Part shown: positions 1-64,000 of the stretch, piece by piece
How positions within the stretch are numbered: the first letter of the stretch is position 1
How the letters are laid out: every line of letters begins with the position of its first letter
Origin: Agaricus subrufescens
Lineage: Eukaryota; Basidiomycota; Agaricomycetes; Agaricales; Agaricaceae
DNA length: 64,000 nucleotides
NCBI GenBank assembly: GCA_029945375.1
Contig: CM057064.1
Span: forward strand, 2,294,001-2,358,000
Direction of reading: 5' to 3'
Program-made: the position numbers and the translations under genes
The notes under the pieces: generated by a model
Seen by the model: only the letters and a program-made list of their open reading frames with translations
What the model was told of the DNA's origin: nothing
Databases searched by the model: none

Positions 1-223
1 TCCTTTTTCTTTCTTTCTTCTCCGGCTGTCTATCTAATTACTCTCTCTCTCTCTCCGCCTCTCTGTCTCCTGCTCGCGCTGCTCTATAGATTCCTTAACA
101 TAACCCGTATAGTAAGAAGTAGAAGGTATATAAAGGCCCAGCGATGTAGTAGCTAAATCATCTTGGTATTACATTGTTTCTCCTTCTCTACGAAGCTGCC
201 CTCTTAGGGAACCTCCTAGCGGT
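1..223. other. Pyrimidine-rich, gene-free left edge
   Basis: The first 75 bases are a CT-rich low-complexity tract with a (CT)n run near 44-55. The remainder up to the RRP46-like fragment shows no convincing reading frame or known repeat. I see no gene in it. Confidence 0.6.
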
Positions 224-227
224 TAAC

Positions 228-968
228 ATGTACAGCTTGTGGTACACCTCTCACCTCTCCGCGGACACGATGGAAGTAGCCACTCCTTGATGTTGATTTT
301 GTGGTTGATCCATCTGATGATGAATGTGCCTCTATCAATGCAGGAGAATGTTTTGCGTTCATGTTTGTTGAAGGCGTCTGGAGTGGTATAGAAAGCGTGT
401 GGCCAAGCTGGCGGTCTCGGTCAGGAACATTTGCAGAGAGACCTTCCTGATGCGCAAGGGGTGTGTAATGCTATGAAGAGTAGTATTTCATGGATGGGTA
501 CCGCAGAATCATTCGAGCAGCTGTCCTCGAGTAATATCAAGTTCGATGAAGGGCGAGGAGCTGAGTCCGCTGTTGACGAAGATGTTGGGATGGAGATCTG
601 GTACGCCTTTGCTGTCACTGTCGCTACCTTCCAGGCTCACGGTTTCTATGATCTCACAGGCCGTGATTGCATAGTTGTTGACCTGTGGAATACAACTCTG
701 GAATCTGTTCCACGCTCTCCTTGCTAAAATGTGGCAACCATTTATGTTAACCGACGCCACGAATTCCTTCGATTCGGGTACAGGTCGTGGAAGAATCTAG
801 TATGTAAATCTCTTCTTTTCACTAAATAAGCAGTAATTAAGGCCACAGCCACGTTTCGTCAATACGGCATGAGGAACCGCTCGACCAGCGCCTTGATGAG
901 GCATTGAGAGACAAGGGCTTTGCCTCAATTCTTATTTTGTAGCTTTTGAACGCTACTCCTTAGTCGTG
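228..968 (+). pseudogene. Degraded partial copy of the RRP46 gene
   Basis: This stretch aligns by eye with the 3' half and downstream flank of the intact RRP46 gene (about 5825-6700). It shares the residues VDPSDDECASINAGECFAF and the later run SSNIKFDEGRGA. Compared with the intact copy it lacks about 95 bp around position 278 and about 27 bp near 440, and the second loss shifts the frame. No 5' half is present. Homology runs past the stop codon to about 968, so it is a genomic duplication and not a processed copy. It is not expected to make a functional exosome subunit. Confidence 0.8.
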
Positions 969-1929
969 TATTTTTAGGTGATCTATGTGAGGGAATATAC
1001 AATCGGATGGTACGAACGAAAGGTACCGATAATAACGAGAGAGGCATTGCCACCAGATTCTAGTACTGGAATCTTTCATCACTTTTGGTAGGTGGAAGTG
1101 TTTCTTCTGCCGCAGACCGGGCAATAATCGAGCAACCTCAGACTTCGTTCCTATCAGACATTTGCCACCACTTGATGTTACCCCATTCATCGAATGGCCT
1201 GAGCTTCTGAGGTCAAAAGTTCCAACTTACTTCCCATACAAAGTTGCAGTTCATACTGCTGGTTATCACCTGTACGGTACAGGGCGAAGGCGATTAGTGA
1301 CAAACTTTAATGGTAAAATATATGGGGACTCTCAATATATTTATTCTCCTGCACAATGTATAAGGTTCAATCTACCTCACCAAGCCCGGAATTTTCAGGT
1401 AAGCGTTATAGAAAGCCATGGTCAAGTTTCTTAATAGATATCATCAGGCTTTATATGACGGCATTCTGTTCTAATTTAATCTCAATTCTTCGCTGTCACC
1501 CCCAAATCAAATCTCACTCTTAATTAAAGCAACTACTTTCACGTATAGACGCATGGGCGGTAAAATACGAATGGTTTTTCAATTGGAGAAAACGCCGACG
1601 GAGGGTGTGGAAGTCAGACTGGGCAATTGACAGTCAATGACACTGAGCGACTTCACTTAAACCGAACGCATACAAGCGAAATAGATACTGTGCTATTACA
1701 CCGGCCAGACAAGCCGGCCTCTACTCTTGATACTAAGTAACTGTTGTCTATTGAACCTTATCTGCACTAAAAGGTTATTCAACTCTCTACATAATATCGC
1801 GTTCTTTTCCTTCATCCAGCCCTGGGCCGTTTCTCTGTCTATACCGCCCTACCCGTTCTATGTATCACACTCCATACACTTTCATAAGGCTTAGAAGGCT
1901 AAACTAAGGTATGTCGCATTTTCCTCATG
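969..1929. other. Intergenic stretch, no supported gene
   Basis: A 90-codon open frame (1162-1434, +) is present but shows no motif I recognise and no splice context. The rest is AT-rich and multiply stopped in all frames. I see nothing else. Confidence 0.5.
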
Positions 1930-2034
1930 GTGTAGCAGCCTTGTACCGTCAATATGATATTTTGAACGAAGCCAAAGCTACAGGTATCAAAGTAGTTGAA
2001 TCCATTATTTATTAAGAGGCAAGACGAAAAACCT

Positions 2035-3605
2035 CTATGGCCCCCAGGTAGGTGAAGCCACCGATATATGGAATGGGACTGGTAGGACAACCTTGAATTT
2101 ATCAACCGCCGCCTGAGCAAATTCTTCAATCGCCCGTTCCGTTGCAAGCTCACGAGTGGTTGAACCATCCCAAATAAATCCACCATCCCGAAGTGGCGGC
2201 TGAGACCGACGAGTAGGAGAAAGATGTAGGTATCGGAGCCGCGGGAGCTCTTTGGCAGCTTCCAGCCACATTCGCTTTCATACTGTCATAAGCAGACACA
2301 AAGGAGTGGGTAGACATGTTACTTACCACCACCTTGTCTGTACATACTGTAGGTCCAGTTGATACCGTAACGTAGCAATCCATCATTGTAAGCTGCTGAC
2401 ATCTTTTGACTTGAGCAATATCCTCTGGCGCGATCAAACGTGTCCAGGGTGTCTCTACTGACCACCCGAGTTCCAGCTCACGCAGTGTGGCGCTGTGAAG
2501 AGGAAGCACTGAGGAGAAGAAGCGATGAACACCCTCGGGAGTGTCAGCTCCAGGGTGCCGGGATCTGAACTCGAGGTGGTGAAGCCCAGAATAGGATGAG
2601 AGATAGTCGAGAACAATGGTGGGGTGTGTGGTATCAATGGTGAGTTCATCAAGGTGTATAGAGTTGTCAAGTAGGAGCTGACAGATTTGGCTGTTCTGCT
2701 GAGGTGAATCCAATTCGCGGTTGAACATTAGCCGCAGCACCTTGAGAGGAAGCAGATGCAAATGAGCACGAAAGTCATCTGCAAGAACATGGAGACCAGT
2801 CACGTCCAGCAGCCTGAGCTTGAGACGCGTGGTAGGAGAGAGGCCGGCAAAAAAATGAGCCAGAAAGGGAGCGTCAGGAGGGTAGTAAGGGCGTGGAATG
2901 CAGAACGTAAAGCATTCCAAATCCGGACATCGTCCGAGGAGATCTGCGACATCACTGATCAAATCCTGGTTTACATTTAATTTGCGTTCCCAAGTTATTG
3001 AAAACGAGGACAGATTAGAAAATGATTTGAGACTGAATCCAGGAAACATAGGTGTAACGACAACCATGATTTTCAACTCTCGAAGGCGAGGGAGGGATCC
3101 AAAGGCACTGAATGTATCTGTTAGCAGATTTGATACTGGATCCTTGACGGGCCAGTATGACCATCTAATCTGATTCAGACTGGCTGCATCGCGAATTCAG
3201 ACACCACTCACTCTAAAGCATGCAGGTTTGTCAGGGTCGGGACCAGATTGTTCATTAGCCGTAGCCATGGAAGCTCGCGATCGAAATAATTTAGGCCGGA
3301 AGCCCAAAAAATCATCCTCTTCGTACAACGGCTGAAGACCAGCTCCTCCCCGCGACTCAACTTCTCTGAGAACAGTGTAAAGCATACTGTTCGACGTAAA
3401 CTTGGACCAAGAGAGCGCAGTGTCTCAAAAAGAATAGGTGAGATGCAACGGTCAATGCGTTTTGCGATGAGGCGCATTTCATGTTGGTCATCTTCATACT
3501 GCTCAATTTGAGCTTAAAGAACGACGTGTGAAAAGCGCTACTCACCAGAAAATCAGCTATATGCAAAATCAGTTCATCCGGGAGATCAAGAAACGTGGTC
3601 GGCAT
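2035..3605 (-). CDS. F-box protein, left copy A
   Basis: The start at 3605 gives MPTTFLDLPDELILHIADFL, the first half of an F-box, immediately followed by an intron donor. Later exons encode a leucine-rich, LRR-like C-terminal region typical of fungal F-box substrate receptors (for example LKLRLLDVTGLHVLADDFR and LRELELGWSVETPWTRL). The frame from 3076 runs to a stop at 2150, but splicing at the GTAAGT near 2330 into the frame ending at 2035 gives the same C-terminus as the right-hand copy (..PTWGP). At least three introns are inferred. Such proteins usually link substrates to SCF ubiquitin ligases; no substrate can be inferred. The gene is divergent from F-box gene B, with about 170 bp between start codons. 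An in-frame upstream codon at 3713 would add about 36 residues before the F-box, so the exact start is uncertain. Confidence 0.75.
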
Positions 3606-3777
3606 GTCTCTTTCGAATGGCAGATTTGCGTAATATCTCAGGGAAGAGGATTGATCGTGATAACAAGTTAGTCCAATTTGAGTAAAGAGAAAAAGCACAT
3701 GTTTAATGCTCAAAAATTCTCACTGTCACCCGCATTGACATAAAAGCTGAACGTTGTGGTGCCATACTTCAGCACCC
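3606..3777. promoter_or_regulatory. Shared divergent promoter of F-box genes A and B (left)
   Basis: The two F-box genes start head to head with only about 170 bp between ATGs. The same arrangement and much of the same sequence recur inverted at 9317-9488. A compact bidirectional promoter is inferred from this spacing; no specific binding site was identified. Confidence 0.5.
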
Positions 3778-5091
3778 ATGTATTCCTTCCCCACGACGCG
3801 CCTTCCTGTCGAGGTCCTCGACAACATTGTCAAGCTTGCTATTGATGTCGGTACACTTACCATCAAAGAGGTCACCCTCATCTGCCCGCGCTGGAAAATG
3901 CGCTACCAGGCAACACTTTTCAAGTCGGTCACACTGGACCCGTTCGACGCCGAGATTCCCGACTTGGAGAAACGTGCTCACCTGGCTCCGTGGATAAAGG
4001 TGATCCGTGTTGCTCATCGGTCACGCTCCTCTACGCCACCCGACTCCTATGAGCGTGATATCATGGAACCATTCACGAAGTTCCTCTCCCATGCAAGCAA
4101 GGTGCAATACATGACGTTTCTCGACGAACGTATCCAATGGAGATGGATATCCCCTGATACCATCGACGCGTTTCGTGCTGTCTTCGAACGTCCCTCGTTC
4201 CGTTCCCTAGAGGTTTGCATCAAAACGTCTCTTCCATCGTGGATGCTTGTGCATGGCGCATCTGTTGCCTCCGACCTCATTATCCATTCCATTGGGACCA
4301 TCATACCACCGGAATCTTTCGAGCTCGTTTCCTACCAGTGCTCTCTCACACGCCTGGTGTTATTTGGTAATTCTTCTGTCGAACAAATGGCCCACTTCTG
4401 CTTGTTTCACCCATATTTGGCAAAGCCCCTGCTTCGAAATGTCGTACACGCGACTATACAGTATTTAGAGGTTGATCCGAGGCAAGGGCGTTCGGTTATT
4501 TCGCAAGCAACAATGTTAGTCGGTTTACTAGGCCCTCAGCTAGAGGAGCTCGAATTGGTTGCTAAGTCTGCAAGTCGCAGTAAGTCGTCATTTATTTTTC
4601 ACCTGCTTGCCGCTGATAGGCATACATTAGTCGCACCACCATCATACATATCACCTCTCGAAATTTCGAAACTCAAATCGCTGCAACGTCTGAGCATTCA
4701 CCTTGTAGGATGTTCCACTACCACCACTAACACCCTGGCATCCGCGATCGAGTTTATGAACTCCGTCTTCTCTGGTTTGCAACCCCAATGTTTCATCAAG
4801 TCATTTTCACTGAGAGTCGATGATTGGAGGGAATCCTATGCCGAAATTAATAATTATGAAGCCGATTATCAAGAGTTGCTCTTGTGCATGTATCATGGAC
4901 AGTTGAGTTGCCGCAAGAACTGGCCTCTTCTGACTTCAAGCCACGTTCTGGTCAACATATCCAGTATCGAACTTACAGAGTCTTTCGGACGTGATGAGAG
5001 ACAGCCAGCCCTTGGTTTCACTTCGCGTCTTCAGGTGAACATTCTTGGGGCAAGTGATTTTAGTGGCGTGGTGGCTCCACAACTGCTTTAA
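3778..5091 (+). CDS. F-box-like protein, left copy B (intact)
   Basis: An uninterrupted frame of 437 codons from the ATG at 3778. The N-terminus (TRLPVEVLDNIVKLAIDVGT, then TLICPRWKMRYQATLFKSV) has the LP..VLxxI..WR-like layout of F-box-like domains. The remainder alternates hydrophobic and polar residues with leucine-rich segments and no catalytic motif. It has no obvious intron. The product ends at the natural C-terminus FSGVVAPQLL, which the right-hand copy lost to a transposon. The longer frame upstream of 3778 starts with a TTG and is not preferred. Expected role: substrate adaptor of an SCF ubiquitin ligase; the substrate is unknown. Confidence 0.75.
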   Translation: MYSFPTTRLPVEVLDNIVKLAIDVGTLTIKEVTLICPRWKMRYQATLFKSVTLDPFDAEIPDLEKRAHLAPWIKVIRVAHRSRSSTPPDSYERDIMEPFTKFLSHASKVQYMTFLDERIQWRWISPDTIDAFRAVFERPSFRSLEVCIKTSLPSWMLVHGASVASDLIIHSIGTIIPPESFELVSYQCSLTRLVLFGNSSVEQMAHFCLFHPYLAKPLLRNVVHATIQYLEVDPRQGRSVISQATMLVGLLGPQLEELELVAKSASRSKSSFIFHLLAADRHTLVAPPSYISPLEISKLKSLQRLSIHLVGCSTTTTNTLASAIEFMNSVFSGLQPQCFIKSFSLRVDDWRESYAEINNYEADYQELLLCMYHGQLSCRKNWPLLTSSHVLVNISSIELTESFGRDERQPALGFTSRLQVNILGASDFSGVVAPQLL

Positions 5092-5474
5092 CGTCACAAA
5101 TAGTAGCTTCTGCCCTCGATGTGACTCCCTAGAATACAATCAGTGATAGTTCTTTATATGTAACTGGAACGATGGTAAATATAGCTATCACCGATTTCTT
5201 CTCGCAGTCAAAGAGTGGCCAATCCGAATGCAGATAGAATAAAAGAAATGAATGCCGCCACTGCAAAAATTGAACAGGCGGCTTTCTTGTGACGCCAGCA
5301 GGTGGTCTTAGGTTGTCAGAGAGTCTTTGTGAACCATTGTCGCAGTTGGCAAGATACTAGCAAGAGGTGTATAACACTATACCTGAGTAGGATGTACGAC
5401 TTTCTTGGAATATTACGTACGCAAGGGACTTGATTACCGCCTTCACGCGGCAGTTTTTCCTGCATTCCAGAGCG

Positions 5475-6395
5475 ATGAACATGCGCCGAGATCTCCGCCC
5501 CAATGACACATCCAGAAAAATTGAAATATCTTACCAAGGTCTAGCCAGAGTAGATGGCTCCGCCAGGTTCAGTTTTGGTCAGTTGAGCACCGCATGTTTT
5601 GACTTTCTTCTCACTAACCAACCTACAGGGGAAACGTCTTCTCTGGCATCAATCTCTGGCCCGATAGAGGTCAGGCTGGCCGCGGAACAAGCATCTCAGG
5701 CCACGTTCGAAGTCCTCACGCGGCCTCTTTCCAACGTCGCAGCCACTGAATCCAAAGTGATTTCATCAGCTATACGTGCTGCGCTTCTACCCTCCTTGAT
5801 CTTGAACAAGCACCCTCGAACACTTGTACAGCTTGTAGTACAAGCTCTTAGCTCTCTGCGGACACGATGGAAGCAGCCACTAATTTCCTGCATGATCAAC
5901 TCGGCTTCGCTTGCACTCTTAAACGCTGCCTCTGTACCAATGCGCGGAGTCGTCTGTGCTGTGGCTGTCGGTCACCTCCCTGACGTTGGTTTTGTGGTTG
6001 ATCCATCTGAGGATGAATGTGCCTCTATCAGCGCAGGAGGATGTTTTGCGTTCATGTTTGCTGAGGGCGTCGGGAGTGGTACAGAAAGCGTGTGGTCCAG
6101 CTGGCAGTCTCGGTCAGGAACGTTTGCAGAGAAAGACGTTGCTGACGCGCGAGCACTTGCTCAAGCTGCCGCGCAGAGGGTGTATAATGCTATGAAGAGT
6201 AGTGTTTCATGGATGGGTACCGCGGAACCATTCGAGCAGCTGTCCTCGAGTAATATCAAGTTCGATGAAGGGCGAGGAGCTGCGATTGGTGTTGAAGAGG
6301 ATGATGAGATGATGATCTGGTACGCATTCGCTGTCACTGTCGCTACCTTCCAGGTCTCACGGTTTTCTATGATCTCACAGACCGTAGTTGCATAG
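5475..6395 (+). CDS. RRP46: Exosome complex subunit RRP46 (RNase PH-like)
   Basis: Encodes a subunit of the hexameric RNase PH-like ring of the RNA exosome, which processes and degrades RNA in nucleus and cytoplasm. The family signatures are visible: RVDGSARFSFG joined to ETSSLASISGPIEV, then ATFEVLTRPLSNVAATESK, then HPRTLVQLVVQALSS, and the second-half segment VPMRGVVCAVAVG with VVDPSEDE. A 51-nt intron at 5578-5628 (GTCAGT..CTACAG) separates DGSARFSFG from ETSSLAS; because it is a multiple of three, the frame stays open through it. The ATG at 5475 is preferred over an upstream TTG. The C-terminal extension after about residue 245, ending SQTVVA, is longer than in yeast or human homologues and may hide another intron. 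RRP46 proteins are generally catalytically inert structural subunits. The gene sits alone in the spacer between the inverted-repeat arms. Confidence 0.88.
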   Translation: MNMRRDLRPNDTSRKIEISYQGLARVDGSARFSFGQLSTACFDFLLTNQPTGETSSLASISGPIEVRLAAEQASQATFEVLTRPLSNVAATESKVISSAIRAALLPSLILNKHPRTLVQLVVQALSSLRTRWKQPLISCMINSASLALLNAASVPMRGVVCAVAVGHLPDVGFVVDPSEDECASISAGGCFAFMFAEGVGSGTESVWSSWQSRSGTFAEKDVADARALAQAAAQRVYNAMKSSVSWMGTAEPFEQLSSSNIKFDEGRGAAIGVEEDDEMMIWYAFAVTVATFQVSRFSMISQTVVA

Positions 6396-6944
6396 TGGTT
6401 GACCTGTGAAACACAACTCTGGAATCTGTTTCACGCTCTCCTCGCTAAAATGCAGTAACCGCTTATGTTAAACGACGCCACGAGTTGCTTTCGACTCAGT
6501 TCCAGGGCGTGAAAAATCTTAGTATGTAAGTCTCTTTCTTTCACTGAACTAGCATTAAATCAAGGCCATAGCCGCGTTCCGTTAATACAGCATGAAGAAC
6601 AGCTCGACCGGAGCTCGACCTTGGTCTTAATGAGGCATCTGAAGACATGCGTCACCTCAATTCTTATTCTGCAGCTTTTGAGCGCTACTCCTAGTCGCTG
6701 TCAGCCATCATAGTAAATATAGTCAATCAACCTCCGTCTTCTCGCGCCTGGGAGAAAGTACCCTAAGGTCATGAGTACAGGCCAATGCCTTGCGCAAACA
6801 CACAGATATAAAGAGCATAGAATTCAATCCTTACTTGTATACCGATGCAGTGATGAGCAACGGGGTACTATTAATTACTAAAGTAAAAGTCACTTGACTA
6901 GTAATTGTGACTTTGATTACTTATATTAGTAAACAAAAGTTCTA
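6396..6944. other. Downstream flank of RRP46, with repeat remnant
   Basis: The first 300 bp match the flank of the RRP46 pseudogene copy (about 720-968). The last 100 bp resemble the end of a hAT transposon and are listed separately. No gene is seen. Confidence 0.55.
6848..6930. mobile_element. Possible hAT-type terminal remnant
   Basis: The segment begins CAGTGATGAGCAACGG and contains an imperfect inverted pair, AGTAAAAGTCAC against GTGACTTTGATTACT, a layout often seen in hAT terminal regions. No second end and no transposase were found. It lies directly beside the inner boundary of the right inverted-repeat arm. Confidence 0.35.
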
Positions 6945-7202
6945 CCAAACCACCTGCTGGCGTTACGAGAAAGCCACCTATCCGATTTTTGCAGTGGCGG
7001 CATTTATCTTTTGATTCTATCTGCATTCGAATTGGCCACTCTTCGACTGCGGGCATGCATTGGTGAAAGATAAATGATCATATTTCCAGTCACATATAAA
7101 AAACCATCACTGATTGTATTCTAGGGAGCCGTGTCGACGGCAGGAGCTACTATTTGTGATGTTACCTCATTTGGGGAGTCACCACGTCACTAAAATCATC
7201 AT

Positions 7203-8026
7203 CAGCAAAACGGCTCAAAAAATGTAAGGCTTTAGAATTCAACGGCAACGTGTAAAGTATACCACTATGTCTAAAGTTTCAAGCAAGGTGAAAACTAAAA
7301 TTGAAACGTGCTGAATATATTGTATATAATGTATGCTTCCTGAACAATGGCGAAGAATGGAGAGCTTACAATCTTTTGTTGAGATTACAATCTTTTCTTC
7401 AGATTACAATCTTATAGTGCCGAGGACAGCAAAATTTATTACCTAATACAGCTATATATGGCAGCATGAGCCAACGGGCAGAACTTATATATGGCCTGTT
7501 TGACCCGTCGGCACCACTGGGAATCGAACGCCAGACCTCCTGGGAGCAAGACCACGCAGCAAGCCACTTAAACACCTGAGCCACAGTACTGACTTACTCA
7601 CTTAGTACGTACGTCAAATATATACACAAATTCAAAAACTCAAAAAAAATTTCAAGTCCCTCAGCTGCTGCTATGCACCATTGATGCTGCCCTCGTATAA
7701 TGTTAGATTCATATACCATTTAATTTTAGTGTTGGAGTCAGGCTTTTAATCCCACATTAAAGATTGAAGCATCGATGTATTCTTCGAAAAAGATTGTAAT
7801 CTTAACACGATAAATTGTGACATGATTGTATGCTTTGAAAAAGATTGTAATCTTAAACAAATAAAATGTGCCATGATTGTATTCTTTTATTCAGATTGTA
7901 AGGTCTTAAAAAGCTTTATTGTCCATTTATTTCACTTTACCAGAACGTAAGCATTCACATTTTCTTTATTTGTAATACAATGTATGTTTATGAGGTAAGG
8001 TCTACAATATTTGAGCCGATTTGCTG
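7203..8026. mobile_element. 824-bp non-autonomous TIR element inserted in F-box gene B'
   Basis: The ends are inverted: the left end CAGCAAAACGGCTCAAAAAA corresponds to the right end read in reverse complement, CAGCAAATCGGCTCAAATAT. The uninterrupted left arm of the large repeat supplies the empty site and shows exactly what was inserted. The flanks 7195-7202 (ATCATCAT) and 8027-8034 (ATGATGTG) both align to the same eight bases of the empty site (ATCACTTG), as an 8-bp duplication would, although the copies have diverged. Subterminal repeats of AAGATTGTAATCTT type occur in both halves (7365-7415 and 7785-7870). It has no transposase, so it would be MITE-like, possibly hAT. Confidence 0.7.
7511..7590 (-). 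other. tRNA-like pol III promoter segment (SINE-like)
   Basis: Read on the minus strand, the segment has an A-box-like TGGCTCAGGTG followed by GTTTAAGTGG, and about 35-40 nt later a B-box-like CGTTCGATTCC. This is the internal promoter of tRNA-derived SINEs. The T-stem and acceptor stem do not pair well, so it is probably not a functional tRNA gene. It lies inside the 824-bp TIR element. Confidence 0.45.
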
Positions 8027-9316
8027 ATGATGTGCCTTTAGAATGTTCACCTGAAGACACGAAGTGAATTCAAGACCTGGTTCATCCGGTATTTGCTGAT
8101 CATCACTAAAAGACTCTGTAAATTCATTACTGGCTATGTTGACCAAAACGTGGCTTGAAGTTAGAAGAGGCCAGTTCTCCCGGTAACTCAACCGTCTATG
8201 AGGCATGCACGAAAGCAAGTTTGAATACCCGGTTTGATAATTACTAGCTTCGGCATAGGATTCCCTCCAATCATCGACTCTCAGTGAAAATGACTTGACT
8301 TGGCATCGGGGTAGCAAACCAGAGAAGACGGAGTTCATAAACTCGATCGCGGATGCCAGGGTGTTAGTGGTGGTAGTGGAACATCCTACAAGGTGAATGC
8401 TCAGACGTTGCAGCGAACTGAGTATCGAAATTTCGAGAGGTGATATGTATGATGGTGGTGCGACTAATGTATGCCTATCAGCGGCAAGCAGGTGAAAAAT
8501 AAATGACGACTTACTGCGACTTGCAGACTTAGCCACCAACTCGAGCTCCTCTAGCTGAGGGCCTAGTGAACCAACTAACATTGTTGCGTGTGGAACAATC
8601 GAACGTCCTTGCTCCTCATCGACCTCTAAATACTGTATGGCGAGGTGGATAACCTTTTGAAGCAGGCCCGTTGCCAAATATGGGTGAAACAGGCGGAACT
8701 CAGCCATTTGCCATTTGACAGAATCGTTACCAAATAACACCAGGCGCGTAAGAGAGCACCGGTAGGAAACGAGATCCAAATATTCAGGTGGTATGATGGT
8801 CCCAACGCAATGAATAGTGAGGTCTGATGCAACAGATGCGCCATGCACAAGCATCCACCATGGGAGCGACGTCTGGATGGAGATCTCAAGTGAACGGAAC
8901 GAGGGTCGTTCAAAGACAGCACGAAACGCGTCAATGGTGTTGGGGGATATCCATCTCCACTCGATACGTTCGTCAAGAAAAACCATGCATTCTACTTTGC
9001 TTGCATGGGAGAGGAACTTCGTGAATGGTTCCATGATATCACGTTCATAGTCGGGTGGCGTAGAGGAGCGTGACCGATGAGCAACACGGACTACCTTTAT
9101 CCACGGAGCCAGGTGAGCACGTTTCTCCAAGTCGGGAATCTCGGCGTCGAACGGGTCCAGTGTGACCGAATTGAAAAGTGTTGCCTGGTAGCGCATTTTC
9201 CAGCGCGGGGAGACAAGGGTGACCTCTTTGATGGTAAGTGTGCCGACATCAATAGCCAGGTCGATAATGTTGTCGAGGACCTCGACAGGAAGGCGCGTCG
9301 TGGGGAAGGAATACAT
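7988..9316 (-). CDS. F-box-like protein, right copy B' with transposon-derived C-terminus
   Basis: Paralogue of the 3778-5091 gene in the opposite arm, colinear from MYSFPTTRLPVEVLDNI through LQVNIL. The start is the ATG at 9316, the counterpart of 3778. After NIL the normal C-terminal residues are replaced by KAHHQQIGSNIVDLTS, and from about IGSNIVDLTS on these residues and the stop codon come from the inserted 824-bp element. The original terminal codons and 3' flank still exist beyond the element at about 7100-7200. Because only the last residues changed, the protein may still work, but the polyadenylation region is now the transposon's. The function is as for copy B. Confidence 0.7.
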   Translation of the reverse strand: MYSFPTTRLPVEVLDNIIDLAIDVGTLTIKEVTLVSPRWKMRYQATLFNSVTLDPFDAEIPDLEKRAHLAPWIKVVRVAHRSRSSTPPDYERDIMEPFTKFLSHASKVECMVFLDERIEWRWISPNTIDAFRAVFERPSFRSLEISIQTSLPWWMLVHGASVASDLTIHCVGTIIPPEYLDLVSYRCSLTRLVLFGNDSVKWQMAEFRLFHPYLATGLLQKVIHLAIQYLEVDEEQGRSIVPHATMLVGSLGPQLEELELVAKSASRSKSSFIFHLLAADRHTLVAPPSYISPLEISILSSLQRLSIHLVGCSTTTTNTLASAIEFMNSVFSGLLPRCQVKSFSLRVDDWRESYAEASNYQTGYSNLLSCMPHRRLSYRENWPLLTSSHVLVNIASNEFTESFSDDQQIPDEPGLEFTSCLQVNILKAHHQQIGSNIVDLTS

Positions 9317-9488
9317 GGGTGCTGAAGTATCGCACCACAACGTTGAGCTCTTATGTCAATGCGGGTGACAGTGAGAATTTTTGAGCATTGAACATGTGCT
9401 TTTTCTCTTTACTCAAATTGGACTAACCTGTTATCACGATCATCCCTCTTCCCTGAGATATTACGCAAATCTGCCATTCGAAAGAGAC
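9317..9488. promoter_or_regulatory. Shared divergent promoter of F-box genes B' and A' (right)
   Basis: Inverted counterpart of 3606-3777: about 170 bp between the two start codons. It contains no long frame except an in-frame upstream extension of gene A'. A bidirectional promoter is inferred from geometry alone. Confidence 0.45.
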
Positions 9489-11059
9489 ATGCCGACCACG
9501 TTTCTTGATCTCCCGGATGAACTGATTTTGCATATAGCTGATTTTCTGGTGAGTAGAACTCTTCACACGTCGTTGTTCAAGCTCAAATTCAGTAGTATCG
9601 ATGTGACCAAAATGAAATGCGGCTCATCGCAAAGCGCTTCGACCGTTGCATCTCGCCTATCATGTTTGAAACCCTACACTCCATTGGCCCACTCTCACGT
9701 GGACTAGAACACTATGTAGTGCTCTCGGAGAAGTTGAGTCGCGGGGAGGAGCTGGCCTTCAGTCGTTGTACGAAGAACATGATTATCTCCACTCACGGCT
9801 CCCACCCTTTCGATCGCCTGCTTCCATGGCTACGGCTAATGAATAATTTGGCCCCGACTCTGACAAACTTGCATACCTTAGAGTGAGTGATCTCTGAACT
9901 CACGATGCAGCCAGTCTGAATCAGGTTAGATGGTCATATTGGTCGGTCAAGGATCCAGTATTAGATTTGGTGACAGACACATTCAATGCTTTTGGATCCC
10001 TCCCTCGCCTTCGAGAGTTGAAAATCGTGGTTGTCGTTACACCTATGTTTCCTGGATTCAGTCTCAAACCATTTTCCAATCTGTCTTTGTTTTCAATGAC
10101 CTGGGAACTCAAGTTAAATGTAACCCAGGATTTGATCGATGACGTCGCAGATCTCCTTGGACGATGTCCAGATCTGGAATGCCTTACGTTCCGCATTCCA
10201 CGCCCTCGACACCCTCCCGATGCCCCTACTCTCGCCCATGTTTTTGCCGGCCTCCCTTCAACCACACGTCTCAAGCTAAGACTGCTGGATGTGACTGGCC
10301 TCTGTGTTTCTGCTGACGACTTTCGCACCCATTTGCATCTACCTCCTCTGAAGGTACTGCGATTAATGTTCAACCGCGAATCAGATTCACCTCGGCAGAA
10401 CAGCGAAATCTGTCAGCTCCTACTCGACAATTCTATACATCTTGATGAACTCACGATTGATACCACACATCCTACCATTGTTCTCGACTATCTCTCATCC
10501 TATTCTGGGCTTCACCACCTCGAGTTCAGATCCCGGCACCCTGGAGCTGATACTCCTGAAGGTGTTCATCGCTTCTTCTCCTCAGTGCTTCCTCTTCACA
10601 GCGCTACACTACGTAGACTATACTTAGGATGGTCAGTAGAGACACCCTGGACACGTTTGATTGCACCAGAGGATATTGCTCAAATCAAGAGGTGCCAGCA
10701 ACTGACAATGCTGTATTGCTACATTACGGTGTCCATTGGACCCACAGAATGTACAGACAAGGTGATTGTAAGTGACATGTCCGTCTACTCCTCGATGTCT
10801 ACTTATGACGGTATGAAAGCGAATGTGGCTGGAAACCGTCCTAGAGCTGCCGCGGTTCCGTTACTTGCATTTCTTCCCTACTCGTCGGTGTCAGCCGCCG
10901 CTTCGGAATGGTGGATTTATTTGGGATCGTGCAACCCTTCCTGAGCGTGCAACGGAACGAACGATTGAAGAATTTGTTCGAGCGGCGGTTGATAAGTTTA
11001 AGGCTAACCAACTTGTCCCGTTCCATATAGCAGTGGGTTCACCTGCGTGGGGGCCATAA
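9489..11059 (+). CDS. F-box protein, right copy A'
   Basis: Paralogue of the left copy A. Exon 1 from the ATG at 9489 encodes MPTTFLDLPDELILHIADFL and stops at a GTGAGT donor. The second exon contains MRLIAKRFDRCISPIMFETL, the rest of the F-box region. The third, large exon starts after about 9940 and encodes the leucine-rich part (for example LGRCPDLECLTFRIPRPRHP). A GTAAGT donor near 10768 allows splicing to a final exon that ends at 11059 with ..GSPAWGP, matching copy A. Without that splice the frame would end at 10944. Likely SCF substrate receptor; the substrate is unknown. Confidence 0.75.
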
Positions 11060-11165
11060 TGGTTTTTAATCCGGCAGAAGTCTTGCTCATAAATGTTGGA
11101 TTCATTTACTCTGATACCTGTGTTTCTTCCATCGTTCAAAATATCATACTCACTACATCAGGAAA

Positions 11166-11541
11166 GTGGGAGATAGTCAATTAAACCTAATATATACTAT
11201 TTTATGCAGTATTGGTCCAATGTGGACTAATTTGGCCAATTTGGCCAGCGTAGACTAATTTTAAACTACCGGTCTTGTCCCCCTGGTCGGCTATCATTAA
11301 ATATACATATAATATACATATATTATCGTTGAATTAGACGGCCGTGTGTCGTTTGAATAGACGAAACTTAATTGAATTATCATGTGCGTGGTTCACAATT
11401 ATTCAGAATTATCTGGATTTTCGGTGTCATTTATTTTGATTATGCATTGGTTATTGACTTAGTGTTGGTTCAGACAGCCAGTTCTCAACATTATCAAAAA
11501 ATTATCATTCAAACCAATCAAAGAGTATAGCTAGCAATGGA
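11166..11541. other. AT-rich intergenic stretch
   Basis: It contains a short internally repeated motif, GTGGACTAATTTGGCC and GTAGACTAATTTTAAA near 11232-11275, and an AT-rich ATACATATAATATACATATA stretch. This could be the end of a transposon, but I could not find a partner end. No gene is seen. Confidence 0.4.
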
Positions 11542-13397
11542 TCACAACTCTTGTGAAACATTAGGGTCAATGAGAGTACTACTAGACGAATGAGTTGAAG
11601 AGGCTATTTCGGTATCAGTGGGGATGTCTTCCATGCCATCAAAGTCAACAACCCGATGTATCCCTTCCATTATTCCTAATCTGACGTTTGTATTGTTGCT
11701 AGTTCACAATTAGGTAATGGAGCTAATGAATTATTAAATCACATACCTGCATTGATTATAGATCCGATGCATCATTACATGAAATTTACTCGGTGCCTTG
11801 TCCTTGATACTAGTAAGCCAATTCATGTGGCCATTGAAGACGTCTCCGGCGAGATCGACAACAAAGTCAGATTGTACATGTGAACCACTAGTCCAGTCAA
11901 CTATACAAAAATGAACCTGCCCCAAGATTAGTAATTTTCGGTAAACACAGACATAAAACCTACAGCAGTTGATACTAGAGCTAATATAGAAGCTGGGATC
12001 TCTCTCTGATCAGGGAATCGGGGAAAGGTAGAGTTGAAAATGCTGGGGTGTTGGTTACCAAGGGCTGGACGACGACCAGCAGGATTGAATAAAAATTTCG
12101 CCAGGGTCCAAATGATGGAGGGGTGTTCATAGAGTCGGCTCTTTATAGGGATACCATTCTAGTATGTTGTTAACTAAGTATCGTAAATGGCATGTCAAAG
12201 TTTCCTTACCTCCTGAGGAAATATATAGCTTGAGTCTCGAAGCAGTGCACTTGCCAGGCCTTTGACACCATGAACATCTATTACCGGGTTTTCAAACCCA
12301 TAGCTCATCCCAACAAGGGGAGTAGCAATCGTCTTGGCTTTGCTACGGCATAGTGCTAGACGGTGATTAATCTGTTAAATGATTCAGTCTCTATGGGGAA
12401 ATACAAATTTTAGTGTTACATACCATACGTACGGCATACAATGTGAATCTCCGATCTTTCTGAAGATGGAGGACTATCTGGTCAAAAGATGCATTACAAG
12501 CAGCATCAATAAGTATTGAGGTTAGGACAGTAAATTCGGTGTCGTTGATAATGAAGAATCCCTGTTGCAGGCACAATCTTGTTGCCTGTAGTCTACCTTC
12601 TTTGAGAACATCTTTCACTGGTTGCGGCTGAGCACCAAGACAAATAAGACGCTGGCCAGGGTTTGGAAGTGTATAGTGAGCTTCGACCGGCCATTGAGCA
12701 TTAACAGCAGCCTAGAAACGAGTGAGTAAGTTGTTGTAATGGTATACACGATACTCACGTTACGCGAATCAACAGGCGGCATTTGATCTTCAGCCTCGTC
12801 GTCATCGTCGTCATTGTCTTTGGTCCAATGTGGGACCTATATCAATCAGTAAGAGGCTCGAGGCGAGAAAGATAGAATATTACCTCAGAGTGATATTGAG
12901 CACCTTGCCTCGATAGCCGATTGGAAGCCGAAGCCTCACCTGACGTGTGATGCACTTGAGCAACCTCTGAGCCAAACTGCGAAAGCGCCTGAGCAGGGGC
13001 GAGAGAGTTGAGGTCCTCATCGCCATCATGGATTCCATCCTCGTTGTTGTCAAGGTCACTATCTTTGTTGGCTTGAGCCGATTGCTCGTCTCCAGATGAG
13101 TCAGAAGACTCCAAGAGGGGTGGCAGACGTCGTGAAGGGGCAGTTGGCACAGCCCTCTGACGCGCTGCAGGGGCCTTCTTTCCCCGAACATCTTTGGGAA
13201 AAAAAAACACGAATGAACGTCAGTGCATGAGCAACTAAATTCGGTTAAGACATACTCCTCGGAACTCGTGAGTTGTCTTCAGGAGGCGAGTGTACCCGCT
13301 TCCTTCCCTGAGTACCTTGATTCAAGTTATCGGTGTTCCGAGCTTGAGTAGCCTTGTGATGCGAACTCGTAGCCCTGGTAGAGGCGGTAGGCGGCAT
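11542..13397 (-). CDS. DUF6532-like protein, multi-exon
   Basis: Exons read from the ATG at 13397. A low-complexity N-terminus (MPPTASTRATSSHHKATQ) is followed by an acidic Ser/Asp-rich region (LESSDSSGDEQSAQANKDSD) near 13100. The conserved block follows: ATRLCLQQGFFIINDTEFTV near 12500-12590, SRLYEHPSIIWTLAKFLF near 12080-12130, REIPASILALVSTAV near 11970-12010, and DWTSGSHVQSDF near 11860-11900. This order (position-sensitive helices, a hydrophobic segment, then a D/EW.(T/S)G motif) fits DUF6532 proteins, which are strongly expanded in agaricomycetes and have no established function. A last exon after an intron near 11690-11735 ends at the TGA at 11542. It is divergent from the Plavaka transposase, so it might be cargo of the same element. 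Exon borders are inferred. Confidence 0.5.
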
Positions 13398-13680
13398 GTT
13401 GCTAACAGGAAGGAAAGCAGGAACCACGCACCAACAAGAAATTCTGGGCAGCTCTTATACTGGGTCAACAAATAGACGAATCTGTGTATGACCATTCAAT
13501 GCTGGTGCCTGTGTGACTTTGGAATGGTTACAGCTGCGCAGTGGCTCTTGACATCGGCAGATGTAAGAGTGGATGCCATAAACACTGAATGGAGACCGAT
13601 GCGCACCCTCTTGTCAGCGTCACCGTGTCTCAAACAACGGCCCATTTGACTCACTAGTTGTATCCTCAAACTGCGAAACG

Positions 13681-16600
13681 ATGATCTGTCCAGCATGTAA
13701 AGCAAACATCAGGCGCTGTGGCTTGCAAAGCCACCTTTGAAGGACTCAAAACTATTGTTGTCAGCAGTACTTTGAAGACCAGGGAAAGGAACTTAGCAAA
13801 ACTTATACCGCACAGCGAGATGAGCAACCAGCGTGTATGCTCTATCCAAGTAATGTGATTGCATCTGACAGGCATATTCATCAGGTTTCGAAGCAGTGGA
13901 CGACATTTCTGGGGACTATCATACATACCTTTGTGAAAACCGAGACGCAAGTGAAGCGATGGACGTTGATGCAGAACAAGAAGCAGATGTAAACACAGAT
14001 AGGGCTTACTCTGAGGACAGCAGCGACTCCGAGGAAAACTACAGTGACTTGGATGACATCGAGCCAGAACGACCTCGAGTCAATGTAGATGAAGTCCACG
14101 AAGGAGATGCCGAGGTTGAGGACGAGGTGCAATGTCGGGTGTACAATGCGAGTTGTAAGTTGTATGACCCGCTGGTTGTTTCCCAATTCCCTGGCAGCGC
14201 AGGCAAGGTATATGGCGTCGAAGCTCTAGCAACAGAGAAAGCACATCAGTCGGATGAAGTGGGGAGATCGGGAGAATCAGATGAAATATACCAGCCATTC
14301 TCATCAAGGATGGAATGGGAGGTTGCAAAGTGGGTGAAAGAACGTGGCGCAAGCTCAACCTCCTTCACCGATTTGATGACAATTGAAGGTGTGAGTATGA
14401 TGTCCTCGGTACTGTGCAAACAACTTACCTGTGCATGCCTAGGTTGCTAAACGCCTGAATCTTTCCTTTAAGTCATCCACTGAGTTGAACAGGATCATCG
14501 ATGAAAAGCTGCCAAATGCGCGTCCTCCATTCACTTGCCATCAGGTCGTAGTGGGCTCCGAGATATGCGAAATCTATTCTCGCAATGTCGTTCAGTGCAT
14601 CCAGGCGATCTTTTGCGATACTAGGCTCTCACCATATATGTCCTTCACTCCAGAAAAGCATTATACAGACGAGTCAAAAACGACTTGAATGTACCATGAT
14701 ATGAATACGGCCAAGTGGTGGTGGGCTACACAGGTAAATTTCTCAATGCTACTTGTCCGGCCTTTGCGTCAGTCTGATATTCAATCCATAGAAAGCAATC
14801 GAGCAGGACTCACCTGGGGGATCGATTATCCCAGTCATTATCTCAACAGATAAGACACAGCTCATGCTGTTTCGCAACAAAAGCGCTTACCCGGTCTATG
14901 TCACTATTGGGAACATTCCAAAAGAGGTTCGACGTAAGCTATCATCACGTGCTTACGTGCTCCTTGGTTATCTGCCAATGACAAGACTGGAAAATGTTTC
15001 AAATAAAGCATCCCGCCGTCGCATGATTGCAAATCTATACCATTCGTGCATGCGTGAAATCCTTCGGCCTCTGGAAAAAATAGGAGCTGAAGGGATTATC
15101 ATGGCGACAGCTGATGGGAAGCTTCGTCGCATGCACCTGATTATGGCAGCTTTTGTTGGTGACTACCCCGAGCAAATACTCACCACTTGCTCATATTCAG
15201 GTGACTGTCCCTCCTGTGATATGCCCCATGACCATTTGGGAAGCAGCAACATCAGACAACCACGGGATCTTGACCAGACACTGGATATTCTATCATCGTT
15301 TGATGATGATCCAACAGAATTCATTCATCTATGTAAAACGTCTCGTGTGAAACCAGTGGTCACACCCTTCTGGCGTCACCTCCCCTATCTAAATATCTAT
15401 TCTTCAATAACACCTGACGTCCTCCATCAGCTTTATCAAGGCCTGATAAAGCACCTTGTTGGCTGGATTATCAAATGCTTTGGTCCACTCGAGATTGATG
15501 CGCGCTGCCATAGACTTCCACCCAATCACAATGTACGAGCATTCATCAAGGGGATCAGTGTGCTGTCACACATTTCCGGGAAGGAACATGATCAAATATC
15601 CCGCATTCTCATTGGACTCGTCATCGGCATTCAACCCAGCAATGGTCAATCAACTGTCCGGATTATCCATGCAGTCCGCGCTCTACTTGACTTCCTTTTT
15701 CTTGCCCAATACCCTGTTCACACTGACAAGACCCTGGACCTTCTTCAACATGCGCTTGACCGCTTCCATGAACATAAAGAGGTCTTCATTGACCTTGGTA
15801 TCCGCAATGACTTCAACTTGCCCAAGCTCCACTTTGCACAACATTATGTTCAGAAAATTAGATTCTATGGCACGACTGACAATTTCAATACGGAATACAC
15901 AGAACGCTTACATATCGATCTCGCAAAGGATGCCTATTGGTCCACTAATCGGAAGGACGAGTATACTCAAATGACAGCATGGTTAGAAAGGAAGGAGAAA
16001 ATATCTCAGCATGAGCGGTTGATTCAATGGCGGCTCAGTAAAGTCATCTCGCCTGTCCCCTCCTCCTCTCAATGGATTACTCCGGGTCTCTCTATAAACA
16101 GGACAATACATGTCTCTGCGCGCCCAAGTGCAAGACAAATCTCGCTCAACGATCTCATCACAAAATACGGAGCGACCTACTTTCATAAAGCATTTTCACG
16201 CTTCGTGACACTTTTACGCTATCCATCGATGTCTGCAGCCCAGCTTGAACGTGCAATTTGGGGAGTCGAAATGCCCATGCAAAATTTCTGGGTATGGCAT
16301 CGAGTCAAGTTTCTCTCACCCGACCCTTTCACACAAATGACAATCACGGCCGATGCAATACACGCCAACCCAAAGACACAACGTTTTGATACTGCTCTAG
16401 TGCAGCTACACAACGAGTGTGAAGGGATACACGGTAACTTTCTTCCCTCTCTATTTATTGACTACTCATACCTGTTCCTAGGTTTTCGCATTGGACGTGT
16501 TCGTGCAGTATTCTCAATGCCACCAAGTGTCCGCCAACTGGTCTTCCGTGGAATTGACGTCCCTGAACATCTCGTTTACATAGAATGGTTTACTCAGTTT

Positions 16601-16846
16601 ACCCAAACTCCTGACCCTCACCACCAAATGTACAGGGTTTCTGTGGAACGTGATCGATCAGATTCAACAGGAGGTGGAATTGGCAGTATATTACCTTTGT
16701 CAGATATCGTTCGAAGTGTTCACCTTTTTCCAATCTTCGGAACATTTGCACCCGTTGAGTGGACACGAGATAACGTCTTAGATCGGTGTAACTCATTTTA
16801 TGTAAATCCCTTCACTGACAAACACTTATACCGCCTTATTGGATAG
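13681..16846 (+). pseudogene. Plavaka-type (CMC superfamily) transposase, interrupted
   Basis: The 3' exon from about 14792 encodes the conserved core: SDKTQ-like STDKTQLMLFRNKSAYPVY, TIGNIPKEVRRKLSSRAYVL, SITPDVLHQLYQGLIKHLVG, LPPNHNVRAFIKGIS, DNFNTEYTERLHIDLAKDAY. These are hallmarks of basidiomycete Plavaka transposases. An acidic N-terminal exon (13894-14390) and a second exon (14443-14733) join through introns 14391-14442 and 14734-14791. A C2H2-like MICPACKANIRR at 13681 probably marks the N-terminal zinc finger, also followed by a TGA (13738). In the second exon, the codon before MYHDMNTAKWWW is TGA (14686-14688) in an otherwise open frame. A C-to-T change from CGA would explain it. 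The copy is therefore probably inactive unless read through. Confidence 0.82.
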
Positions 16847-18276
16847 AGGCTACCAATATATTACATAGTGTTGCTGGGGAATATTGTGTGATACTCGGCC
16901 ATGAATTTAGGGACATTTGTGTATAATGTAGACTATTAAATAAGGCGGTTTCAACAGCCCTTTAATAATAAATATACGTACTCTGTAAAAGTGCTAATAA
17001 CATTATGTTAACCCACGTTGAGTCAATTTATCCAAACTTATCATTCTCCCGTTTCCCTGATGTATACAAGGCTGCTACGCGGCCTATCCTCTGTATAGCA
17101 CGAGTTGCGTCGCTAGCACATAGATACGAGCTTTTAGGAATCCAGAATTGGGCACACAAAATGATGTCTGGCTCCCCGCTTGATGCTAGTTCCTTTCTTT
17201 CTTGATGAGTTCGCATTTCCTTTACAAGTAGTGGAATATTCCCGGAGGGGTATTGTTGCTGGCCTCAATGGTCCTTTCCTTTATAGGATACCTGAAGATA
17301 AAACTTCGCTTGAAACAGCTTCAAAACTCAGTTTTGTTTCTAAATATTGCTGAGCAGCCTAATTGCATCTCGCTTCAGCCATAGGCCTATCCTCTATATC
17401 TAATGATGATTAAGTGGACTCTCAACTGCACGAAACCAACTGCACGGAATCAAGGAAAAATTGCTCTATTGGTTTAAGCACTTACCGAAATCACGGCTTC
17501 GTGTCTCAGCCTATCGACTCTCAATTTTGTCTCTTCCGTGGCTTTGCTAACCTTTCAGCCCTGAAAGCTTGCCTACGAGTCACTCTTCTTTTCTCTCACA
17601 GAAACGCGAAACGTATCGCTCGTGACCCGAAAGATGGCTGTGAAAAACTTGGAGATTTTGGAGCAGAATTTTCTGTGGCTCGGCGCCAACACTGGACCGG
17701 CCAGATTCTAACGCTTGTGGCCAAGTTTCTCAAGTATTGCAACGAAGTAGGAACTCCTTTGGAACGTGTGGAGGCACTGAATTATGAAATGACTGCATTA
17801 TGGGTGAAATTGAAGATCGCGCTAACACAATATTTTGGGTTGAGAGAGGTGAGCTCATGGAATAAATGTAAATTGGTACGTGCGCACTTCAAGTCAAGTC
17901 GCGCTTGTTGGGAGCCTGCTTACGTACGTAATTTCAAGAAAGTCGCACATCCTACTTACGGATCACTGATGGTACCGTAATGTTGGGCAGTGGCGTTGAG
18001 GGACCCCGTGTAGTCATAACACACTTCTATTCATCATCAACTTCTATTCATGTTGTATTCATGGAAGGACTCTCAAAGGTGAGTATGGAAACAAAAAGCT
18101 ATTATAATCATGATCATGACAGTCTAGTACTTGACTGTATTGCGTGTTACAAGTGACTCAATGAATTACAATGATGTGGCCATCCTCTATATTACCGTGA
18201 TTCCTTCCATGACAGAAATTCGAAACGTGGTGCAGCGGGTATCTCCAGAATCTAGTCCACTCACGAGAAACTCACC
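16847..18276. other. Intergenic region with weak BTB-like relic
   Basis: Positions 17005-17205 encode a 66-codon frame whose RPILCIARVASLAHRYELLG faintly resembles the region after the BTB domain in the paralogues at 23-56 kb. A 188-codon frame at 17414-17980 has no recognisable motif and begins with GTG. No gene can be defended here. Confidence 0.35.
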
Positions 18277-20799
18277 CTACCATCCTTTTCCATTGACCAA
18301 AGTGACCCTTAGAGGTAACGACGGACGAGTGACATCCTCTCCTTCTATCACTGGGGCGGCAATACCGGGCATTGTCCACATAATATCCTTCCCACTGCTC
18401 TCTAATTTGAAGGTTGTAAGCAGGACAGAAAGAATAACCTCTGGTGAAGACCCAAAACGTCAACGGCTTGAATATAGTACTAGTAGTGTATACAACGTAC
18501 TGAGTTCGAGTTGAGCAAATTTGAAGCCGCTGCCGTTATCGGGTCAAATCGCCAAGTTGAAGGGAACATTCAAGTCGAAACTCACATGCAAGCCCGACTA
18601 CCTCCCAAGAAAGTCATCCTACAAGCACGCGATAAACCTCAGCCCCGCTCAGTTTCAGAAGAGTTGGTACCCACATATGAGAGTAAATTCCAGGCAAGCG
18701 TGCTCCTGTGACCTCTCCCGGTAGTGGATTCATCCATCGGTCAGGCTTCCATTCGTATGAATCTTCGCCCCACCACTCAGGGTTTGTATTCGCTCCCAGG
18801 AGGGTGATAAAGAGCGTTGTGCCATTTGGTACCATCACTTCGGATATTGATGTTCCGTTTGTGCTTTTGATAGGCTTGGATAACGGAAGAACCATGTCTT
18901 GGCGGGCCCTACGCTGACAAGTGAGTGGGAGATCTGGGAGGATTTCTGAGATCTACGCACGTTCTTATTGCAATGGTCAAAGGCGGATATCTGTGGAAAG
19001 AAGTTCATCTTAATCGAGTGGTGAGTGATCGAGGCATACCTTCGTAACGTTTCACGACAGACGGCATCAAGATAAGGCAATGTCATGAGCTGATCGTAGT
19101 CCAATTCCTGTCCACCATTCTTCTTCTTTGCTTCTAATAGTTCTGAACGTAATTTATCTTGCACGTCTTGGTGTTCCGCGAGAAGGTATAATATTCGAGC
19201 TATTGCAGAGGAGGACGTGTCCATCGCAGCGAACGTAAGGGAGCTACCAGATGTCATAGGGAGTTAGCATACGACTTGGAGCGAATTCAAAACATACGCG
19301 ACTTGACCAAAGACTTCTTCGTCAGACAGTCGGTCTTGTTCCGCTGCACTCGCGTTTGCTCGCACTGTTATCACCGCCATAAGGATTGTGGACAAGTGAA
19401 TCAACAATTCAATGATCTACTCACTTAGGATGCTGATGACGTCCTTTTTCGCAGCGTGGTCGTGGCCCTGCTCCATACTCTGTTGCTTTTTCATATATAT
19501 ATCCAAAGCTGTTTCTTGTATAACGTCTGAGATGTCTTTCAAGTCTTGTACCCACTGCGATGGTAGGTGATCAACGATCCATCGTTTGAAACGGGGATAA
19601 TTATATCGCGCAGCGAAGGGAAGTATATATTGCGTCACGACGAATGTACTTGTGCCAGACATAAGTCCCCTGTTGATTGTGTCAATACCAATGGGGAAAA
19701 AAGGGATTGAATAGCAAACCCAAAACGCTTGACGGAGCGGCTATAGGGGTGTAGGTCCGCGCTATCTGCGTCATCTTTCAGCGAATCGAAGGAGTATCCC
19801 ATCCCGCTTTGCCCGATCATTTCGAGACTGATACGCGTCATCCAGTGCAGCATATCAATTTCCATGGGGTTATCTTTAACTTGATTGATGATGGCTTTTC
19901 GAAGCTGCAGTGACTTAGATGGGGATCTGTGGAGGACATTTCATGCGTACTTTTTGTGTAATATCGTAGAATGTAGGCACTAACGACCTTGTTTGAGCCG
20001 CGAGAAAAGGTAGACTGGAAGTAAATGAACGCACGCATTTCCCGCATATGGCCTGTTGAAAACACGGGGTTGAGCATCTTTCTTTGCTTCTTGTGTTGCT
20101 CGCCTGCATAAGAATGAGGATCCCGCTGCATGTGTGATGTGATAGGTGGAGCAAACCCGCAGTCGACAACAAGCCTTCGCCAAAAAACAGTTTGTTTATT
20201 CTATAGAACAATGAGTATCCCCCCGAAACAAGCTCTGGGTTTTACTCACGCGATGAAGGCAGGAGCTTCTTCATAGATGTCATGATCCTAATTAAGCTGT
20301 CAGCTCTCATACTTGCATTGAAGGGAGTGCGTGCCTTGACTAAAATATGATAAAGGGCTTTCGGATCATAGAGAAACAGTAAGCGTTCCTACGGAGAGCG
20401 GTCAGCACGTCAAGCTGCTACGATAGGTTGAGCGCACCCCGAGAAGACTTTTGAGCTTGATGACGCCGTCATCTGGAGACAAGGAGTATTGATGTCAGCT
20501 ATTCTTGACATGTGCTATGGCGACTCACATTGCCTCAAAAAATCATAGTAGAACCGCCCGCTCTTGTCGTACAGCTGGGAAATGTTGCCTAAATGGCGGG
20601 ATCGGCGGCGGAACGGTATTGAATATCAGCCCTGGTTGATTCAAGGATGCGGAGCCATCAACTGACCGGTAATCGTGGAAGGGGCTGGGGGCCCGGGGAT
20701 GCAGTCCAACGGGGATTGAATGAAATATTCCCGGAACATTTTCCACAATATGGCCATTATGACGTATGAGAACAAGGCCAGGACGAGCAACGAACCCAT
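18277..20799 (-). CDS. Cytochrome P450 monooxygenase (complete, many introns)
   Basis: A haem-thiolate monooxygenase, expected in the ER membrane with a reductase partner; the substrate is unknown. The ATG at 20799 begins a membrane anchor (MGSLLVLALFSYVIMAILW) followed by the hinge IPGPPAPS. Other conserved parts are FFGEGLLSTA joined to GEQHKKQRKMLNPVFS (helix C region), LEMIGQSGMGYSFDS, the I-helix stretch TFAAMDTSSSAIARIL, the K-helix ETLRR (about 19040-19060) and ERF-like EWKPDRWM. The haem-binding loop FLGGSRACIG is split across two tiny exons (18586-18618 and 18501-18529). The last exon runs from about 18435 to a TAG at 18277-18279 and ends LPLRVTLVNGKGW. More than ten short introns are needed. 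The gene is divergent from the ORC6-like gene. The second P450 at 62.7 kb is a close relative. Family number not assigned. Confidence 0.87.
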
Positions 20800-21318
20800 G
20801 GCTGTGGTGGAGAAAAGAAGCAGGCGGGTGGAACCAGGAAAGCAAACAGGCGCTGGATCATTAGCCGGTGAGAACACGTCGGTGGGAACAGCACTTGCCA
20901 CACGCTGCGACCTGAGCCGAATATGCTAAAAACAATCCCTGGGAGCCTCGGCACCTATTTTTAACCCACAATCAATTCTAGTCTCCTCCCGAGCCAGAGA
21001 CGCTTCGTCCCGTCGGCTCTCCGTAACCTCAGCCACAATGCTTGTGCCGCCCCGTTCCGAGTAGGCACCGCAAGCACGGGAGAATGGAAAGGGTCGTCCC
21101 CCCCTATCACGACTAGGGGGTAGCTATACCTGGAGGCGCCAGCGCACCTGAGCATGATTAATCCGAGGGATCTTGGGTCGGAGTGGCTTCTGGCTTCTAC
21201 ACATGCGCACATACCAGTATGCGGGAGAAAAAAAAACGCGATTGGCTCGACTCGTAAATTAGAAGTGACATGGTCACCTGACGTGACACATCGTTCCGTC
21301 ATTTCTTCTCCTCCCTCC
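20800..21318. promoter_or_regulatory. Divergent promoter region, P450 / ORC6-like gene
   Basis: About 520 bp separates the two start codons. The codons upstream of the P450 ATG stay open in frame to 20901 with only a GTG start, so they are probably 5' leader. No recognised operator was found. Confidence 0.4.
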
Positions 21319-22628
21319 ATGCTCTCCAAGGCCGACGAGGACCAGCTCCAGCGCGTGTGCGGCAATGATGAGACTCTGGCAGAAGCAAGAAAACTTGTTC
21401 CTTTGGCCAAGGCGCGTACGAAGCGCGGCTCTGGCCATTACCTCTCGGGGCTGACGACCGCTCTGCCAGCCATCTGCGCATATATCGTCTCGAAGCAGTG
21501 CGTTTTATACCACAATCTTGTCCTGCGATGCTGAATCGACAGTCAAGTCTCAACAACAACGACGTAGCTATTGACAGCGCGCGCCAGTCAGCGTGCCTCA
21601 ACACGACTGATTTCAACAAAGCTTTACGGATGGTCACCACCGTCCTGGAAGCGGAACTCAACCCCAAAAGAAGAAAGGCAGTTGCATATGACCTCTTGCA
21701 CGAAAAATATGCTGTCGAAACGTCATATTCAATATTTAGTATGTTCCTGCGGCAAGCAGAATCTGCTCTCGTTATGCTAGAAACACGATATAAGGGGGGC
21801 TCCCCCGAGGTGCATTGTGCGGTCTTCTTCTGGGTGTGCTCAGTTCTCAAAGTGGGCTACGTCTCTCATCTTCATGATCTTTTTTTGATAGTCTCCACGC
21901 AGGTGAAGCAACTCCCCACAATAGACGAGTTCAGTCAAGATAATGCCATCCTCTCCAAGCGAATATCTCCCATCATCAAGATTCTCAATGATAAATGCAA
22001 GTCGCTCAAGACCAAGATTATTGAAGGGGCAACGGCCCCGTCCCGCCCCTCCTCACCTACAAAGTCTTTGTCAACAGTAGCTCGGACACCTCGGCGAACA
22101 CCCAGCAAACCTGTACGAGAGCTTTTGACCCGTGACTCAGCCAAAAAACCCTCGAGCCCGATAAAAGCCGATAACGATACAGTACCGTCTGATATCGAGA
22201 TGGCTCCACCAGAAACGCCTACCAAAAAACGGAAACTCGACACTTCCTCCTCGACGCCTCCGTCCAAGAGGAGATTGCCATTCCCTCCTATCACTCCTTC
22301 CGCATCGCATATTACTCATATCACTTCGCCCCTAACTGCCAAGCTGCATGCCACGCCAGCTATACCCTCGCCCTTGCGACGTTCTGCGCGCTTTGTGCTA
22401 CAGGAGGAGGTAGATGCGGTAATGGATGTAGATGACGATGACGACGATGATGGAGTGGGTGAGGACGTAGACAGAAGTCTCAAGATTGATTTTGCGCTTG
22501 AAGAAAAGAGCGAGAAAGAGGAACCACTCTTGAAAAAGCGGTTTAGGCCCGTTTATCAGGATCTGAAACAATGGTACGCGCGGGACGCGAAAATATTGAG
22601 GATTTGGAAGGAGACAAAAGGTTCATGA
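21319..22628 (+). CDS. Origin recognition complex subunit 6-like protein
   Basis: The ATG at 21319 starts a cyclin-box-like helical N-terminus (ADEDQLQRVCGNDETLAEA, GLTTALPAICAYIVSKQ). A 50-nt intron at about 21498-21547 leads into LNNNDVAIDSARQSACLN, and a second in-frame intron candidate lies near 21852-21903. The middle is Ser/Pro-rich with TP and SP sites (PPETPTKKRKLDTSSS) and basic clusters, as expected for a CDK-regulated nuclear protein, followed by an acidic run (VDDDDDDDGVGED). The C-terminus RFRPVYQDLKQWYARDAK is a short helical tail like that of fungal ORC6. In eukaryotes ORC6 is the smallest ORC subunit, needed for origin licensing. The assignment rests on architecture and partial motif memory, so it is moderate. 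Confidence 0.55.
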
Positions 22629-23428
22629 TTAAACCGAGACTGGCTGTTGGTAACTAGCAATATCACTGTGCTATGGACTCATAGTTGTGCGTGATCACGC
22701 TCAGTAACCCATAAATTTCCTCAACTAAGATGGATATTCAGGTGCCAAATTGGACAAAAGAAACACCAAGGGAGCTAACCCCTTCAACAGGAGATATCCC
22801 GATACCAATCGTGTTACGTACGAGGTGCGAGACCTAGCAGTGCAATTGGTAAAGTAATTTATGGTTAATAGCCTAATGCTGTGGTATCGTAAAACGGTTG
22901 GGCGAGGTGACTTCAAGGTTCTGTTTCAAGACTCGGAGGGCTTCTTCCGACACCTAAGTAGACTCAAAAACCATGGAATTTTTCCTTAATTATTGTCTCG
23001 AGCCGAGTCAGTTCATTCGTTTTGTCAAAAATTACCTCTGAGGGATAAAGTCGAAATAGAGGGATGTGTGATGTTACACGCGACGCACCCGCCATACTTG
23101 TGCCAGACTAGCATCGCACGAGTAAGTTTCAGGATGTTGATTTATTCCATTTCTACAGTGTGACTGGGATGCCGTGAAGGATCTGAACAGGCAAGCATGA
23201 TATCATCCCACTATCTTCCTGTGTCGTCTCAGCTTACGAAGTGAGGAACTGAAAGAAGAAATAACAAGCCAGGCTCTAATTGCAAAGTCACATTGGAAGT
23301 TGAGATGGCGTCCGATCTCCCGGACGTGAACTCAGCCTCAGGGCCAGCAGTAGCCTTTGGTAGTTGACCTAGGAAACTATAATTTGTAGGCATCAGTAAT
23401 CAAGATGTACAACATTTACTACCTTATG
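22629..23428. other. Intergenic, no gene seen
   Basis: About 800 bp between convergent genes (ORC6-like on +, first BTB gene on -). All frames are broken by stops and no repeat or RNA gene was recognised. Confidence 0.5.
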
Positions 23429-24637
23429 CTACGGAAGTATGAAACGACTAGCTAAGCTGGTATAGAAATCTTGTTTCATAGCTACCACAGATGATTTTAC
23501 GATGGCATAGCAATGAGGCTGAACCCGTAGGATACTTGAAGTGCTCTTTATCCTCTCCACAACTTGCTCGATCAGTACACCGGGATCGCCAATTTGCGCC
23601 ATGTTGATTGTCACGCTGTTCCACCAAGCGTTCCATCCGGATATACAGTCAGCGTGTCTCTGACATGAGGGACTCTTCGCCAGCTTCGGAGGTTGCAGCA
23701 ATCCGACTCGTAGTTGCGACAATGACCAGAAGCCAGTGAGTAGACGCAATTGCCGTTCGCTACTCACGTCTGGTAAAGAAGCACCTATGTGCGGACCTGC
23801 TTGATCCAAATCGATTGGCAAAATGTCATTCTTTTGCAGCTGCCTCGCAAAAGCGCCACGGGATTGAAGATACACATAATAACATTTGGAATGAAACTTT
23901 CGGAAAAGATCGGAGCCTTCTGCGAAGTCCAAACCCTCTTTGAAAGCGGCGATACGCGTATCAGAGGTCGAAATTCGATCAAGCCAGATCTTTTCCAATT
24001 GATTCACCCAAGATGTTTTCCTACATTCAACAGCAAGCCTGAAAATCCTCTCGAAAGCAGACCATGTACCGCATTTTTCAAAGAAGTCGAGAGATTGCTC
24101 TGTATTGGATTCACGAAGAGTATTCCAAGCCCATTCGCCAAAGGCAGTAAACTCGTATTTATGGGCAATTGCCACGACACGGATGAGCTTTGGAACGTCC
24201 ACTGTGCTCGAATCCTGCTGTGCTCGAACATCAGCGGGTCTAGTTCATGTAATTTAGCGGAATAGTGCGCAAGCCAGTGCAAAAAGAAAGAACCTGGAAT
24301 ACACCACCCAGCATAGTGCACGAAAATCCTCTACTGAATCGGGACAGACAACAGGATTTTCATCCGATTGACCCTCTGGAGATTGTTGATGGCCGCTTTG
24401 AGGAAGGGACATAAGTGATTGGAAGAACGGAGAGTCTCGTTCGAATAGTGTCCTATGTATCTGAGGAGTGGAAGTTCTCAATGGAGTACATCAGATTATT
24501 GGTCGAAGCTTTCTCACCTTGAAAAGATGGTTTTCAGCAAGAACGACAATACTCCCATCTTCAAAGTAGTAATCCTTATCGCGAACGTATTCGGCAGCAG
24601 TATCTGAGTTGCTTTCAGGGAGTTCTCCAACATCCAT
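23429..24637 (-). CDS. BTB/POZ domain protein, paralogue 1
   Basis: Start at 24637: a first exon with the motif YYFEDGSIVVLAENHLFK, then an intron. The second exon has HRTLFERDSPFFQSLMSLPQ and DFRALCWVVYS, which together form the BTB fold (D..YYFxDG..V......LFKVH....SxxF). A third exon from about 24202 encodes a conserved C-terminal region of about 250 residues (AIAHKYEFTAFGEWAWNTL, CYYVYLQSRGAFARQ, LLTGFWSLSQLRV, ending SLASRFILP). BTB domains mediate dimerisation and Cullin-3 or chromatin partnerships; in agaricomycetes this family is greatly expanded and its specific roles are unknown. It is the first of four same-strand paralogues. Confidence 0.8.
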
Positions 24638-24854
24638 AGTGGTAGGAGAAATATGCTTGGTTCATAGATTACATCAGGGTGATATCGATGAAACTGGATT
24701 CCGTCACTGATGGCCCTAATAATAACATACTAAAGCTTGGCCGAGATTTTCCTTCTGACGTAGATTCTACCACTTTTGCGGAAAGCGTATCCCCGCAACC
24801 TGTTCGAGGTTTTAGATTAATGATCTACTTCATTTCCCATTTACCTATTTTACG

Positions 24855-26097
24855 CTACGAAAGCATGAAACGACTAGCTAAGCTGGTATAGAAATCTCGC
24901 TTCAAAGTTCCCATTGATGATCTAACCACAGCTTGACAAGGTATAGGTGCAATGGTATCAATAAAACCGTAGGGAGATGGCTGCCGTTGGGCACCCACAT
25001 TGTTCTTTGCTTTTTCCAAAATATGTTCTATCAGAAGACCAGGATCGCCAATTTGCACCGCGTTGCTTATTATGTCTTTCCACCAAGAGTTCCATCCAGG
25101 TATACAATCGGTAGCGTGCTTCTGACATGAGGGATTCTCCGCGAGTTTTGGAGGTTGCGATAGCCTGACTCGAAGCTGTGACAATGACCAAAAACCAGCA
25201 AGTAGACACATTTGCTGCTCTCTACTCACGTCCGGTAGAGAGTTACCCATTTGTGACCCAGCTTCATCTAAATCGACTGGAAGGATGCTATTGTCCTGCG
25301 CCTGTGCTGCAAACGCGCCACTTGATTGAAGATACACATAATAGCACTTGGCATGAAATTCTCGGAAAAGATCAGAGCCTTCCATAACATCCAGAGCCTG
25401 TTTGAAAGCGGTGGCACGCGTGCTGGAAGTCGAGATTTGATCAAGCCAAGTCCCTTCCAATTGGTTCACCAGAGACGTTTTCCCACACCCAACTGCGAGC
25501 TTGAAAATCCTGGCAACAGCAGACCATGTACCACATTTGTGGAAGAAGTTGAGGGGCTGCGCAGTGTAGGAATCATGGAGAGCATTCCAAGCCCATTCCT
25601 CAAAGGCAGTAAAATCGTATTTATAAGCGATTGCCGCAACGCAGATGAGCCTTGGGACGTCCACAGTGTTCAAAATTTGCTGTGCAAGAACATCGGCAGG
25701 CCTAGTTCCCAATATTTAGCGGAATAGTAGGCAATTCACAAAGGAAAAGAACCTGGAATACACCACCCAGCATAGTGCGCGGAAATCTCCAGCTGAATCA
25801 GGGCAGAACACTGGGTTTTCGTCAGATTGACCTTCTGTAGTTTCCTCATTGCCACCTTGAGGAAGGGACATAAGTGATTGGAAGAAGGGAGAGTCACGCT
25901 CAAATAATGTCTTATGTATCTAAGGAACAAAGCCTTTTAGAACTTAGTAAGTCGGTTTGTTGGAAATTGTTCACCTTGAAGAGATAGTCTTCAGCTAGAA
26001 CGATAATACTCCCATCTTCAAAGTAGTAATCTTTGTCGCGAACGTATGCAACAGAAATAATTGAGTTGTTTATGGGTGGGTTGTCACTGGCGACCAT
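24855..26097 (-). CDS. BTB/POZ domain protein, paralogue 2
   Basis: ATG at 26097. Exon 1 contains VRDKDYYFEDGSIIVLAEDY, exon 2 HKTLFERDSPFFQSLMSLPQ and DFRALCWVVYS, and exon 3 (from about 25712) VDVPRLICVAAIAYKYDFTA through SLASRFMLS. Intron positions match paralogue 1. The C-terminal region carries the family marks CYYVYLQSSGAFAAQ and LAGFWSLSQLRVRLSQPPKL, and a Cys/His-containing PSCQKHATDCIPGW stretch. It lies about 220 bp upstream of paralogue 1 on the same strand, indicating tandem duplication. The frame is intact and the copy is probably functional; the partner is unknown. Confidence 0.8.
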
Positions 26098-26587
26098 GGT
26101 GGTCGGAGATTATTAATAAGGCTGGGCTGATCACCATCAATCCAACCCAGGACAAAATTGATGGGGCTAAGTGACATCACTGCCTAGGCCCTATTATTCA
26201 TCTGGGGTTGTGAACCCCTCCTACAAATAAGGATGGCGCGAACAGGTACTTTCGCAGTGTCAATTCTGCGATTGTCATTTCTTGAATCATTTTTTTATTC
26301 TTACATAGACTGTCACTCCAACTCGACGAGTGGCCCATTCTGTATGAAGAGGCAATGGTCTGTGCGAGACTTTTAATCTTTTTCTGCCAATCTCTCGTCG
26401 GACAACAAAAAAGTCGGTGAAAATAAGAATAGACGGGAGTATAAATAGAATCATACCGAAAAGAGAGGTACAATTCACAAAATGTTGAATGCACATTTCA
26501 AATGTTGGCGATTTAGATATAAGAGGTTATGGTGTGCGGGCAACATGAATCACGATGTGCTAGCTTTCAGGTTTATCTAAAATTATG
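26098..26587. promoter_or_regulatory. Promoter region of BTB paralogue 2
   Basis: 490 bp between the stop of the third paralogue and the start of the second. No open frame with a recognisable motif and no known element was seen. It must include the promoter of paralogue 2. Confidence 0.35.
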
Positions 26588-27311
26588 CTACGGGATCATG
26601 AAACGACTAGCTAAACTGGTATCGAAGTCCCGCTTGACAGACTCAATTGCGGCTTGAGCAACCGAATGACAAGGAATAGCTACTATGGGTGAATAGTATG
26701 TAGATTTTTCCTTCCAGTGTCCTATATTGTGTCTTGCTTTCTCAGAAAGATGTTCGATGAGTCTCTTGGGTTCGCCAATCCCCACCGCACTACTTGATGC
26801 GCCATTCCACCATGATTCCCACCCACCTGTACAATCCCGGACGTGGTTGGTACATGATGGTTTATCTGCTAGCTTTGGAGGTAGTGATAACCTGACCCGA
26901 AGTCGTGATAACGACCAGAAGCCCGTGAGTAGACGCATCCGCCGCTCGTTGCTCAAGCTAGCCAGGGAATCGTCGACTTGTGATCCAACTTGGTCTAAAT
27001 CAATTGGTATGACTCCATGCATCTGGCCTGCAAAAGCGCCACTTGATGTAAGATATGTGTAATAACATTTAGCATGGAATTCCCGCAAAGAGTCTAAACC
27101 TTCCGCCATATCTAGAGCTGCTGTGAAAGCCTTAGTACGCTCGGTAGAAGTCGAAATTTGATCAAGCCAAGTCTGTTCCAACCGACCAACGAGAGACGTT
27201 TTGCCACATTCAACGGCAAGCCTGAATATTCTACCGGCAGCAAGCCACGTGCCACATTTTTGGAAAAAGTCGCTAGGTTTCCCAGTATAACAACCATCAA
27301 GGGCATTCCAA
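26588..27311 (-). pseudogene. BTB paralogue 3, downstream part (split by the LINE)
   Basis: Encodes the C-terminal region of a third BTB paralogue: CGTWLAAGRIFRLAVECGKT, CYYTYLTSSGAFAGQM, LLTGFWSLSRLRVRLSLPPK, ending SLASRFMIP. The frame is open back to the target duplication GGGCATTCCAA (27301-27311), where it stops matching and the LINE begins. The codons for W-N-A-L at the junction continue exactly in the fragment at 35193-35716. It is therefore a recently split gene and not a decayed one. Confidence 0.87.
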
Positions 27312-27447
27312 CATTCCTCTTTTGCCTCTTACCTTCATCATCTCGGTGAAAAAAGTAGCGCATTATTGGAATACACTTTGTCCCCTGGCCCACAAGCCAC
27401 GCTATGAGCGACCCATTCGTCCCAGACTCCCAGCCCTCCCTCCCGAT

Positions 27448-28821
27448 ATGTTTGAAATCCAGACACGTAGAACCGAACGAGCGGCTGCCAAAGCAGCTAA
27501 ACAAGCTATCAGAGCCCAAATGCGGGACCTAGCCGAACACGGGTACAACCCGAAAAACGAAATGCTCGGCAAGAAATCCAGATCTAAGGCGAGTAGTGTT
27601 CGCTCGTCTTCAGCCATACCTGTCAGAAGAACCCCAGTCCCCACCGAACACACTAACGCACTGACTGAGGATAACCTCCTCGCCCACTGCCAGTCTACAC
27701 ACGAGGACCCCACGGGGTCCCCACGAGGTCGTTCCAGACCCACTTCCGTTATCATCCCTCCACGTGCCCCCTCTAGCGTTTCAGATTCATCTGTCGCATC
27801 ACTAACCCCCTCAGATATCGCCGAAGCCCGACGCAGCATGCCGGAAACTTACGGCGAGATGTCTGATGAAGACATACGACGCACCTTCCGCGAACAAGTG
27901 GAAGAAGAGAAATTCCAACAAATGAGCGAACAAGAAATCCAGGAACACTTGGAGCGAAAGTCACGCAGGTCCCAGGCCCCCTCCCCGGCGCCCCGGCCCC
28001 AAACCCAGTCCCCTTCCCAATCAGAATCCGCTGAACAACTCAAAATCAGAGCGGAACAGGAAGAAAATGACAACCTAGGTAATCTCTCGAAGGAACAAAT
28101 CAGAAACCAATATGCCATGGAGATCAGAGAAGACGCTAACAATACCCCCGTCAACCTCCCTACCCCTAGAACCCCTCCTACTAACAAACACATTCTCATT
28201 GATGCAGACAGAACCCCCCGATCACCCGCCGTCAGAGCTGTAGACCAAGCCACCTACGCTGCTCTCAAACAGTCCGACAAAGACGTAAATCCTCTGTTCA
28301 CTACTAATTCCCAGGCAGCAGATGACTTCGAGAATGCCATCATGATGAGCAAGGTCCAAACGGACCACATCCGCGACCAACAATTCACTCGCCCGGTATC
28401 CCCCACCCCTGCCCTCACCAAAGACACCTTTTCCTTCGAAGAACTCACCCATATCCGCGAAATCTGGTCCGAACTCGCCACATACTATGCTAATTTCGAC
28501 CCAGACCACATTACTAACACACACGCCCTAGCTGAACCGGCATATATGTTCATTAAGCTATATGAGAAGACCAAATGGGCCACGGTCAAAGTAGGCCACG
28601 GAAATGCTAAAGACCTATACAAAGGTAATCCCTCCCCCGCTCCTCGAGCGGAGTCCGCCCCCCTACCCGAAAAAATGGACACGAGCGAGGACCCGTCGCC
28701 CTCCTCGGTCGCGCCAGCCCCATCGGGCTCTCCCCCCTCCCCCGCCCTATCTTACGCAGACCCCCCTGCAAAGAAAAACGACCCCAACTTCCCCCCTCTC
28801 CCATCTACCGCCCCATTCTAA
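27448..28821 (+). CDS. LINE ORF1, N-terminal gag-like part
   Basis: The first ATG in frame is at 27448 (MFEIQTRRTERAAAKAAKQA). The protein of about 457 residues is rich in Arg, Glu, Ser and Pro with charged, probably coiled regions (EEEKFQQMSEQEIQEHLERK). It ends at a TAA at 28819-28821, in a stretch of Pro-rich sequence with C6 runs at 28761-28766 and 28791-28796. The next frame, opening at 28604, continues the gag region with zinc knuckles. Either a slip in a C run broke one long ORF1 in this copy, or a programmed frameshift joins them. RNA-binding chaperone roles are usual for LINE ORF1 proteins. Confidence 0.7.
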   Translation: MFEIQTRRTERAAAKAAKQAIRAQMRDLAEHGYNPKNEMLGKKSRSKASSVRSSSAIPVRRTPVPTEHTNALTEDNLLAHCQSTHEDPTGSPRGRSRPTSVIIPPRAPSSVSDSSVASLTPSDIAEARRSMPETYGEMSDEDIRRTFREQVEEEKFQQMSEQEIQEHLERKSRRSQAPSPAPRPQTQSPSQSESAEQLKIRAEQEENDNLGNLSKEQIRNQYAMEIREDANNTPVNLPTPRTPPTNKHILIDADRTPRSPAVRAVDQATYAALKQSDKDVNPLFTTNSQAADDFENAIMMSKVQTDHIRDQQFTRPVSPTPALTKDTFSFEELTHIREIWSELATYYANFDPDHITNTHALAEPAYMFIKLYEKTKWATVKVGHGNAKDLYKGNPSPAPRAESAPLPEKMDTSEDPSPSSVAPAPSGSPPSPALSYADPPAKKNDPNFPPLPSTAPF

Positions 28822-30346
28822 TAAACCAGTAGCCGCTATCCCGGAACCGGCCTTGAAACCTGTCAAAATTGGACGACCCAGCCCCCTCCCCATCCCTAAA
28901 CCCAAAACTACCCCCAACTCCAGCAATCACTCTATCGCCATCGCGTCCCCGCTCTCCAAAGCGGAAATCGCCGCATTAGCTGCTAAAAGCGTTACCGGTA
29001 CTGTTACCGCACTCGAAATAGCGTATGCTCAAAATCGCAAAAACCACCGCGTCATGATAGGAGAACAGCATCACGTGAAAGAAAAAGCCGCCATTGAAGA
29101 ACACATTCGCATCCACAAAGAGAAATACGGAAACGCTAAACCCAACCCACCCAACCCCCCCAAAGACTCCCCCAAATCGCCGCCCAAAGCGTCATACGCA
29201 CAAGCTGCCAAACCACCCCCCGCTACTCAAGGCGCCTTCACTCCGGAGGCCATGAACATCATCAAAACCTGTCTTGAACAAGGCATGACGCTAGACCACG
29301 TTATGCAAATCACGGGCGGAGGCCTCACCCGCCTTCCCCCCCCCCCCCCCGCCCCTAAGAAGGTGAATCCCAAATCCGTCCCCACACCCCGTTCCGTCGC
29401 CATCTCCAAAGGACCCAGCCGGAAATCTGCCATATTCCCCCTAGATGGTAACCTCCTAGACCACCACTTCGCCAGCCCCGCAGACGTCGTGGAAGGTATC
29501 AACAAATATTTGACTGACGCCGGTCATAGCATGAGAGCCGAAATTATCAAAGTCACCACGGAGACAGCTCATGTATTCCTTAACGAAGTCCCCAACCAAG
29601 GAGGATTCCTAATCCTACGCAACGCGCTGGTTTCTGCCCTTGACCTCATGGGTGACCCCGACGTCTACCCCCTCCCCTTCGCCCCCCAATCGGAAGCCCA
29701 TCTTATCCTCAAAGGGCTTGACCTCTACACGACCCGCTTCAGTACCAGGCCTGAAGATGAACTCACAGGCGAACAAGTCATTGACTACATGAGTAAGTGC
29801 TCACGCCTCAACGGACTAACATGCGTACGCGTCCCAAGAGTAGTCAAATCGAGAGGATCCGTCGACTCTGTTGTCGCATTCGTCGACGTCTGGGACTCCC
29901 AAAATGGTATTGTCACACGCAACATCGTCAACAAGATGTACCACATCGCGGGTAAGTTAATCAGAGTCGAATACGCCCGACCCCGGGAATTCGTCCCTCA
30001 ATGCCAGAAATGCTGGTCTTGGACTCACGGCACCAGAACCTGCCGCATTAACCATGATAGATGTGCTCGGTGCAGAGGTGGACATCGCACCGAGAATCAC
30101 GACCTCCTCGCCGAATGTTGCGCTGATAAACGCAAAGAAACAGGTAAACCCGTTGATTGCCCCCACCCCCCCTCGTGCAAAAACTGCGGCGAAAGCCACA
30201 ACGCTAACGACGCTGCGTGCGTCTATAAACAGAATCAGCACAACAAGGAGTGGCACCGCCTGCGTGCCATCGACGACAGAATCAAGAGACTCGAAAGCAA
30301 CAAAGCAGCTATCGCTGAAACGGCACACACCAAGGTAAACGTTTAA
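28604..30346 (+). CDS. LINE ORF1, C-terminal gag-like part with CCHC zinc knuckles
   Basis: A 580-codon frame opening at the ATG at 28604 and overlapping the previous frame by 218 nt. It contains Pro-rich sequence (a C15 run at 29336-29350 codes proline), an RRM-like region around AEIIKVTTETAHVFLNEVPN, and at the end three knuckle-like clusters: CQKCWSWTHGTRTC, CARCRGGHRTENHDLLAECC and CKNCGESHNANDAAC. These are the usual nucleic-acid-binding end of LINE gag proteins. Real coding in this frame probably starts near 28800, the earlier part being overlap. The stop TAA (30344-30346) is one base before the ORF2 start. Confidence 0.75.
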   Translation: MLKTYTKVIPPPLLERSPPPYPKKWTRARTRRPPRSRQPHRALPPPPPYLTQTPLQRKTTPTSPLSHLPPHSNKPVAAIPEPALKPVKIGRPSPLPIPKPKTTPNSSNHSIAIASPLSKAEIAALAAKSVTGTVTALEIAYAQNRKNHRVMIGEQHHVKEKAAIEEHIRIHKEKYGNAKPNPPNPPKDSPKSPPKASYAQAAKPPPATQGAFTPEAMNIIKTCLEQGMTLDHVMQITGGGLTRLPPPPPAPKKVNPKSVPTPRSVAISKGPSRKSAIFPLDGNLLDHHFASPADVVEGINKYLTDAGHSMRAEIIKVTTETAHVFLNEVPNQGGFLILRNALVSALDLMGDPDVYPLPFAPQSEAHLILKGLDLYTTRFSTRPEDELTGEQVIDYMSKCSRLNGLTCVRVPRVVKSRGSVDSVVAFVDVWDSQNGIVTRNIVNKMYHIAGKLIRVEYARPREFVPQCQKCWSWTHGTRTCRINHDRCARCRGGHRTENHDLLAECCADKRKETGKPVDCPHPPSCKNCGESHNANDAACVYKQNQHNKEWHRLRAIDDRIKRLESNKAAIAETAHTKVNV

Positions 30347-30347
30347 T

Positions 30348-33300
30348 ATGTCTGATACACCTAACGTAAACCCCGACGAGTGTCGAATACTCGCCTCTCC
30401 GTTATTTAACATATGGTCTTTTAATGCTAATAAGAGCTGGGAGAACACCACCCTCACGCTCGAACGATGTTCCCCCTTCATCGATATTATTTTATTTCAG
30501 GAACCGGGATGGAAGCGTGTCCGCTCTCAGCCCTCCACCACCAACAGAGAAGGAGACGACGCATATGGCCCCCCCATCCACCCCTCCTGGATCCCACTCC
30601 TCCCCGCGTTCGACAACACTAAACCTGATTCATTCCACCCCCGCGTCCTTACGTACGTTAATAAAAGACTCATGTCTCTTAACCCCCAATACAGATCGGA
30701 CATCATCAAACACGAAGATGTCTCGCTCACCACCCTTAAACACCCAGGCCCCTCACGCCAAACTACTAACATCCTTAACGCATACAATGATAGCCGCACC
30801 CATAGAGCTCTCGAAATTCTCGAGACCGACCAACACAAGTTCCCTGACATTGATATATGCGCAGGTGACTTTAATATTCAAGACGTAGAATGGGACAAAG
30901 GGGCCAGAGCACACTACGGCCCCAATTCGTTAAGTTCTAGACTTATCAACGCCACTAGCTCTCTAGGCACACTACGCGCCATCCCATCCAATCCCGACGC
31001 CCCCACCCATGTTCCCCATCAAAAGGAAGGAGTTCGATCATCCATCATCGACCTCTGCTTCGCCTCACCCCACCTCATCGAAGATCAACGGTTCAGCATC
31101 AAGACTCAAGATGATGACGTCAGCAGGTTCAACTCTGACCACAACCCGATCCACATCCAAATCCCTAACAAAGGACAAGATGATACGATAGGTAAAATGT
31201 TCATTGATAAATACTCAAAAGAGGAGGATGCGTTCGTCACGGACGTCATCCAGGAAACTAACTCTCTTAGAGTGAACATGGGCCTGCCCACCGACAGAGA
31301 TCAAATCGAGAACTTCACCACAGGTATGGCAAAGATCTTTTCCTCTGCTTGGGAACGTCATGCCGTTATGGCTAAACCGTCCCGCCATTCCAAAAAATGG
31401 TGGGACAAGGAATGCAAGTCACTGTTTAACGACATGAGGCTTAACCGCCTTCGTGGACAGAAACGTGACCCGATTAAATATACTAACCTCAGAAAGGTAG
31501 CGAAAGCTAAGCGGAACAATCACTATAGCAAGGCCATCAAATACACGGCGGTCGACAAGAAAAGACCATGGGACCTCATCGACTGGACCCGCGAGCGAAA
31601 ACTGCCTGCCACCGAAGCTATCCTCGACCAAAACGGTAAACCATGCAACGATGATACATCCCTCTTTAACGCCATTCACTCCACCTTTAACTCCGCTAAC
31701 GACCGCAAGGTCACCTTCGATAGCGTCACCAAAAACCTAACCCCACTCAACCCCCGACAGTGGAACCCCTTTTCTCCACTAGAACTCACCGACGCATTAC
31801 GTAGCTGCTCAAAAAACTCAGCCCCGGGTCCCGACCACGTCTCATGGCACCTCCTGAAACGTATCATCAGGGCGTCCCCGGAATTCACGGCCACCCTCGT
31901 TTCTCTATGCAATACGTGCGTCCAACATGGCGTCTGGCCATCACACTTCAAAGAATCCACTTCAGTCATCATCCCTAAACCGAACAAACCCTCATACGAT
32001 AAGATCAAGTCATTTCGACCCATCGTCCTCCTCAACACCACCGGCAAACTCTTCGAGAAAATCATCGCCACCCGCCTTCAATTCGATGGCATCACCCACA
32101 ACATCATCCACCCCTGTCAAACCGGCGGCATTCTGCAGAGATCGACGGAAGATGCAGCTGTTGCTATCACTCATATGGTTAGAAACGCGTGGAGTCGTAA
32201 GCAGGTTGTATCGGTCCTCGCATTTGATATCGCCCAATTCTTTCCCTCCCTCAACCATTCCATCCTATGCGAAACACTCACACACTTTGGATATCCACCG
32301 CAGATCGTTTCATTTTTCCAGGACTATCTCATTAACCGTTTCACTTCGTATAATATTAATAGCAAAAAATCACAAAAATATGCTTGCGACGTAGGAGTCG
32401 GACAAGGAAGCGCACTCTCGCCCATCCTGTCCGCACTCTATATTTCTCCTATTTTTCATCTGTTGGACAAGTGGATCGTACATGACGACTCCTTCATTAA
32501 ACCGATTTCCTCATTTCTATCTTATGTTGATGACGGCCTCCTTGTAGCTACGGACTCAGATTACTCTTCTACTCACGAATCTCTCATCCGCGCGTATACT
32601 CATATCACGTCTTTATTCACAGAATTCGGGCTCGTCATGGAACACTCCAAAACGGAGCTTTTCAACTTCGCCAAGAAACCAGGCGACCCAAACCCCTCCA
32701 TTGACCTTAGAGTCGAGCCTTTCACAGGCGACCACCCCCTCCCCGCCAAAACCGTCTGGAGGTACCTCGGTATCTTCTTCGACCGATCTCTTACATTCAA
32801 AGATCACGTCAAAAGATACGCTACAAGATCTTTCTCTGCCGCTAAATGTCTCCGCATCCTCGGCAACTCCGCCCGCGGCCTTCTCCCCCACCACAAAAAA
32901 CTCCTCTACACCTCATGCGTCATCCCCATCGCCACATATGGTCTCCGATGTTGGTACCGCCCCGGCACTAGAGGATTTGTTGCCAACACCAAAATCTTCA
33001 ATAGCATGCATCGCGCCGCATCGTTATGGATCACAGGCGCATTCCGCACCACCCCCACCGGAGGCGCTATGGCCATGGCAGGCCTCGTCCCCATGCACAT
33101 CACCCTCAAAAAACTCCACGACAAATCCATCGCGCGCATGGCCACCCTCCATCGCGGCCACCCTATCCTCGCTCTCACGTACCGCCACATGGCCCAAGGT
33201 ACTAAACTACACCCTGACAGCCTAGAGATGATGTCTAAGTCGAGAAGGAGGAACGCTAAGTCCCCATTAGACGTCACCAATCTAAACCTTATTGATGAGA

Positions 33301-34769
33301 CATTCCACCCCACTCACCCCAAAGCCACGCCAGGGTCGAGGTTCATGGACGTCCACCACGATAAACTCACCCTCACCCTCCCTCCCCCTTCCCTCTCGGC
33401 TCCTAAGGAGATCATCGACGCCCACCACGACCTCCTCAACAAAATCATTGCGTCCCCAGAGGAGCACTCCATATGCGCCGTTATGAGCGGCAAGAAACAG
33501 AAAGAAGAGACGGGCGACCCATCCCTCCCTCTCCATTTCCACGCCGCCTACTCCATCACGCACAAGGGATCTCTCATTTACTCAAAAACTCTCCCTGCCG
33601 GGCGACGTACGTCCATTGCGAACGCTCATACGTGGGCGGCCATCATGGCTGTCACTAAAATCACCGAACACCTGCGCTCACACCCCGGCCACAAAGTTCA
33701 ACACGTTCAACTCCTATCCCCATGCGTCCCCGTCCTCAGAGGACACATCTTCAATAGCGCGGCCCATAAAGGCCGATCTATCAATATTGCTCTTGCCGGA
33801 GCACTTAGCGACCTGATAGAAGCCGCCCCCCATATCCACATTTCCATCACCGGCTTCAGAGCCGCCAGCATGCCCAAATGCCCTCACAAATCCTTTGATC
33901 GTAAGTGTGCCTCATGTATCACTAAGCGCACTGCCACATCAGCCAGACACGCCACGTACGACCATAAAACCGCTTTCCCCCCCTCACAAACTCTACAGAA
34001 ACGTCATCTCGCCATCGAAAGCGAAGCCCAAACCCAGTGGATCTCCGATTTCCTTAACCCTAAATCTGGGTTCTTCAAAGGACGACACTTCCTCCCCATG
34101 ACGGACGGCGCCTCAGACGACCACCTCACCCCTAGCACCCACGGTAACGGCCCTTGGATGGGCACCTATTTCTTCACCACAGCCACATCCTCCACTCAAT
34201 TGTATGCTAGGTTCTGCCGAGCAGTCACCAACCACGCCCCTATCGGCAGTTACCGAGATAGATTCTTCGCTAACTCTGACCCCCCCCCATCTACCTCGTG
34301 CCCGGGCCACCCCAACGTCCTTGAAACGAGACATCACATCCTCAACGACTGCTCGTGGTACGCCAGAAGAATTGATCACGATTATACACGGATCGAGGAC
34401 GTTATTTTGTTCCTCATAGACAACCCCAAGGCCTTCTCTTTCCAAGGCCCCTCACGCCCCAGGAAAGAGGAGGACGAGTGGAAGCGTCATGTTGAACTTA
34501 TGTACGCCCAACGTCTGTCTCAATATCAATCTCTCGGTATTACCCCCCCCAACTCCCCCATATTCATACGCGAATCCCTAAACCCAACATTCGCACAATT
34601 ACTCGTCCCGCGCGTCATCATCTACCCTAATGCTGAACGGGTCGACTTCATACCCACACTTCAGGAAGACATCGTCAATGGTAAATACAACCTCGTCTCC
34701 TATCACACTTTCCCCCATGATGCGGAGGGCGGCAACCCTCCGGATCAGGCTTTACCTAGTTGCGAGTAA
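30348..34769 (+). CDS. LINE ORF2: endonuclease, reverse transcriptase, RNase H-like
   Basis: Uninterrupted 1473-codon frame. Residues about 20-270 form the AP-like endonuclease (FQEPGW near 50, GDFN near 173, SDHNPI near 262). The RT follows (about 470-800): NSAPGPDHVSWHLLKRI, FRPIVLLNTTGKLFEK, VLAFDIAQFFPSLNHS, GVGQGSALSPILSALYIS, and the catalytic YVDD near 725. A WRYLGIFFD thumb follows. Residues about 1060-1190 look RNase H-like, with AHTWAAIMAV, but I could not place all the acidic residues. Near 1310-1335 a Cys/His cluster (CPGHPNVLETRHHILNDC) follows. The motifs are complete, which suggests that this copy could still be competent. The frame starts one nucleotide after ORF1's stop. Confidence 0.92.
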   Translation: MSDTPNVNPDECRILASPLFNIWSFNANKSWENTTLTLERCSPFIDIILFQEPGWKRVRSQPSTTNREGDDAYGPPIHPSWIPLLPAFDNTKPDSFHPRVLTYVNKRLMSLNPQYRSDIIKHEDVSLTTLKHPGPSRQTTNILNAYNDSRTHRALEILETDQHKFPDIDICAGDFNIQDVEWDKGARAHYGPNSLSSRLINATSSLGTLRAIPSNPDAPTHVPHQKEGVRSSIIDLCFASPHLIEDQRFSIKTQDDDVSRFNSDHNPIHIQIPNKGQDDTIGKMFIDKYSKEEDAFVTDVIQETNSLRVNMGLPTDRDQIENFTTGMAKIFSSAWERHAVMAKPSRHSKKWWDKECKSLFNDMRLNRLRGQKRDPIKYTNLRKVAKAKRNNHYSKAIKYTAVDKKRPWDLIDWTRERKLPATEAILDQNGKPCNDDTSLFNAIHSTFNSANDRKVTFDSVTKNLTPLNPRQWNPFSPLELTDALRSCSKNSAPGPDHVSWHLLKRIIRASPEFTATLVSLCNTCVQHGVWPSHFKESTSVIIPKPNKPSYDKIKSFRPIVLLNTTGKLFEKIIATRLQFDGITHNIIHPCQTGGILQRSTEDAAVAITHMVRNAWSRKQVVSVLAFDIAQFFPSLNHSILCETLTHFGYPPQIVSFFQDYLINRFTSYNINSKKSQKYACDVGVGQGSALSPILSALYISPIFHLLDKWIVHDDSFIKPISSFLSYVDDGLLVATDSDYSSTHESLIRAYTHITSLFTEFGLVMEHSKTELFNFAKKPGDPNPSIDLRVEPFTGDHPLPAKTVWRYLGIFFDRSLTFKDHVKRYATRSFSAAKCLRILGNSARGLLPHHKKLLYTSCVIPIATYGLRCWYRPGTRGFVANTKIFNSMHRAASLWITGAFRTTPTGGAMAMAGLVPMHITLKKLHDKSIARMATLHRGHPILALTYRHMAQGTKLHPDSLEMMSKSRRRNAKSPLDVTNLNLIDETFHPTHPKATPGSRFMDVHHDKLTLTLPPPSLSAPKEIIDAHHDLLNKIIASPEEHSICAVMSGKKQKEETGDPSLPLHFHAAYSITHKGSLIYSKTLPAGRRTSIANAHTWAAIMAVTKITEHLRSHPGHKVQHVQLLSPCVPVLRGHIFNSAAHKGRSINIALAGALSDLIEAAPHIHISITGFRAASMPKCPHKSFDRKCASCITKRTATSARHATYDHKTAFPPSQTLQKRHLAIESEAQTQWISDFLNPKSGFFKGRHFLPMTDGASDDHLTPSTHGNGPWMGTYFFTTATSSTQLYARFCRAVTNHAPIGSYRDRFFANSDPPPSTSCPGHPNVLETRHHILNDCSWYARRIDHDYTRIEDVILFLIDNPKAFSFQGPSRPRKEEDEWKRHVELMYAQRLSQYQSLGITPPNSPIFIRESLNPTFAQLLVPRVIIYPNAERVDFIPTLQEDIVNGKYNLVSYHTFPHDAEGGNPPDQALPSCE

Positions 34770-35192
34770 GACGGTCGAGGAAGGTTCTTACTGGCTAGGC
34801 GGCTCTCGGGCCGTGCCACCCTTATCCGGGTAATTCAAGAATAATTGACTTCTAGTCACCCTGGATCCCCTTGCGCATGCGCAAACGTGTTTCGGTTTCG
34901 ATCTCATATTCTGATTTCATTTCTCTCTTTTCCTTTTCATAAGTCTCATGATACGGGCATGTATACGTATATCCTAAATCTCCTCACTTTCCCCCCAGCC
35001 TCGACTCCTCCATGTTGTCCGGGGCAAATGTTTCTTTACGTTTTGTTGTTTCGGGCTTCGTTTTTCATTTATTTTCCTCCACTTGTTGTTCTGGGATTTG
35101 TTTTAACCATACTTTTCCTGGCCTCCGGCCAGGAGCGCTACGCGATCGGGCAGCGCTTTAATAAAAGTTGATTTAAAAAAAAAAAAAAAAAA
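34770..35192 (+). other. LINE 3' untranslated region and poly(A)
   Basis: A non-coding tail after ORF2, pyrimidine-rich, ending with a short GC-rich stem-like GCCTCCGGCCAGGAGC near 35119-35134, then AATAAAAG at 35159-35166 resembling a polyadenylation signal, and an A18 tail. The stem may serve as the RT recognition structure; this is inference. Confidence 0.6.
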
Positions 35193-35716
35193 GGGCATTC
35201 CAAGCCCAGTCGCAATAGGCAGCAAAATCATATTTATGAGTAATTGCCGCAACGCAGATGAGTTTTGGGACGTTGGTGGTACTCCAAACTTGTTGGGCGA
35301 CAATATCAGCGAGACTAGATTATATGACTCAGTTCCGACGCAGGTATATCATCAAGAAGAAAAAAAGGACCTGGGATATACTACCCAACATAATGCACGG
35401 AAGTCCTCTGTGGTATCAGGGCAGACAATAGGATTCTCGTCAGAGTTGCCCTCAGAAGATTTCTGGTCGCCGTTTTGAGGAAGAGACAAGAGTGACTCGA
35501 AGAATGGAGAGTTGCGCTCGAACAGTGTTTTATGTATCTGGAGAGCAAAGTTCTCAGCTGAATACGTTGGCTTGTTGGAAGCTTTATCACCTTGAAGAGA
35601 GTGTACCCAGCGAGAACGACAATACTCCCATCTTCAAAGTAGTAATCCCAGTGGTCATGGACGTATACTGAAGGAGAAGTTGGGTCGCCTTCAGGTGGTT
35701 TTTCGCCAGAGACCAT
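35193..35716 (-). pseudogene. BTB paralogue 3, upstream part (split by the LINE)
   Basis: The ATG at 35716 begins MVSGEKPPEGDPTSPSVYVH with the BTB start WDYYFEDGSIVVLAGYTLFK, then an intron, HKTLFERNSPFFESLLSLPQ and DFRALCWVVYP, a second intron, and VPKLICVAAITHKYDFAAYC up to WAWNA at the LINE junction. Both halves are open and colinear with paralogues 1, 2 and 4. Without the LINE the gene would encode a normal BTB protein. As it stands, the transcript would run into the antisense strand of a retrotransposon. Confidence 0.85.
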
Positions 35717-36061
35717 AGTGCTTGGAGGAAAAGGTTCAATGATTCACGAGGTCAACTTACTAGTTGATTATATTCTGTACTCCAGCACACCGCCGCCTCA
35801 CCCCTCGTAGCCCTTGTTGATGAGTAAATGATCACCTGATAACTTCCCCCGGAAGCCACGGGGAACGAGTGCCGGTACTTTTGCGATGACTGTACCGTGA
35901 TAGCATAAGTTGAATGAATGTCGTCATTCTGTTGCTGGGGGTCCTGTTTTCATTTAATCTCTGACTAACACAGGTGTCAGGAGATGACAGCTTGATGTAT
36001 GTTAGGAGGCTCTGAAGAATTTTGCACTGCTTCAGTCTCACAAGAGATTACCCTTCAATGT
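35717..36061. promoter_or_regulatory. Promoter region of BTB paralogue 3
   Basis: The stretch shares blocks with the upstream region of BTB paralogue 4 (for example the GATGAGTAAATGATCACCTG region resembles GATGAGCAGTAGCTTGAT near 56683). This shows that the promoter was duplicated with the gene. Its far end abuts the giant KDZ element. Confidence 0.45.
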
Positions 36062-36081
36062 ATTTTTGGGGCAGGGGACCG

Positions 36082-36147
36082 ATGTATACTGTACATAACA
36101 CATACAGCCCGCTGTATAAACTACATACAGCCACCAGTACATTTTAG
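36082..36147 (+). repeat. Left terminal inverted repeat of the giant element
   Basis: Begins ATGTATACTGTACATAACAC and pairs with the reverse complement of 55071-55136 (ATGCATACTGTACATAAGGC). By my count there are about 10 mismatches over 65 positions. It contains three CATACAGCC-like motifs that may be binding sites. Confidence 0.85.
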
Positions 36148-36289
36148 GCAACCTGTATAACTGCAGCAGTCATACAGTAGTTTACTTCTAGGGAGTAGGA
36201 TCTTACCACCATGGGATGTCAAACATGAGAGAATCCTAGTGAGATGAGAGAAACATGGATGGTAGGATTCTACTAGTGTACAGAAGGTG

Positions 36290-37341
36290 TGTGTAGTAGG
36301 ATTCAACTTATAGAGGATGACTGTGTGCAGTAAAATTCTACTATGGCAGAGTAAATGTGTGCAGTAGAATCCTACAGATGGAGAATATTTGTGTGTAGTA
36401 GAATTCTACTAATGGGGGATAGCTGTGTGCAGTAGAATTCTACTAAGAGTGGATAGCTGTATGCAGTAGAATTCTACTAAAAGGGGATAGCTGTGTGCAG
36501 TAGAATTCTACTAACAGGGGATAGCTGTGTGCAGTAGAATTCTACTAATCGGGGATAGCTGTGTATAGTAGAATTCTACTAATTGGGGATAGCTGTGTGC
36601 AGTAGAATTCTACTAATAGGGGATAGCTGTGTGCAGTAGAATTCTACTAATGAGGGATAGCTGTGTGCAGTAGAATTCTACTAATGAGGGATAGCAGTAG
36701 AATTTTACTAATGCAGTAGAATTCTACTAATAGGGGATAGCTGTGTGCAGTAGAATTCTACTAACAGGGGATAGCTGTGTGCAGTAGAATTCTACTAATC
36801 GGGGATAGCTGTGTACAGTAGAATTTTACTAATGGGGGTTAGCTGTGTGCAGTAGAAGTCTACTGATGGAGACTAATTGTGTGCAGTAGAATTCTACTGA
36901 TGGAGACTAATTGTGTGCAGTAGAATTCTACTGATGGAGAATAGCTGTGTGCAGTAGAATTCTACTAATGAGGGATAGCTGTGTGCAGTAGAATTCTACT
37001 AATGAGGGATAGCTGTGTGCGGTAGAATTCTACTAATGGGGGATAGCTGTGTGCAGTAGAATTCTACTAATGGGGGATAGCTGTGTGCAGTAGAATTCTA
37101 CTAATGGGGGATAGCTGTGTGAGTAGAATTCTACTGATGGAGACTAGCTGTGTGCAGTAGAATTCTACTGATGGAGAATAGCTGTGTGCAGTAGAATTCT
37201 ACTAATGGGGGATAGTTGTGTGTAGTAGAATTCTACTGATGGAGAATAACTGTGTGCAGTAGAATTCTACTAATGGGGGATACCTGTGTGCAGTAGAATT
37301 CTACTAATGGAGGATAACCATGTGCAGTAGAATTCTACTGA
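36290..37341 (+). repeat. Left subterminal array, about 30 units of 34 bp
   Basis: Each unit is built around the perfect 14-bp palindrome AGTAGAATTCTACT, followed by AATGGGGGATAGCTGTGTGC with small changes. Outer copies (36190-36290) are degenerate and tend to a GGATTC or GGATCT core; inner copies are nearly uniform. There is no protein-coding sense. The array is an inverted counterpart of the right array. Confidence 0.93.
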
Positions 37342-37414
37342 CATGGGAAATTTGTCAAACAATAATCTCATATTTTGTTATATGATATTGCACAACATCA
37401 GAATTCATTATTAT

Positions 37415-38766
37415 CTACAACAACTCCTCTACATTTAGACTGACTCCAAATTTCTCATAGTAAGCTTTGCTAATATGTCCTATAGCTTTCTTCATCATTA
37501 TCTTCTCAGCTGCTTCCTTCTCTCCTATAGATCCACTGAATAAATCTGTACTCTTGATACCCCAAAGTCTATCCAGATTTTGAATAATGAAAAGAGTGTT
37601 CCTTGGATTGAGGGGTTGTGAACCAAACCCCTCAGTTACTTTACTATCCTTGATAAAAGAAGAAATCTCCCAGCTTTTCCAGAGAGCAGCCCCTACAATA
37701 GCAGTTTCAATAGCACAACCACAAGAAAAATACCCCTCAACCTGTTTCCTAGGATTTTTTCTAGTCTTCATTATCCTAGGAACTGGAACACCATGAATCT
37801 GGATATCTGCCATAGACTGAGAACCATCAACATGTGATGTAACTCTGTCTTTCAAGTCATGGTGGATGCAGACAGTATTACCAGATTCATTAGTAAGCAT
37901 TTCCAAAGTAAGGGCCTGGGTAGTAGTGTATGCCTCTGGCAGAAATCCAGGATTTTTTCTAACTTGGTTCTTGAGAGAAGTTGGAATGTATGGTTTTTCA
38001 AAGACTTGAGCAGTAAGCCAACCAGTTAAGATTTCAATTCCTTCAGCTGTTTCGTATATGATTAATAAGTAAATATTAAATAGTATAGATTACTTACTGT
38101 GGCTGTGTTGCTTTGGCTCAGACTTGGCTTTTTTGTTAGGCCTCTTGGGTTTTTCCTTTTCTTTGCCTTTTTTCAATTCTACAATGCCATTATTAAAAAA
38201 ATTAACCAATAGGGCTTCAAAGAAATTACCTGGTATAGTCACTTCTGAACTTGAGGAGTCATAATCAGCTTGTCTTTTCAAATTTTTAAATACTGGAAAT
38301 AGTCAAAATAATGTCAAATTTGTTTGAACAATTTAAACTCACAGGATTCTTTGTTTTCAGGAGTCAAAAGTCTCATAGTTTCATCAGGACCATCAATTTC
38401 CACATATTTGGCAGTTCCAGTATATAGTTGATATTCATCATCATCCCCATCAGAGAAAAAACCAGAAATAGTTGGACCAGGTGGAGTGTTAAGAGGAGTA
38501 GTAGATTGGAGAGACTGAGTAGATACCAGAACAGGAGCCATAGAAGTTGAAGCAGTATTAAAGGTGGGTGATGCAATAGTGACAGGTATATCTTCTTCAA
38601 CTGGGGGGGTAGGGGAGTTATGCTGAGATTGGGTAAAAGCTGAAGTTGAGATCTCATCAGTCACAGCAGATACTGAGGCTGCATCAGTTGTAGCCTCATC
38701 TTCATACAGGCTTTTCAGGAGTTCTTGAATACTGTCCAAGCGCTTTTTCCTGTTTCCAATAGTCAT
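37415..38766 (-). CDS. Giant-element accessory protein 1 (unknown function)
   Basis: The ATG at 38766 starts MTIGNRKKRLDSIQELLKSL. A Ser/Thr-rich low-complexity region follows (38400-38700), then a short exon with a Lys-rich nuclear-localisation-like run (KKGKEKEKPKRPNKKAKSEP, about 38090-38280). After another intron (about 38050-38095) comes a more ordered C-terminal domain (VEGYFSCGCAIETAIVGAAL, LFIIQNLDRLWGIKST, ending VSLNVEELL). A candidate upstream exon near 38857-38942 (KEEEKTLLAIIKDQQNRLAL) and an ATG at 39024 could lengthen it with a coiled coil; I could not make that splice close cleanly. No known domain was recognised. A plausible role is DNA binding or regulation of transposition; this is inference. 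Confidence 0.65.
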
Positions 38767-39024
38767 AGTTATAGACTTTATGTGTTCTAAAGATAGTCAT
38801 TGTTTCAATAAATGTCTAGATAACCATAAAAATAGCACACTTTGACATTTAGGAGTTTTTTTCTTTGCCTGAGCAAGTGCCAAACGATTTTGTTGGTCTT
38901 TGATAATTGCAAGTAAAGTCTTTTCTTCTTCTTTCAATTGTAAAAAGGCTAACCATCACTGTCAGTAATCATGATTAGATATAATTATTTGATACTGACT
39001 GTATTGAGTAAGGTCTGAGGACAT

Positions 39025-41133
39025 GTTGAGTAGATATGACTTTTTTCAAGAGCAAGCAAAATAGCACTGAGGGGTCAGTTGAATTCTACTGAACAACAGG
39101 TATTTAAGCAATTTCATTATACCCTATTCAAGTGAACTATGGCATGGCATCAGTAGCTGCCCTTGGAAAATTAATCTAGCCAGAGAAGCAAGCTAGCAGT
39201 CCCGGGAATTTGGTATATAGAATTACAGCATGTCTACAGGATTGACAGCATGAATTGTGACATGCAGGGACAGTAGCATAAATGTGGCATAACTATTCTA
39301 CAGAAATCACATGTCTTAAATTAACATTTTAGGGTTTCATGATAACAAAATATTAAAATCAAGTATTCTATAATTTTGTGTAAGGAGTAGCTACCATATA
39401 CTGTATTTCTGAACTCAGAGTAAGACTGCCACAGTATAAGTATGTATATCACTGTTCACTGTTTATATATCATGCTCTGGGATAGTACAGCTTTGTGGGG
39501 TATAGTGGCCATGATTAGTGAGTGTCAAAATATCCAGACAAATGAATATGTACCATTACAGATTTTATTGCGGGATCAATGACATAGGATAATAGCATGG
39601 TGGCCGTGATAGCTGTGACCATGTATTCTGCCTGTGCATGGCTGCTGCATCTGACTTGTGCATGGACCATGTAGAGTGACGGTTGCAATAGCAGTAGTCT
39701 TGCCATGATCAGATACCCACTGATCATGGCACAACTTTATTATGTATCGTTATCATGATGAGCATTAGCGAGGTGTGAAAGTCAATGCAAATGAATACGT
39801 ACCATCAATGAACTCATAGCGGGATCTGTTTGACATTCTGCAGTGTTGATGTAGCAGGGTGTAATGGCCTTGATCAACAGCATAAACTAATGGATTCAGC
39901 CTGTGCATGGCCACAATCCTGGGTCTGACCTGCACATGGAATATGTATTGTGACAGCATAATGATGCCGTGCCGGCCATAGTCTTGCCATGATCCGATGT
40001 CCGCTGATTACAGAATGGCTTTGTTGTTTATTGTTATCAAAATGAGCATCAGCGAGGTGTGAAAGTCAAAATAAATGAATACTTACGGATTTCATAGCGG
40101 GATCTGTGTGACATTCTGCGGCGTCGATGTAGCGGGGTGTACTGGCCATGATCAACGGCAGAAGATAATGTATTCTACCTGCACATGACTGCAATCTTGC
40201 GTCTGACCTGCGCATGGCCGCAACTTTGCGTCTGACCTGCGCATGGATAATGTACAGCGATGGCATGACAATCCCATGCTATCGTGAGGGGTAGCTGACT
40301 GATCACGGCATGACGTTGTCGTGTACCGTTACCAAGATGAATGTCAGCTCGGCGCAAATGACAATACAGATACATACCATTACGGCGTTCATTGCGGGAT
40401 CCCTTTGAGGTTCTGCGGCGTCGATGCAGCATTAATGGCATAGGATGATAGCATGGTGGCCGCGATGGCCGTTATCATGTATCCTCGTGTGCGCATAGTC
40501 GCGATCTTGCGTCTGGCCAGCGCATGGATCGTGTACAGCGACGGCTTGACAATATTATAGCATTGCTAGTTGCGATCTGGCTGCGATGGCCGCGATAAAA
40601 GGGCTGGCGACGTGGTTGACTGTTTTGGTATAAGCTAGCCAGGGATATCAGTGATTGTCACGCTAGGTAACGATGTCCTCGAAGAATGTTCTATGACACA
40701 TTAATGTAGGTTTTGATTTGATTCGGTATGACGCCCATCTATAGACACAGAGTCAAGGATACAAAATGAGAGACGACATACTCGATACCCAGGTGAATAA
40801 TCATCATGTATCCTCGCGCGCGCATAGTCGCGATCTTGTGTCTGACCAGGGCATGGATCGCGTACAGGACGGCTTGACACATTCTGAGTTGCGATCTGGT
40901 TGCGATGGCCCTGATCAGAGGACAGGCGACGTGGTCAACTGTTTTGGGATAAGTTAGCCAGGGAAATTAGTGATCGTCACGCCAGGTAACGACATCCTTG
41001 AAGAATGTTCTATGACGATTTAATGTTCGATATGAATCAAATTTTATTGAGCGGGGCCCTATGGCATACCACCCGACTATAGAGACAGAGTCAAGGATAC
41101 AAAACGAGAGACAACTTACTCGATACTGTGCTG
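39025..41133. repeat. Satellite-like tandem repeat block, units about 270-340 bp
   Basis: About five diverged units follow one another from about 39520. Shared landmarks are GCGGGATC near the unit start, TCTGACCTGCGCATGG in the middle, and GAGGTGTGAAAGTC at the end in the first two. The last two units (about 40462-40790 and 40800-41130) are longer and share a 200-bp tail with GTCAAGGATACAAAA. Short frames on the minus strand repeat with the units, but they have no splicing logic or motif. The part before 39520 is AT-rich and unremarkable. Confidence 0.75.
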
Positions 41134-43930
41134 ATTAAGAGAGCAAGTCCATTTTGGTGGTCCTGGGCTTGTGGGTACCACTCAAAACGGTATGTATAAA
41201 CGTATTTTGTTCGCTTGACCTTCCATTCTGTCAAGCGAGATGAAAACTGTTCGTACAGTTGTCACCGTCTTAGTATAGTTAAAAGATTAAAATTCATACC
41301 GCTCATACCGCTCATATAGGTGTTGTTAGTCGTTCATAATTCTCGCCTTGAATTGAGATTAGCATTTGTCCTGTCGTTTCGCGCAAGCACACGCAGACCC
41401 TACCCTGAATGGCCAATAGAGTCTGGGACGCGGGACAGTCTGCTGGCAGGAAAATTGCTGCCGAATGCCGCAGCTAACCGTTTTGGGAAGTCAGCTGACA
41501 GACTTGATGGCGCGCCGGTAGTATCCGATAATCCGTTCAAGTTGTTTTTCGTGCATAGACTGGTGATAATTGGGTACTTTGAGCCTTCGAGTACCAGGCT
41601 GACGATGAGTTGCGGGTAGAGAAAGCTGCCAATAAAGTAAGTCATATGTTTTTGTTCATATCGCGTTGACTTGCCTGGCTTGGCACGCGGGACGCTGACA
41701 ACTGCGATAGGACCCTGCCCCGACCCTGCTTCGACTTAGCGACGATAGCAGCGCGATGAAAAGATATGTGGCGCTGCGATAGGACCCTGTCCCGATCCTG
41801 CTTCTACTTGGCGACGATGACAGCGCGATGAAACGTTATCAGTGGCGCCACCCGCAGCACATGAAATAAAAAGGATAATGCATGTTCGCATAGGCCTTTT
41901 CTTCGAATTTCACCCCCCTCCCCTCAGATTGTCTGCCGTTCTGTCCCCCTTCTTGTTGTCGTTTCGCCTGAGTACGGTCGAGTTGCGGTTAGGCGCCCCC
42001 GCAATGAGGCTTGGAAAAGACATGTCGACTTCGTAGATTGGGTGTGATTGGAACACCCTCGGCCACTTTGGCTGAGGTTCTTCAGCCTCTCCGACCGCTC
42101 ACAGACCCGCTCGACCCCTGTGTCAGTTGTGGTGTGAACTCGGAGATGTCCTCACCACGGGCTGCGTCAACGTGCGCTGATCGTGCCTCTCGCTTCGGTG
42201 GAGGGATCGTGGGGAGTCCGCAGAAGCGCTTACGATCTTTGAGCCATCTTGCTCTGCACCGTTTTTCCAAGGTCACACCATCAAGACGGGTGGTTGTTAT
42301 GAGCTCAGTGCGCTACGGTTTACTGTATCCCGCACTCCCTATTTGCTCTCTAACCCTTTGTAGCCTTTAGGTATCTTTGTTAGTCTCTCTGCGCTTTCAT
42401 TCATCCTGTGTCCCCTGTTTATGATGCTCGAGCCTCTCTGCGTTGTTTTTCCAAGGTCACAGCATCGCGATGCAGGTGCTTGTCAGGAACTCGGTGCGCT
42501 ATAGTTTACTGTATCCCCTTCTTATCTGCTCTCTAACTGCTCGTAGCCTTTAGGGTTAGGCTCTGTGCGCTTTCGTTTTTCCTATCTTTTGTCCCCGCTT
42601 TATGACGCTCAAGCCTCTGCACTGTTTTTCCAAAGTCACAATTTCACGATGAAGGTGCTTGTCAGGAACTCGGTGCGCCGTCGTTCATTTTATCCCGCAC
42701 TCTCTATTCGCAGCTCTCTAACCCGCTCATAACCTTTAGGTGTCTCTCAAGTAGCTTGTCTACGCTTTGATCTATTCTATCCCTTGCCCCTGCTTGATCG
42801 TTCAGGGATTCACTGTCACCGTCTTATCTGTACAGTATCCCCTTTTTTCATGTAAGTATTGATCCCTTTGTTTGTCCATCTTCGTTTGATTCTGATCAGT
42901 GTCATGCACCTAGTCTCGTAGTGCACGCATGGTCCTCTTCACGACGTGACGTCGCTCTAGCCCATTCTATATTCTGCGTGTCATGTAAGTATTCATCCTT
43001 TTGATTGGCTGTGTTGATCTGACTGCAGTTTAAAGATCAAACACATTTCGTGTGACCCAACTTCATGCCCGTCGTTGATGCTAATCTTCTTCAACGTCTT
43101 GAGGTTGGTCTCCACCCTTGGTCCCATCAGCTTACTCATTAGACTTAACAGGCATTACTCTGTATGCACTTGGCTTTGATTTCACCCTCATCTGTATTTA
43201 TATTCTATTGTTGGCACTATTCGCTGTAAGTCCTGCCTCTTGTATGATGTGATGAGTGATGCTCATACCTTCATTTCTCTCTGAAAGCCTGTCTTCCACT
43301 GCCTTCAATGTGTTGAAGCCACAGAATCTAGATATCAGGTACTTGTGTATTTTTCTTTTGGCCTATGTTGACTATGCTTGTAGGTGAGCCTGCTCCTCTG
43401 CAAGACTATTTTTTTTGTCCGAAGCTACTGTTCTATTGTAAGTATTTGTACCCCGTAGAGTTATTATCTTATACTCACTATTGCTAATTAGTCATTTGCA
43501 TATTAGCTATAGTTGTACTATGATGTTATACTTTTAGTTTAGTCTTCTTATTCATAGTTATATGACCTGAGACAGGAGGGCCCGCCTGTTTCATGCCATC
43601 TAACTTTTTAGTATAGTTTTTTGACTTTGAATTCTTAATAATGTATCAAAGCATATCTATTATCATGGATAGAGGGGGAAACCCTGTCATTTTGATTTTA
43701 TAAGGGGAAACTCTGTCAGTCTGATTTTATAAGGGGAAACTTTGTTAGTTTGATTTTATGAGGAGAAACTGTGTCAGTTTAATTTTCTAAGGGAGAACTT
43801 TGTTAGTTTAATTATCTGAGGACCCAGGTAATCCAAACATGTTTGCTCATGTGATTTTTTAATCAAACCTGACCATATATAAGATGAAAATTTTCTGACC
43901 ACCCATCATTCTTTCTTGCCTCTGCCCTCC
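41134..43930. other. Long non-coding part of the giant element with several minisatellites
   Basis: No coding gene is seen. It holds a 72-bp direct duplication (about 41701-41772 and 41775-41846, with GCGATAGGACCCTG), a triple repeat of about 182 bp (about 42243-42770, each copy with TTTTTCCAAGGTCACA), and four to five units of about 36 bp at 43672-43825 (GGGGAAACTCTGTCAG). Four consensus GTAAGT donors (42852, 42983, 43226, 43440) suggest that a spliced untranslated leader of the following gene may run through it. Confidence 0.55.
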
Positions 43931-46795
43931 ATGTCTGAAATGTCCTCTGTTATTGCACAAGGCCCTGTTCATACCTCCTCTACACCTCAGAGGCCCTCTG
44001 TCCCTCCTGCTCCTACTCCTGCTCCTGCCTCTGCTATCATTCCTGCCCCTGTTCACTCTTCTAGGGCTAGGGGAAACTTGGCCAGGAACCAAACTTTTAC
44101 CAACTCCTTGGCCAGTGCTATTGATGGCCAACAGGCTGCTGCCACTCATAACAATAAAGGTAAAGGTAAGGGCAGAGGTCGCAAACTGTGTCACAAGTCT
44201 AGTAAGTAATTTCTCATATCATAATTCTCTATTTTTACCAGTATGATAGAGGGTAGAATGGAACAACAAGAAAGTGTTAGTGAAGTTGGTGAGTATTTCA
44301 TAATAGCAAGTATAGCTTATCCTGATATTCTTATAAGAACCTGGTACTACTAGTACCACTACTACCCCAGTTCAAGATAGTAAGTATGATTTCTATTTGT
44401 TGTATAACATCTTCTTATAATATTATTAGCTCCTGTTAGTGGTCTGGTTTCTAGTGGTACTACTAGTACCATTACTACTGAAGTTCAAGATGGTAAATAT
44501 GATTTCTATTTGTTGTATAACATCTTCTTATAATATTATAAGCTTCTGTTAGTGATCAAGTTTCTGGTGGTACTACTAGTACCACTACTACTCAAGTTCA
44601 AGATAGTAAGTAAAAGTTTCATTTTTGTGTAACACTTTCTTATAGTATTATAAGCTCTTGTTAGTGGCCAGGTTTCTGGTGGTACTACTAGTACCACTAC
44701 TACTCAAGTTCAAGATGGTAAGTAAAAGTTTCATTCTTGTGTAACACTTTCTTATACTTCTATTAGCATCTAGTGGTGGTCAAGGTTCTGGTGGAAGGGT
44801 AATCAGTAAGTTCAAATCTATATAACATATTCTTATACTTATATTTTTGTAAGGGCGTTCTGCTATTCCCAATCTTCCTCCTAAACTTCTTAATCGTCGT
44901 GGTCAGTTCAAGTGGGATGCTACAGTTAGGGTTGAGTGGAAGAAAGCTGTAAAAGAGAAGGAGTATGATGTTAGAGATAAGGGCTTGAAGAAGAAATCAT
45001 ATGGGGCTAGAAAACGTAGGTTGCATCATAGGGCTGGTGTTAGCTATGTGGCAGGTGGTGAAGCTAGCAAGTCTTCTCTTGCTGATCTTGGTTTGGGAGG
45101 GGATGATGACTTGATGGACATTGATAGTTCAGAGCATGAAGATGATGTAAATGAGTAACTTTGTTGAATATTAGCATTCTTTTCTGATGGTCTGCTAGGA
45201 AATTGATGAGTCTCAAGCCAGTTCTGTGATTATTATTTCCATGTTCAATTTCTATCTGTCTAATGATTTCTTAGTGGTGTTCATGTTGTCTCAATGGAGG
45301 AGACTTATATCTCTGCCAATGTCACCGTGCTGTTTGTTACAAATGCCTTGGTAACATTGCAACACAGCCTAATCTTGGCAAGTTTACCTGTCCATATTGT
45401 TGGAAAGAGAATGATACAAAAATGGGAACAGTCACTCCCTATGTTGTCAGTACACACAGAACTATTACTTTGAAATTGATCTAACTATAATTTTAGCCTT
45501 TTAAAAACTCTGCTGAAGTAGTATTCATAAAGTCCTCTCTAGTTTCTAGAAGTAGACTGCCAGAAATATGTCCTGGTACCCTTTGTTTGATAAGCTTTGT
45601 GCTCAAAGGTTTTGACACAGAGTCTACTGTGGCATCCCTCATCTATCTCCATCTCAAACATTATTTTCTCAATACCTCTACTAGCAAAGTTCAACATTTT
45701 ATTGTTGAATTTGATGATGACACAGATAAAAAAGGACAGTTAATTCATTGGAAGAATATGAAAAAGCTTCTTCCAGATTTTGAACAGTGAGTAGATTTAT
45801 TCCTAGTATAAATCTAACTCTAATTAAAACTAGATTTGATCGTTTTTTGATTTTCATAACCACTCATTCAACACCTGATGGTGACCTCTGGGTCAAAGGC
45901 ACAGGAAGAGATGAAAATGAAGACCGATCTGCTTTTGATATTGAAAATGTGAAGTATAATCTAATTCAAAGTAAAATTCTGATATACTAATAATTTGTCC
46001 CAGTTTTTCACTTTTCTCTTTCCCAAGAGATTCATTGAAATCATAAAAACTGATCTTAGAGCTAGTCTCTTTCTTTTGTGCTGTGAAGGTCCTTTTGTAC
46101 AAAGGGAGCTTCTTGCACGTATTCACAGTTTTACAAAGGAGTGAGTATTTTTTAATCTGTTATTCTCCTGTCTAACTTTGATTTTGAAGCAAATTTTGGC
46201 TTACAACTGCCTTTGTCAAAAAAGACTTTCATCCAACATCTGTTCACACATTTTTGATGAATTTTGTGACCACAGTTTATATCAACCAAAAGCCATCAGT
46301 CTTCCCCAATCTTTTAGAAGCACAATATGAATTAGGTGCAAGTATTGATGGAATTATGATGTCTAGGAGGGGTGACAATGGGTTTTGCTTATTACGTTGG
46401 GTTAATGCCCTTTATAGCCCTTGTGGTGCTCCTGCTCCAACTTGTTGTCCTAATTGTGGAGCATTTTTACCCTGGTCTGTCAAGGAGGTTTTCCCTGCTC
46501 AAAATCCTTCAGAAAAGATACCAGGTATACATAAAGGTATATTCAATATTGTTAGTCATCTATGTCTGTACTCAAATATTTTACAGATCTGCAACCAATG
46601 TCTTTATATTGCAAAAATCCAAGTTGTGCTTTGACACTTCATCGGAAACATCCCTCATCATCTTTTTTGGTTACAAATAGTTATCCTCCACCTCATACAA
46701 TTGCTGGCAGGGTCTGGGGATATTGGGTTGGATGTTGGATGGAGTCTTCTGATACAGATCAAACTTTTAATTTATCTTTTGATGATGTTATATAA
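43931..46795 (+). CDS. PHD-like zinc-finger protein of the giant element, with duplicated mini-exons
   Basis: The ATG at 43931 opens a Pro/Ala-rich exon ending in a basic NNKGKGKGRGRKLC. At 44330-44760 comes a run of small exons, each coding one GTTSTTTTQVQD unit. At 44855 follows a basic exon (FKWDATVRVEWKKAVKEKEY, KKKSYGARKRRLHHRAG) with an acidic end. Next, at about 45278-45415, comes a PHD-like finger: WCSCCLNGGDLYLCQCHRAV, then CYKCLGN and FTCPYCW. Later exons contain IYLHLKHYFLNTSTSKVQHF and a second Cys cluster near 46430-46460 (CGAPAPTCCPNCGAFLPW) and 46600-46630. It ends with the TAA after SFDDVI, 90 bp from the convergent transposase gene. A chromatin or DNA-binding partner of the transposase is likely, but the function is unknown. 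Confidence 0.7.
44330..44765 (+). repeat. Tandem mini-exon plus intron array
   Basis: A unit of about 110-115 bp, one 63-nt exon and one intron of about 50 nt, is repeated four times (the first exon is shortened). Every exon begins and ends in phase 1, so any number can be added or skipped without changing the frame. Introns are also alike (GTAAGTATGATTTCTATTTG in the first, GTAAGTAAAAGTTTCATT in the last two). Exon products differ only slightly. Confidence 0.85.
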
Positions 46796-46884
46796 CTAAT
46801 TTCTACTCTGTGGTACTCTCAATTCAAAGTGTTCAAGGTTTTGTCAACTATTAAATGATAGATACATATAAACCAATCAAAGTA

Positions 46885-49800
46885 CTATTTTACCATTTTT
46901 TGAATTTTACTGCGGTTCCATAATGAAAGAAAAACACTAGTATATAATATGGCCCTTTCCTGCCCCATATATCTGATAGACTTTCTAATTTTTGCCAGTC
47001 CACCATTTCCACACTCAGCTGCACTAGAGTTAACCCTAGCTAATAAAGGTTGACTTTCAGCATATGTAGACATGAAAAAGGCCTTGCTACATCTGCTATG
47101 ACCTTGTGAATGAAAATTATCAATGAGAAAAACTGTATCAGAGAAAAACTCTGGTTCCCTGGTCCTACAATATGGACCAAGTTGACAAGCAAAATCATAA
47201 ATAACATATTTTGGAGCTTTAGGCCATCTAGTGACCATAGCTGAGAAAACATCATTTCTTCCTTCACTTGAAGGAATGCAATGATATCCATAGCATATAC
47301 TATGTGGACACCATGCACACATAAGCCCACCTGTTAGTTGGTTTTGACCATATTCATGGTAGTATTTGTTACACTGCCCTCCTCTTTTCTTAGGTTCCTT
47401 GATATTTTCATACCTGAGTCCAGGATATGTAGGCCTATGTCTGATCTGGGGCATACTATATTTTGTTCCACTCTAAAAATAGTCTTAGTATATTGATTTA
47501 TTGAACAGGTATTTGATATCTACCTTTTTCCACCCACCATCAGCATGGGGTGCTGCTGGGTCACAAGCTGGGCTTTCATATGTAATCATTTGCTTTGTAA
47601 CATCTTCTGTTTTCTTGATTAATTGTGTACAAAGTGCCAATGTTGATAAATCCCAGAAAGGTAAATTAGCTTGTTGTTCCATTTTCAATAGCCAATATAG
47701 ACATGGAATGCAAGCAAGATAATTCAGTGTAGTTGGTGATGGAGATGCCACAAATGCTTTGAGTTGCTGTAGTGCAGGTCTGTTGATGACTTGAAGAATA
47801 GAATCTGGGCTACTAATCTAATCTTTTTTAAGTCTAGTATCAAACAATTATATATGCAACTTACTTGTTTAAAAAATGCTATAACCTCAGTGGGGCATTT
47901 TTTCTTGAGTAATAAAGCTGATGGAGAGCAGTATTTCTCAAAAAAAGAATGCAGAATTGGTTCTTGTATTTCAAGCATTTCTTGTAATAGAGGTATTTGC
48001 TTGATTCTAGCCATCATATCTTGTGTCTGTTTGGTTTGGTCTTGTATATCTTCATCATCTGTAGACTCTTCCTCCCATTCTTTTGATTTTCCTTTTGAAG
48101 TAGTGACTGATCCACTATTGAGTGGTCCAGAAAAGATGTTTGCCATTAGTTTCCGGATTTCTGGTGATGAAATAACAGTTTGATGGCGGTAGTAAGAACA
48201 GCTTCTGATGGTAGAGTTTTGGTGGATAGTGGTTGGGGGGTAAAGTGATGAATGTAGATGTTTCTGGTTGAAACCCACAGTAACACCATCCCATATGACT
48301 GTTTCTGGAGCTATTCCACATTCAGGACATTGAAAGTCATTTTCAAGAGTAAGTAGGCCAGCATAGCTAAACCAGGCTGCTCTGAAAATCTTTTCATCCA
48401 CAAAAGGAGAATCAGAGTGGTATCTCTGATATCTAATTGATACCGTCTTGATCCAGGCAGTGAATGGAGTTTCAGAAGATATATATGCTGCAGTATACTC
48501 TTCTAAGAGATCATGGGTGAACAAGGCATGGTTATTGAGATTGAATATTCCCAAATCACTGCAGTCAGGGCCAATGGCTTTGTATCGGGATGATTGACAA
48601 TGTGTGCAATGTTGCAGTTGAATTTGGGTGTGGATTGACTTGGTAAGAGTATAGATAATGCAAGGTTTGGTGTAAATGTCATGGTTTTGCTGGAATTGCT
48701 GTCCACAAGAACACTGAGATGATGGAGATAATAAAAGAGGTCCATCAAAGGCTAGAACTGGTGGAACAATCTTGTAAATCTTATCTGTAGAAATTCTTGC
48801 CCAGGTTGGTGGGGGTAATGAGATATAGGATACAGAATGCATAATCTTGATATTAGGCATAGAAATTGAAACTATAAGTATTATTAGCTTTGAGTTTTTA
48901 TAACATAATTAAGTTTACCTGATAATCCATGATTCATATCTAGTGCCAAGTTTTCAGAAGATTCTCCCAGGTATTTCTTGACAGTTTTAATATGAGGGCA
49001 GAAAGGATTATTTGTTCCATCTTTGGAACATTGCCATAAACCAGAGTGGATGTCAGAGCCAACTAATGTGATTACTGCTCTAGCTTTCACAAGTGAAGGA
49101 AGTTGACTAGAACCAACAGAGAACAGAGTTGTGTGCTCTGCATCAATCAACTCCTTAGAAAAAATTGAAACAAGATCAAGCTTTTCTATAGTAAAATAGT
49201 TAGACAATAAGAATATTAATAAGACTATCATTTACCTGGGCTGTTTTCAAATATGCCTTCACCATATTCTTTTAAAAACCTTTGATGAACACATTTGAAA
49301 TTTGTTGTTGCTGCAGTGCAGTAACAAACAGGTTCTGAAGTTGATGATGCTCTATCAATTTGTAAATGATGCCATTTGCCCTGTGTTAATTGTATTAGTT
49401 AACTGGATTTTATAAATTAGCTGCAGTATAAATCTTACTGTAGATGATCCATTTTTTGTATCCCATCCTTGTATTACAAACACATCCTTACTTATAGGAT
49501 AAAATGGCATTGCATTGACAAGCACAGCTTCAACAAATTCATGATAAAAGTCTGTTGCCAAAGATATGGAAGAATGGTCTAAAAATGGATTCAAAAATCC
49601 ACTTGAAGTGGCTTCTGAAATTTCAGTGGACCCTTCACCTTCACCAGTAGTTAGGAAAGGGCCACTATTCAATGAATCAGAAAAAAAAGTATCTGGTGAA
49701 GAAAATTCAAAAGGGATAGAGTTTATAGCTGGAACAGGATCTTTGATAAACAATGCTTGTTTAGATCTTGTTGAATGTCCTGTTTTTTGTTTTTTTTGAG

Positions 49801-49948
49801 GTGTAAAAGATAAAGATAAATCTGGAGATTTATCAAAGTTATCAAGAGTTAAAGTAGGTGGAGAGTTGGGTGGTGTATCCAATGTTATTTGGATAGGATT
49901 GGGAGGGTTTTTGTTGTGACACTTTTGTGATTGGCCTTTTTTAGACAT
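46885..49948 (-). CDS. KDZ-type transposase with cysteine clusters
   Basis: ATG at 49948 (MSKKGQSQKCHNK). A Ser/Pro-rich N-terminus is followed by a SWIM-like cluster CYCTAATTNFKCVHQRFLKE (about 49270-49335), a second cluster WQCSKDGTNNPFCPHIKTVK (about 48965-49035), and a third, CxC-type, with CSCGQQF and CTHCQ (about 48590-48720) plus ECPECG-like DFQCPECGIAPETVIWDGVT. The catalytic part near the C-terminus has PHSICYGYHCIPSSEGRNDV, YDFACQLGPYC (about 47180), IDNFHSQGHSRCSKAFF (about 47077-47125) and SSAAECGNGGLAKIRKS (about 46985-47035). These supply the expected D, D/H and E positions. This composition is that of Kyakuja-Dileera-Zisupton transposases with associated CxC clusters. About eight short introns. 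It is head-to-head with accessory protein 2. Confidence 0.75.
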
Positions 49949-50252
49949 TGAGATAAAGGAATAAAGAGAGGGGTGAGGAACAATAGTCACTTAGAGTTTA
50001 ATATATATGTAGACAGTGAAAATTGATTGCTATATTTAGCAAGTTTTATTAATTAATCTAAACAAACACAAATAGTTGCCCCAAAATTTGCTGAGTCTAA
50101 ATCTAATATTAGAAATAAATTGTATAGAAAGTTCTAGAATCAAATAAACAATAGTCAACAATTTCCCCAATATCAAAAATTTTGATCCAAGAATATATAA
50201 GAGTCTAGTATTACTAGTATTTTAATCATCCCTGCATTTTAGCCATCCTCTG
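49949..50252. promoter_or_regulatory. Divergent promoter between transposase and accessory protein 2
   Basis: About 305 bp of strongly AT-rich DNA separate the two start codons, with TTTAATATATATGTAG near 49998. A shared promoter is inferred from the layout. Confidence 0.45.
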
Positions 50253-51550
50253 ATGCATTCCCCCCGTACTCCACGTACTCGTCGTCCCACTCAAAAACTC
50301 TTGGATAGTGGCAATGCTATTCAAAAGAAGAAAAGACAGCCTGCTAAATGCCATATTTGCCCAGGTTTTCCTCTTAAAGCTATTTGTAGCTGTAGAAAAC
50401 AGCAACAACAAACAGCTTCTTCCTCAAGTATTTCAAATACCTTATTTACAAGTACAGATCTTTTTTCTCACAGTATTTTTTTAGATTCTTTTGCAACTCC
50501 AGCCATTTCTCAGACTTTTTCTATAAACATAAATTCTCCTGAAATTAACTCACCCACAGTGTTACTTCCACATTCATCTCCTACACCCAACAATAATTTT
50601 GTATCTACACCAATACCTTTATTCAATTTTCCAGATACCTTGGGTACTCCAGAAAATTCATCAAATGGAGAAGTTGTAAGTTCAATTTTTCTTATAAAAT
50701 ACTAATGTAACTTAAACTTTAGAATGACTCTCAGATCAACAATATGATGTCAAACTCATCTGATCTTATGGTAAGTTTCTATTTTACAAAAATTGATAAG
50801 AACTAATATATATAGATTGATCCACAACTGCTTGATCAAGATAATCAGGATCTAGATCCTGAAATTGGCACTTCTGAAAATGTCCAAGAATTATCACCTA
50901 AAAAAAATGCAAAAACTGTCCCTTCAGTGAGGAATCCAATTTATGGCTTGGTAGAGGGAGTCAAGAAAGGAAGTGCAGTTTATGGTATGTTTCAATTATA
51001 AAATGCTTTTCTGTTGAATTTTAACAAAGATAAGATGTTGCAAGAACTCGTGAACTTCCTGGTAAAATCAATATGCTAGGAAAGTCAACCTCTAGATATA
51101 GAAGAGAACTACCAGACATCATTGCAAGGGCAAGTAAACTATTATTTTTAAATCTGTGATTGACTTTATTCATATTATTGCCAGTGTGAACGGTTGGCTG
51201 TACAGTGTGATGTCTACATGATGTTAGTGTGTCAGCAAGCCAGTGGCTCTTCAGCTGCTGTGCACTATACCTCTCCTAGGCTCAGAAAAGAAGCCAAGCA
51301 AGACACTGTGGAAATTATTCAAAACTATCAATCTTTGATGAACAAATTATTGTTGTCTCGGAGACAAGATGCATTAGTTGCTATCAAAGAGAAAGAAATA
51401 GCTGAAAAAGAAGCACAAGAAGCACAAGAGAGAACCAGACAGGCAGAAGAAAGAATAAAGGCACAAGAGACACAATTGGAGGCCCAAAGTATTTTGCTAC
51501 AAAAATTACAAGCTCAAATGGAGGAATTGCAAGCACAAAGAAAAGAGTAA
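50253..51550 (+). CDS. Giant-element accessory protein 2 (Cys-rich start, coiled-coil end)
   Basis: The ATG at 50253 starts with a basic region (MHSPRTPRTRRPTQKLLDSG) and a Cys/His patch CHICPGFPLKAICSCRK. A Ser/Asn/Pro-rich, probably disordered stretch follows, then several very small exons (NDSQINNMMSNSSDLM; then a segment ending in YGLVEGVKKGSAVY). The last exon (51194-51550) forms a long coiled coil of heptad-like Glu, Lys, Gln and Ala (AIKEKEIAEKEAQEAQERTR). Introns are about 40-60 nt. No family was recognised. The basic start and coiled coil suggest a dimeric DNA-binding protein; it is a candidate for binding the neighbouring 34-bp array, by inference only. Confidence 0.65.
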
Positions 51551-51659
51551 AGTAGACAAAGAATATGAGACTGTAAATAGTTATTTGATGTTAATTTCTG
51601 AGATAAAAGATACTTGAACTATTCAACTGCTTTTAACATGATTGATAGAAATTTTCCCA

Positions 51660-54600
51660 ATGTAGTAGGATTCTACTGCTTATATTATAGTAGAATCCAA
51701 CTGGCCACAATGTATGCACTGTGGTAGAATTCCACTTCCTATGATTTTCCTCTTCACTACTATTTCGCTACTCCAGTAAAATTCTACTATTCATAAGTGT
51801 AGCTCTGCAAAAGGATCCCACTGATCAAAACTTTCCCAATGCAATAGAATTCTGCTGCACACAATAGCCTGACTGTAGTACAATTGTACTGCCCACAATA
51901 TCCATACTACAATAGAATTCTACTGACCTCAATTTTTGCACTGCAGGAGAATACTACTATGAACAATGTCCCTAGTGCAGCAGAATTCTACTATCCACAA
52001 TGTCTCCACTGCAGTAGAATTCTACTGCTCACAATATCCCCACTGCAGTAGAATTCTAATGCTCACAATATCCTTGCTGCAGTAGAATTCTACTGCTCAC
52101 AATATCTCTGCTAGAGTAGAACTCTACTGCTCATAATATCTCTGCTGCAGTAGAATTCTACTGCTCACAATATCCCTGCTGCAGTAGAATTCTACTGTCA
52201 ACAATTTACCCACTGCAGTAGAATTCTACTGCTCACAATATACCTGCTGCAGTAGAACTGCTCTACTGCTCACAATATACCTGCTGCAGTAGAATTCTAC
52301 TACCCACAATATCCCCACTGTAGTAGAATTCTACCACCCACAATATACCCATTGCAATAGATTTCTACTGTTCACAATATCCCCACTGCAGTAGAATTCT
52401 ACTGCTCACAATATCCCTGCTGCAGTAGAATTCTACTGTCAACAATTTACCCACTGCAGTAGAATTCTACTGCTCACAATATCCCTGCTGCAGTAGAATT
52501 CTACTGCTCACAATATCCCCACTACAGTAGAATTCTACTGCTCACAGTATCCCTGCTGCAGTAGAATTCCTGCTGCTCACAATATCCTGCTGCAGTAGAA
52601 TTCTACTGCTCACAATATCCCCGCTGCAGTAGAATTTCTGTAGGAATTCTACACAATATCCCCACTGTAGTAGAATTCTACCACCACAATATACCCATTG
52701 CAATAGATTTCTACTGTTCACAATATCCCCACTGCAGTAGAATTCTACTGCTCACAATATCCCTGCTGCAGTAGAATTCTACTGCCTACAATATCTCCAC
52801 TGTAGTAGAATTCTACCACTCACAATATACCCATTGCAGTAGAATTCTACTGTTCACAATATCCCCACTGCTGTAGAATTCTACTGCTCACAATATCCCA
52901 CTGCAGTAGAATTCTACTGCTCACAATATCCCCACTGCAGTAAAATTCTACTGCTCACAATATCCCAACTGCAGTAGAATTCTACTGCTCACAATATCCC
53001 CACTACAGTAGAATTCTACTGCTCACAGTATCCCTGCTGCAGTAGAATTCTACTGCTCACAGTATCCCTGCTGCAGTAGAATTCTACTGCTCACAATATC
53101 CCTGCTGCAGTAGAATTCTACTGCTCACAATATGTAGTAGAATTCTACCACCCACAATATACCCATTGCAATAGATTTCTACTGTTCACAATATCCCCAC
53201 TGCAGTAGAATTCTACTGCTCACAATATCCCTGCTGCAGTAGAATTCTACTGCCTACAATATCTCCACTGTAGTAGAATTCTACCACTCACAATATACCC
53301 ATTGCAGTAGAATTCTACTGTTCACAATATCCCCACTGCTGTAGAATTCTACTGCTCACAATATCCCCACTGCAGTAGAATTCTACTGCTCACAATATCA
53401 CAATATCCCCACTGCAGAATTCTACTGCTCACAATATCCCCACTACAGTAGAATTCTACTGCTCACAGTATCCCTGCTGCAGTAGAATTCTACTGCTCAC
53501 AGTATCCCTGCTGCAGTAGAATTCTACTGCTCACAATATCCCCACTGCAGTAGAATTCTAGTGCTCACAATATCCTTGCTGCAGTAGAATTCTACTGCCT
53601 AAAATATCTCCACTGTAGTAGAATTCTACCACTCACAATATCCCCACTGCAGTAGAATTCTACTGCCTAAAATATCTCCACTGTAGTAGAATTCTACTGC
53701 TCACAATATCCCCACTGCAGTAGAATTCTACTGCTTACAATATCCCTGCTGCAGTAGAATTCTACTGCTCACAATTTACCTGCTGCAGTAGAATTTTACT
53801 GTTCACAATATCCCCACTGCAGTAGAATTCTACTGCTCACAATATCCCCACTACAGTAGAATTCTACTGCTCACAATATCCCCACTGCAGTAGAATTCTA
53901 GTGCTCACAATATCCTTGCTGCAGTAGAATTCTACTGCCTAAAATATCTCCACTGTAGTAGAATTCTACTGCTCACAATATCCCCACTGCAGTAGAATTC
54001 TACTGCTTACAATATCCCCACTGCAGTAGAATTCTACTGCTTACAATATCCCTGCTGCAGTAGAATTCTACTGCTCACAATTTACCTGCTGCAGTAGAAT
54101 TTTACTGTTCACAATATCCCCACTGCAGTAGAATTCTACTGCTCACAATATCCCCACTGCAGTAGAATTCTACTGCTCACAATATCCCCACTGCAGTAGA
54201 ATTCTACTGCTCATGATATCCCTGCTGCAGTAGAATTCTACTGCTCATAATATCCCAGCTGCAGTAGAATTCTACTGCTCACAATATCTCTGCTGGAGTA
54301 GAACTCTACTGCTCATAATATCTCTGCTGCAGTAAAATTCTACTGCTCACAATATCCCTGCTGCAGTAGAATTCTACTGCTCACAATATCCCAACTGCAG
54401 TAGAATTCTACTCCTCACAGTATCCCCCACTGCAGTAGAATTCTACTGCTCACAATATCCCAACTGCAGTAGAATTCTACTGCTCACAATTTACCTACTG
54501 CAGTAGAATTCTACTGCCTAAAATATCTCCACTGTAGTAGAATTCTACCACTCACAATATCCCCAGTGCCATAGAATTCTACTGCTCACAATATCCCCAC

Positions 54601-54935
54601 TGCAGTAGAAATCTACTGCTTACAATATCCCTGCTGCAGTAGAATTCTACTGCTCACAATTTACCTGCTGCAGTAGAATTCTACTGTTCACAATATCCCC
54701 ACTACAGTAGAATTCTACTGCTCACAATATCCCCACTGCAGTAGAATTCTACTGCTCACAATATCCCCACTGCAGTAGAACTCTACTGCTCACAATATTC
54801 CCACTGCAATAGAATTCTACTGCTCACAATATCCCTGCTACATTAGAATTCTACTGCACGCAATATTCCTACTACAGTAGAAACCTACTGCTCCCAATAC
54901 CCCCAGTGCAGTAGGATCCTATCCCTCAGTTAGAT
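51660..54935 (-). repeat. Right subterminal array, about 90-95 units of 34 bp
   Basis: The typical unit is GCAGTAGAATTCTACTGCTC followed by ACAATATCCCCACT. Read in reverse complement it gives the palindrome, then GCAGTGGGGATATTGTGA, recognisably the left unit (GGGGGATAGCTGTGTG). The arrays are therefore inverted relative to each other. Higher-order blocks recur, such as the group with TTCTACCACCCACAATATAC and AATAGATTTCTACTG near 52320, 52680 and 53140. The outermost copies (54905-55025) drift to a GGATCC core. Confidence 0.93.
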
Positions 54936-55070
54936 ATCATGTCAGTAGGATCTTACCAGGCTTGATATCCAGAAGTCAATAGGATCCTATTAGAAACAAT
55001 GTGCAGCCTGAATGGTAGGATCCTACTCTGGGATGTATAGCTGTGATAGTCAGAGCCTTATATAATACTC

Positions 55071-55136
55071 CAAAAATGTACAAGGGGCTGTATGTAGGTT
55101 GTACAGCCGGCTGTATGCCTTATGTACAGTATGCAT
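55071..55136 (-). repeat. Right terminal inverted repeat of the giant element
   Basis: Reverse complement begins ATGCATACTGTACATAAGGC and matches the left repeat at 36082-36147. About 40 nt further out, the direct repeat ATTTTTGGGGC (55177-55187) follows. Confidence 0.85.
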
Positions 55137-55187
55137 AAATCAGCTACGTGGTATTTTTTGTTAAATTTTACAGTGGATTTTTGGGGC

Positions 55188-55381
55188 TACTTAGGCCGGC
55201 CGACTCACATGCATCCGTTCCTCAGTAGACTGCCCTAAACATGAATGAAGTATTGGTTTGCTCACGCAGGTGTCTGATATAGGTGTCGAAGCACGCCGGT
55301 ATTGGCTGTTCGGCTAGGTGACTATAGTAATTAGGCAATAGTATTGACGGCACTCTGCGTTTCTGGTTTAACTACGTTATG
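55188..55381. other. Flank between the giant element and BTB paralogue 4
   Basis: About 190 bp of host-like sequence after the element, containing GGCCGGCC at 55193. It is the 3' flank of the BTB gene. No feature is seen. Confidence 0.4.
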
Positions 55382-56584
55382 CTACGGTAACATGAAACGA
55401 CTAGCTAAGCTGGCATCGAAGTCACGCTGGGCAACCTCGATCGTTAATTTAACCACTGAGTAGCAAGGAATTTTGGATGAAGAGTCCTGCCCGATAGATT
55501 TTTGTGCTTTCTTTGAAATATGCTCAATCAGCTTGCCGGGGTCGCCAACTCCCACTGCATCACCTGTCGCACTTTTCCACCATGATTCCCACCCTTTTAT
55601 ACAATCTTTGTGCTTTTTACATGATGGATTGTCCGCTAGCTTGGGAGGTGCTGATAACTTGACTCGAAGCCGCGATAACGACCAGAATCCAGTGAGTAGG
55701 CGTATTCGCCTCTCACTATTCAAAGTCGGTAAGGATTCATCGAGATGTGATCCAGCTTGGTCCAAGTGGATCGGAGTACTGTTCTGCGTCTGGCCAGTGA
55801 AAGCACCGCCCGATTGGAGATACACATAATAACATTTGGCGTGAAATTTCCGAAAACGATCTGAGCCTTCCACTGCATCTAGAGCCCCTTCGAAAGCGCC
55901 GGTACGCGTGATGGGATCCGAAATTTGCTTGAGCCAAGTTTGTTCCAACCGAACAACTAGAGACGTTTTGCCACATTCAGCGGCGAGCTTGAAGATCCTG
56001 CTGATAGTATGCCATGTGCCGCATCGGAGGAAGAATTGGTCAGGCTGTGCAACATAGCAGCTATCGATGGCATTTAAAGCCCATTCAAGATAGGCAATAA
56101 AGTCGTATTTATGGGCTATTGCCACCACGCAAATAAGCCTTGGGATGTCGATGGTGGTCCAACTTTGTTGTGCGAGGACATCGGCGGGGCTATTTTATGC
56201 AATTTAGTGGAATGATGAACATATTACAGGAAAGAAACGACCTAGAGTATACCACCCAACATAGAGCACGAAAATCCTCAGCGGATTCGGGACAGATGAT
56301 AGGATTCTTGTCAGAGTTACCCTCAAGAGAGTTCTGGTCGCCACTCTGAGGAAGAGACAGGAGCGATTGGAAGAATGGGGAATAACGCGAGAATAACGCT
56401 CGGTGTATCTGAGGAACAAAGCTCTCAGAACGCATCGAATTGTGAGCTGAAGAATTTTCACCTTGAAGAGACTACCTTCAGCGAGAACAACAATACTCCC
56501 ATCTTCAAAGTAGTAATTGGTGTCGCAAACATATGCTGAACGAGCTATTAGAGTGTCTTCAGATAATTCCTCAATGGGGACCAT
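55382..56584 (-). CDS. BTB/POZ domain protein, paralogue 4
   Basis: ATG at 56584 (MVPIEELSEDTLIARSAYVC); an in-frame longer start at 56620 is possible. The BTB motif is complete: NYYFEDGSIVVLAEGSLFK, then after an intron HRALFSRYSPFFQSLLSLPQ and DFRALCWVVYS. The third exon from about 56150 contains IPRLICVVAIAHKYDFIAY, CYYVYLQSGGAFTGQ, LLTGFWSLSRLRVKLSAPPK and ends SLASRFMLP. It is most like paralogue 3 (WESWWK, SLSRLRV, DFD(A/T)SLASRFM), so the two were probably adjacent before the giant element separated them. It is intact. Confidence 0.8.
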
Positions 56585-56861
56585 GATGTTTAGAGGAAAC
56601 GTTTGCTCCACGAGGTTCAATCAATCTCATCACTATTTCATCACGCCACTGCCCCCCGGGCTCCTGGTAGTTTTTGTCTACGGATGAGCAGTAGCTTGAT
56701 AAACCTCCATAGAAGCCAAGGGGGCGCGTGCTAGTTTACTGCATGGCCCTCGATGTATTTTGTTGAGTCCTATGGTGATCTCGAGATAAAGTTCAACTAA
56801 ACTGCTTATGTTAACACACCTACAGGACACACGAATAGGCCGCAAGATAGGGAACATTTTA
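56585..56861. promoter_or_regulatory. Promoter region of BTB paralogue 4
   Basis: Shares blocks with the upstream region of paralogue 3 (35717-36061). It separates the start of that gene from the 3' end of the BNR-type gene. No specific site was identified. Confidence 0.35.
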
Positions 56862-58410
56862 TTAGTTCAACTCGAAGTCAATCAGATGCACGGCGGAAGG
56901 TGTAGTCCCCGTGCTGCTGACTTGATACAGGACGGAAAGAACACCCTGACTAATCCTTGTCCTATCGACTACAACTTCTCCAAAGGCATTGAGACCTTGG
57001 GAAACACCATCATAGGCCATGGTCCAATCGGTCCATCCTGAGGCTTTACTGGCAGTAACAACGCGAACGAAAGGCATGACAACATAGACGTTGTCTGCAT
57101 TATCCATCACTATTTGTGAGCGACCAACTGCGTCCAAGGGGAAGGGTATTTCAAATTTAGTCCAGGTGCCATTGGAAGAGCGGTATAGATGGAATGCTCG
57201 TCCATTGTTGGTGCGGTCTACCTCGTAATTGGTTACACATTGACCAAATCGACCTAAGCTCAGTGTCGGTTTCAGTAAATCTGTCCGAATAGATAATAAG
57301 AGTTCGAACCTGGAACGTATGAAATAATGATATGCGGTTGACCAGAGGAGTCAACATCTTGAGATTCCTGGTTCATGAGTCCGTGGTCGGCATTCAGAGG
57401 ATCAACAATAAGGCCGCCTGTGTTGACGCTGACGGGTTGGGAGCCAGAGGTCCCAACACGAGTTCCGGCACTATTGCTCCAGGTTCTGCCTGCCATTAAA
57501 CGTTAGACTTGAACGAAATGTTGCTGGGTTAATACTACACACCTCGATCATCTGAGCTAATGTATACAGTATCGTGGTTGGTTAATCCGCCTGCATTGCA
57601 CATGACAGCTCCATTCTGCTCGCGCCAAGTTCCGGCAATGTGAAGACGCCCGAGACGGTATGTGAATCCATGAATATAGAGGTTGCGAGCGGCACTTGTT
57701 GCTCCGTTTGTTGAGGTATATGTTCCTGAGGCAGATGCCCAGGAGCCGACATTTGACCATACTCCGCTGTTATATTCTGCCAACTGAGTAGCTCCATTGC
57801 CGGACACACCAGACCGGTACACGAATTGTAGAAGGTTTTTGGGGTTAAGGACGAATTGGGGATAAGTGACTACGCTGCTCGACTTCTAAGTACGTAAACT
57901 TTGGGTTGCATAAGTCGCTTACCTTCCCACATTTAAATTACCTATGGTGTTAGTGATCGGCCCGAATCTACTAGCGACCCAGCTGGCGCCACTAGTAGCT
58001 AGGTTTGCCTCTGAGCTGGTATAAAACACCTGCGTACTATGGCAATCCATAGCTACATGAATCTTCCCGTCTGACGGTGAAACTCCGAGGGCAATGACAT
58101 TGTGCGAATCATTGGTGGTCAGGTTATGGGGAAGCTGAAGAGTAGTCCAGCCGCCGGAAGGGAGTTGTCGACGAGCAAGGATCGCCGTACGGGAGGATGT
58201 ATACCATGCCGCATATTGGAAATTATTGTATGTCACGACTGTGGAAATTTGGAAAGAGTTGACGTTTACTACTCCGTCAAAAGACACGAAGAATATGCCG
58301 TTCCGATCTAGTAGAGTGTTTCCGATCAGGGAGACTATAGGTGCAGACGTGCATAGTGAAAGGAGAATCCCTAGGACCAAGAACAAGGCTAAGCGCAACA
58401 TGAGAGACAT
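56862..58410 (-). CDS. Secreted BNR-repeat-type protein
   Basis: The ATG at 58410 begins a clear signal peptide (MSLMLRLALFLVLGILLSLC, cleavage probably after TSA). The next exon has VTYNNFQYAAWYTSSRTAIL, HNVIALGVSPSDGKIHVAMD and CHSTQVFYTSSEANLATSG. Later exons contain QFVLNPKNLLQFVYRSGVSG, YIHGFTYRLGRLHIAGTWRE, NHDTVYISSDDRG, VDPLNADHGLMNQESQDVDS and a C-terminus from about 57290 with TNYEVDRTNNGRAFHLYRSS and DNADNVYVVMPFVRV. The repeating blades with alternating hydrophobics and the N-D-H and D-C-H motifs fit the BNR_4-type beta-propeller family of secreted fungal proteins, some related to polysaccharide-active enzymes. Catalytic activity cannot be stated. At least four short introns. Confidence 0.6.
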
Positions 58411-58912
58411 GAGGGCGTCGATCGCCTTCTCGAACAGATGAATATAACGAAAGCTGGGGTGAGTTGGAACGGGCCGGCGATGGACTTCTCGCAGAAGTAT
58501 TGTGCATAGCTAAGTGGTCATGAGGCCTGGTCAGAGCCCAGCATAAATGTGCGGGGAACCGATCCGCTTGTCATGAGAAAAAGATTGTCCAACTAATGAC
58601 CGAAGTCACGAGAATAGGTCAGGTACCTGTGTTCGAGGGCGGCCGTTCAGGGCCGTGACATACACCCAAAACGTGGGAATTTCGACGAGGTTAACACTTC
58701 GGAGACGACGGGTTCGTGCTGGGTTCGTGGCTCGGGCACGAGTCCGACGGCGACATATAGCGCGTGGGAAAAACAAGGGGGCGATTCCGTTGGGTTGGAC
58801 GGATGACGAGATGCAAAGAACTCGAGACTTTTGATCAACGCCCGGACCTTCCGATGACTCAGGAAGATCTATATCATCTTCTTCCATCTTCCATCTTTTC
58901 ACAACATCGGAT
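58411..58912. promoter_or_regulatory. Divergent promoter region, BNR-type gene / AMP deaminase
   Basis: About 500 bp separate the two start codons. Minus-strand frames here are accidental and overlap AMP deaminase exon 1. No specific site was found. Confidence 0.4.
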
Positions 58913-61900
58913 ATGGCTTCAGATAGTCCAAGCAGTGACCCTTCGAGTGCTTTATCCCCCTCCATCCCCGCTGGATCTTTGATGAGGGATACATTCTTCG
59001 GATACCAAGAGGAGAAGAGCCAACAACACGTGTGTTTCTGGTTCCGCTTTGTGGATGGGTATGACCTGATTTGAACCGTCAGATTCACGAGAAATACTGG
59101 GCAAATCGACGTGGCTCGGATTCCCAATCCGATGCCGCCAATTTGATGGCCTCAGTGCACGGTTCTGTAGCGGGAGACCCATTTCACGAAGACCACAATG
59201 AGCCACTGCCCTCTGAGATGCCCCAAACTTGTCAGTCCGTAGGCAGACTCATTTTCGTTTTGCTAACTTTCTCGATAGCTGCTCCGTCTATCATCATGGC
59301 TGAGCAGGTGCAACAGCGTCAAGCTCTCCAAAAGTGTTTGGATCTTCGTGACAAGTACATGTTCAAATCAAGACAGCAGCTCGGTGATGATCCGAGGGAT
59401 TATGATGGTGTCTTCCCCGGTGTTGATAGTGCTAACGCCGGAGTCTCCAGTTTTAGACCAGACATGGATATTTCAGCTAATCCAACTCCATCAGGACAAC
59501 CTTTTGAGCCTTGGAAGATCTATCCGAAACCTCCACGCCCAAAGTGGCATCCACAGAGCAAGGCAGCTCTTAATCATACCGAGGATGAGCTTGGCGACGG
59601 ATTTCTTTTCGAAGAGTGCGAAATTCCCGGAGAGCACTCATGGTCTTTCAAACTCGATGATAAAGGTGTCTATCAAGTTTATGAAGTTTCGGAGGGAAAT
59701 GGTGAGCTTTACAAATGTTCGACCCACGATTCGCCCTCACTGGTATCCTAGAAATGCCGAAACCTGCCTTCAACGTCCCCGACATTCGGGAGTATTTCAT
59801 TGATTTGGACTATGTTCTTGGCGTTATATCCGATGGCCCAACGAAGAGCTTTGCTTTTCGTAGATTGAAATATCTCCAAAGTAAATTCACAATGTATAGC
59901 ATGCTGAATGAATTTCAAGAACTGGCGGATATGAAGGTTCGTGTAGGAGTACATCTTTGCTCTCGAGACTTCTCTGAATCCCGTTAGTAGAGTGTCCCAC
60001 ACAGGTCATTGCCTATCGATTTCTACCTTCCCTTTTTCGCTCACTTCGATTTTCAGGGATTTCTATAATGTTCGAAAGGTTGATACTCATGTTCATCACT
60101 CAAGCAGTATGAACCAAAAGCATCTTCTACGCTTCATCAAGTTCAAGATGAAGCGATCGTCACAGGTAAGCCTACATTCTTTGTCCCACCTCATTCGCTA
60201 ATTCAATTTTAGGACGTCGTTATCTTTCGTGACGGTCAAGAACTCACTCTTGAACAAGTCTTCCAATCTTTGAAGTTGACAGCTTACGACCTTTCAATTG
60301 ATACTCTAGACATGCACGCACACCAGGATTCTTTCCATCGCTTTGATAAATTCAACTTGAAGTATAATCCAATTGGAGAATCACGACTACGCGAGATTTT
60401 CCTCAAGACAGATAATTATATCAAGGGCAGATATCTAGCCGAACTGACTCGAGGTGAGCGTCTGCGTATGATTACGAAGTCATAACAGTGCTGAACATTT
60501 CTCAGAATTGATGAGTGATTTAGAGCAAAGCAAATATCAGGTACATCCGATGCGCCAACTCTTCTTAAAGTCACGCACTGACAGGTCGGTAGAATGTCGA
60601 ATGGCGGCTTAGTATATACGGACGCTCCCCAGATGAATGGGACAAACTCGCCAGATGGGTTGTTAGAAACAAGCTCTATTCTCATAACGTTCGATGGCTC
60701 ATCCAAATTCCTCGCTTGTATGAAGTATACAAGGCGAATGGATCACTGGACAAATTCGAGGATATCATTATCAGTGAGTGAACTCTATTTTTAGAATGAG
60801 CAGATATTAAATTCCGATAGATATATTCCGCCCACTCTTTGAAGTCACCAAAGATCCAAGCTCACACCCGGAGTTGCATGTCTTCCTCCAACGTGTGGTG
60901 GGATTCGACACAGTTGATGATGAGTCCAAGATTGAGCGTCGCATTCACCGCAAATTCCCTCTTCCTCGTCTGTGGAATTTTACTCAATCACCTCCATATT
61001 CTTACTGGTTTGGCTCCAACTCGTTTGTAAAAGCTACTCTGACTGATGTGCTGGGCTTAGGGTCTACTATATGTATGCGAATATAGCTAGTTTGAACAAC
61101 TGGAGGCGCCTAAGAGGATTTTGTGCGTAACTTTTATGCCTATCTAACGATTTGAACTAACACTGCATCAGGCACTTTCGTCTTTCGTCCCCATTGCGGA
61201 GAAGCCGGCGATCCCGAGCATCTAGCATCCGCATATCTTTTAGCGCACTCTATCTCCCATGGGATATTGTTGCGGAAGGTTCCTGCTCTTCAATACCTCT
61301 TCTATCTCAAGCAAATCGGGCTAGCCATGAGCCCTCTGTCCAATAACGCCCTCTTCTTAACATACGAGCGGAACCCTCTACCAGATTTCTTCAAGACCGG
61401 GCTGAATGTCAGCTTGAGCACTGATGATCCTCTTCAATTCCATTTTACCAAAGAACCTCTTTTGGAAGAGTATAGTGTAGCGACGCATGTAAGTGCCGAT
61501 CAATTAAACTCTCACAGTACACTAACTATCCTGCTTTTAGATCCTCAAACTACCTCAGAGTTCCCTGGCTGAGCTTGCGAGAAACTCGGTTAGGCAGAGT
61601 GGCTTTGAGATGGAAGTGAAGCGTCATTGGATAGGTGACCAGTGGTACCTTCCAGGCGCCGAGGGCAACGATATTAAGAAAGTCAGTTTCTTACACTAGC
61701 GTTTCTCATCCTTTACAGAAATACTGACATATTTCCAGACTAACGTGCCGAATATCAGGCTGGCTTATAGACAACAGACTTTGGTCGGAGAATTGGAGTT
61801 GGTCAGTGGAAAATCGATTGTTGGCGCTTTCCCTGATTTCGGCATGGCTGGTGTACGAGCTATCACTGGAGGAGATGCTTCTTTGCGAAACTTGTCTTAA
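58913..61900 (+). CDS. AMP deaminase
   Basis: Converts AMP to IMP and ammonia in the purine nucleotide cycle, as a zinc enzyme in the cytosol. The ATG at 58913 gives [15 protein letters not shown], a disordered N-terminus. Several exons follow: [40 protein letters not shown] with [10 protein letters not shown] (zinc-binding HxH), [73 protein letters not shown], and [20 protein letters not shown] (catalytic and zinc Asp). The last exon ends [19 protein letters not shown] and ASLRNLS, with a TAA at 61898-61900. About a dozen introns are present, e.g. those after PPYSYW (61009-61060) and RGFC (61121-61172). No disruption was seen. It is close to complete compared with yeast and human enzymes. 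Confidence 0.93.
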
Positions 61901-62670
61901 TTCTGTGGAGATTGTTGAAGGAACGTGTAGGACTGCAGAGCTTGTTCGTGTATATTACTATAGTACAACCTTGTTCTGGATTAACAAGGTTTGACTTTTG
62001 TACGGGTCAGCTGATGAGCTAAAATGACTGTCTAGATCTTTTGTGAGAGACCGATTACACATTATAACTTGGAAGTTCTGTTCTAGAAACCATTAGTGGC
62101 GGCATCTCCATGTGGTGCACAGTATCCACCTCTTATTCCATTGCTAGTGGCAAGGAGGTGGTCGAGATAAATAACAGGTGCATTTCTTCGCATACTCGAA
62201 ATGTGCCACTACTCGCCCTAGACAATCTAACGTCCGAGGGGATCGATTTCGGCGAAGCGGAATGACATGAACATGATCCAGCTGCGGGATGGGTGATAAC
62301 TTATTATAGGGACGGCTGGGAAAAGGCCACCAAAATAGAAATCCGAACTCTAATATAATCTCTCCACCCCAACAACTGGTCGACCATCAGGCAGCCTTAT
62401 GTAATTGTGTTCTTCGTCGATTGTGCTGTTCCTCGTGCAGAAGAAATAGTATGGTTGGTTGAATATCAACTCTACAGGGAAGAATACACGCAGAATATCA
62501 CCGCCAGCCTATTATCACACGTGCCAACTCCCATGTGTACCTTGTGTTCTCAGTGGGAATAGAAGGGCTGCTAATGTAATAGTACAGAAGGTCGGATTAG
62601 CGAATATCACGGATTCATGCTTATAAGTGAACCCGGCCAGGCGTCTGGCTTCAACCTCGATAGTTGAACT
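61901..62670. other. Intergenic, no gene seen
   Basis: 770 bp between AMP deaminase and the second P450. It must include the 3' end of the former and the promoter of the latter. No RNA gene, repeat or motif was recognised. Confidence 0.5.
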
Positions 62671-64000
62671 ATGCTTCTCACCGTCCTTCGAGTCATACAG
62701 GTAGCGGCTGTCTGTATCTCCTTCCGTCTCGTATGGCGGGCAATTAGACACTCCAGGTCCCCACTCGCCAAGCTTACTGGACCTCCCTCCCGGTCCTGGA
62801 TGTTCGGTTCGTATGTGTTTATCAGAGTGTGTGTGATCGTTGACATTTTGGCAGGTAATGTCCCCCAGTTGTACAACCCGAATGGATGGAGCTTCCACTA
62901 CGGTATCCTAAAGAGATGTGCGTAGCGGCACCCACTCCATATATGCAATCTGAGCGGATCACTTTTAGATGGCGCGGCTATGACAATCCGTGGTGCATTG
63001 GGTGTGGGTCAGTTATTGTGATGTTAGTACACGACTCACTCGTTCCGCACAGGAACGGATGCTTTTTACGTCTGACCCGAGGGCCATCCATCACATTCTT
63101 GTCAGAGTACGTGCTACTTATTTGTGGTCCCAGTTTCGGTCTACTGATCTAAAGTGTAAATGCAGGATCAAGCTCTCTACGAACCGTTTGTCAGGTAAAA
63201 AGGACTATTATTGCAGTTTGATACATCTTCTACAATAATCCACAGACGAAGAGCCATTTTCTTTGGCGAAGGATTACTAACGACACTTGGTAGGGACCGC
63301 AGAATACAACTGCAAGAGACGCTAAGTAGGATGGTTTATTAGGTGAACAGCATAAAAAGCAAAGGAAGATGTTGAATCCTGTCTTTTCGATCAACCACAT
63401 GCGGGAAATGAGTAAGTGATCCTCTATCCATGAAGCCTGTTTCTCACACATCTCTCAGTTCCTCTCTTCTATGAGGTCACAAACAGAGTGCGTCGCTTCT
63501 TCATCTTCACGAACTAACTCTGTAACAACTCGTTTGATAGTTAAGTGCAACGTTGAAGAAGAAACTTGATGACGGACCCCAAGAAGTTGACGTATTGCAT
63601 TGGTGTGGTCGAACAGCCCTAGAGCTCATAAGTCAGAGCGGAATGGGCCGCTCATTTGACTCTCTCACCGATGATCGCGATTCCCACCAATACGTAGCCG
63701 CGATTCAAAATTTGTCGTACGTCGACCGTGTTTCTCATCGTCCTTGTGGACACTGATGATTGCCCAGCACCCTGCTAGCTGGACCTCTATTTTTCTTCGC
63801 AAGCCAATTTGTCTTCCCCTTGGCGGCGAAAATCAACCTACCACGCGTCAAGAGATTCCTTGTGGACGTAATCCCCTTTGAACGCTCTCGGAAGCTCGCG
63901 CGTGTTGCTGATATTATGCAACAAACCTCTGTCGATATTATCAAGGAGAAAAGAAAGGCTCTAGAGAGTTTTGGCCCTGCCATGGTTAAAGAGATCACAA
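62671..64000 (+). CDS. Cytochrome P450 monooxygenase, partial (cut by window edge)
   Basis: The ATG at 62671 starts an N-terminal anchor (MLLTVLRVIQVAAVCISFRL) and the hinge LTGPPSRSW. Small exons follow: NVPQLYNPNGWSFHYGILK, a DALYVSDPRAIHHILVR-like exon (about 63055-63104), FFGEGLLTTL (about 63253-63290), GEQHKKQRKMLNPVFSINHM (about 63351-63410), and LKKKLDDGPQEVDVLHW with ALELISQSGMGRSFDSL (about 63550-63690). Next comes a helix F/G region ending at the border with KAKAL-like KRKALESFGPAMVKEIT. The K-helix, ERF and haem motifs lie outside. The shared GEQHKKQRKMLNPVFS and SQSGMG(R/Y)SFDSL segments make it a close paralogue of the P450 at 18.3-20.8 kb. Confidence 0.82.

Follow-up and report, generated by a model that had tools for sequence, protein, structure and literature searches.

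The window analysed here (the whole 64,000-nucleotide stretch of contig CM057064.1 from Agaricus subrufescens) contains a transposon of 19,083 bp at 36068-55150, flanked by an 8-bp duplication, GTATTTTT (Table 1). The limits are set there because GTATTTTT is the true direct repeat; the original prediction had placed them at 36073-55176, with an outer direct repeat as the boundary, and this was ruled out because the 8-bp duplication lies further in. The predicted terminal inverted repeats were confirmed, at 67 bp rather than 65. They enclose a KDZ transposase gene (T) and three further intron-rich genes, as had been proposed; genes A and D have complete open spliced models, and gene B is modelled over its last 525 codons. 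In the flanks, which the original prediction took for BTB paralogues, one open reading frame (55385-56128) has no match in Pfam.

Table 1. Features of the element and its borders (positions in the window)
Feature	Position	Strand	Details
Target site duplication, left copy	36060..36067	.	GTATTTTT, 8 bp
Left terminus	36068..36079	+	GGGGCAGGGGAC
Left terminal inverted repeat	36082..36148	+	67 bp, 85% versus the right one
Left array	36288..37339	+	34-bp unit with palindrome AGTAGAATTCTACT; TRF, 30.6 copies
Gene A	37415..39024	-	467-aa model; 5 exons: 39024-39000, 38948-38841, 38786-38343, 38292-38098, 38046-37415
Stretch without gene model	39100..43660	.	Partly higher G+C
Gene B	43932..46796	+	Model covers the C-terminal 525 aa (exons from 44853); start set by eye
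Gene T, KDZ transposase	46888..49948	-	About 935 aa; 6 exons: 49948-49439, 49380-49236, 49185-48919, 48871-47865, 47817-47524, 47472-46888
Gene D	50253..51550	+	366 aa; 5 exons: 50253-50675, 50723-50770, 50816-50984, 51035-51129, 51185-51550
Right array	51835..54921	-	Mirrored 34-bp unit; TRF, 90.6 copies
Right terminal inverted repeat	55070..55136	-	
Right terminus	55141..55150	+	CAGCTACGTG
Target site duplication, right copy	55151..55158	.	GTATTTTT

The element belongs to the KDZ superfamily, as seen from the CxC4 domain of gene T (146.9 bits against a cut-off of 26.9, E 3.7e-43), its D-D-E residues and the 8-bp target duplications. The KDZ domain itself scores 20.4-24.4 bits, under its cut-off of 26.6. 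Gene T has 134 homologues, and Pfam places CxC4 on all 120 of those listed. Across 16 sequences D834 and E894 are invariant and D502 is nearly so; we take these three residues to be the catalytic triad.

Genes A and D are core genes that evolve fast, and the domain search found no significant known DNA-binding domain in either. Among solved structures gene D has no relatives and gene A no significant one (best E 0.067); the predicted fold of gene A is of low confidence (pLDDT 38.6), and none of 2992 candidates scored as a homologue of gene D. Judged by eye, the product of gene D has a basic, Cys-containing N-terminus and a coiled-coil-like C-terminus. Gene B, which is confined to the family of the window element (12 of 12 matches), carries a tandem 113-bp repeat at 44342-44794 and a part resembling the PHD finger of CHD4 (E 1.2e-4 among solved structures). 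Within the gene-free stretch, the piece at 41300-42400 has 27 matches (69-100%), all of which lie by coordinates in copies of the family and none outside it.

Second copies of the element, on which the original prediction depended, exist in the genome: the family is mobile, with at least 11 left ends and at least 13 right ends, and a copy on contig C6 is 100% identical to the window element across 3,585 bp. The left terminus is unchanged in all 11 family left ends and the right terminus in 12 of 13 right ends, the remaining one reading CAGCTACATG. The 8-bp duplications match in four of eight family pairs on the same contig and strand, as well as in a pair on C8, and differ in the other four. 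Two short derivatives keep the inverted repeats and the mirrored arrays, with duplications matching at 8/8 and 7/8 positions, and have no match to any of the four genes. This retention speaks for a role of the arrays in cis. The gene-free arrays seen are those of these two derivatives, with the same inverted repeats; among the genome-wide sites listed for two exact array words (50 of 738 and 45 of 45), none lies in an unrelated context. The number of left sites is 33-34 in some copies and 41-44 or more in others, and one family right end (C5:3141852) has 4 array sites.

Together the arrays (about 33 and 94 units, some 127 sites in 4.1 kb) make up 21.7% of the element. The exact skeleton of the palindrome, AGTA-N6-TACT, occurs at 29 left and 66 right sites and nowhere between the arrays; at up to 4 mismatches the counts are 33 and 94. 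The exact 14-mer AGTAGAATTCTACT is found 79 times within the element and not at all in the rest of the window, and 738 times genome-wide against 0 for the reversed control. The claim that the arrays are mirrored runs of a single 34-bp unit holds: TRF gives a 34-bp period for both, and the consensus spacers are alike only when one is inverted (score 19 against a mean of 11.2, reached by 0.9% of 1000 shuffles); in the same orientation there is no likeness (score 6, reached by 81%). Half-sites appear more conserved within arrays when units are chosen by the site, but not when they are chosen by the spacer (permutation p 0.08-0.90). Because the second choice failed to confirm the first, no within-array conservation is claimed.

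That result would suit passive, functionless satellite DNA that expands by slippage, the common half-sites being leftovers of one ancestral array, and so would the variable number of left sites. Diverged relatives of the element also bear on this explanation. The same genome holds 26 copies of the transposase that have diverged, with an exon identity of 70-76%; a gene D match lies within 6 kb of 25 of them and a gene A match within 13 kb of 24. Two diverged left ends were read, one the same as GGGGCAGGGGAC and the other with a single change, and both of the diverged elements read at their two ends have an 8-bp duplication. At least 19 array sites are present in 7 of the 13 diverged elements read; the sequence is otherwise different, with AGTA-N6-TACT every 33-35 bp. 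Eight diverged loci (7 elements) have 19-49 sites per locus, compared with 0.06-0.28 in shuffles, and 192 of 228 neighbour spacings of up to 60 bp are 33 or 34 bp, while 7 are 23 or 24 bp. A TRF scan of 16 diverged loci found arrays with a period of 33-34 bp or multiples in 11 (9 elements), 10 of which hold AGTA-N6-TACT; the array at locus L075 has AGTT where the others have AGTA.

When the window unit is compared with those of four diverged lineages, all eight half-site bases and the period are kept, whereas the spacer agrees at 15-25% (chance 30%) and the middle at 0-50%. In addition, two diverged elements preserve the site skeleton in left and right arrays that are built unlike each other (23/33 versus 33/34 spacing), and the short derivatives retain both arrays. 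These observations argue against mere satellite expansion. Still on its side are higher-order 133-bp repeats and the 6 of 13 diverged elements with at most 10 sites in the stretch read: 10 at C2:1090599, 9 at C1:1763164, 5 at C9:1212584, 4 at C6:956097, and none within 1.5 kb at C2:988245 and C2:476528. Spacers of related diverged lineages are also 40-90% alike, and some array pairs align at 67-86%; with such shared array ancestry, the lineages are not independent draws. We consider the satellite explanation quite improbable.

Half-sites that are kept while middle and spacer differ are the pattern expected from the site of a dimeric protein, and, because distant relatives share little beyond the outer letters of the palindrome and the spacing of about 34 letters, the arrays are likely places where a protein encoded by the element docks. 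The locus is a mobile KDZ-superfamily DNA transposon. On balance, its inverted repeats are likely held by the transposase, and its mirrored palindrome arrays likely form a multi-site platform on which a fast-evolving element protein settles as a dimer. The original prediction thus holds in part. The many copies and the target duplications support a KDZ transposon in which subterminal sites have been amplified, and the grammar that these sites keep across lineages counts in favour of a platform for one of the element's own proteins.

Under the platform model, AGTA and TACT would be the protein contacts, and the spacing of 33-35 bp would set adjacent dimers at a constant angle. Coating of both arrays could then mark the element's own ends, draw them together and aid cutting by the transposase, as TNPA does in CACTA elements. 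The best candidate for the binder may be the gene D product, in view of its basic N-terminus and coiled-coil-like C-terminus, followed by that of gene A and then by the CxC4 half of the transposase. Divergence does not point to A or D alone, because the N-terminal/CxC4 part of gene T is itself just 40% identical to one diverged lineage.

The palindrome might instead be the site of a host DNA-binding protein, recruited to support expression or replication or to fix the element's place in the nucleus. The grammar is constant across lineages, as an unchanging host factor would require, but the middle bases and spacers vary by lineage. Moreover, all 50 listed positions of AGTAGAATTCTACT (of 738) and all 45 genome-wide sites of AGTACAATTGTACT (reversed control 2) fall either inside these elements or no more than about 1.2 kb from a gene A match. 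Host sites do not stand out in the window either, since AGTA-N6-TACT occurs just once in the 45 kb outside the element. A host protein is a very unlikely explanation.

Under the platform model the arrays would turn over by unequal exchange, and each lineage would therefore drift to a private site with its own protein following; AGTACAATTGTACT, whose 45 sites are all in or close to these elements, fits such a private site. The model has a more far-reaching version, which we put forward tentatively: a fungal KDZ clade with a rewritable recognition code, in which the tens to about 120 end palindromes of a lineage are made uniform in six middle bases private to that lineage, while the AGTA-N6-TACT grammar stays fixed (neighbours 33-35 bp apart, or one helical turn less). 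A co-evolving element protein might then coat both arrays as a phased filament, pair the ends and exclude related transposases.

The main rival to the platform model is that the arrays are chiefly targets of an element-encoded protein that counters silencing by methylation or heterochromatin, as VANC does for VANDAL in Arabidopsis, with end pairing secondary. VANDAL elements are Mutator-type plant elements. According to excerpts of the reports, VANC targets are, like the window unit, short tandem motifs; they are non-coding, differ between related families and have been proposed to co-evolve with VANC (PMC5735166, PMC10398659). The motifs given there are however non-palindromic, and anti-silencing has been measured for VANDAL whereas for the window arrays it would be a prediction. 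Other fungal KDZ elements, including some from Agaricomycetes, are described as carrying TET/JBP dioxygenase genes (PMC12730594), and in one Agaricus protein record a relative of gene A is joined with a domain resembling TET (E 7e-9 against CcTet), although this part may be a gene-fusion artefact. The PHD-finger-like part of gene B is likewise of a chromatin-reader type.

On the other hand, the arrays sit beyond the 3' ends of genes A and D rather than at promoters, and they persist in the short derivatives, where no genes were detected. None of the elements in this genome is matched by the Tet_JBP model: its hits are confined to 3 places, and the shortest distances are 73 kb to a transposase match and about 63 kb to a gene A match. 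Because this model scores even the Agaricus TET-like domain below the cut-off, a diverged TET could escape the search. Among solved structures, no TET relatives were found for A, B or D. Overall, a primary role in anti-silencing seems unlikely, if less so than the other alternatives.

Fungal KDZ transposons (Kyakuja/Dileera/Zisupton), again as described in excerpts of the reports, are among the known elements most like the one in the window. In Cryptococcus, where KDZ elements are active, KDZ1-3 encode a KDZ transposase whose CxC domain chelates Zn; their inverted repeats are long, and their target duplications measure 8 bp in KDZ1 and 4-8 bp in KDZ2/3 (PMC12810828), and Puccinia Dileera also makes an 8-bp duplication (PMC12730594). 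The window element shares the CxC-type transposase, the long inverted repeats and the 8-bp duplications of KDZ1. However, the described fungal elements are about 9.2-11 kb long with inverted repeats of 139-241 bp, compared with 19,083 bp and 67 bp here, and the excerpts on Cryptococcus-type elements make no mention of palindrome arrays. The Kyakuja type of Agaricomycetes was ruled out: two Laccaria families have 7-bp duplications, CA..TG termini and no inverted repeats (PMC12730594), whereas the window element has 8-bp duplications, GGGG..CGTG termini and inverted repeats. In the literature found, judged on titles and abstract openings, KDZ end recognition is not treated.

The closest parallel in organization is with the plant CACTA/En-Spm elements, where, in the report excerpted, the transposase and terminal repeats are conserved while the subterminal repeats diverge, as does the separate protein that binds them, TNPA; soybean Tgmt* has 4 left and 24 right such repeats, which are asymmetric and capable of forming palindromes (PMC2613891). 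The window element has the same combination of conserved transposase and termini with diverging, asymmetric subterminal repeats. It is not a CACTA element, since it lacks CACTA-type termini and 2-3 bp duplications, and it differs in transposase superfamily and in the 34-bp register of its sites. Several diverged lineages, whose arrays differ, coexist in this one genome, so co-evolution of site and protein is directly testable. In plants, CACTA elements are already known to pair conserved transposases and termini with diverging subterminal repeats, and VANDAL elements to have tandem-repeat targets that change fast. If a fungal KDZ clade does work on this principle, with about 127 sites where the soybean element has 28, the principle would represent a general way for a transposon to tell its own ends from those of its relatives.

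The genome searches covered the 44 contigs of the 44.65-Mb assembly, in which the window belongs to contig 8; because such searches score the best candidates only, all genome-wide copy counts are lower bounds. The sequence GGGGCAGGGGAC opens all 11 family left ends that have near full-length matches, and CAGCTACGTG closes 12 of 13 family right ends, the remaining one having CAGCTACATG. In the window, GGGGCAGGGGAC starts at 36068 and CAGCTACGTG runs up to 55150. The sequence GTATTTTT lies on both sides of these termini as an 8-bp target duplication, bounding an element of 19,083 bp. The original prediction (36073..55176) was thus correct in its size of about 19 kb, but its end points give way to 36068-55150. 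A LINE-type retrotransposon adjoins the left side of the element; its 1473-aa ORF includes endonuclease and reverse transcriptase, and its 580-aa ORF has no Pfam match.

Further copies, as anticipated, are present in the host genome, and the one at C6:27957 (contig 6, position 27957) shows 100% identity with the window across the 3,585 bp compared around the transposase. In the same region, eight copies belonging to a second group are 97.8-98.2% identical to the window, and one C5 copy is 92.7% identical. The two groups diverge more strongly in the left 200 bp (87%) and more strongly still at 41300-42400 (69-83%), and because the divergence varies in this way along the element, the family looks like a mosaic. 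Target duplications match in four of the eight left/right pairs that share contig and strand; the mismatched pairs are those of C5, C4 and two of C10. TCTGTTCA is common to C4-left and C10:1440-right, and AGATTCAA to C4-right and C10:704-left, and this crosswise matching suggests that the assembly is misjoined or that near-identical copies have exchanged. GGTCAGGA flanks both a right end at C8:1403127(+) and a left end at C8:1414666(-); the two ends are on opposite strands, 11 kb from each other, an arrangement that an inversion or a misjoin would give. Finally, GAGGTAAT is common to C6:3161735-left and C36-right, where both copies head towards contig ends.

Coordinates of elements, repeats and site arrays (no prefix, window position; C, assembly contig; L084, a diverged-element stretch)
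Feature	Position	Sequence or middle	Size or count
Target duplication, window	36060-36067 and 55151-55158	GTATTTTT	8 bp
Target duplication, same on both flanks	C6:27957	GGGGGTCC	8-mer
Target duplication, same on both flanks	C1:992848	AAAGGACT	8-mer
Target duplication, same on both flanks	C3:3494062	CAGAACGC	8-mer
LINE-type retrotransposon	28604-34769
Tandem repeats, 5' part of gene B	44342-44794		four of 113 bp
F-box-like ORF	L084:7000-8163
Three-place segment	C2:3846077-3919119; C7:2161959-2235543; C14:90492-164112		at least 73 kb
Diverged array	C1:1031446	CAGTTG	37 sites
Diverged array	C5:1565901	CAATTG/TAATTA	31+12 sites
Diverged array	C9:1147106	CATCCG	30+1 sites
Diverged array	C3:168763	CGGCGG	35+23 sites
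Diverged array	C5:1625731	mixed	19 sites
Diverged array	C5:2461730		46 sites
Diverged array	C6:339056		49 sites

Hand-spliced models of A (467 aa), T (~935 aa) and D (366 aa), and of the last 525 aa of B, keep an open reading frame throughout. The predicted KDZ-like transposase is borne out by a CxC4 domain in T (E 3.7e-43), the KDZ domain scoring under the curated Pfam cut-off; in 16 sequences D834 and E894 are invariant and D502 nearly so. Named homologues of T are mostly from Agaricomycetes, the best (52%) from Agaricus bisporus, so the host is probably a fungus of the mushroom type. No significant Pfam family was found for A, B or D, and no significant match to solved structures for A or D; a homologue search found none for D and a single one for A (45%), in A. 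bisporus. The N-terminal part of that record (P0001) resembles the TET oxygenase CcTet (E 7e-9), and the record is either a fusion or two adjacent transposon genes merged in annotation. Gene B, which was matched in the window family only, bears a PHD-finger-like stretch within 44853-46796 (CHD4 PHD finger among solved structures, E 1.2e-4); the PHD finger is a domain of the histone-reader type. The tandem repeats in B apparently include both exon and intron sequence, judged by eye.

The catalytic exon of T has 38 matches in the genome, 12 in the family (one partial) and 26 in diverged elements at 70-76%. D is matched 13 times in the family and a further 26 times at 26-37%. A is matched 13 times in the family (91-100%) and another 37 times at 28-36%, some of these being fragments, and all 12 matches of B are in the family. 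A D match lies within 6 kb of diverged T in 25 of 26 cases and an A match within 13 kb in 24; the exceptions are C2:988245, without nearby A or D, and C1:5866647, with its A match 24 kb off. Because A and D accompany diverged T and matches to B are family-confined, the core cassette is A, T and D, with B an addition specific to the family. Gene order is A(-) B(+) T(-) D(+) in the window and A(-) D(-) T(+), or the reverse, in diverged elements. One diverged element has, between right end and transposase, an F-box-like ORF (Pfam E 2.2e-4, slightly under cut-off) that is perhaps captured cargo. A long segment occurs in three places, and because its TET/JBP, transposase and gene D matches score identically in each, segmental triplication or redundant contigs are suggested.

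The two window arrays of the 34-bp unit lie immediately 3' of genes A and D. They were predicted to mirror each other, and indeed share one palindrome core and have spacers alike in inverted orientation only. An exact 14-mer occurs 79 times in the element and not at all in the window's other 45 kb; genome-wide it occurs 738 times (reversed control, 0), and all 50 positions listed of the 738 are within family copies. The number of sites per left array is 33 or 34 in group 1 and also in the C5 copy; in group 2 it is 41-44, perhaps more since some arrays reach the edge of the stretch examined. The core is shared, whereas the spacers differ. On the right side of the C5 copy the array period is 35, and the right end at C5:3141852 has only four skeleton sites (AGTA-N6-TACT: two half-sites around a middle). 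Two short derivatives, of 3.4 and 3.9 kb, retain arrays and inverted repeats at both ends, with 9 + 3 and 12 + 18 skeleton sites, mirrored consensus units, and target duplications matching at 7/8 and 8/8; the searched exons of A, B, D and T are unmatched in them, 285 bp of one being unread. Comparison of array units did not demonstrate selection within arrays.

Arrays also occur in diverged elements. Searching with 111 bp from a diverged right end returned 27 matches, including inverted pairs of seven elements of ~13-15 kb. The two diverged left ends examined begin GGGGCAGGGGAC and GGGGCAAGGGAC, and their 8-bp duplications, GTATAACC and CGTACTTG, each match the element's own right end. Counted over at least 1.5 kb on the transposase side of 13 diverged elements, skeleton sites number at least 19 in seven (see table; shuffled controls, 0.02-0.28) and are few in four (C2:1090599, 10; C1:1763164, 9; C9:1212584, 5; C6:956097, 4), with none in the 1.5 kb examined at each of C2:988245 and C2:476528. 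TRF, which is motif-independent, found arrays with a period of 33-34 or multiples at 11 of 16 diverged loci (9 elements); 10 of the 11 contain AGTA-N6-TACT, and the eleventh is one base off.

Consensus 34-mers, which leave out 133-bp higher-order arrays, agree between the window and four diverged lineages in 8/8 half-site bases, whereas the middle is 0-50% alike and the spacer 15-25% (random 20-mers, 30%); among themselves the four diverged lineages have spacers 40-90% alike. Spacing is largely kept as well, with 192 of 228 neighbour spacings of up to 60 bp in diverged arrays being 33 or 34 bp; seven are 23 or 24 bp, one helical turn shorter, six of these in the arrays at the two left ends examined. 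The terminal 80-95 bp of diverged lineages align at 77-83% even beside arrays that do not align (e.g. C5:1565901 versus C9:1147106 or C5:1625731), and between closer lineages the alignment continues through the array (67-75% or 81-86%); the same comparison found no match between the window end and diverged ends. The palindrome AGTACAATTGTACT occurs 45 times genome-wide (reversed control, 2), always inside an element or within ~1.2 kb of a gene-A match.

The site pattern, a palindrome of fixed length with invariant half-sites, a changing middle and a fixed register, matches the trace expected of a protein that binds as a dimer and cooperates with its neighbours. Since the type of site tracks the element lineage and, among the sites listed, the words stay within elements, the binder is more probably encoded by the element than by the host. 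Candidate binders are A and D, which diverge fast, and the N-terminal half of T, which does so too (40% to one diverged lineage). That the short derivatives have retained their arrays suggests that these act in cis in movement. The main rival is that the arrays may instead serve anti-silencing, by analogy with the VANC type (PMC5735166, PMC10398659). A literature search on subterminal and tandem repeats of KDZ or Zisupton elements listed no open-licence paper that mentions such arrays in its title or the opening of its abstract. With respect to a binder acting on the arrays for movement, TNPA of CACTA elements binds subterminal repeats, and protein and repeats both diverge (PMC2613891). CACTA would be the closest working analogue of the array system.
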